Shown in pieces: positions 1 to 37,026 of a DNA stretch of 37,026 nt (position 1 is the stretch's first letter; each line of letters opens with the position of its first letter). The position numbers and the translations under genes are program-made. The stretch comes from an uncultured Clostridia bacterium. Lineage in GTDB: Bacteria > Bacillota > Clostridia > Christensenellales > UBA1242. Under the pieces are notes generated by a model, which was given only the letters and a program-made list of their open reading frames with translations, ran no database searches and was not told the origin of the DNA. The DNA is taken from positions 1 to 37,026 of the forward strand of contig CALVZE010000009.1 of the NCBI GenBank assembly GCA_944372445.1. Direction: 5' to 3'.

Positions 1-114
1 CGCGGTTGGACGATTATGCGTATATGGAGTCGTGATTGGTGGATGAACAAAGACAAAGTTATTGCAAATATTGTTAAAGCCATCAATGCTAACAAGAAAA
101 AACTTATGGCGTAG
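1..114 (+). CDS. 3' end of a probable DUF4011/DUF3320-type helicase-nuclease (partial)
   Basis: Only the last 37 codons lie in the window, in frame 1, ending at TAG 112-114. The visible residues include GWTIMRIWSRDWW followed by an amphipathic KVIANIVKAI helix. This closely resembles the extreme C-terminus (GWRIHRIWSTDWF-type) of large superfamily 1 helicase-like proteins that carry DUF4011/DUF3320 regions and a Vsr/RecB-like endonuclease fold. Members of that family are often found in accessory or defence-associated loci. The call rests on this short stretch only; no helicase motif is visible. The gene ends 8 nt before the next one on the same strand, so the two may be co-transcribed. Other proteins with a Vsr-like nuclease terminus cannot be excluded. 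Confidence 0.5.
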   Translation, partial: RGWTIMRIWSRDWWMNKDKVIANIVKAINANKKKLMA

Positions 115-122
115 GTGTTTAT

Positions 123-695
123 ATGAGAATAGGAATAGATTTAGACGGAGTTGTTTTTAACTCAGAAAACTATATTGCGTCCTTTATTGAGCTTACCTAT
201 ATGGACAAGATTGTTGATGGCGAACTCAATTTCAAATCTAGTAGCACCAAAAAACGCTATAATATACCTGATGCTGACTTTGATACCATTTTGAAAGTGT
301 ATGAAGAAAGCGTGAGCAAAAGCCCGCTCATGCCATTTGTAAAAGAGGCGTTTGGTTATTTAAAATCACAAGGCCATGAATTATATATAATAACAGCAAG
401 AGGCAGAATTTCAAAAAAGCATATTTCTTTAACAAAAAGGCGTCTTATAAAAGAACGAATTAAAGCGGATGGTTATTGTTTTTCGCAAACTGATAAAGCA
501 AGCACTTGTAAGATGCTTGGGATAGACATCATGATTGATGATGACTATAATGTAGTTAAAAGTGTTGCTAAAAGTGGTATTAAATGTTTTCAGTTTATTT
601 CAGACAGAATGCTTTTGGTGAAAAATAAAAATGTCGAACCTGTCTATAATTGGGGAGAGATTTGCAGAAAAATTAAAATTATAGAAAAAAGGTGA
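123..695 (+). CDS. NT5C-like HAD superfamily 5'-nucleotidase
   Basis: This is a 190-residue HAD-fold phosphohydrolase. Motif I is IDLDGVV at residues 5-11, where Asp6 would be the nucleophile and Asp8 the general acid/base. Motif II is ITARG at 90-94. A lysine-bearing segment lies near 125-130, and the metal-binding acidic motif IDDD is at 138-141. The arrangement and length fit the 5'(3')-deoxyribonucleotidase (NT5C) type, which dephosphorylates nucleoside monophosphates in the cytoplasm. The substrate cannot be read from the sequence, and related proteins act on other small phosphates. ATG 123 is preceded by a weak AGGTG. The gene starts 8 nt after the upstream helicase-like gene and ends inside the stem of a terminator, so it closes that transcription unit. 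Confidence 0.75.
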   Translation: MRIGIDLDGVVFNSENYIASFIELTYMDKIVDGELNFKSSSTKKRYNIPDADFDTILKVYEESVSKSPLMPFVKEAFGYLKSQGHELYIITARGRISKKHISLTKRRLIKERIKADGYCFSQTDKASTCKMLGIDIMIDDDYNVVKSVAKSGIKCFQFISDRMLLVKNKNVEPVYNWGEICRKIKIIEKR

Positions 696-715
696 TATAA
701 TTTTATCATCTTTTT
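684..715 (+). terminator. Rho-independent terminator after the nucleotidase gene
   Basis: The segment AAAAAGGTGATA (686-697) pairs with TATCATCTTTTT (704-715) across a 6-nt loop, with one G-T pair, and its 3' arm ends in a T-run. The stop codon TGA at 693-695 lies inside the left arm, an economical arrangement common in compact AT-rich genomes. Confidence 0.7.
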
Positions 716-928
716 CTATATTTATCTCGCATATTTATTGCTGGCTAAATATCGAATTTTTGCCACAATATTTTTTATAAATTTAAAAACATAAAAAATA
801 AATTAAAAATCATATTTTTTGTTATTTTTTATGTGTTTTTTTGTTATTTTATTTAAATTTTTATTTTTTATTTAAGTTTAATTAATTTAGTTATTATATA
901 TTCATAGTGATTTGGCAAAAATCTTAAC
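716..928. other. AT-rich intergenic region upstream of the cvpA-like gene
   Basis: About 213 nt made almost entirely of A/T runs, with many T4-T6 and A4-A6 tracts between 765 and 900. No ORF, RNA gene or clean repeat is seen. A TTATTATATATTC stretch near 890-903 could hold a -10 element for the gene at 929, but no convincing -35 could be chosen. The phased A/T tracts may make the DNA intrinsically curved, which is an inference. Confidence 0.4.
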
Positions 929-1594
929 ATGGATTTTCTCGTCATTGCACTAATTTTGGTAAATGGCTTTGTTGGTTTTTATAGAGGTGCTGTAAAAATG
1001 CTGTTTTCATTGTTTAGGGTGGCACTCCTTCTTCTTTTATGTTATTATTTATCAGAACAACTAGCGAACTCTTTGGTTGGGGGTGCGCTGTGGCAACATG
1101 TTTATGAATTTTTAAAAGGTATCTTTGATGATGTGTTGCCGGGCGAATTTCAAAATATGAGTGAGGTTCTATTTTCGGTAGGCTTTTTGTCAAATGCCGT
1201 TCTACGAGTTGTCTTGCAAACGGTTTTAAAAAATATCACCTTTGAGGGCGATATGAGTTTTGGTGAGATAGTTGCTCCTTCTTTAACATTGATATTTTTA
1301 AAGGTAGTTTTGTTTATCTTGCTTTTTATTTTGTTGTCAGCCATATTTAAACTTATAGATTTTATTCTGAGAAAGTGCATAAGTTTTGCAGGGTTCGGAA
1401 GAATAGATCGTCTGGCAGGATTTTTTCTAGGTCTACTTAAAGGTTTTGTCATTTCTATGTTGGTATTTGTTGTCTTGACCGCTCTTTCAAGTTTGAATAT
1501 AAGCGAGAGGTTGACAAGTTTTGTCGAAAGCGGATTGGTTTCTTCTTATTTATACAATCACTATTTTTTAAATATTTTCAATTTGTTTTATTAG
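929..1594 (+). CDS. CvpA family membrane protein
   Basis: A 221-residue integral membrane protein with hydrophobic segments near residues 1-20, 27-45, 115-142 and 160-185. The N-terminus (MDFLVIALILVNGFVGFYRG) and the overall layout match the CvpA/colicin V production family. That layout has an N-terminal hairpin containing G-x-x-R-G, a long middle region, and a last helix pair followed by a short polar tail ending in SSYLYNHYFLN. CvpA proteins sit in the cytoplasmic membrane and have been linked to envelope homeostasis and, in some species, to export; their biochemical activity is not established. There is no clear ribosome binding site ahead of ATG 929. The gene converges with the minus-strand divIC-like gene, leaving a 79-nt gap with no obvious terminator. 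Confidence 0.65.
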   Translation: MDFLVIALILVNGFVGFYRGAVKMLFSLFRVALLLLLCYYLSEQLANSLVGGALWQHVYEFLKGIFDDVLPGEFQNMSEVLFSVGFLSNAVLRVVLQTVLKNITFEGDMSFGEIVAPSLTLIFLKVVLFILLFILLSAIFKLIDFILRKCISFAGFGRIDRLAGFFLGLLKGFVISMLVFVVLTALSSLNISERLTSFVESGLVSSYLYNHYFLNIFNLFY

Positions 1595-1673
1595 GTCGTT
1601 GTGTATTTATATTGGAAGTCAAGCTGAATATTAACTGGTCTATGCTGTTGTAGTTCATATTGTATTAAATGTC

Positions 1674-1931
1674 TTAAAATATCTCTTGTAAAATGTCGCC
1701 GTCATAGACACATTCAATGCTTGGAATGTTGTTGACAGCTTCTTCCAAGTTGTCGATTTTATTGTTTAAAGTGACGATGAAAACAGTTTCAATAATTATA
1801 CCTAAAATTAGCAAAATAATTAAAACAACAGAAAAAATAGAAAAAAAGGATTTGTTAGTTTTTTCTTTCTTTTTTTCTTCGATATTTAATTCTTTTTTTA
1901 GTTTTTCTTTTGATAATTTTATCTTCATCAT
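1674..1931 (-). CDS. divIC: DivIC/FtsL-like small septum protein
   Basis: A small bitopic membrane protein. A Lys/Glu-rich cytoplasmic N-terminus is followed by one hydrophobic segment (SIFSVVLIILLILGIIIETVF) and then a short coiled-coil-like stretch (LNNKIDNLEEAVNNI). This is the layout of DivIC/FtsB-type septum formation initiators, which assemble with DivIB and FtsL at the division site. Sequence alone would not settle the call at this size. The position directly downstream of yabQ, where divIC lies in Bacillus and many Clostridia, is the stronger argument. ATG 1931 is preferred over an in-frame TTG at 1940; ATG 1928 is also possible. Either way the start lies well inside yabQ in another frame. 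The extracytoplasmic part is shorter than in typical DivIC. Confidence 0.55.
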   Translation of the reverse strand: MMKIKLSKEKLKKELNIEEKKKEKTNKSFFSIFSVVLIILLILGIIIETVFIVTLNNKIDNLEEAVNNIPSIECVYDGDILQEIF

Positions 1932-2247
1932 TTTTCTCAATTTTATTGTAGCATAAACCAGGGTTTATTGCAAGAAAATTAGAGGAAATAAAACGCTCGA
2001 TTGCAAAAGACAAAAAGAAGATAAATATGGTGTAAAATCTAAATTGTCCATAATTAAATTTTAAATTGACAAAATAAAATATAAAAATTGTTAAAAACAC
2101 GCCCAAAAATGCAAAAAAATTAATAAAAAAGCTAATTTTTATGTGTTTTTTTAAAATATTTATAAAATCGAAAATAAATCCTGATAAAAATCCCGATATA
2201 ATCAGTATTAAAAATATCATGGGTTGGCTTAATGTTTCATAGAGCAT
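1855..2247 (-). CDS. yabQ: YabQ-like sporulation membrane protein
   Basis: A 130-residue membrane protein with about four hydrophobic segments, followed by a Lys/Arg-rich tail (KRKTKKRIKYRRKKERKN). The segment YFVNLKFNYGQFRFYTIFIF matches the most conserved part of YabQ, where an aromatic-rich helix is followed by N-x-G-x-[FI]-R-x-Y. The G-x-x-x-G-x-x-F-D-F motif near the N-terminus is also typical. In Bacillus, YabQ is a mother-cell (sigma-E) protein needed for spore cortex formation. ATG 2247 overlaps the yabP stop codon by one base (TAATG), a sign of translational coupling. Its basic tail is encoded by DNA that also encodes the start of the divIC-like gene in a different frame, an overlap of about 77 nt. 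Confidence 0.7.
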   Translation of the reverse strand: MLYETLSQPMIFLILIISGFLSGFIFDFINILKKHIKISFFINFFAFLGVFLTIFIFYFVNLKFNYGQFRFYTIFIFFLSFAIERFISSNFLAINPGLCYNKIEKNDEDKIIKRKTKKRIKYRRKKERKN

Positions 2248-2498
2248 TATTTAAAAATCCTCTTTAATAAGCCTACCTTTTCGCGCCTTTCAGAAAATTT
2301 GACATCATTGATTTGTCCGGAAAACTTAACCTCGTGGTTGTCTAAATCAAGTTTTATAACTTCCAAATTGTTGCCAGATATTGTCAACATTCCGCCCTCT
2401 ATTTCTACAACTGCTTCTTTGACAGTGGAGGCAGTAACACGCGTTGCACCTATTATTTCTATTTCCTTTCTATCTAATATCGTGACCTTTTCGTTCAT
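2247..2498 (-). CDS. yabP: YabP sporulation protein
   Basis: An 83-residue soluble protein of the YabP/YqfC family. The pattern VTILDRKEIEIIGATRV, then GGMLTISGNNLEVIKLDL, then VKFSGQINDVKF follows the family's signature: an initial beta hairpin, G-x-L-x-I-x-G-x-x-L, and a final G-x-I. YabP is a sigma-E-controlled protein of the sporulation mother cell in Bacillus, and the family is largely confined to endospore-forming Bacillota. The start is supported by an AAGGAG ribosome binding site a few bases upstream (TCCTT on the plus strand near 2505-2509). The gene leads the yabP-yabQ-divIC cluster and is divergent from the rluA-like gene, with 87 nt between them. This is the strongest pointer in the window to a spore-forming ancestry. 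Confidence 0.75.
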   Translation of the reverse strand: MNEKVTILDRKEIEIIGATRVTASTVKEAVVEIEGGMLTISGNNLEVIKLDLDNHEVKFSGQINDVKFSERREKVGLLKRIFK

Positions 2499-2550
2499 TT
2501 TTACTCCTTTATATATGTATATATTAATGCAAGAAAGTTTAGAAGAAATG

Positions 2551-2579
2551 TTGAAATATTTTTTTAAATATTATAAAAT
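2551..2579 (+). promoter_or_regulatory. Candidate promoter of the rluA-like gene, possibly leaderless
   Basis: TTGAAA (2551-2556) and TAAAAT (2574-2579) are separated by 17 nt. Transcription would start about 7 nt further on, at or beside the ATG at 2586, and no Shine-Dalgarno-like sequence lies before that ATG. The region is so AT-rich that chance matches are likely. Confidence 0.4.
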
Positions 2580-2585
2580 CTTATT

Positions 2586-3401
2586 ATGTTTAAAAAAGTG
2601 TTTTATGTGAGTGGTTCGAAAAAGGTGACGGAAGCTTTAACGGAGCTAGGTTTTTCTTATAATGAAGCTTTGAAGATGCTTCGCTTGAAGGATGTTAGGG
2701 TGAACGGTGTTAAAGTCAACAAAGATATGTTACTTTCAGAGAAAGATGAAGTGACTATTTTTTATCAAGAGGGGCCTAAATTTTATGATACGGTGTTTGA
2801 CGGAATCGAGGTTTTGATTGTGTCAAAAAAAGTCGGAATAGAGACTGAGGAGTTAGCTAAACTGTTGAATGTGTTTCCTGTGCATAGACTTGATAGAAAC
2901 ACGGAAGGACTTTTAATTTTCGCAAAAACAATTAGCACGCAAAAACTTTTAGAAAAAGCATTTAAAAATCATCTTATTAGAAAATTTTATTTTGCCGAGG
3001 TGGTGGGAAGTTTTATGGCGGACAAACTTTTTACGGCATATCTAGTTAAAGACGCAGAGCGTTCTCTTGTTAAGGTGTATGACAAAAAGGTGGAGGGATC
3101 TAAAAAAATTGAAACGAAAATTACCACCCTAAAACACTCGAAAGAGAGCAGTCTTTTAAAGGTGGAGATAATAGGAGGAAAAACTCACCAGATTCGAGCG
3201 CATCTAGCACATCTTGGGCATGCGATTATCGGTGACGGAAAGTATGGAAGGCGGGAGGATTACAAAAAGTTCAAGTGCAAATATCAAAGGCTGTTTGCCT
3301 ACAAATTGTGTTTTGGTGATGTTGGCATAGAGGAACTAAACGGACGAGAATTTAAACTTTTGCCAGACTTTATTAAAGACTCAGGTGTTGTTGTGGAATA
3401 A
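2586..3401 (+). CDS. RluA-family 23S rRNA/tRNA pseudouridine synthase
   Basis: A 271-residue pseudouridine synthase of the RluA/RluD family, which isomerises specific uridines in rRNA or tRNA. An S4 RNA-binding domain occupies about residues 14-60 (EALKMLRLKDVRVNGVKV, then EKDEVTIFY). The catalytic motif HRLDRNTEGLL is at 100-110, with Asp103 as the nucleophile. The conserved GGKTHQIRAHLAHLGHAI segment and the GDGKYG motif follow near 200-220. The length suits a short RluA-type enzyme with an N-terminal S4 domain. The target uridine cannot be deduced. The gene diverges from yabP and is followed after 41 nt by the ferritin-like gene. No ribosome binding site precedes ATG 2586, and the best promoter would place the transcript start at the ATG. 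Confidence 0.85.
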   Translation: MFKKVFYVSGSKKVTEALTELGFSYNEALKMLRLKDVRVNGVKVNKDMLLSEKDEVTIFYQEGPKFYDTVFDGIEVLIVSKKVGIETEELAKLLNVFPVHRLDRNTEGLLIFAKTISTQKLLEKAFKNHLIRKFYFAEVVGSFMADKLFTAYLVKDAERSLVKVYDKKVEGSKKIETKITTLKHSKESSLLKVEIIGGKTHQIRAHLAHLGHAIIGDGKYGRREDYKKFKCKYQRLFAYKLCFGDVGIEELNGREFKLLPDFIKDSGVVVE

Positions 3402-3442
3402 TATTGTGACATTTTTTATTTAAGTTTCATAAAAAAAGACAG

Positions 3443-3928
3443 ATGACACATTTATTTAAAAATTCATATTATGAAGGATTGTTGCAAGATTTATTTTGTG
3501 GGAAAGACGGGTTTTTCACAATTTTTATGCATTTTTTCTATCAAAAAAATCAAATTTTCATAAATTACCCCGATTTTTACAATAGTTTTTGTGACCTTTT
3601 GTCTATTGAGTTAAAGGCATGCGAAAGAGTGAGCAAAGTCATAATTGAGCTAGGCGGAGATGCAAAGTTCTATTCTTCTGCAAAAAAATACATTTCAGGA
3701 AGTGGTGTGGACTATATCAAAAATCTTGCCTCTATGTTAGAACTTGATATTGAGCTAATTGAGAAGAATATTATAGATTTAAAGAGTGTCTATTCTAAGG
3801 TAGAAAATGGCAATATTCGTGCTTCGCTCAATGAAATTTTAGTTTTAAAAAATGAGGAAATAAATATATTAAAAAATTGTTTTCTTGGCTTAGAAAATTT
3901 TAATAATAAGAAAAACACTAAAAAATAG
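3443..3928 (+). CDS. Degenerate ferritin-like (rubrerythrin-type) four-helix protein
   Basis: A 161-residue, mainly helical protein. Its pattern follows a clostridial ferritin-like family: a Y-x-x-x-L-Q-D-L start, a long first helix, then LLSIELKACERVSKVIIELGGD, SSAKKYISGSG, VDYIKNLASMLELDIELIEK and a final helix ending ILVLKNEEINILKN. In intact members the second helix reads roughly E-x-x-H-x-x-x-L-x-x-x-I-x-x-L-G-G-D-P, and the last helix D-E-x-H, giving the E/H ligands of a di-iron or di-manganese site. Here the glutamates remain, but both expected histidines are replaced (Ala/Cys in ELKACE, Asn in NEEIN). The fold call is from pattern similarity. Loss of metal binding is an inference, so it may have a structural or binding role. 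A terminator follows. Confidence 0.5.
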   Translation: MTHLFKNSYYEGLLQDLFCGKDGFFTIFMHFFYQKNQIFINYPDFYNSFCDLLSIELKACERVSKVIIELGGDAKFYSSAKKYISGSGVDYIKNLASMLELDIELIEKNIIDLKSVYSKVENGNIRASLNEILVLKNEEINILKNCFLGLENFNNKKNTKK

Positions 3929-3932
3929 CACT

Positions 3933-3970
3933 AAAAATCAATAAAAAACGAAATTTTGTTGATTTTTTCT
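3933..3970 (+). terminator. Terminator after the ferritin-like gene
   Basis: AAAAATCAA (3933-3941) pairs with TTGATTTTT (3959-3967), with further A/T pairing inside the 17-nt spacer, and the 3' arm runs into T6. A/T-rich stems are weak, but position and shape fit an intrinsic terminator. Confidence 0.55.
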
Positions 3971-4242
3971 TATAAATAAAGTGTTTTTTAATTTATTTTT
4001 AAATAATTTAAAAGGGCTTTTTATCTATTTTAGGATTGAAATATGGGAATTTTTTTGTTTGCAAATTAAATACCCCTTTTAATTTTCAAGCGAACACATG
4101 CATTTTATATATTTATATTATTAATATTTTATATTTTTTTGTCTATTTTATTTGATAAATTTTTCCATTTAGTGGTAGAATAATTCTATACATATTCATG
4201 CGTTCGCTTAGATTTTCTTGTTTATAAAAAAGTGAGGGGATT
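3971..4242 (+). promoter_or_regulatory. Intergenic region with candidate promoter of the giant lipoprotein gene
   Basis: About 270 nt of AT-rich DNA with no ORF or RNA gene seen. The best promoter is TTGATA (4152-4157), an 18-nt spacer, then TAGAAT (4176-4181), which would give a leader of roughly 55 nt. A strong ribosome binding site, GTGAGGGG, ends 4 nt before ATG 4243. The leader contains no obvious stable hairpin. Confidence 0.5.
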
Positions 4243-7200
4243 ATGAAAAAAATTTCACTTATGTTTTTGGCTGTTTTTACGCTTGGCTTAGGCGTCTTTC
4301 TTTCTGCCTGCAATTTTAAAACGCCAACTTTAAGCTTTGGCGAAGATGTCATTATGATTTCATTGGGAGAAGAAATCAATCTTGATGATTTGGTGACGGC
4401 AAAAGATATAGATAAATCCGATGTGGAATATAAGTTTTCTTCCACTTCCTTTTTTGAGCGAGAGGACAATATTTTAAAATCGACAAGTTATGGACAAACT
4501 ATGGTCTATGCTACATATAACGGCAACAGTCTTGACAGTTTCCTTTTTGTTGTGAAAAAGCCTTTTGAGCAAGTAGCAAACATTAAAATGGACGATTTTG
4601 GACTTGTCACTTGGAATAGCGTGGTGGACAAATTTGATGAAACAGAGGACTTTGTTACGGCTTCTTCTTACACTTTAAACATTCATTACATAAACGAAGA
4701 TGAAAGCGAACAAACCGATTATGTGGTTACGTCAACCACCAACTCTTACCAATTAGTCGAAAATGGAAAATACACTTTGAATATTTATGCGGAGGCAGAG
4801 GGCAAGTTTGACCGTTCGCCGGTTGCCACTGCCACGGTGTATTTCGGTTATATGCCAGAGCTTAAATATGATGATTTTTCGTTTGAATTAGAAACAGGTG
4901 ACATGACTTGGAACGTAGTAAGTAATGCGACCTATTCCGCAGTCTTTAATGGTGAAAAGATTTTAGAGAGAAGCGAGAAAAACTCTGTAAATCTTACATC
5001 TATGCTTGAAGGAGTGAATTCTGGCTCATATATTTTCACGGTTACCGTGCATGATAAAGACGGCATAAAAATAAGCAAGGTCAGTGAAGAGATTGACATT
5101 GTTAAACTTTCTGCGCCACTTATAGAGAATGCTTTTGACGAGGAAAATGGTGGGCGAATGAAGATAACAATGGCAGAAAACGCTCTTAAAGCGGTTGCTT
5201 TTGTTGAGGAAAAATCGTTTGAGTTTGAAAAAACAGAAAACTATTCCTCTTTTGAAGGGATAGATGCGGGCGAGAATTTGGTTAGAGTGCAATCTCTTGC
5301 GGTCACAAGTAAGCGTGATGGCGTCTTTTATGTTAATAGCGATATTGTGGACGGAGCGAATATCTATAAACTTGACTCAATGACTATTGCTGGTCGTGGA
5401 GATAATTCAGAAAACGCCGACCTTTTCAATGTTACAGCGACTTCATCTTCGGTCGTTACGGACATGGCTTTTAAGACTGTGTTAAACAAGGCGGATGAAA
5501 CCTTTGAAAATTTGGACATCGAAGGACTTACAACTTCGGCAACATCGTTAGACAAGGAAATTGCATTAAGTGGCGCAGGCGACTATACTCTTGTAGCCTA
5601 CAACTATGCAAAGGCGCAATCTATCTTGCTTGACAAGGAGTTATATCTTATAAATTCCAACGCAAGCAACGCCTTAGAGTTTGTTAAACTTGACACCTTG
5701 CCTTCTATTACGCATCAATATATAGATGAGGTATCTAGCATCACCTTTACTCTTGTGGATCAAGCGGACTATTATCTTTTAAATGTTTTAAATGGTGATG
5801 AGTATGAAAGTGTGAACGAAGATTTGTATTCCTATGAAGAAGGCAAATTCACCTTTACCGACAAAATTGAGAATTTGTTTGCAGACAATTATTTTATAGA
5901 CGGCACTATAAGTTTTAAAATCGTTGCGCAGTGCGAAGATGCGACACTTTCTATCCCATCAGCGACTCAGAAAGCGTTGACAAGACTTTCCGCTCCGACA
6001 AGCGATAGCGGTGATAGCGAAGAAACTAACTATGTTTGGAGTGCGGTTGACGGTGCGAAAAATTATACAGTAAGTTACGCATATATTGACAAAGAGGCGT
6101 ATGAGGAAGGCGTTTCTAGCGTGGCCTCTTTTGACAACACCACTACATTAAACGAAACCTCCACCTCTTTGGAAGCAGGGCGTTATTATTATATAGAGAT
6201 TTATGCTTCGCCATTAAACGAGGACGAAAACCTAAGCTCCTTTGTGTTTAAAGACGTCTTCTATATTTCTAAACAACTTGCCACACCTATTGTCAACTTT
6301 GGACTTGATGAAAGCAAGGTGACGGGCGATTTTGTGGAAGCCACTGGCTATTATCTTGAAGTTAACAATGTGGAAAACATGTCTGGCATAACTGTGACAC
6401 TTGATGATGAGCCTGTCACATATAACTATGCGGGTGACGGAAAGACGCTTTTCCTTTTTACCGATGAATTTTTAAATTCAAGAGGAAGTGTGATAGAAGT
6501 TGTGGTATCGTCAGAAGACAGCACGCTTTTCCCAGACAGCACTCCTTACAGGTTGAATGTGGTAAGATTAGACGCGTCATATTCTTCTATAGGAAACAAT
6601 ATAGTGATAGACGAATTTACTTCAAATTTCACATTGAAACATGGGCTTGTCGGTGTTTTTGAAATGGTTATTAAAGAGAATGATTTAAATTTTGGAACAG
6701 GCTCGGCGGATAAGGATGCGGTGTTAAATATTTCAAACATCACCAACAGCAATATAACTATCAATCTTAAAGGAAGCGCCTTTAATGAAGAAAACAAACT
6801 ATATGAAACAACTTTAAGCGAAGAAGGCAATTATATATATCTCGAAAGCGAAACAGCCACCTATTATTTGCAAAGATTAAACGCACCGACCGAATTTGCT
6901 TATTATGACGGCGACTTTACCTTTACCACAAATGAAACTTTTGGCGAGTATTTTGTCCTTGATATGCGCGTGCAAGATGTGAATGGGCAAAACATCTTAA
7001 TAAAAATTGACTTAAATGGAGAAAGAACTCCTGTAAGAATGGCAATTTATAACGCCGATACCAAAGAGGTGATACTTAGTAAAATATCGTTTGAAGGGAG
7101 AGTTATTTCAAACTCGGCGAATGATTACACCATAAATTACGAGAATCTGTTGGCTAGTTTAAAGACAAACGAAACCTTTAATAGTTATTATTCTCAAGCA

Positions 7201-10200
7201 ACAGAGATAGCATTTTCCTTGTATAACTATCGCAACAATTACATGAGCAGTGTTTTCACACTTTCTTCCCTGAACGCTTCCTGTCTTGACGGAGGCACAG
7301 AACTTATCGTTAAAAAGATGATGACGCCTAATGTAAGTTTTGATAAAACTTCGAATATGCTTGTTTGGACGCTAGACGAAAGTGGACATCTTCAAGACAC
7401 CACCTACGAAGTGTATGGTTATAACAACGAAGAAGGCTCTCGCGAATTACTTGCCACTGTCAACACAAAACAATACAACATTAATCTATCGACATTTGAA
7501 TTATCTGTTGGTTATAAATTTGATGTGGTCGCAAAGAATCCTTATTACTTAGAGTCTTCATCTTCTAGCGTAGTCACCATACATGTTTTAAGCCCTATCG
7601 AAAAGGTGCAACTTTCTGACAATAATTTGCTGATAACCCCGAATGCTTTGGATGTTGACTATATTTCAAGCGTGCAGTATGAAGTGGACGCGGGCGGAGC
7701 GCAAAATAGTTATGATAAAAAGGTAAACTCCTTCCTTTTGACAGACTTAAAGGCAGGCAGTTATGCATTTAATTATGTCGGCACGGAGGAATTTGAAAAG
7801 GACGGCAGGTATTATGTAAATTCAAGCGTAACAACCTTTATGCTCTCTTCAATTGACAGCATTGCGCCAGACGATATCACGGTTGAATATTCTGGAAATA
7901 TGATAACCTTTGGCGAACTAAAAGAAAACTTGCAAAGCTTAAAGTATATGATAGTTTTTAAAGACAGTCAGGGCAATATCGCCTCTGTTACCACTTTCAC
8001 AAACTTCTATGCTGTGTCGCCAAGTGGAGAACCATTTGCCAGCCTAAATTCCGGCACGATTACCATAAATGTATATGCGATTCTTTCTTCTTACAGTGTT
8101 TCAGCGGGCGGAACGGTATATTTCAACAACACATTGACAACAGTAGGCGAAGAAACATATTACAACGCTTACTCATACCCTCAACCTGTTTCTGTTTTAA
8201 AATTACCTACGCCTAGCATTGACAACATTGTCTTTGTGGGCGATGACGCCGAGGCTCTTCGTCCAAATATGGAAATACACGTATCTGGCGAATATGGCGA
8301 CAATGATAAGTTTGTGGTGTATATCGGTGATAATCCTGAAATTATCAAAGAATTTACAGCAAGCGAAGTCAAAGAGAGCGATGGCTACATACTTACGCTG
8401 ACCTATGACGAATATATTTCATATTTCAATGCGGGCGCGTTAAACGATGTTAAGGTGACGGTTGCCAGCAGTGAAAACCTACCTTCTTCCATGAATTCCA
8501 AGAAAGTATACTTTAACAACGAGCTTTTAAGCGTTTTTCAGGGCGAAGATGAGTATGCGCTAGGCAAACAAGTGGAGATAACATTTGCAAGCGAAGAAGA
8601 TATGTCCTACGCGAATGGTGGTGTCGTTTTGGAAATTACCTATACTCCTATAAACGGCGAGGAAAGTAAGGAATATATCTTAATAGAAAGCGCTAATTTT
8701 GTCAGCACAACGATTACTTATGATTTAAGTTCTTTCTTCTTAGAGAAAATGCAAAATGGCGGAACGCTTAGTTACAAAGCTTTTGTCAATAGTTACAGCG
8801 ATGGCGAAAGTTTCATTCTTGCGTCAAATAGTATTGAAAGTGACACCTATGAAGTGCTTGCAACTCCTATATATGATGAAACGGATGGAACAATCACACT
8901 AACAAACGAAGGCGTGATTATCGGCGAAAAGGACGGCGAAAATATAAATGAAAATGCAAGCTATGCTGTTTCTTTCACAGACGGAGAAAATTATGTTACA
9001 AAAATAATTGGTGCGGAGGATGACTATACCTTTGAATACCCTGACGCATGGGTATCGAATGAAAACTACACCATTTCTATAATGGCGTTTGAAGAAGGAA
9101 AGATTTCTTCGGCGGTTACCGAACTTGAAATATTATTACAACGCTTAGCTCGGGTGGAAAATGTAACTTTAACAAGAGATAATGCTAACCTATCAAACTT
9201 AATCTTGTCCTGGGATGCAGTAGATAATGCCAGTCTCTATATCGTGCGCGCATATATCATGAACGAGGGCGAAAAGAACTATTTAGACACCAGGGTGGAA
9301 ACGGCTGACACGCAAATCTATATTTCTGAACTATTTGGCGACAACTATGAAAATTTATCATCTTTTGTAAGCACGGGCAGTGAAATCAACATCGAGATAA
9401 TCTCTTCATCAACAGACACCAGCTACCACAATTCTCAAGTAAGGCTTGTGAAAACTTCACTTTTAGGAACGGACGCCAATGGATTAGACAGCGGAGATAT
9501 GAATATTACCGCAAATGGCGAACTGTATTTCAGCACAACAAACGGACTAAATTATCTATATAGCATTGTCAGTGTGGACGGACTTACAAACTATCTTCCG
9601 TGGACTATGGTGACCGCTAGCTCTGACAGTGTGATAATTGATATCTCCAAAGTGGAACAAATCACAAGCGACATCAATTTCCGCGTGCGCGTAAGTGTTG
9701 CTGGTGATGCGACCACTGAAGGAGTTATATATAACGATGACACAATTTTATTGCAGTTAGACTCTCAGTTTATTCAAGGAAGTAAGGTGTTTATGCAGTC
9801 GGTTACACCAGAGGATGTTTCTGTAAACACTGTTGACAACAGCAAACTTTCAATAACCGTTCAAAGCGAAGTGGTTAAGGCGTATGCAAGTTTAAGCGAT
9901 ACTTTCAACATAGAAGATGCCGTTTTTATCGAAGGAATTTATGATAATTTCATGGCAGATGCTGGAATGTATATTTATAACTTAAACATGTCATTAGTTC
10001 AACAACAGTTTGATTTGGTTTCTAATACAACAATTTACTTATATGTTGTTCAAGAGGCAATACCTGATGAAATATATTATGTTGTTTCTAAGGCTAAGGC
10101 ATATAACTTTAAAGCACTTACACTTAATGCTGATAGCGTTTATGATGTCAGGAAAATAACAGAGGGACTTGAAACTGATTATATGCGCACTTACATCGTC

Positions 10201-13200
10201 TTTAATCAGCGCACAGACATACCTCTTACAGGTTTTAACATTATAATTGATTACACAAATCCAAAAAACACAGCCGAAACTCTTAGATTTAATGTCATGC
10301 TTCAAATTGACGGTTCAACTTATATAGACGGTAAGGCACTTGAAAACTCCTACGCAAAATTGGTAGGTGGGGAAATTCTTATTGATGTCTATGGCATCTT
10401 AGAGGAGCTTAACACTGTGTTCAAGTATGAAGACAGCTCGTTAATTCCATTCCCTAACAAGAGTGGCGAAGGTAATTATGTGTTCCGCATAAGTGAGGTA
10501 GGCACGCTAAACGATGAGATATATTTTAGTCCTTACATAACAAAGTTTAATGACAGAGATTTACTCTTCACAAAACTTCCAGAGGCGATCTCCGTCGTCA
10601 TCGACAGCGGTAATGTGGAATGGAATATTGATGAAAATTATATCGAATATATGGAAAAATTCTACATCTTCCTTTATGACAATGATAACACTGAGTTATA
10701 TAATAGGTATGAAACTGCGGACACAACCGAGCGCACCTTTAACGGCGACTTGTTCAAATGCTCAGGAAATGAATATAATATTTCTCTTGCCTGTGTTTCT
10801 AGCGACCCGTTTGTCATTTCTTCAAGCGAAAGGTTCGTGCTTGACACGGCGAACAATATTGCAATAGTTGTTAAAAATCAATTTAATTCCGAGCTTGAAT
10901 TAAGCGCAGGAACATTGTCTATAAATTGGAATTCTAATATAGATTGGGCAGATGATGATATAAATAAATCACATGATATATACGAGCTTTTAAGAGGTAT
11001 TAGGGAAGGTAACAACGTGACGCAAGATGTTGTCACGGCACTTGTTACAAACACTTTCTACTATCCTTTCACTTTCACTCTTAGAGACTTAGTAAATGGC
11101 AACGTTCGTCTTCGTTTCCGCTTTACCTCCTATAAAGACGCCGAAAAAACATCAATTGATTTTAGGCGCGTGGCTGATATGGATGCTAGATATATCTTCA
11201 CAGGCGACCTTTTAGGCACAAGCGATATTGATACGTTAAATGAGTATCAAGAGAAGTTTGTTGCAAACGCACCAGGCGGTCCAGGTAGTGGCGACGGAGA
11301 GCTTGTGGTTAAATTCTTTAACATTCTTAAATATAGCGTGGGCGGTGTTGGAAACTATAAAAACATCTTTGATTTCGCTTTTGAGGCTATTCAAGAGGGC
11401 AGTTATGAAATTGAATATTGCTTGCTTGGCAACTCTTCCACTTTAACAAGCGAGTGGAAAGTTTTGGCAAGTGGCGACAATCAAGACTTCTTTGTCAATC
11501 CAACTGTTCATGTCGAAGCAGGAATTGATGATGTCATAGTTGACGGACAAAAGGACATTGTCAGCGCTTATTACACCAAAATTTATCGCACGCAGATTTA
11601 TATGCAAGACGGCACAAAGCAGAACGCGACAACTTACTTTATGCAAATTTCAGGACAGAGCCAAACTGCAAGCGAAAAATACGGCATTGAAATTTCCTCT
11701 CTTGACGGGGGTGATTCGTGGAACGCCAAACTTGTCGGAAATGACGGACCTTCGTTTAGCGTGGAAAAGGTGGATGAAGATGATGACGGAGAATATGACT
11801 ATCTAAAACTCTACCTTAACATTAGTGTGGACGAAAATGGAACAAAGGGCTATAACGCTATATTAAGTCAATATCCAGATGTCTTTCAAAAGGGAGCATA
11901 TTACTTTGAAGTGTTTGCACAAGGAAACAACTATTCAATTTCAAGTAAATCTACCTTGTTCACTTTGACACTTTATAGTGCTTGTGAGGATTTCAAGGTT
12001 ACAAACGGCGAATTTTCTTGGACGGCATTTAGAAGCTTGCCAACGCAAATCATATACAAAGCTGTATCCAGCAGAAACCCTGCCACGGCAACGATATATC
12101 CACAAGAGAATTCCGTATCATATTTCAGTTTAGACAACCTTGATGCTGGCAAATATGAATATATAAAATTCGCAACGCTAGGCGGAATTGTTGGAAATCA
12201 AATCAACATCGACAGCGAAGTGTATATAGTGGAAAATGTATATAAGCTTGCAAGTCCAACAGTGACAACAGAGTTAAACGCTTTCGCTCTTCAAGATAAC
12301 AACAAGGGTGTTTATTCAAATGTTTACTCTGACGATAGAAGTATTAAGTATGAAGTGAATAACAATGCGAATGTTCAAAACACAAGCTTCATCTTCACTG
12401 CTCAAAGTTATGACACGAATATAAGCAAATCTATCTATGAAGCAGGCACAACAAACTACACCTCTTCCGCTGATGACCCTGACTATGTATATAAACTTAC
12501 CGAACTTTCTGCCGACAAATTTACCTTTACAACCTTGGGTTCAACAGCAAGTTACTCAGCCGTTCGCGACGGCACAGAACTGAATGTATATAACCTAACG
12601 ATGGCAAATCAAGGCACCTCTCTCAATATGACGGCAGTGAAATCAAACACAACAAACACCAGCGGAAAGATGCTTCCGTCAGTGCCAACTGCCTCTGTCG
12701 AAGACGGTGTGCTATCGTGGGCGCCGATGAGCTTTGAAAGCGAAGATATGGGCTTAGGCAATGGCACGATTGTTTATGAGGTTGGCGTGCAATTCTACGA
12801 GATAACCAACACCACTATCGGCACGACAACATCAAATATTGGCACAGAGATTGTGACATATACCACTGACACCTCATTTGACTTAGCACTTATTGAAGAC
12901 GCCTTCCCAGAATATATAAATGGCAGGGTGGAATATATCAAAGTGACACTTCAAGCACTCGTTTTAAATGTGGTGGAAAATGAACCTGTCGGCAGGAACT
13001 ATATCACGCTTATTGACGGCAAATATGCTTATGGTGACAACTTCACCTACACCTCATTGGAGCCGACAGAAGATGTAATGCCATACATTCTTCGTTCAAA
13101 CGGCTATGTAATTGAAAATTTGAGTTTGGCAGATAGTGTAACGAATCTTCAAGTTTTAGACGGGCGTTTGACATGGCAATATGAAGCTGAAAACGCAACA

Positions 13201-15087
13201 TTCATTGTGACAGATAAAGACGGAAATGTTATTGAGGGCAATATTTCAACCACCGACAAGATTCACTACACATTCATAGAAAACAAAGGCGAAATTGATG
13301 CAGGACTAAATACGCTTAATGTCTATGTTGTTTTAGACAAAGCGAACACCCTTAAATCAAGAAAAGTGTCGTATGAGATATATAAACTTGCCTCAGTGGA
13401 AGAGGTGGTGGATGAAAATGGCGACTACAAAGTAGAAAGCATCATGATTGATATTGGCGATGAAGTATTATCAGGCGAAGTGTTAGATTTTAACAATTAC
13501 TTCTATAAAAATAGTTCGACCTACGCTGTAAATTTGAAAGTTGAGGGAGATATTGACTTTAACTTGACAAAAGAGAATAGCAAGGTGTTGATATTGTCAA
13601 GTCAAGATGACTATGACAACATAAACAGCTCTCTTCCTAGCGCGTTTGACGGTTACAGCGAAGTTATTGTTGTGACTGACACGCTCGATGTTAAGATTAC
13701 TGCGATAAGTGTCGATGAAACCTATACGAATATTCTTTCCTCTGACGAATACAACCTAGTTTTGACTCGTCCAACAGCTGAATATAACATTGTGTGGGAT
13801 TATGAGACAGGAACTTTCAGTTGGAGTTCGCTGGATCAGGTTGAAGATGAAAACACTCTCTTCATCCTTGATGTAACCTATTCATATAGTAGTGACGGCA
13901 GAGTGGTCGAAGAAAATAGGCGCTATGAGATAGCCTATGAGGACGGCGAAATTATCAAAGAGTTTACGCCAACCATCGTCGGCAATGTTGAGTTCTCTCT
14001 CACCGTCAAATATGGCAAAGAGGGGCTTCAATCTCAAAGGATGACTTATAGTGGCTCTGTAAACTTCAATCTATTTAATTCTGGTGCTGGCACAGCAGAA
14101 AATCCATACATAATAACAACCAACCAGCAGTTTATGAATATAAAATCAAGAATGAGCAAGCTTTCCTATCTTAACAGTTATATAACCGATGGTGAAGAAG
14201 TGACAGATGACAGCACGCGTTACAGTTTCCGCTTGAATACTGACATTTCAAACCTAAATTTTGACGGTGTGCTTTTTGGCGGAGAGTTTGCGGGTAACCT
14301 TGACGGAAAAGCGCATACGATTTCCTATACTTCCAAAGCGCTCAGCGCCAACAACTTGACCACCACTCAGACGGCAAGCGATGGTCAGATAACAAGTTTA
14401 AACACTGATGACAATGGCATAAGTTTCCAAAAGGGCTTAGCTCTCTTTGAAAAGGTAAGTGGAAACATCTCAAACTTGACAATTAATGCCTCCTACACTT
14501 CAAGTTCGGTGCTTCGTGATAACACGCTCTTTGCAGGACTTGCCATAGAAAACTCGTCATCAGGTATCATTACAGATGTCGCTATAAGCGGGATGACCTC
14601 CACGGTTGCCGTGCAGAACGTCACCGATACACAGACAGTTGCGGTATATGCAGGACTTGTCGCTTTCAACAATGGCAGAATTCTACGAGGTTCGGTTGTT
14701 GGCGACATTGAAATTTCTGACAGAAACACCGAAGGCGTGCAGAACATATTTGTCGGCGGAATTTCTTACACAAGCCGAGGAATAATTGAAGAATGTAAAC
14801 TTTCTGGAAATCTGACGCTTGACCTAGAAAATACAGGTGGCGGTCGTCATCAGGTGGCAGGAATTGCGGTGACAACAATGGGGACCTTCCAAAACAATGT
14901 CATTGAAAGTAATTATAAAGTTACAGCAAATGGTGTTAGCGAAAATTCGCATACTGTTTACATTGCAGGCTTTGCAGTCTTTGCAAGAGGAACTGTAAGT
15001 GGCAACACGCGTGTTGATGGTTGCACGGTTGTAAATAATATTAAATACCCAACAAGAGATGACTATATTTGCAATACAGGCGTTTAG
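4243..15087 (+). CDS. Giant FN3/Ig-repeat lipoprotein with C-terminal GLUG beta-helix segment
   Basis: This 3614-residue protein starts with a lipoprotein signal peptide (KKIS, hydrophobic core, lipobox LSAC with Cys23), so it should be exported and lipid-anchored. Most of it is a chain of beta-sandwich repeats of FN3/Ig type. A linker of the form [KRQ]-L-x-[AT]-P occurs near residues 288, 581, 678, 878 and 2668. Strand motifs of the W-x-x-V-x-x-A-x-x-Y type occur near 121, 221, 597, 1041, 1656, 2125, 2591, 2824, 2976 and 3193. From about 3281 (GTAENPYIITTNQQF) the protein changes to GLUG-like, beta-helix-type coils (VGGISYTSRG, VAGIAVTTMG, IAGFAVFARG) that run to the end. No sortase motif or enzyme domain was seen. 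The likely role is adhesion, carbohydrate binding or a surface scaffold. The stop is only about 30 nt before a dispersed repeat, so the C-terminus may be truncated. Confidence 0.8.
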   Translation: MKKISLMFLAVFTLGLGVFLSACNFKTPTLSFGEDVIMISLGEEINLDDLVTAKDIDKSDVEYKFSSTSFFEREDNILKSTSYGQTMVYATYNGNSLDSFLFVVKKPFEQVANIKMDDFGLVTWNSVVDKFDETEDFVTASSYTLNIHYINEDESEQTDYVVTSTTNSYQLVENGKYTLNIYAEAEGKFDRSPVATATVYFGYMPELKYDDFSFELETGDMTWNVVSNATYSAVFNGEKILERSEKNSVNLTSMLEGVNSGSYIFTVTVHDKDGIKISKVSEEIDIVKLSAPLIENAFDEENGGRMKITMAENALKAVAFVEEKSFEFEKTENYSSFEGIDAGENLVRVQSLAVTSKRDGVFYVNSDIVDGANIYKLDSMTIAGRGDNSENADLFNVTATSSSVVTDMAFKTVLNKADETFENLDIEGLTTSATSLDKEIALSGAGDYTLVAYNYAKAQSILLDKELYLINSNASNALEFVKLDTLPSITHQYIDEVSSITFTLVDQADYYLLNVLNGDEYESVNEDLYSYEEGKFTFTDKIENLFADNYFIDGTISFKIVAQCEDATLSIPSATQKALTRLSAPTSDSGDSEETNYVWSAVDGAKNYTVSYAYIDKEAYEEGVSSVASFDNTTTLNETSTSLEAGRYYYIEIYASPLNEDENLSSFVFKDVFYISKQLATPIVNFGLDESKVTGDFVEATGYYLEVNNVENMSGITVTLDDEPVTYNYAGDGKTLFLFTDEFLNSRGSVIEVVVSSEDSTLFPDSTPYRLNVVRLDASYSSIGNNIVIDEFTSNFTLKHGLVGVFEMVIKENDLNFGTGSADKDAVLNISNITNSNITINLKGSAFNEENKLYETTLSEEGNYIYLESETATYYLQRLNAPTEFAYYDGDFTFTTNETFGEYFVLDMRVQDVNGQNILIKIDLNGERTPVRMAIYNADTKEVILSKISFEGRVISNSANDYTINYENLLASLKTNETFNSYYSQATEIAFSLYNYRNNYMSSVFTLSSLNASCLDGGTELIVKKMMTPNVSFDKTSNMLVWTLDESGHLQDTTYEVYGYNNEEGSRELLATVNTKQYNINLSTFELSVGYKFDVVAKNPYYLESSSSSVVTIHVLSPIEKVQLSDNNLLITPNALDVDYISSVQYEVDAGGAQNSYDKKVNSFLLTDLKAGSYAFNYVGTEEFEKDGRYYVNSSVTTFMLSSIDSIAPDDITVEYSGNMITFGELKENLQSLKYMIVFKDSQGNIASVTTFTNFYAVSPSGEPFASLNSGTITINVYAILSSYSVSAGGTVYFNNTLTTVGEETYYNAYSYPQPVSVLKLPTPSIDNIVFVGDDAEALRPNMEIHVSGEYGDNDKFVVYIGDNPEIIKEFTASEVKESDGYILTLTYDEYISYFNAGALNDVKVTVASSENLPSSMNSKKVYFNNELLSVFQGEDEYALGKQVEITFASEEDMSYANGGVVLEITYTPINGEESKEYILIESANFVSTTITYDLSSFFLEKMQNGGTLSYKAFVNSYSDGESFILASNSIESDTYEVLATPIYDETDGTITLTNEGVIIGEKDGENINENASYAVSFTDGENYVTKIIGAEDDYTFEYPDAWVSNENYTISIMAFEEGKISSAVTELEILLQRLARVENVTLTRDNANLSNLILSWDAVDNASLYIVRAYIMNEGEKNYLDTRVETADTQIYISELFGDNYENLSSFVSTGSEINIEIISSSTDTSYHNSQVRLVKTSLLGTDANGLDSGDMNITANGELYFSTTNGLNYLYSIVSVDGLTNYLPWTMVTASSDSVIIDISKVEQITSDINFRVRVSVAGDATTEGVIYNDDTILLQLDSQFIQGSKVFMQSVTPEDVSVNTVDNSKLSITVQSEVVKAYASLSDTFNIEDAVFIEGIYDNFMADAGMYIYNLNMSLVQQQFDLVSNTTIYLYVVQEAIPDEIYYVVSKAKAYNFKALTLNADSVYDVRKITEGLETDYMRTYIVFNQRTDIPLTGFNIIIDYTNPKNTAETLRFNVMLQIDGSTYIDGKALENSYAKLVGGEILIDVYGILEELNTVFKYEDSSLIPFPNKSGEGNYVFRISEVGTLNDEIYFSPYITKFNDRDLLFTKLPEAISVVIDSGNVEWNIDENYIEYMEKFYIFLYDNDNTELYNRYETADTTERTFNGDLFKCSGNEYNISLACVSSDPFVISSSERFVLDTANNIAIVVKNQFNSELELSAGTLSINWNSNIDWADDDINKSHDIYELLRGIREGNNVTQDVVTALVTNTFYYPFTFTLRDLVNGNVRLRFRFTSYKDAEKTSIDFRRVADMDARYIFTGDLLGTSDIDTLNEYQEKFVANAPGGPGSGDGELVVKFFNILKYSVGGVGNYKNIFDFAFEAIQEGSYEIEYCLLGNSSTLTSEWKVLASGDNQDFFVNPTVHVEAGIDDVIVDGQKDIVSAYYTKIYRTQIYMQDGTKQNATTYFMQISGQSQTASEKYGIEISSLDGGDSWNAKLVGNDGPSFSVEKVDEDDDGEYDYLKLYLNISVDENGTKGYNAILSQYPDVFQKGAYYFEVFAQGNNYSISSKSTLFTLTLYSACEDFKVTNGEFSWTAFRSLPTQIIYKAVSSRNPATATIYPQENSVSYFSLDNLDAGKYEYIKFATLGGIVGNQINIDSEVYIVENVYKLASPTVTTELNAFALQDNNKGVYSNVYSDDRSIKYEVNNNANVQNTSFIFTAQSYDTNISKSIYEAGTTNYTSSADDPDYVYKLTELSADKFTFTTLGSTASYSAVRDGTELNVYNLTMANQGTSLNMTAVKSNTTNTSGKMLPSVPTASVEDGVLSWAPMSFESEDMGLGNGTIVYEVGVQFYEITNTTIGTTTSNIGTEIVTYTTDTSFDLALIEDAFPEYINGRVEYIKVTLQALVLNVVENEPVGRNYITLIDGKYAYGDNFTYTSLEPTEDVMPYILRSNGYVIENLSLADSVTNLQVLDGRLTWQYEAENATFIVTDKDGNVIEGNISTTDKIHYTFIENKGEIDAGLNTLNVYVVLDKANTLKSRKVSYEIYKLASVEEVVDENGDYKVESIMIDIGDEVLSGEVLDFNNYFYKNSSTYAVNLKVEGDIDFNLTKENSKVLILSSQDDYDNINSSLPSAFDGYSEVIVVTDTLDVKITAISVDETYTNILSSDEYNLVLTRPTAEYNIVWDYETGTFSWSSLDQVEDENTLFILDVTYSYSSDGRVVEENRRYEIAYEDGEIIKEFTPTIVGNVEFSLTVKYGKEGLQSQRMTYSGSVNFNLFNSGAGTAENPYIITTNQQFMNIKSRMSKLSYLNSYITDGEEVTDDSTRYSFRLNTDISNLNFDGVLFGGEFAGNLDGKAHTISYTSKALSANNLTTTQTASDGQITSLNTDDNGISFQKGLALFEKVSGNISNLTINASYTSSSVLRDNTLFAGLAIENSSSGIITDVAISGMTSTVAVQNVTDTQTVAVYAGLVAFNNGRILRGSVVGDIEISDRNTEGVQNIFVGGISYTSRGIIEECKLSGNLTLDLENTGGGRHQVAGIAVTTMGTFQNNVIESNYKVTANGVSENSHTVYIAGFAVFARGTVSGNTRVDGCTVVNNIKYPTRDDYICNTGV

Positions 15088-15127
15088 TCTTAGGCTTTGA
15101 TTTGTCATCCATCAAGCCGATTTTATG

Positions 15128-15172
15128 AGATTCTTCGACAGCGGTCGTTACACTCCCTTGCTCAGAATGACA
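15128..15172 (-). repeat. Dispersed repeat copy 1, inverted
   Basis: Read on the minus strand, this copy begins TGTCATTCTGAGCAAGG and ends CTGTCGAAGAATCT, with a middle GAGTGTAACGACCG. I recognise this phrase as a short interspersed repeat seen in many unrelated bacterial genomes, but I cannot give a formal family name. It is opposite in orientation to the two copies downstream and starts 40 nt after the stop of the giant lipoprotein gene. Confidence 0.65.
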
Positions 15173-15246
15173 TCGGCGAAAACTGCACTCTTGCTCATTT
15201 TCGAAACAAGTTCGAAAAGTATCGCTTTCACGCTTGTTTTCGCCTC

Positions 15247-15291
15247 TCGCGACCAAACGAAAACCGCATTGCATTGGCGGTTTTGTCGCGA
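15247..15291. repeat. Two-part hairpin in the repeat island
   Basis: Outer arms TCGCGAC (15247-15253) and GTCGCGA (15285-15291) enclose inner arms AAAACCGC (15260-15267) and GCGGTTTT (15277-15284) with a 9-nt loop and one 6-nt bulge. No T-tract follows directly, so it is more likely part of the repeat element than a terminator. Confidence 0.6.
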
Positions 15292-15377
15292 CTTAAAGAG
15301 GTTTTATTATAATAAAACATATAAAACTGTCCACAACTTTTATTTTTTCTTTCTTCTTTCTTATTTCCGCTAGGTTC

Positions 15378-15404
15378 TGTCATCCTGAGCTTGTCGAAGG
15401 ATCT
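15378..15404 (+). repeat. Dispersed repeat copy 2, short form
   Basis: TGTCATCCTGAG, then CTTGTCGAAGGATCT: the minimal 27-nt version of the repeat, with the same ends as copy 1 but a short middle. The ends are weakly complementary (ATCCT with AGGAT), so the unit can fold as a small hairpin, as is usual for this kind of repeat. Confidence 0.7.
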
Positions 15405-15450
15405 AAGAAAAAACAATTGAACCCAAGAAACATCAAAAACAGGCGACGCC

Positions 15451-15588
15451 TGTCATCCTGATACGCGTCGCAAACAGCACTTCATTTCGCGTTTCGGCAT
15501 GGAATGCCAAAACGCTTACCAAACGCTTGTTTGCTCCTTTTCCCCAAAAGCGACAAGTGCTTTCGGGGACCCTATATGGGATCTAAGA
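15451..15588 (+). repeat. Dispersed repeat copy 3, expanded form
   Basis: The left end TGTCATCCTGA (15451-15461) and the right end GGATCTAAGA (15579-15588) match copy 2. About 117 nt containing two strong hairpins (15489-15515 and 15541-15569) separate them. It looks like a copy whose middle was expanded or which received an insertion. The relation is inferred from the shared ends only. Confidence 0.45.
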
Positions 15589-15677
15589 GAAAACGGCTTG
15601 GTTTCTGAGATGTTTCGGCATGTCTTAGGGGCTGGTTCGCATGAATATAAAGAGGGATTTTTGAATAGAATTTATCT

Positions 15678-16484
15678 ATGAAAAAAATTCTTCTTTTATT
15701 TTTTGCCTTTGTCTTTTCTCTTTCGCTTAGTAATCCAACCAAAGCGGAAAGCTACGAGAACTCTTTTAAGTTATTGAAAATTACAAACGGCAACTCAGTC
15801 TCCTTTGCCTATCTTTTCCCTGTTAATTCCTATGCCTTTGAAAATGTGGACAGTATCTCCTATGAAGGCTTTAAGTATTATTTAAAAAACACCGTTTCGC
15901 TTCTCTCTGACGGTTATGAGGAAAAGGCTGAGGGAATAGAAGGCATAAGCATTTCCAAGCCTAATTACTATTCTGACTATGACGCAGTTGGCTTTATAAT
16001 TAAATTTGATAATATAACCGCTTTCAATGAATATTTTGAAGTGGAAGATGACCCTATTACGCCTAAAAAGTCGGGCGTATTTATCAGAAAATCGACCTAC
16101 AACATCGCCTTTCCATTTTCAAAGGCGTCAGCCGATTCGTTGATTAGCCTTATGAAAAACACAGTCATCATGTGGGGAACGACTTTTAATAAGGATGTCA
16201 GCACGATAGTATCTCTCTACGACCACTCCACTTTTATATACGAGCTTGTATCGACTTCAAAACAGGCGCGTAGCGAAAATATGTCAGAAAGTGGAGGGCT
16301 TTATTATAACACCTTTGAGCGCACTTATGAGGAATTAGCGGAGGAAAAACCGATAACAATATTTTATCTTGAAATAAATAGGGCGATGTGGTATTTAATG
16401 GCGTTAATCTTAGTGGTCGTCCTTTTAATTGTCGTTTTAGTTTGGCGCAAGATATCCACAAAACGTAAAAAATTGAAGTTATAA
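15678..16484 (+). CDS. Secreted protein with single C-terminal membrane anchor, unknown function
   Basis: A 268-residue protein that I do not recognise. It has a clear Sec signal peptide (MKKILLLFFAFVFSLSLS, small residues, probable cleavage after NPTKA). The extracytoplasmic region of about 205 residues is mixed alpha/beta and has no cysteines beyond the leader. One strong membrane segment lies near residues 235-255 (WYLMALILVVVLLIVVLVW), followed by a basic tail (RKISTKRKKLKL). This predicts a type I membrane protein facing outward. No good ribosome binding site lies next to ATG 15678; AGAGGGA sits about 20 nt upstream, too far to be ideal. It is the first gene after the repeat island and follows the giant lipoprotein, so an envelope role linked to that protein is possible but unproven. 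Confidence 0.7.
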   Translation: MKKILLLFFAFVFSLSLSNPTKAESYENSFKLLKITNGNSVSFAYLFPVNSYAFENVDSISYEGFKYYLKNTVSLLSDGYEEKAEGIEGISISKPNYYSDYDAVGFIIKFDNITAFNEYFEVEDDPITPKKSGVFIRKSTYNIAFPFSKASADSLISLMKNTVIMWGTTFNKDVSTIVSLYDHSTFIYELVSTSKQARSENMSESGGLYYNTFERTYEELAEEKPITIFYLEINRAMWYLMALILVVVLLIVVLVWRKISTKRKKLKL

Positions 16485-16511
16485 AAAAGATAAAAATAAA
16501 AAATTATCGCT

Positions 16512-16558
16512 AAAAGTGGCTAAAACACAAGGAAATAGCCACTCTTATTTCCACTTTT
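16512..16558 (+). terminator. Hairpin with alternative pairings after the membrane-anchored protein gene
   Basis: AGTGGCTA (16515-16522) pairs with TAGCCACT (16536-16543). Alternatively AAAAGTGG (16512-16519) pairs with CCACTTTT (16551-16558). The first pairing is the stronger. No clean T-run follows it, so termination may be weak. It lies upstream of the typA promoter. Confidence 0.45.
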
Positions 16559-16590
16559 CCACAATTTTTCCATGTTTTTTAACTTAATTC

Positions 16591-16619
16591 TTGTAAAATT
16601 ATTGAAAATGTGATATAAT
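16591..16619 (+). promoter_or_regulatory. typA promoter
   Basis: TTGTAA (16591-16596), a 17-nt spacer, and TATAAT (16614-16619), with TG at 16611-16612 forming an extended -10 element. Transcription should start near 16626, giving a leader of about 28 nt that carries the AGAGGAAA ribosome binding site. Confidence 0.75.
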
Positions 16620-16653
16620 CAATAAGTTATTTAAGGATGTATGAGAGGAAAAT

Positions 16654-18486
16654 ATGGAAAATAAGAACATAAGAAATGTGGCTATTATTGCGCACGTTGA
16701 CCATGGCAAAACTTCACTTGTCAATGAAATGTTAAAACAAGGGAATGTTTTTAGAGAAAATCAGGTGGTTGCCGACCGCGTTATGGACAGCAATGCGCTT
16801 GAAAGAGAGAGAGGTATCACCATTCTTTCAAAGAATACCTCTTGCTTTTATAACGGCGTAAAAATCAATGTGGTTGATACCCCGGGACACGCCGATTTTG
16901 GTGGCGAAGTGGAGCGTGTGCTTAAAATGGTGGACGGAGTGCTACTCGTTGTTGATGCTTTTGAGGGCCCGATGCCACAAACTCGTTTTGTGCTTGAAAA
17001 GGCGCTTGCGCTTAATCTTAGAGTTATTGTTGTAATCAATAAGATAGATAGGCCTGACGCTAGAGTAAGCGAAGTTATTGATGAAGTTTTGGAGCTATTT
17101 TTGGAATTAGATGCAAGCGATGAACAATTAAATTCACCTTTTGTTTTTGCTTCTGCGCGTCAAGGCATAGCTTCGACAGACAAAAACACCCTAGGCATAG
17201 ATTTAAAACCACTGTTTGAAACTATCGTTGACTATATACCTGCTCCAACAGGAGAGGAAAACGCTCCGCTTAAAATGCTTGTATCTTCTTGCGAACAGAA
17301 TGACTATGTCGGAAAACTTGCCGTAGGTAAGGTGGAAACAGGCGAGATTAAAGTTGGGCAAAATGTCGTTGTTTGCAATTGGCATGATGAAACCAAGCGC
17401 TTAAAAGCTAAAATTGTCAGCCTTTTTGTCTATGAAGGACTTAAACGCGTCAATGTTGAAAAGGCGTCTTTTGGTGAGATAGTCTGTGTGGCAGGACTTG
17501 GCGATGTCACAATCGGTGACACTATCTGTGACGAAAACGAGGTTAGTCCTATTGAGTTTGTGAAGATTGCAGAGCCTTCGGTCGAAATGACCTTTATGGT
17601 AAACGACAGCCCTTTTGCCGGAAAGGAAGGAAAGTATGTTACCTCTCGTCATCTTCGCGATAGACTTTATAAGGAAGCGGTTAAGGACTTATCTCTTAAA
17701 GTTGAAGACGGTGACACTGCCGAAAAGTTCAAGGTAAGCGGAAGAGGTGAAATGCATCTTTCTATACTCATTGAGAATATGCGTAGAGATGGCTACGAAT
17801 TTCAGGTTTCTCAACCAAAGGTGCTAATTAAAGAGATTGACGGCGTAAAGTGTGAGCCTATCGACAGGCTTTATCTTGATGTGCCTGAGGATGCAGTTGG
17901 AACAGTCATGAACAAAATGGGTGTCAGAAAGGGAGATCTTCAAGGCATGACGCCACACGGCTCTCGCATGAAAATGGAGTTTTTAATTCCATCACGCGGA
18001 CTTTTTGGCTTTAAGTCGGAGTTTTTGACAGATACGCGTGGTGAGGGCATTATAAATTCTATCTTCTACGACTACGAACCATACAAAGGCGAAATCAATC
18101 GTCGTGATTATGGCTCACTTATCGCTCATGAAGACGGCGAAGCAATCGTCTACGGGCTATTCAATGCACAGGAGCGTGGAGAACTCTTCATTGGACCAGG
18201 CACACCTGTATATGCGGGCATGGTTGTCGGCTCAAATCCTAAGGGAGGCGATATCGTTGTCAATGTGTGCAAGCGCAAACATCTTTCAAATATGCGTGCC
18301 TCTGGCAGTGACGATGCTCTTCGTTTAACTCCACCTCGCCTTATGAGCTTAGAGGATTGTATCGAATTTTTGGGTGATGATGAGTATTTGGAAGTAACTC
18401 CAAAGTCTATAAGAATTAGAAAGATTATCTTGGACCACAACATGCGCCTTCGCGAGAGAGGAAAGATGCTCCGCGGAGAAATATAA
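16654..18486 (+). CDS. typA: Translational GTPase TypA/BipA
   Basis: A 610-residue ribosome-associated GTPase, full length for the family (about 605-615). G1 is AHVDHGKT (13-20), the RERGIT switch region follows, G3 is DTPGH (75-79) and G4 is NKID (129-132). Domain II and the EF-G-like domains III and V come next, and the TypA-specific C-terminal region contains [20 protein letters not shown] and [17 protein letters not shown]. TypA helps ribosome assembly and growth under stress, especially cold. The start is set by AGAGGAAA just upstream of ATG 16654. The gene has its own promoter (TATAAT at 16614) and a strong terminator, so it is probably monocistronic. Confidence 0.97.
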
Positions 18487-18512
18487 GGCGCTGGGACAGA
18501 CACCAAACTTTT

Positions 18513-18538
18513 AAAAGCGACAATGTCGCTTTTTTTTG
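18513..18538 (+). terminator. typA terminator
   Basis: The stem AAAAGCGA (18513-18520) / TCGCTTTT (18526-18533), with a 5-nt loop CAATG whose outer C and G can also pair, is followed by a continuing T-run to 18537. This is a textbook intrinsic terminator. Confidence 0.85.
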
Positions 18539-18604
18539 TTATATTGATAAAATTTTATTAAATATAAAAGTAAGAAAAAAATAAATATGGAAACCTTACT
18601 TTTC

Positions 18605-18633
18605 TTGACAAAATATGTTTTTGTTGCTATACT
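18605..18633 (+). promoter_or_regulatory. Promoter of the dnaB-gltX unit
   Basis: A consensus TTGACA (18605-18610), exactly 17 nt, then TATACT (18628-18633). It is one of the two best promoters in the window. The start would fall near 18640, only about 11 nt before ATG 18651, with the AAGGG ribosome binding site at the very 5' end of the RNA. Confidence 0.8.
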
Positions 18634-18650
18634 TTCCTTAAAGGGTAACT

Positions 18651-18911
18651 ATGAAAGTTTCTGAGAGGATGATATTAAAAGACAGGTTGAAAAAGTTAGG
18701 CATTTTTTGCCTCATTGTTTTTATTCCTGTTTTGGTGCTATCTGTGGTGATGATGAGTTTTGGCGTTTCTGAGGCGGTTAATATCATTGTCACAGTTGTC
18801 ATCTTGTTCGTTCTCTTTTTTCTATATCTCTATATTTGTTCGGTGATAGATAAAAAAAGAGAAAAGAAGCTTAAAGAAAGTGGCAAAAAGGACCCATTTG
18901 CAGAGGAATAG
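18651..18911 (+). CDS. Small two-helix membrane protein, unknown function
   Basis: An 86-residue protein with two hydrophobic segments (about residues 15-37 and 43-65), between a charged N-terminus (SERMILKDRLKK) and a Lys/Glu-rich tail (KKREKKLKESGKKDPFAEE). Both ends are probably cytoplasmic, by the positive-inside rule. I do not recognise a family. AAGGG sits 5 nt before ATG 18651, and the strong promoter at 18605 lies directly upstream. The stop is 5 nt before the dnaB ATG, and the dnaB ribosome binding site lies within this gene's last codons, so the two are very likely co-transcribed. Many Bacillota carry rplI or a gdpP-like gene before dnaB; neither is present here. Confidence 0.7.
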   Translation: MKVSERMILKDRLKKLGIFCLIVFIPVLVLSVVMMSFGVSEAVNIIVTVVILFVLFFLYLYICSVIDKKREKKLKESGKKDPFAEE

Positions 18912-18916
18912 AAAAA

Positions 18917-20275
18917 ATGGCAGATTACAAAATTTTACCAAACAGTTTAGAGAGCGAGCAGGCAGTTTTAGGCTGTGTTTTACTTGACCAAGAGGCACAG
19001 ACTGACATTTTATCATCGCTCAGTGCTGATGACTTTTATTCAGAGTCGCACAGAAATATCTTTCAGGCGATGCAAACCATATTCTCTAAATCTATACCTG
19101 TTGACTTTGTCACGCTTACAAACGAACTTGAAGTGGAGAAAAAACTTGAAACAGTTGGAGGGATTGACTACATCACATTTTTGACAAATGTTGTGCCATC
19201 AGCAGCCAACTTCAAGCATTATTGTGATATAGTTTCGTCCAATGCGATAAGAAGAAATCTCATCAAAGGCGGACAAAAGATTGTTGAAAATTCCTTCAAC
19301 ACTGCCGATGAAAAAGAGGCAATGCAGAGCGCGGAAAAGATAATTTTTGACCTTTCACAAAAGGAAAAATACAGCGACCTTGAACTTGTCGGAAAACCGG
19401 GCGGAACGCTGACAAATGTTTTAAAAGAGCTAAGTTTTTTGGCGGAAAATCAGGGAAAAATGCGAGGGCTTCCAACAGGATTTAGAGACTTTGACAAACT
19501 CACAAACGGACTGCAAAAAAGTGCATTAATAATCTTAGCTGCACGCCCTGGTGTTGGTAAAACTTCGTTTGCTATGAACATTGCCACACATGTGGCTGTT
19601 GAAGAAGGAAAAAAGGTGGCGGTGTTTGCGCTTGAAATGAGCAAAGAGCAACTTATGCAACGCTCTCTTGCCTCTCTTGCCAAAGTAAATTTAAGTCATG
19701 TGCTTCGTGGCTCAATGGACCAAGAAGAATGGAAAAGGATTTGGACGGCAGAGAAAAAGTTGGCGCAAAGTCCGTTATATATTGATGACTCTTCCATAAC
19801 TACTCCTCTTGATGTCATATCTAAGTGTCGAAAGTTAAAAATGACAGAGGGGCTTGACCTTATTGTCATAGACTACTTGCAACTTATGTCGTCTGGCAAA
19901 TCAAACAGAGAAAACAGGACGCAAGAAGTCAGCGAAATTACAAGAATGTTGAAAGTGGCAGCAAAAGAGCTTGATGTTCCTATCATACTTTTGTCGCAGT
20001 TATCTCGACTTGTTGAACAGCGTGAAGACCATAAGCCGATACTATCTGACCTAAGAGAGTCTGGCTCTATTGAGCAGGACGCGGACATAGTTATGTTTCT
20101 TTATAATCCAGAAAATTACAATGATTTCATTCCAAAAGATGAGCCTGGAACAGTGTATCTTTTAGTTGCAAAACACAGAAGTGGAGCGCCTGGTGAGATA
20201 AAACTCAAATGGATTAAAGAGATAACCACTTATGCAAATGCAGAGCAGACGGTAAATTCGCAGGAGGGAGAATAG
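18917..20275 (+). CDS. dnaB: Replicative DNA helicase DnaB (DnaC of Bacillus)
   Basis: A 452-residue hexameric helicase that unwinds DNA at the replication fork and binds the primase DnaG. The N-terminal domain begins PNSLESEQAVLGCVLLD and covers about 1-105. A linker helix leads to the RecA-like domain, which carries Walker A ARPGVGKTS (209-217, Lys215), the FALEMSKEQL motif, Walker B LIVIDYLQL (Asp319), then the QLSRLVEQR and DLRESGSIEQDADIV motifs that include the arginine finger region. Length and motif order are normal. The gene is second in the 18651-23782 unit. Its last codons contain the ribosome binding site AGGAGGGAG for the next gene, whose ATG directly follows the stop codon. Confidence 0.97.
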   Translation: MADYKILPNSLESEQAVLGCVLLDQEAQTDILSSLSADDFYSESHRNIFQAMQTIFSKSIPVDFVTLTNELEVEKKLETVGGIDYITFLTNVVPSAANFKHYCDIVSSNAIRRNLIKGGQKIVENSFNTADEKEAMQSAEKIIFDLSQKEKYSDLELVGKPGGTLTNVLKELSFLAENQGKMRGLPTGFRDFDKLTNGLQKSALIILAARPGVGKTSFAMNIATHVAVEEGKKVAVFALEMSKEQLMQRSLASLAKVNLSHVLRGSMDQEEWKRIWTAEKKLAQSPLYIDDSSITTPLDVISKCRKLKMTEGLDLIVIDYLQLMSSGKSNRENRTQEVSEITRMLKVAAKELDVPIILLSQLSRLVEQREDHKPILSDLRESGSIEQDADIVMFLYNPENYNDFIPKDEPGTVYLLVAKHRSGAPGEIKLKWIKEITTYANAEQTVNSQEGE

Positions 20276-21052
20276 ATGAAAAAAGGAATTATTTTTACGG
20301 TTATAATACTTATTGTCGCTGCTGTTCTCACCGTGGTGTTTGTCACATTGTTCAAAGAGCGCGACACTGATGCAGTCGCTAATAAAGTAATCAGCGTTGT
20401 GGATGAGGGCTATCTTTCTGAAAATTCTGATAAAGAAGCATTAGAGGACTACCTTGATTACATGAGCGCCTCTGAGCAAAATGATGAAATAACAATGAGC
20501 AAAACTTTACTTGCCACATATGACAAGCTTGGAGATTTCTATAGAGAGCATATTGCTTTCACAAGTTATAATAGCACCTATAAGTCAAATAAAGGCGATA
20601 TAATTAACGGACTTGACTCTGCCAGCGACAGCATGGACGAGATGGTGAGTTATATAAACTCTCATACTGCGGGAGGCAATAGCTCTTGGGAAGCGCGCAC
20701 CTGGGATGATGTCAGAGTGATGATGTTTGAGTTTATTGAAGCAAACAACCGTGCTTTTTCAAGCCTTAGCTATGTTTATATCGCTTGCGAAAATTCTCAA
20801 ATTGTCAACAACGATTATACTAGCGAAGTGCTTAAAGCAATCAGCGAACATCTTTCTTCATACGGAAGTTTAGATATGAAAGGCAGACTAACTATGGCAG
20901 AAAATGTTTATAGAATGGCAACAAATTATCTTAAAACCGAACTTGTTTATGGCTATCTTTATGATGATATTTGGCAAGCCCAGATAGAAGATATTATGAC
21001 AAACGGCACTGATAGTTCCTATTATTCGTCATTTGTCGCAGGAACGCTGTAA
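20276..21052 (+). CDS. Membrane-anchored extracytoplasmic helical protein, unknown function
   Basis: A 258-residue protein with an uncleaved-type N-terminal membrane segment (about residues 4-26, IIFTVIILIVAAVLTVVFVTLF). The remainder is acidic, mostly alpha-helical and faces outward. No catalytic motif or named domain is recognised, and cysteine is nearly absent. ATG 20276 touches the dnaB stop codon and has AGGAGGGAG upstream. The stop is 9 nt before the next gene, a lipoprotein of similar composition, with AAGGAGGAAAG between them. The close spacing and the shared helical, extracytoplasmic character suggest the two products work as a pair at the membrane surface; this is an inference from context. 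Confidence 0.7.
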   Translation: MKKGIIFTVIILIVAAVLTVVFVTLFKERDTDAVANKVISVVDEGYLSENSDKEALEDYLDYMSASEQNDEITMSKTLLATYDKLGDFYREHIAFTSYNSTYKSNKGDIINGLDSASDSMDEMVSYINSHTAGGNSSWEARTWDDVRVMMFEFIEANNRAFSSLSYVYIACENSQIVNNDYTSEVLKAISEHLSSYGSLDMKGRLTMAENVYRMATNYLKTELVYGYLYDDIWQAQIEDIMTNGTDSSYYSSFVAGTL

Positions 21053-21061
21053 GGAGGAAAG

Positions 21062-22132
21062 ATGAAGAAAAAATTTATATCTATACTAGCACTTTTAGTT
21101 ATTTCTGTTGCCTCTGTGGTGACGCTTGCAGGATGCGGAGCGGGCATAAAGGTGGAAAATGTCAAAGCGTCCTACGAAGCTATGACCGAAACACTTGTTT
21201 CATACGATAGCGTTTTGAATAAAGGAGATGAAAGCGTATATCGTAACACAAAGGACTATTATCAAATATCTTATGGCGAAATAGTGGACGGCTACATCAG
21301 AAGTCAGGACGAAAATTATGTCGAATTAAAGGATTACTACAACAGCGTCTTCTCTTTTGCTATGAGCTATGTGGATGAAAACATTCAGGTCATAACAAAC
21401 CTTCTTGATGATGAAGTCAACAGTGCCACAAAAAAGACGCTTAAAGATTTAAAGGACAGTATTGACGATTTTAATGAAAGTGTTCATAATTTTGTAAGTG
21501 CAAGAAACAGGTTGGATGTATATTATCAAAATTATGGTAGCACCGCAAGTGAAGAAGAAAAAATGTCTAGGCTTCGCACCTTTAAACGAGATTATGTTGA
21601 CTTTGTTGACAAAAGTGTGCAGATGTCTTTAAGTCTTTCAAATTCGGTCGAGGCGACAGGAATATTAGACAGTGTAGAACATGTTAGGCTCACGAAAAAC
21701 TATATTTTAAACAAGATTTTGCGTGCTTATAATGAGTTATACATCTTAGACATCGGAACTTTTAATTTCAAAGAAACAACACCAACCGACACAAAGACCA
21801 GAATTGAAAATGTGTTAGACAAACTTCAAATTTTGATGAATGAATATTCGTCAATTATGCTATTAAATGATTCGGCACTAAAAGAGCTTACAAGTGAAGA
21901 ACTTGTTGCACTTAAAGATATGATGAATAAATTTTTGACCGAAATTGATGTTTATATTGAAGCCTTAGACACATTGAATGTAAGAGAACTTTGCGTGGAC
22001 TATAAAAACGAAATGGACGAATACTTGACTCACAATGACCGCGCTGAAATATGTCTTGAAAGAGTGGAAAACTTTGTGAACGTTTCCCTTCCAAACTTTC
22101 TTGACTATCTTGATGATGCTGTGAGAGTTTAG
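21062..22132 (+). CDS. Helical lipoprotein, unknown function
   Basis: A 356-residue lipoprotein. The signal peptide has KKK, a hydrophobic core and a lipobox LAGC, with the modified cysteine near residue 25. The mature part is predicted to be almost entirely alpha-helical, with repeated long amphipathic segments (LKDYYNSVFSFAMSYV, TKKTLKDLKDSIDDF, RIENVLDKLQILMNE, ALKDMMNKFLTEID). No enzyme motif or named domain is recognised. The ribosome binding site AAGGAGGAAAG precedes ATG 21062. It sits in the dnaB-gltX unit directly after another extracytoplasmic helical protein and 18 nt before gltX. The helical bundle could be a scaffold or a binding protein, but nothing in the sequence says which. 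Confidence 0.75.
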   Translation: MKKKFISILALLVISVASVVTLAGCGAGIKVENVKASYEAMTETLVSYDSVLNKGDESVYRNTKDYYQISYGEIVDGYIRSQDENYVELKDYYNSVFSFAMSYVDENIQVITNLLDDEVNSATKKTLKDLKDSIDDFNESVHNFVSARNRLDVYYQNYGSTASEEEKMSRLRTFKRDYVDFVDKSVQMSLSLSNSVEATGILDSVEHVRLTKNYILNKILRAYNELYILDIGTFNFKETTPTDTKTRIENVLDKLQILMNEYSSIMLLNDSALKELTSEELVALKDMMNKFLTEIDVYIEALDTLNVRELCVDYKNEMDEYLTHNDRAEICLERVENFVNVSLPNFLDYLDDAVRV

Positions 22133-22150
22133 TAGATAAAAGGAGAAAAT

Positions 22151-23782
22151 ATGGATAACGAAAAATTAGCACAACTTTTGTTTCCGAACAACAGATTGAC
22201 TGTGGAGGAAATAGAGAAAAAATACCCTCAAAGAAATTTAAAAAAAGGTGCAGAAGTAACGCGTTTTGCGCCTAGTCCAACTGGCTTTATGCATATAGGC
22301 GGATTTTTTCAATGCATAATCGACAGAAATATTGCCAAAAGGTCGGGCGGAGTTTTCTATCTTCGCGTGGAAGACACTGATAAAAAAAGAGAATTAATCG
22401 GTGCCAGCACCATAATCTTAGAAACTTTAAAAAGGTATGGCTATTTGCCAGATGAATACGAAGAAAAGGGCGTTAAAGTTGTCGGGAATTATGGTCCATA
22501 TTTTCAAAGCGAGCGCGAAGAAATTTATAAGGCATATGCAAAAAAATTAGTGGCTGAGGGCAAGGCTTTTCCATGTTTTTGTCGAAAAACTGATGGGTTG
22601 AACGATGTGAAAGAAAAGCGCGAAAAGATGTTCGCCCTCGGTATCACAGAAGATAAAGATGTCTGCCGAAATTTGACGATTGAGCAGATTGAGGAATATT
22701 TAAAAGATGAAAAACCATTTGCAATAAAACTTAAATCGGCTGGAAACGGGCAGAATAAAATCAAAGTGCATGATGTTTTAAAAGGCGAACTTGAAATTCA
22801 GGAAAATGGTGAAGATGCCGTGCTTTTAAAGAGCGACTTTATGCCTACCTATGCCTTTGCTCATGCCATTGACGACCACCTGATGGGCACTACAACTGTG
22901 GTGCGTGGCGAAGAGTGGATTCCTTCCTATCCTCTTCACATTGAAATTCATAACGCTCTTAATTTTCCACTTCCTAAATATATTCACACACCGCTCATCA
23001 ATAAGATTCGTGAAAATGGCGGAAAAACCAAAATTTCAAAGCGTATAGACGCCGAGGCTGACATGCGTTTCTTTGCAAAAGAGGGGTATGAACCAAAGGC
23101 GCTTATTGAATATCTCACCAATCTGGCAAACTCCAACTTTGAGATTTGGCGTAAAAACAATCCTCTTCTTGATGTTGAGGAATTTCCGTTTGACGGCTTT
23201 AATATCACGGCTAATCGTCCTGTGTTTGATATTGTGAAATTGAACGATATTTCCAAAGACATGATTTCAAAATATACGGCAGAAACTTGTTATGAGAAAC
23301 TTCTTGCGTGGGCAAAAGAATTTTTTATGGAAAATGTTTCTTATCTTGAAAAGGACAAGGAATATGTTTTGAAAGTGTTAAACATTGACAGAGAAAAGGA
23401 AAAACCGAGAAAAGATATATACAAGTGGAGCATGGTGCTTGATTATTTTGATTACATGTTTAGCGCGCCGAAAGCTTATCAAATCGACGAGGTTGACAAA
23501 AAGAAGTTTGAAGAAGTATTGAGAAGTTACAAAAAGTATATTGATTTAAGCGATAAAGATGTTTGGTTTAACAGTATCAAAGAAATGGCAAGCAGTTTAG
23601 GTTATGCGACCGACAACAAGGAATATAAACTTAATAAAGAAAAGTTTAAAGGAAATGTGGCAAAGGTATGTGAATTTTTGCGTGTGGCAGTGACAGGGCA
23701 TAAAGACTCTCCTGATTTATACGAAATAATGAGCATTTTAGGTAAAGATAAAGTTTTGGAGAGAATTTCCTTAATTGTCTAA
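22151..23782 (+). CDS. gltX: Glutamate--tRNA ligase
   Basis: A 543-residue class I aminoacyl-tRNA synthetase that charges tRNA with glutamate. The HIGH-type signature FAPSPTGFMHIGG is at 39-51 and the KMSKS-type signature KISKR is at 294-298. VEDTDKKRE and the VVRGEEWIPSYPLHIEIHNAL block are diagnostic of GluRS/GlnRS enzymes. An FPCFCRK motif and a later VCR could form the zinc site of the insertion domain. It is longer than typical bacterial GluRS (about 470-490), with roughly 38 residues before the HIGH region, so it belongs to the longer clostridial-type form. AGGAG lies 5-6 nt before ATG 22151. No T-box leader fits in the 18-nt gap, so control must come from the upstream operon promoter. 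Confidence 0.95.
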   Translation: MDNEKLAQLLFPNNRLTVEEIEKKYPQRNLKKGAEVTRFAPSPTGFMHIGGFFQCIIDRNIAKRSGGVFYLRVEDTDKKRELIGASTIILETLKRYGYLPDEYEEKGVKVVGNYGPYFQSEREEIYKAYAKKLVAEGKAFPCFCRKTDGLNDVKEKREKMFALGITEDKDVCRNLTIEQIEEYLKDEKPFAIKLKSAGNGQNKIKVHDVLKGELEIQENGEDAVLLKSDFMPTYAFAHAIDDHLMGTTTVVRGEEWIPSYPLHIEIHNALNFPLPKYIHTPLINKIRENGGKTKISKRIDAEADMRFFAKEGYEPKALIEYLTNLANSNFEIWRKNNPLLDVEEFPFDGFNITANRPVFDIVKLNDISKDMISKYTAETCYEKLLAWAKEFFMENVSYLEKDKEYVLKVLNIDREKEKPRKDIYKWSMVLDYFDYMFSAPKAYQIDEVDKKKFEEVLRSYKKYIDLSDKDVWFNSIKEMASSLGYATDNKEYKLNKEKFKGNVAKVCEFLRVAVTGHKDSPDLYEIMSILGKDKVLERISLIV

Positions 23783-23788
23783 TTTTTT

Positions 23789-23813
23789 AGGATGTGACTA
23801 CACATCCTTTTTT
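23789..23813 (+). terminator. gltX terminator
   Basis: The stem AGGATGTG (23789-23796) / CACATCCT (23801-23808), with a 4-nt loop ACTA, is followed by T6. It lies 6 nt after the gltX stop codon and ends the unit that begins at 18605. Confidence 0.9.
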
Positions 23814-24139
23814 GTTAAAATTATTTTATTTCAAAAAAACAAATTAATTTTTGAAGCACTTTTCTTTTTTAGATTTTTGCTTGGGATGATAAAAAATCAA
23901 AAAATATGCCAAAAAATGCAAAAAAAACAAGAAAAAACATCATTTTTATTAATTTTTTCAACATTTTTATTAATTTTTTATAAAAAAACAAATTTTAAAT
24001 GTTTTAATCTGCCATGTATTTTATATTTTTGTTTGATTTTTATAAATAAATTTCTAGTAATTTTTTTATTTATTTTCTGTTTATTTTTATGAATAATTTT
24101 CTGGTCTTTTTATTTGTTTAGGTTAAAATTTTGGCAAAT
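23814..24139. other. Extremely AT-rich gene-free stretch
   Basis: A run of A and T tracts with repeated TTTTTATTAATTTTT-like and AAAAAACAA-like pieces. A 105-codon open frame runs through it, but it begins inside gltX, crosses the terminator and encodes only Phe/Leu/Ile/Lys low-complexity sequence, so I do not call it a gene. No RNA gene or clean repeat is seen before the inverted repeat at 24140. GGCAAAT occurs twice in tandem at 24133-24146. Confidence 0.6.
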
Positions 24140-24204
24140 GGCAAATAAAAGTCGTTATTATATATAAAATATATTACATAACAATTATTACTATTTTATT
24201 TGCC
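24140..24204. promoter_or_regulatory. Long imperfect inverted repeat upstream of the second giant gene
   Basis: GGCAAATAAAA (24140-24150) is the exact inverse complement of TTTTATTTGCC (24194-24204). Inside, GTTAT and ATAAC plus alternating TA runs extend the symmetry. The right arm overlaps the likely -35 element of the next gene. It could be an operator, a hairpin or a cruciform-forming site; the sequence does not decide. Confidence 0.55.
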
Positions 24205-24229
24205 TTTTTGGTTTAGTTTTGTGTATAAT
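24200..24229 (+). promoter_or_regulatory. Candidate promoter of the second giant gene
   Basis: A perfect TATAAT (24224-24229) lies 18 nt after a weak TTGCCT (24200-24205). The poor -35 element overlaps the right arm of an inverted repeat, which suggests regulated rather than constitutive use. The leader would be about 24 nt and contains AGAAGAGG before ATG 24260. Confidence 0.55.
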
Positions 24230-24259
24230 AAAAGTGTAAATAAAATAGAAGAGGTTGAT

Positions 24260-27200
24260 ATGAAAGTAAAAAGTTTTTTAATATCGCTACTATTAATGAT
24301 TGGCGGTTCATTCGGAGCGTTTGCTTTGACCTTGGGGACAACCAATTTGTCACAAGCTGTCAGTGTGGACGCCAGCGTTTGGGACGGCGCGTATGCCACA
24401 AGCGTCAACACCGATGATGTTGATATCATAGGCTATAATGGTTCGGGTGGAGAAGTGTCGCTTTCGTCAGCTACCACCTTAAAGATTTACACAGCCAAAG
24501 GCTTTTCCTATTTTGCTGGGCAAGTTACCAATGGGAACACTTATGCAAACAAGACTATTTATCTTGAATGCGACATTGATTTAAGTGGCCACGCTTGGAC
24601 GCCTATGGGTGGAAAGACCACGTATTTTATGGGAACTTTTGATGGCAACAACAACACAATCTATAACCTCAGAAATAATTCCTCTTATACCACCTTTGGA
24701 CTCTTTTCAAAAGTTGAGGGAACAGTAAAAGATATTAACCTTGTTTCAGTTGATATTTCCTATACCGGCACTTTGTCCTCTTCTCAGTATGTTGGCGGTA
24801 TTGCGGGAGAACTTCATGGTGGAACAATTCAAGGGGTAAGTGTAAAGGGAAATATATATTCAAGTGCTTTCAATGCCACTTCATATGTTGGCGGACTTGT
24901 GGGCTATGCCTATGACGCAGGCATCAACGATTATGATACTTCAAGCCCTGCGATCATTGTGAATTCTTCCAACTATGCCTCAGTTTCCGGCGTTTCTGTT
25001 GTCGGCGGACTTGTGGGTGCGACTGACGGCGATGTAGATATTGTCACATCGTTTAACAAAGGGACAATTTCAAACAGTCAAAATTCTTTGACTTCTTCTA
25101 TAAGTGTCGGCGGACTTGTGGGTAGAGAGAGTGTGACAACAAGGAAATATTTAAACATTACAAATTCCTTTAACAACGGCGAAATCACACTTAATGCCAG
25201 CACAAACAATGTCGATGTTAAAGCGGGCGGAATACTTGGCAGTGCGGATAGCATTAGGTCAGGCTCTTCTCTTTTCAACTACTTTAAATTTAAGCATGTC
25301 TATAATGCCGGTGATTTCAATGTGTCGGGTTATTCAAGCGCCTCGAATAGGTCAGTGTATGTTGCTGGTCTTGTCGGTTTTGCTGATAGACCTGTCAATG
25401 TTTTTACAAATGACAGTTTAATAAGCTATGCTTTCAACATCGGCGACCTTGTTTCGTTAGACGGCTCTTCTAAAATTACGAGCATAGGCAGTAGGCTACA
25501 TTTTAGAGAGATTATGGGAACGACTATTTCCAATTATACGGCAACAGGTGTCAGTCAAAACGATGTCTATTTTGACTATGACGCGCAATATCAAATTTTC
25601 TATAATTCCTCGGCTTACAATGACCTTAGAAATATGATAAGCGTGCCACAACTTGATGGCAAGGCGACTTCTTATGAATTTTTGTCAACAAAGGCAAATA
25701 AGGCTAAAGGTATCTATGGTATGGGTCTTGAATTCTATAACGGCTCAAGCGGATGCTGGATGCTCAGCGAAACTGTCAACAACGGACTTCCTTATTTATA
25801 CTTCAACAACGAGGACGCAAACGATGATTGGGACAATACTGTTAGTGGCACATGGCAAGGAGAAGGAACGCTTACTTCTCCATACCTAATTTACACCGCG
25901 GAAGACTTGTCGCTTATTGCTGATAGGTATAATGCTGGCTCTTACAGTGAGGTTAGTGTTACATATTTTTCTCTTCAAAATGACATTGATTTAAGCTCAA
26001 AGGCGTGGGAACCTATCGGTATCAATAATTATTCCTTCAAAAATGCTGTTTTTGACGGCAATGGATATACTATTTCTGGTATCAACTGTTCTCTTCAAGT
26101 GGACTACAACCAAAGTGTTGGTTTGTTTGGAACAATAGAAAACGCTGTCGTGCGCAATGTGATTGTGGAAGATTTTAGATTTATAGGTAGCGCAAACTAC
26201 ACTTTAAATCGCGCCACACTTATCGGAAATGCTGTGCAGTCATATATCATCAACTGTCGCGACAACACCGGCTATACTTATGATAATCTTAATGACGAAA
26301 AGGTTTACACTATTGCAAACGCCTCGGCCTCTTATCTTATCTATGGCAGTAACAATGTTTCAGGCAGTTCGTATGACGCTGGAATGGAAAACATTTCAAG
26401 CACGACAAATCAATATTTAACAAAAGGCGCAGAAACACATTTAAACACAGAGGGCGGTGCGGTTTACGATGATGTTATAAGCACGGCTCAAAGAGAGATA
26501 ACACCGCACTTTGGTGATGGTAAATTTGTGGTGGTAGGAAGCAAGATAACAAGCGTGACACTCAACAGTGGTAGCAAACTATATGACAGAACATATATGA
26601 CTACACTTCCTGTTGACACGATTGAGGCAGATAGCGACAACGATTTAGACAACAGTTTCTATATTGTTAGAGAAGGCTACAAAATTGATGAAGATGGTTA
26701 TAATGTTAACGGCACGCTGGTTTCTAACTTGCCAGGAGCAAGTGCCTATGTAAATTTAATCAACTTAGGAATTACAGCCGTTTGGCAAAAAGCGCCTAAT
26801 GTTGAGTTTAAAGTATATTATAACACTTATGAGAAATATTGGAACACACAAAAAGGTCATTATGGAAATGTAAACTATGAAGGAATAGGCACTGACAAAT
26901 CAGTTTCGACCTCTATGCTATATAACTCTTTCAATAGTTTGGCAGGGCTTAGAGAAAACATATTGAGTGCCGTTTCGCCGTTAAGCAGAGAAAATTTTGA
27001 GATAGTTGGCGTTTATTCTGATTTTAGCAAAGGAGAATATAGCGGACTGAATATTCTTGCGGACAATCAAGACACAACGGGCTATTTCTTTAATACTGAT
27101 GATAACTATTATTTGAAATGGCAAGGAACAGAGGATGATGTATATACCGTTACATTAAATTTCAGCGATACGGCGGCTAATGGCTATGTTGATAGATATG

Positions 27201-30200
27201 CTTGGACAGAAGCTGTTGAATCGGTTGAAGTTATCTTCAACTCAATGAAGGCAAATGATAAAGTTGGCGAAGTTGACAGGCTCTCTTACGACATAGAAGA
27301 AACACTTTCTTCTAGCGACCAAATTATATTTAACTACTCAACCGAGGATGTTGACGAATATTATGAAAGTATTGAGATTGAGGTTAAACTGAAATTAGGC
27401 TTTACCTTTGATATGAAGTCAAATTCCGGTGCCTTTGTTGGACCGTCTAACAGCTCTGGAAATGCAAGTTATAATTCATATGTAGACACTTATGGAAGTG
27501 CTTTTGTTACATACCCTCCAAACGAAATAGAAGATTGGAGTAAAAATAATACACAAGAGGTTGCCACATATTCTTTTGGACAAGCGGTTGGTAATGCTGG
27601 TATTAATTTGGAAATTGCGCGTTCTTCAAATTCATTCAAATTGAATGTTGGAGAAGGAGTTTATTTTGCGCTTGCTTTGCCAGAGACCACTCTAAATTCA
27701 GGTTTCTTTGAGGTGTTTAACGGCGAAGGAGAGGACGGCTTTATTCCACTTCAAGAATATCACTATGACTTTTTCTTAAATGTAAGCAATCAACTGTTTG
27801 GATTTAGGTTCGGTTTGAATATGTTTGACAATTATATGCTTTCCACTGTAAGAGATTTTGATATGGAAAATACAGCTGGTTATGTTAATTTTGATAATGA
27901 TGAGAATTTTAACGGGTTTTTAATTCGTCTATATTTTCCAGAAAATGAGCAAGGCGAACAATATAAATATTATCTCTATGAATTTGGCGAGATATTAAAT
28001 GATGAAGTAACCATTCTTTCAGAGTCGCTTTATCTTGTGGAAGCGGTAGAATCGCAAGCTCGAAACGACAGTGCAAATTATAGAAGTTACAATGGCTTTA
28101 CTTTTAAGATAATTGACAGAATCGCAAACATTGAGCGCGATAAAGATGCGGTTGCTGACGAGAATACTACTAACATGGAATACACCGTCAACTTCTACAC
28201 AAATCAAGAATTTGGCTTAATCTTTTCAACTGAAAGCGCTGATAATTATATGGTAGAATATTCTGGCAACAAAGATGCCTCAGAAGATAGAGATTCCACT
28301 CTTGAAGTTTTGATGCCGGTAGAAAATATTACATCAAGCAATCTACAAAAAATCTACTATGATTTCTCCAAGGCAAAAGATAAGGGCGAGAATTTCTATT
28401 CTGTTGCTGTCTATCTTGGAGCATCAAGCGACATTGAAGCAAACGAACTTATCACAGTTTCTCAAAAGAGAATAACGGCGAAAGTTTCTATTCAGTTTGT
28501 GGACGAAAGCGGTAGGCTTATATCTAACACAGAAGAGATGCCTTTACCTACTATATATCTTTCGCTAAATGAAACAGACAACGCCGTTCAAAATGTGGAA
28601 AAGTGGACAAAATATACACAAGGTTCACAGATTACAATAAGTCCGCTTACTTCACAATCTATGACGCTCAGAATTGTCAACAACGAATATTATCAATGGA
28701 TTTATCGTAAAGACAATTTAACTTCAACCGCGGTTAAATTTAGCGAATTTAAAGGACAGACTGAAGATGGTGTCTATTATAAAGATGACAAAAAACTTGA
28801 AAATCTGTCCTATGAGCTATATTTAAACATCGTTAAAGACGGAGCGATGTTTGATTCAAGTGGAAATCCTTTTAATTATGAAGAGTTAAAGCAAGGATCC
28901 TCTTTAAATGATTATTTTGTCGTTTATGAGCCATCAGACACAAGCAGTGCAATCATGGGCGTCACCGGGCTTATTTATGAAAGCGAAAAGACGGCTTTTG
29001 ACTTCAACATGTATTTTGACGAAGCTTATGTTTCGTCTGGCGAAGGGCAACCGCAACGACAGCTAGAACATTTGCCAGAGGGCTACGATTTCGTTTTGAC
29101 TTTTGTTTTGAAAGATGTAGATTACAGTGTCAATATTGAAACAAAATATAAACAGACAGCAGAAAGCGAACTATATGATGATGACACAAACATAAGTGAG
29201 GTATTTACAGACACAAGCGAAGGCGCCGCCAGTGTTGATTTAGGGGCGCATGATGGTTTTGGTATGCGCACAGGCTCTAATCAAGTTTCCACATTTAGCA
29301 CTCGCAATAATACTTCTAGCGGTTATGATTTTGCCGGCTTCCAAATTGTCACTGATGGCGAGGAGGATACAGTAATCAGCGAATATATCAGCCATGAAAC
29401 AGAAGCAGAATACTCTTCTATGGTTGCCTTCCTAGATTATTATAGCGAATATTTACATTATGACAGCGAAAAAGATAGTTACGCAATCGACTTACAGGCG
29501 ATATATATTAGTAACACAATTGAGTATGAAGCAAGCGGAAGCGGAGATCTTACCAATATTACAGACGGCAGAACAATCGTTGAGAACTACAATGGTTCAA
29601 CTTCTCTAAAATATCTCTCGCAGGGCATTTCTGAGGTGCATGGGCTGACGGCTGGAACATACTACTATGGCAGTAGTGCTACCGGTGAAGCCGATGACCT
29701 TGGTGAAGCTAATTTTGTATTTGAAATGAATGAGTATTATTCTAACCGATATGATTTTACAGGCGTGGCACTTATGGATGAAGAATCATATTTACTTTCA
29801 AGCAAGATCTACGATGACAGTTTGTATCTCACAAAATTCAGTGCAAGTGTTTACACTGACCAAATTACGATTGAAACAGGGCTTAATAAAATAACGGTGG
29901 ACGGAGACCTTGTTAAGGAATACTTCAAAAACAATATCGGCTCTCTTGCAGGACAAAAAATATATATTGTGCCGGTGGTAGAGCAGAAGACCTTAATTGT
30001 TTCCTTAACTTCGGGTGCAAGCGAAGATGAAATAGTTTATGATAAAGACGGCAATGACACAACCTTAAAAGAGGTCCACTTACAATTCTATTACAACACC
30101 GCAACGAACATCGAATTTGACAAAGAATACCTTAAAAATAAAGAGGATGAACTTGAAAGTTATTATCTTGTAAGCACAGAGGACAGCGTCATCCTAAATG

Positions 30201-33200
30201 ATTATTTCAACAAAAAATCAGGCTATCAGACAAACGGTTGGCTTGTCTATAACGGCGATAAAACAGAAACAACGCCAATTTACATCAATTATTACAGAAT
30301 AGACGAAAATTACTTTGCGCCAGAATATTTAGACGAATTGGGCGTGGCAGACTATCGCGTCCATATAGAACGCAACTATATATCTAACACCTATTATATC
30401 AATTATTCTAGTGGCGACGAGAGAGTGGAAGGTAGTAGCGTTTTTGGTATTTCCACAGGAACAACATCTAGCACTCTTTCTAGTTATGGCGAAACGGTTG
30501 AGATAGCACAAAATGGCTTCTTGCTGACAGGCTATACCTTCTTAAATTGGAACACAAATATCGACGGAACAGGCAAAAGCTTTGAAGCAGGCGAAGTGAT
30601 TACAGAAAGCTTATGCACAGGCGAAAGTGGCGACACGGCTATCACACTTTACGCTCAATGGAGTGCAAAGAAGTATGATGTTGAAGTTGTTTTCAATGGA
30701 GGAACAGTGGAAGGCAGTGATGCCGAAAACATGCTTATTGAAGATGTTGACTACAACACAAGATTGTCAATGTTATCTAGCATTGTTGTGACAAGAGAAG
30801 GCTTCACCTTTGACGGCTTCTACACCTTGGCACCAGGCGGAATTAAGTCTGACTATTATAAGGTGGACGAATATTCCATTTTAAATAGTTCAATCTATGG
30901 CTTTAATGATGTTGAAGGTGATGTTGCGATTACAATCTATGCCACATGGCGCTTTACAGGTGAAGTAAGCTTTACCGTTGACAACAATACTAAATCTTAT
31001 ACCTATGCAGGAGAAGATATTTCTTCGCCGATAAGTGACTATAAGTTTAACGGAACAAACTTGCAATTTTCATTCGACGACTTCTTAGTGACAACCTCTT
31101 TCCCTAATGTTGAAGTGTCTTATGAAGTAAGCGGGGCAACCTTTGACGGAAATAATATTATTCTCACAAAGCCAAATGTTGGAACTTATTATGTATATCT
31201 AACATTGACATTGACTGACACTAGCGAGTTTTATCCAAGTGGTGAAATTGCCACTGCAAGCGGAGAATTTGTCTTCATAATCAACCCTGCTGATATTGAC
31301 TACACCTATTCAAGCGACTATTCATTATATTATGAAAACATCAAATATCTTGTATCTCTTATCGAGAGCGAGGCAGAGATAGCAAAGTATGAAAATTATA
31401 ACAATTTCACAAATATGATGAACAGCTTAAAGACAGACGGAGTTTTATCTTCTACTGCAACTGCTGACAACACTTATGAATATCTATTTATGAAGTATTA
31501 TAACATGCTTAACAACAAAATTGTCAATGCGGAAAGTTATAATAAATTTATCACATTTAGAAATTGGACTTATGATGAATATCTTGCTTATTATGACAAC
31601 ACAAACTACTTCTCTTCTGAAGGCGTAAGCGGTGATGATGTTGCCGTTGACCTAGTAGATGAGAGAGCGACAAGAGCAAATGTGCTTCAAAGTGCTTTCC
31701 TATTAAGTTATGATGTAAACAACAGAATAAGCTCAGCTACACTATATGGCGAAGGCGTGTCTACAATCTATAATGCTTCTCAATTTGTTTTGACTTCTCC
31801 TTCGGCTGTCAGTGTGACAAGCGATATACAGATTGAAACAATTGAAGTTATTTCTTCTTATAATATGCTATCTAACACTTCTTATGAAGTGCGTGCTTAT
31901 ATCAACTCTTCAAATGGAGAACTCTTAAATAACTATAATCTTGAAATGATAGAGCTTGACGGCGAAATTAAATACTACATCAACCTTCCAAACGCATATA
32001 TGCTTATACAAGTTTTGAAACTTTCAAACAACAGCGCAATGCAGTCTAGGTTCTATGACAAGAGTGTGGAAGAAATAGAGGTTAAATATAAAGGTGATAA
32101 ACAAGACACCTATTTTAGGGCGCTTGACAGAACGACTTACACACAACTTGAAGAAGGGTCCACTTTCTATATCAATTTAAGGCTTTATACCTCCAACATA
32201 GGCAACAGCGACCACGACACAAAATACAACTTCTACACACCAGAAAATCACTTTGATTTCTCATTTTATCAGGTGCTTTCTGTTGTAGACGGCAATGAAG
32301 AAAATGTAACAAGCGATGTGAATTTAATTCTTTCCGAAGATTTCTCATTTACAATCTATAATGTTGAAAACACGGTTCAGATAAAGCTAAATCCTAAACT
32401 TTTAACTAAGGTGGACGGATATAGGCAAGTTGTTGACCTTGACGAACAGTATTATGAAAATCTTTTCAGTGTGACAGGTTTCACATACTCTCTTGACGGA
32501 GAGAGTGAGGATATTGCGGATGAAAGTTCGGGCTTAGAGGACGGAAGATATTATACGGAAGAGGGCGGAGTGCTTCTCTTTGAAATTACAGGAAACAACA
32601 CAGGTTCTCCTGTTATTATCGCCACAAAGCCACTGACCTCAATAGTAATTCAAGTTACGCCTAGACTTGGCTCTTATATAAGACTTGTGGACATAGGTCA
32701 AGTTGAGGCATATGAGTTTGAGGGTGACGGCGTCAGAGCGTCAGGTGAATATGTGTTTGATTTAAGCGAAGACTCAGGAGAAATCGTCTATGAAGAGGAC
32801 GCTATAACCGAAGTAAATTATTATGCTACTTTCAGCGACCTTGTCAAAGTCAACATTGACTATAACTTGCCTGTTAATAATGACGAAATGACCACATACT
32901 TAAAACTTGCAGAGGACACAAGTGAAGACATAATGTTCCCTTTTGAAGATTTCTTGACTTGTGAAAGATTGTCTTATGTAGCTGGTGATGGGTCGGAAGC
33001 AGATTATTCCACAATCTTTACGGGCGTCAACGGAACATATGTTGGTGTAACTGACAACATTTTTGCTCCTGTTCAGCTTAAAGCTTATTGGGGAATAGGT
33101 GATATATATGTAAGTTCAAGATTAGTAAATTACAGACAGAGCGTTGGCACGCTGGAAAGCGTCTATGCGTATAATGTTTGCACATTTAGTAACAATCAAA

Positions 33201-36200
33201 GCGAACTTTTTGACTACAAGTTTGAAATTGTCTATCGTGGTAAAGAGGGCGAAGTAACTAGAGTTGTAGCGGAGAGCAACAACTTCAACACTCTTGTCTA
33301 TAACCTTGAAAACGGTGGAACTATCAAAGATAATGGTATCTATCAGATAAGAATTACAGTGACAATGAAGGAGGCTTATAGAGATATCCTTTCTGACCCA
33401 TCGAAATATCAAATAGTCAATGAGAATGTTTCTTTTGAAATTGATTTACAACCTATTAAGATTGTCGGCATTGAATATGTGGGACAAAGTGAGATAACCT
33501 ATGACGGCGAGGAACACAACAGCAGTTTCTCTCTAAATGTTTCCTATCATATGTTTGATGCAACACTTGACGACTATAACTTAGAGGATGTTCAAGTTGT
33601 AAACTATGTCTTTGGACAAGAGGGAATGTTTGACATCACGATTAAAAGTGGCGACCTTGTGGTTACATCTGTTAAGAATGTCGGAGAGTATATCATTGAT
33701 TTTGAAATTGACGAAAGTTACTATCTCTATGAAGGCGTGACAACTTCTTTCACCTTAAATATTTTAAAAGATGTCATAAATCTAGAAGAAGAGAATATCA
33801 CGTTCTCAAAGAAGTTCAATACAGCCGACCCTGAACTTAAATACACAATTAGCACGAACGGCGAAACATTGGAGTTCAACTTAAATAGGACAGCGGGCGA
33901 AGATATTGGAAATTATGACTTATTCTTAAATAGTGACAATGGTTTTGTTTGCTCTAACCTTACCTCTAACTATCAAGTTGTATATGGCGCTACCGTGCTT
34001 TATGACGGCACTCTTCAAAATTTAACTACATCGGTTGGCGACTTTGAAATTGTAAAGGCAGACACTTTAAGACTTTCATGGCAAGGTTCAAATGTAATTC
34101 AAGAAACATATAACACAAATGGCTACAAACTCCAAATTAAAGACGGCGAAGTGATAGTTTATAGCGAAGATAATGAAGTCACAAATAGCGCCTTAATAGT
34201 TTACGATGTAAATGTCGGCGCGGAAGTCGGTGAGAACCTTTTAATTATTGAAGAGTTACTCAATTATGACAATATCACCTTGATGCTTTATAATTCGCTT
34301 AGTTATGAAACGGCAATAGACAGCGCGGTTTATGAAATTAGAGTGGTTGTAAAAGAGGGTGCTGAGATTGCAAACTACTACAACAGCATCATCTTTGATG
34401 AGGGTTACACCTTTGAGATTTTGCCAATGCCGATTGATGTTTCTGGAATATCGCTCAGCAAGGTATATGACGGCAATCCAAATCTTAGAGTTGATTTAGA
34501 AGGCAATGTCGTAGGCGAAAATTATGAAGGTATTTACATAAACGCCACATTCGCAACCTATCATGCGGGCGAAAATATCAATGTTTCACTTGTGCTTTCA
34601 GCAACCGAAGGATATAACGCGAACAACTATACTCTTAGCGCGGTCACTCACAAAGGAAAAATTGAAAAACGCGATGCCATTCTTAACATTTCAGCACGCT
34701 ATGAAGAGGATGAAAGTTCTTATGTGTATGGCGAATTAAATAGAAATAATCTAGAAGACAATTTAAAACTGACAGTGTTAGATTTGGACGGAAGCACAGA
34801 CTTAACCGACATCTTTAATATTTCCTCTTACACGCTTAACTTAGATTTACAAAACGCACAAGCAAACAGACTCGGCTTCTTCTATCAAGGTGCATATAAT
34901 GTTGCGGTTGTAAGCTATTCCTTTGCTGATTTCAATATGACGGAGATAAATAGTAGCAGTGTTACAATCTCTCCTTATGAATACAACTTGGTTTTGCCTG
35001 AAAACTATATCAAAATTACCACCGTTGACACTGTTTCTACTTATACTGACACACAAACCTATGCTGTCACAGGCGACTCTATAACTCTATCCTATATTCC
35101 TGACGGCTTGGAACAAGGCACGACCGGTGCGGAAGGACAATATGACCTTCTTTTGAATGGTGCAGAGTCCTTTGTAAATGGCAGTATTATTGTGACACTT
35201 TCTGCGGAAAATTCCTTCCAAATTGTGCCAACCGAGGAGATAATTTTCCTTAAATTTGAAGATACCAGCCTGTTGAACCTTGATTACAATGGCTATAACT
35301 ACAACATGAGCATTGAAGACAACAATCTTGTCATTGAAAACGAAAATTCATCTCCATTAAATCTAGCTTTCAACCTATACAGAAAGACAGGCTCGGGAGA
35401 CGAGGCGTTTACAGGAAGTATAACCTCTGTCAACATCTATTTAAATGGTAATGTTCACACCTTTAAAGATGCAGGAAATTATAGACTTTATCTTTCGATT
35501 GAAGCGGAGGGCGCAACCAATTTTGCTCTCTATGAAAATTACTACATTGTTGTTGACGCGATTGAGGTTGACACAACTTCTTTAAATCTAACAAAAACAT
35601 ATGACGGCACAAACAGGTTAGAAAATATCGACTTTGCTGAGCGCATTAATGATGGAGTTGTAAGTGACGATGTGTCGATAACAGCGATTTTTGCAACAAG
35701 TCAAGTTGGAACTGACATTGATGTCACCCTATACCTCAATGGAACATCGGGTAAGAATTATAAGTTTGCGGGCGATATAAACTCTGCCTTAGGTGAAATT
35801 ATTAAGGCCAACGCTGTGATAGCTCTATCTAACAGCACTTATAATTATGGAGCGCTGAAAGCTGATAGTGGGTTTGTTTATATAGTAACCTCAGGTGAAA
35901 AGACTGTTTCAACGACAGAGTATAGCGTTGTTCCAGAAATCTTAAACGGTGAATATTCCGAGAGTGATTATTTGACTGTTGGAAGTTATAATTTGTCACT
36001 CGTGATTGAAAGCAATAACTATAATATAACGCCTTCAACATTGACATTTAGTGTTGTTCCGTTTAAACTTAATTTCACTTTCACAACAGACGGAGCTTAC
36101 AGAACAAGTTATGGTTCAGAGGAAAGCTTGGAAGACAGCTTTGTGCGAGACTACAACACAATCTTCGGCGACACTATCGAAGTTACCTTTACAAGAAGTG

Positions 36201-37026
36201 AGGGAAGTGAAGTTGGCTACTATAAAATACTTTCAGCCTCTGTCGTTGACGAGAATTACGAAGTTGAAAGCGTGCAAGACACAAGCACCAACGGCGCGTA
36301 TAGAATAACACCTTCCTCAGAGCGTTTCTATCTTCTTATAAGTTCAGCTGATACTGTTGCTGGCAACGATAGTGCATGCCTCAATATGGAACTTACTTAT
36401 GACGGACTTAGTTATTCTAGCTTAACATTCGAGGTTGACGAACTTGCAAAGAACTATAAAATTATCTTGACAGACACAACCATGATAAGCACAAAAGAAT
36501 ACATCTTAAATCTCTACACCTACAACGAAGACGAAGATGTTTACACAAAGAGTTCAAGTTTTGATGCTACACTTTCTGCAAATCTCAGATTTGCGTCAGG
36601 CGTTCAAGCAAAAAATGCCGGCGATTATTCAGTCTTTGCAGAAAACATCACAAGCACAAATTTTGATGTGATATTCGGTATGGCAAGCACCCTTTCGTCT
36701 TATGTTGTGAAAGTCTTGCCAAAGGAATTAACCTATAAGCAAAGCGCAATTTCTAAGGAATTTGACAATAAGAACGCTATTATTTACTATGAAGATGCTA
36801 GTGAGATTTTAAACGGCATCATTTCGGGCGAGTCCTTATCCATAACTCTTACAATGTATGACGGCGCGACAATCGCTAGATATGTGGGCAGTGATTACAG
36901 CGTTCAAGCTGTTTTAACTAACGGAGCAAACTACACTATCTCCGGCACTCTTACAGGTGAAATAACCAAAGCAAAGGTTGGCTTATATATTGAAAGTGCG
37001 GAAGTTGAATATGGACAACAGCCTAT
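24260..37026 (+). CDS. Giant secreted modular surface protein (GLUG, InlB-type repeats, YDG/MBG array), 3' end outside window
   Basis: The frame is open for 4255 codons and has no stop before the window edge. A signal peptide (MKVKSFLISLLLMIGGSFGAFA) predicts export. Residues about 66-400 and 530-720 form GLUG-type, beta-helix-like coils (YVGGIAGE, YVGGLVGY, VVGGLVGA, SVGGLVGR). The second block opens with GTLTSPYLIYTAEDL at 536. InlB-type (Listeria-Bacteroides, Flg_new-like) repeats end in ITAVWQ (about 840), LYAQW (2130-2134) and IYATW (2226-2230). Residues about 2353-2490 are unusually helical. From about 3050 to the edge, YDG/MBG-type repeats follow, with YDG at 3081, 3248, 3403, 3781 and 4047 and NY...I-x-K strands near 3456, 3833 and 4224. 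Cysteine is rare. AGAAGAGG precedes ATG 24260. The role is probably adhesion or surface display. The anchor, if any, lies beyond the window. Confidence 0.85.
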   Translation, partial: MKVKSFLISLLLMIGGSFGAFALTLGTTNLSQAVSVDASVWDGAYATSVNTDDVDIIGYNGSGGEVSLSSATTLKIYTAKGFSYFAGQVTNGNTYANKTIYLECDIDLSGHAWTPMGGKTTYFMGTFDGNNNTIYNLRNNSSYTTFGLFSKVEGTVKDINLVSVDISYTGTLSSSQYVGGIAGELHGGTIQGVSVKGNIYSSAFNATSYVGGLVGYAYDAGINDYDTSSPAIIVNSSNYASVSGVSVVGGLVGATDGDVDIVTSFNKGTISNSQNSLTSSISVGGLVGRESVTTRKYLNITNSFNNGEITLNASTNNVDVKAGGILGSADSIRSGSSLFNYFKFKHVYNAGDFNVSGYSSASNRSVYVAGLVGFADRPVNVFTNDSLISYAFNIGDLVSLDGSSKITSIGSRLHFREIMGTTISNYTATGVSQNDVYFDYDAQYQIFYNSSAYNDLRNMISVPQLDGKATSYEFLSTKANKAKGIYGMGLEFYNGSSGCWMLSETVNNGLPYLYFNNEDANDDWDNTVSGTWQGEGTLTSPYLIYTAEDLSLIADRYNAGSYSEVSVTYFSLQNDIDLSSKAWEPIGINNYSFKNAVFDGNGYTISGINCSLQVDYNQSVGLFGTIENAVVRNVIVEDFRFIGSANYTLNRATLIGNAVQSYIINCRDNTGYTYDNLNDEKVYTIANASASYLIYGSNNVSGSSYDAGMENISSTTNQYLTKGAETHLNTEGGAVYDDVISTAQREITPHFGDGKFVVVGSKITSVTLNSGSKLYDRTYMTTLPVDTIEADSDNDLDNSFYIVREGYKIDEDGYNVNGTLVSNLPGASAYVNLINLGITAVWQKAPNVEFKVYYNTYEKYWNTQKGHYGNVNYEGIGTDKSVSTSMLYNSFNSLAGLRENILSAVSPLSRENFEIVGVYSDFSKGEYSGLNILADNQDTTGYFFNTDDNYYLKWQGTEDDVYTVTLNFSDTAANGYVDRYAWTEAVESVEVIFNSMKANDKVGEVDRLSYDIEETLSSSDQIIFNYSTEDVDEYYESIEIEVKLKLGFTFDMKSNSGAFVGPSNSSGNASYNSYVDTYGSAFVTYPPNEIEDWSKNNTQEVATYSFGQAVGNAGINLEIARSSNSFKLNVGEGVYFALALPETTLNSGFFEVFNGEGEDGFIPLQEYHYDFFLNVSNQLFGFRFGLNMFDNYMLSTVRDFDMENTAGYVNFDNDENFNGFLIRLYFPENEQGEQYKYYLYEFGEILNDEVTILSESLYLVEAVESQARNDSANYRSYNGFTFKIIDRIANIERDKDAVADENTTNMEYTVNFYTNQEFGLIFSTESADNYMVEYSGNKDASEDRDSTLEVLMPVENITSSNLQKIYYDFSKAKDKGENFYSVAVYLGASSDIEANELITVSQKRITAKVSIQFVDESGRLISNTEEMPLPTIYLSLNETDNAVQNVEKWTKYTQGSQITISPLTSQSMTLRIVNNEYYQWIYRKDNLTSTAVKFSEFKGQTEDGVYYKDDKKLENLSYELYLNIVKDGAMFDSSGNPFNYEELKQGSSLNDYFVVYEPSDTSSAIMGVTGLIYESEKTAFDFNMYFDEAYVSSGEGQPQRQLEHLPEGYDFVLTFVLKDVDYSVNIETKYKQTAESELYDDDTNISEVFTDTSEGAASVDLGAHDGFGMRTGSNQVSTFSTRNNTSSGYDFAGFQIVTDGEEDTVISEYISHETEAEYSSMVAFLDYYSEYLHYDSEKDSYAIDLQAIYISNTIEYEASGSGDLTNITDGRTIVENYNGSTSLKYLSQGISEVHGLTAGTYYYGSSATGEADDLGEANFVFEMNEYYSNRYDFTGVALMDEESYLLSSKIYDDSLYLTKFSASVYTDQITIETGLNKITVDGDLVKEYFKNNIGSLAGQKIYIVPVVEQKTLIVSLTSGASEDEIVYDKDGNDTTLKEVHLQFYYNTATNIEFDKEYLKNKEDELESYYLVSTEDSVILNDYFNKKSGYQTNGWLVYNGDKTETTPIYINYYRIDENYFAPEYLDELGVADYRVHIERNYISNTYYINYSSGDERVEGSSVFGISTGTTSSTLSSYGETVEIAQNGFLLTGYTFLNWNTNIDGTGKSFEAGEVITESLCTGESGDTAITLYAQWSAKKYDVEVVFNGGTVEGSDAENMLIEDVDYNTRLSMLSSIVVTREGFTFDGFYTLAPGGIKSDYYKVDEYSILNSSIYGFNDVEGDVAITIYATWRFTGEVSFTVDNNTKSYTYAGEDISSPISDYKFNGTNLQFSFDDFLVTTSFPNVEVSYEVSGATFDGNNIILTKPNVGTYYVYLTLTLTDTSEFYPSGEIATASGEFVFIINPADIDYTYSSDYSLYYENIKYLVSLIESEAEIAKYENYNNFTNMMNSLKTDGVLSSTATADNTYEYLFMKYYNMLNNKIVNAESYNKFITFRNWTYDEYLAYYDNTNYFSSEGVSGDDVAVDLVDERATRANVLQSAFLLSYDVNNRISSATLYGEGVSTIYNASQFVLTSPSAVSVTSDIQIETIEVISSYNMLSNTSYEVRAYINSSNGELLNNYNLEMIELDGEIKYYINLPNAYMLIQVLKLSNNSAMQSRFYDKSVEEIEVKYKGDKQDTYFRALDRTTYTQLEEGSTFYINLRLYTSNIGNSDHDTKYNFYTPENHFDFSFYQVLSVVDGNEENVTSDVNLILSEDFSFTIYNVENTVQIKLNPKLLTKVDGYRQVVDLDEQYYENLFSVTGFTYSLDGESEDIADESSGLEDGRYYTEEGGVLLFEITGNNTGSPVIIATKPLTSIVIQVTPRLGSYIRLVDIGQVEAYEFEGDGVRASGEYVFDLSEDSGEIVYEEDAITEVNYYATFSDLVKVNIDYNLPVNNDEMTTYLKLAEDTSEDIMFPFEDFLTCERLSYVAGDGSEADYSTIFTGVNGTYVGVTDNIFAPVQLKAYWGIGDIYVSSRLVNYRQSVGTLESVYAYNVCTFSNNQSELFDYKFEIVYRGKEGEVTRVVAESNNFNTLVYNLENGGTIKDNGIYQIRITVTMKEAYRDILSDPSKYQIVNENVSFEIDLQPIKIVGIEYVGQSEITYDGEEHNSSFSLNVSYHMFDATLDDYNLEDVQVVNYVFGQEGMFDITIKSGDLVVTSVKNVGEYIIDFEIDESYYLYEGVTTSFTLNILKDVINLEEENITFSKKFNTADPELKYTISTNGETLEFNLNRTAGEDIGNYDLFLNSDNGFVCSNLTSNYQVVYGATVLYDGTLQNLTTSVGDFEIVKADTLRLSWQGSNVIQETYNTNGYKLQIKDGEVIVYSEDNEVTNSALIVYDVNVGAEVGENLLIIEELLNYDNITLMLYNSLSYETAIDSAVYEIRVVVKEGAEIANYYNSIIFDEGYTFEILPMPIDVSGISLSKVYDGNPNLRVDLEGNVVGENYEGIYINATFATYHAGENINVSLVLSATEGYNANNYTLSAVTHKGKIEKRDAILNISARYEEDESSYVYGELNRNNLEDNLKLTVLDLDGSTDLTDIFNISSYTLNLDLQNAQANRLGFFYQGAYNVAVVSYSFADFNMTEINSSSVTISPYEYNLVLPENYIKITTVDTVSTYTDTQTYAVTGDSITLSYIPDGLEQGTTGAEGQYDLLLNGAESFVNGSIIVTLSAENSFQIVPTEEIIFLKFEDTSLLNLDYNGYNYNMSIEDNNLVIENENSSPLNLAFNLYRKTGSGDEAFTGSITSVNIYLNGNVHTFKDAGNYRLYLSIEAEGATNFALYENYYIVVDAIEVDTTSLNLTKTYDGTNRLENIDFAERINDGVVSDDVSITAIFATSQVGTDIDVTLYLNGTSGKNYKFAGDINSALGEIIKANAVIALSNSTYNYGALKADSGFVYIVTSGEKTVSTTEYSVVPEILNGEYSESDYLTVGSYNLSLVIESNNYNITPSTLTFSVVPFKLNFTFTTDGAYRTSYGSEESLEDSFVRDYNTIFGDTIEVTFTRSEGSEVGYYKILSASVVDENYEVESVQDTSTNGAYRITPSSERFYLLISSADTVAGNDSACLNMELTYDGLSYSSLTFEVDELAKNYKIILTDTTMISTKEYILNLYTYNEDEDVYTKSSSFDATLSANLRFASGVQAKNAGDYSVFAENITSTNFDVIFGMASTLSSYVVKVLPKELTYKQSAISKEFDNKNAIIYYEDASEILNGIISGESLSITLTMYDGATIARYVGSDYSVQAVLTNGANYTISGTLTGEITKAKVGLYIESAEVEYGQQP

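Follow-up and report, generated by a model that had tools for sequence, protein, structure and literature searches.

The window, the whole stretch of 37,026 nucleotides analyzed here, is the entire contig C9 of an uncultured Clostridia genome that comprises 37 contigs and 1.12 Mb and is rated 99.7% complete. From the ATG at position 24260 of the forward strand, a reading frame of 4,255 codons runs without a stop up to the contig end, as the initial annotation had claimed, and the complete gene proved to be longer still (Table 1). The final 77 bases of C9 have a single other match in the genome, an identical sequence at one end of contig C19, and joining the two contigs, with C19 read on its minus strand, yields a frame of 6,303 amino acids that closes with TAG, the 3' end that had been left to be looked for, and is free of internal stops and frameshifts. 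A 77-base overlap is what a de Bruijn assembler of that word length leaves. The join is supported by this overlap and by the frames of relatives, not by reads: the orthologue in genome G087, uninterrupted on its contig C3, has 6,300 amino acids and 77.5% identity to the joined frame across 6,285 positions. The probability that a random frame of the same composition would remain open over 6,303 codons is about 10^-200. The frame spans a contig break in its own genome, a relative in G124 contains an internal stop, and the longest frame of locus L102 stops early, all of which could be taken to indicate an assembly artefact or a decaying gene. This explanation is refuted by the relatives with contiguous, intact frames of about 6,300 amino acids, such as that of G087; the even passage of the G087 alignment through the C9-C19 join and the low dN/dS (see below) also speak against it, and we regard it as extremely improbable.

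Table 1. Features of the giant gene and its upstream region (window positions; aa, residues of the joined protein)
Feature	Position	Strand	Remarks
gltX, upstream neighbour	22151..23782	+	kept in 10/10 clade 1 relatives examined
Intrinsic-terminator-like hairpin after gltX	23789..23808	+	1 found vs shuffle mean 0.0
Sigma-70-like promoter, TTGCCT-18-TATAAT	24200..24229	+	30 b 5' of start codon
Giant surface protein gene	24260..37026	+	codons 1-4255 of 6303; rest on C19
N-terminal hydrophobic segment, signal peptide, aa 3-26	24266..24337	+	relatives' N-termini similar
First GLUG-type segment, aa 56-340	24425..25279	+	internal repeats ~70 aa apart
Second GLUG-type segment, aa 496-668	25745..26263	+	profile-homologous to first and to aa 6156-6259
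Unclassified part, aa 826-2000	26735..30259	+	contains least conserved stretch
InlB-type (Flg_new) domain, aa 2067-2115	30458..30604	+	Pfam, over cut-off
Helical insertion in beta array, aa 2355-2476	31322..31687	+	model of aa 2340-3440
MBG_2-like domain, aa 3183-3243	33806..33988	+	Pfam, below cut-off
YDG domain, aa 3394-3462	34439..34645	+	Pfam, over cut-off
YDG domain, aa 3769-3837	35564..35770	+	Pfam
Bases shared by C9 and C19	36950..37026	+	identical to C19 23870-23946, minus

The start codon is preceded by AGAGGTTGAT. Promoter-like sites are not more frequent than expected by chance (5 found vs a shuffle mean of 5.4), and the giant gene is probably the first of a separate transcription unit, given the terminator-like hairpin after gltX together with the promoter-like site. 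The giant occupies a fixed locus in the relatives. In 29 of the 30 loci compared (L079-L108), a uppP homologue is encoded on the same strand, and in 27 it follows the longest frame at a distance of 46-230 bases; in L102, uppP comes after the early stop, L104 contains only a fragment of the giant, and in L105 the contig ends after the giant. uppP was assigned from the best match in NCBIfam, which falls below the cut-off (168 vs 217 bits); the matches for gltX, dnaB, typA and trpS are above theirs. In the clade that includes the window (hereinafter clade 1), gltX precedes the giant in every relative examined, with trpS in between in five of the ten, and a trpS-like gene lies next to the giant in 7/7 loci of clade 2, six times on the opposite strand and once, in G008, on the same one (one trpS was identified by scanning and the others were named by eye). 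Because the same neighbours, uppP and gltX/trpS, recur across the loci, the gene is inherited at one place. Two genes upstream of gltX, 20276-21052 (258 aa, with an N-terminal hydrophobic stretch) and 21062-22132 (356 aa, lipoprotein-like), have no NCBIfam match; both are conserved between dnaB and gltX in clade 1 relatives and diverge much faster than their neighbours. Downstream of the cluster of the giant, on C19 (L010:1-4057, L011), there is a type II CRISPR-Cas system with a Cas9 of 1,095 amino acids; frames resembling Cas1 and Cas2, as well as a repeat array, were named by eye. The initial annotation described the genes of this organism as otherwise small, which does not hold: the window contains a second giant frame (4243-15087, forward strand) encoding a putative lipoprotein of 3,614 amino acids, so called from what we take to be a lipobox, with GLUG-like repeats at its end and no Pfam match over the cut-off.

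Hydropathy analysis of the whole 6,303-aa protein reveals just two hydrophobic windows, the N-terminal one listed in Table 1 and another at aa 6262-6294, which is followed by a basic tail. The protein thus has the layout of a type I single-pass membrane protein, with a signal peptide, one C-terminal membrane helix and a short basic tail; it is acidic (net charge -554) and contains 10 cysteines. Among the modes of attachment that had been proposed as worth looking for at the C-terminus, the membrane segment is present, and neither an LPXTG anchor nor SLH or other wall-binding repeats were seen: LPxTG is found within the last 120 residues in 0 of 41 giants, and Pfam scans of all slices detected no SLH family. 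An LPGTG motif at aa 4394 was considered and rejected as an anchor, its position being internal to the array. Sortase (PF04203) is not detected in this genome and is found in 2 of the 112 genomes of the genus, compared with 3 of 14 control genomes; the two matches, in G036 and G004, are possibly on foreign contigs. Given the lack of a sortase in the genome and of LPxTG near the ends, we conclude that the anchor is the membrane helix. Two other proteins of the same genome with GLUG regions (L005:9472-13830 and L006:11324-12013) share a C-terminus of ~45 amino acids ending in TEYACI, which is unlike the membrane anchor of the giant.

The three surface-repeat families that had been read from the sequence are all present, partly under the Pfam cut-offs. 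Matches over the cut-off are those to Flg_new (PF09479, InlB type; 28.8 bits, cut-off 27), which was also matched in 9 of 15 scanned pieces from seven giants, and to YDG, the latter at aa 3394-3462 and further on C19; YDG also exceeds the cut-off in a scan of the whole window frame, where aa 3769-3837 is the best stretch. Glug (PF07581) at aa 175-199 (17.8 bits, cut-off 20.5) and MBG_2, with a second copy at aa 3968-4006, remain below. By profile comparison, the GLUG segments at aa 56-200, 496-668 and 6156-6259 are mutually homologous (97-99%), that is, units of this type occur both near the N-terminus and next to the membrane helix. The region of aa 3250-4430 contains super-repeats spaced ~385 aa that include both YDG domains, and the window part of the gene contains no DNA tandem repeat. 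The slice comparison for G000 comprises starts up to 3796 (2,673 + 2,711 results of 6,328 pairs), with longer slices spanning the whole protein. Long stretches of the giant have no Pfam match, and PDB sequence searches with the N- and C-terminal parts identified no solved relative.

Structure prediction for slices of the protein, which had been suggested as a check, was performed for two stretches of ~1,100 amino acids: aa 2340-3440 (mean pLDDT 86.8, pTM 0.48; alignment of relatives with 23 rows) and the last 1,084 amino acids of the G087 orthologue, which stand in for the window protein's own C-terminus encoded on C19 (mean pLDDT 85.9, pTM 0.43; 25 rows). Both alignments were made without L102 (early stop), L109 and the short or unplaced L081, L084, L104, L108 and L110, and that for aa 2340-3440 additionally without L099, L103 and L105. 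Both stretches are predicted to fold as strings of beta domains, whose positions relative to one another are uncertain, and not as disordered segments; the C-terminal model closes with a single long helix (1048-1083). The insertion at aa 2355-2476 is predicted, with high confidence, to be compact and all-helical. Foldseek and VIA-align matches include pilins, the TIE protein, SraP, the InlB B-repeat (7nms, matching the C-terminal model with Z 6.1, rmsd 2.7 and 70 aligned) and other Ig-like strings, all with Z < 8; they therefore indicate a common arrangement and no more.

The second-ranking Foldseek match for aa 2340-3440 is the EA1 S-layer protein. Combined with the strongly acidic composition and with the start of uppP shortly after the giant in most loci, this match would be compatible with a structural component of the envelope (a coat resembling an S-layer, or a spacer) instead of an adhesin, made together with the cell-wall lipid-carrier enzyme UppP. 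However, the EA1 match is scattered over many domains (rmsd 30), the SLH family is missing from the Pfam scans, and a single gene whose length is strongly variable between species would be a poor fit to a regular lattice. Accordingly, we consider an envelope component unlikely.

The giant is widespread in the genus. With the C-terminal 600 amino acids as the query, 110 of the 112 genomes have a match at E <= 0.001 and 96 at E <= 5e-18, a cut that we chose to separate full-type from GLUG-only matches (the 96 include a few fragments from contig ends). The remaining 16 genomes, searched with a profile, yielded short, mostly GLUG matches in 15 cases and none in one; in G023, which belongs to these 16 and is rated 99% complete, the InlB-type domain is absent as well. 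Given these 16 genomes without a comparable C-terminal match and the lack of the InlB-type domain in G023, the gene is not indispensable. Among 391 genomes of the class, a part of 411 positions without GLUG is complete only in the genus (7/7 genus genomes, the window's own included), and outside it gives short, weak matches only. Other genera of the family encode giants that share a large portion of the C-terminal part, including ones of 6,267, 6,584, 7,247 and 8,682 amino acids. Frames of 9,208-10,254 amino acids are also seen in other genera of the family, and in the same genus an open frame of 11,500 amino acids (G072, contig C2 near 56581, minus strand) has a weak match to the juxtamembrane profile. 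The records of the relatives (32 loci) mostly read 'uncultured Clostridia bacterium' and in one case 'uncultured Christensenella sp.'; deer or rabbits are mentioned in some of the isolate labels. In the literature searched, we found no report of this protein.

Comparison with the G087 orthologue gives dN/dS values of 0.05-0.14 in the computable segments, with synonymous sites near saturation. The giant is under purifying selection along its length, including both protein ends, and its most conserved stretches include the GLUG ends and the juxtamembrane part. The gene occupies 18.9 kb, or 1.7%, of the 1.12-Mb genome, and this cost, the intact relatives, the purifying selection and the single locus all support the initial view of a costly and probably important surface molecule; display on the surface and importance for the cell are likely.

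The giants fall into two length classes. Among 41 of them, 31 have 5,981-6,543 amino acids and 10 have 4,297-4,549, a ratio that is not a census given that the proteins were picked by hand and that includes G029, whose N-terminus is cut by a contig end. Intact relatives of both classes are found on single contigs, and stop-to-stop lengths show the same two classes plus values of 4,925, 5,669, 6,832, 7,067 and 7,689. Clade 1 (21 rows) has the long form throughout. In G002, slices of 250 amino acids from aa 1313 to ~3240 each match a partner ~1,700-1,900 amino acids onward, with 98-99.9% probability. By these profile matches, the long form of clade 2 contains an ancient tandem super-duplication of a block of ~1,900 amino acids. 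The block copies, A and B, have 27-32% identity within one protein and are about as distant from each other as copies of different species, which indicates that the duplication is old; they now share almost no DNA identity, and G002 contains no long direct DNA repeat. The block borders were set by profile comparison; pairwise alignment misplaced them, and the rows for G107-G128 and G002-G077 are unusable.

Three short proteins retain traces of both copies. In G128, G090 and G134, which have one block each, its early part matches copy A in the long sister and its later part copy B, with the switch at about aa 2200-2400, 2550 and 2400, respectively. Controls built from long proteins by removing A or B keep mostly one sign; the control made from G107 without B is weak, being near zero over much of its length, and the others are clear. 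These comparisons identify the three proteins as A/B chimeras, each of which has lost about one period, and because the switch points lie on separate branches, the losses are separate events. The amount lost fits one period in G128 (1,872 vs an A-B offset of 1,864-1,883), fits it roughly in G090 (1,915-1,935 vs 1,924-1,977) and fits it less well in G134 (1,767 vs 1,894-1,943); G011, G021, G028, G074 and G077 show no clear A/B pattern. Five length-class changes are needed on the C-terminal tree and also on the N-terminal tree, which was built without G029; the starred branches force five changes on the former and three on the latter.

G110 (7,672 aa; contig C3, L131/L132) contains three block copies, with an exact in-frame repeat of 4,888 bp at a spacing of 4,989 bp that reflects either a recent duplication within the frame or a mistake in the assembly. 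A strict rule by which length changes in one step was rejected, since G088 (6,828 aa) owes its length to many copies of a smaller unit; G474 and G477, two further giants, contain little or none of the block. Clade 1 has a single block copy (aa 2701-4800 of G000 match A as well as B from G002); a longer N-terminal half brings its proteins to the same 6,300 amino acids. It is conceivable, although on balance doubtful, that length itself is the selected trait, in a lineage-wide fibre whose reach is set by the ~1,900-aa block (~20 domains), gained or lost in register, with two clades arriving at ~6,300 amino acids by different architectures. Diverse neighbours are discussed as an aid to the folding of large multidomain proteins in the portion of PMC8201768 used here; if this applies to the giant, its length might be changeable only in steps of entire ancient blocks.

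The relatives preserve length even as their sequence identity drops to ~27-30%, and where length shifts, it does so by whole blocks, nearly in register. Both observations could be accommodated by a shield or decoy against phages, antibodies or predators, for which length would be selected and no specific ligand would exist. Nevertheless, purifying selection also acts on both protein ends, and the conservation of the GLUG ends and the juxtamembrane part suggests that the protein is more than a spacer, which makes a shield or decoy quite unlikely.

Huge bacterial proteins, surface proteins included, are surveyed in PMC11573180, as far as the sections relevant here go. The closest parallels are Giant1-5 of Apilactobacillus kunkeei and the Periscope Proteins. 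According to the parts of PMC12863079 drawn on here, Giant1-5 are proteins of 3,000-8,000 amino acids from an animal-associated bacterium with a small genome (1.5 Mb), are present in all genomes of that species, and have a signal peptide and a long elongated middle; Giant4 consists largely of arrayed beta domains. By the same account, they differ from the giant described here in being encoded by five consecutive genes with alpha-helical or beta repeats, as opposed to one gene for diverse, non-identical domains, and in having an SRRP-like N-terminal beta-solenoid and a DUF5776/SH3b-like C-terminus in place of a C-terminal membrane helix; DUF5776 is not among the families matched in the Pfam scans of giants. 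Periscope Proteins (SasG, Rib, Sgo_0707) are likewise surface stalks, in which the number of repeats varies the length and is expected thereby to alter the projection of the N-terminus; as the consulted part of PMC8201768 has it, their domains have high DNA identity, and domain number shifts rapidly, even from one similar strain to another. Here, in contrast, the unit is ~1,900 amino acids, its copies are 27-32% identical, and the change is seen between species. Variation in length of the Periscope kind is found in clade 2 (1, 2 or 3 blocks) and not in the clade of the window, and tandem domains of high identity are lacking, with the exact repeat of G110 as the exception. The giant also resembles InlB B-repeat, or Listeria-Bacteroides repeat, proteins (PF09479, PF18998) in its Flg_new domain and in the fold match to 7nms, although this is one of several domain types in it and neither an LRR part nor LPXTG is seen; with MBG/YDG repeat proteins (PF18676, PF18657), it shares YDG over and MBG_2 below the cut-off but differs in its super-repeats, of ~385 amino acids in clade 1 and ~1,900 in clade 2. 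The giant works like Giant1-5 and the Periscope Proteins while lacking defining features of each, namely DUF5776, highly identical repeats and a sortase anchor.

Given that the protein is predicted to be exported by Sec and held in the membrane, with GLUG units at both ends and many different beta domains in between, a role in attachment appears most likely. The explanation that we favour, with a probability of roughly 0.64, is a membrane-anchored adhesive fibre with GLUG at both ends, whose reach changes in large block steps in one clade. Under this model, the 6,303-aa single-pass protein would be exported by Sec and held by its one C-terminal membrane helix and basic cytoplasmic tail, without a sortase. 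Outside the cell, it would form a string of beta domains of the InlB type, the MBG/YDG type and types for which Pfam has no name, with GLUG units at the far N-terminal end and again beside the membrane; about 65 domains placed end to end would give a fibre of ~0.2-0.3 micrometre. The N-terminal GLUG part would be the binding end, attaching either to a partner cell or to a surface in the gut; the remainder would set the reach, which in one clade would be stepped according to whether one, two or three copies of the ~1,900-aa block are present.

As a rule, giant proteins of bacterial surfaces are accessory, their sequences are highly repetitive and their assemblies are poor. The giant described here is carried, at a fixed locus, by most species of a genus of apparently uncultured gut Clostridia with small genomes, and the relatives have diverged sufficiently for its history to be read. 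Two questions thereby become testable, namely what makes a reduced genome retain a protein of such cost and whether selection acts on the length of a bacterial surface fibre as such, and the block-wise steps, together with the chimeric short forms with their differing junctions, are natural experiments for both.
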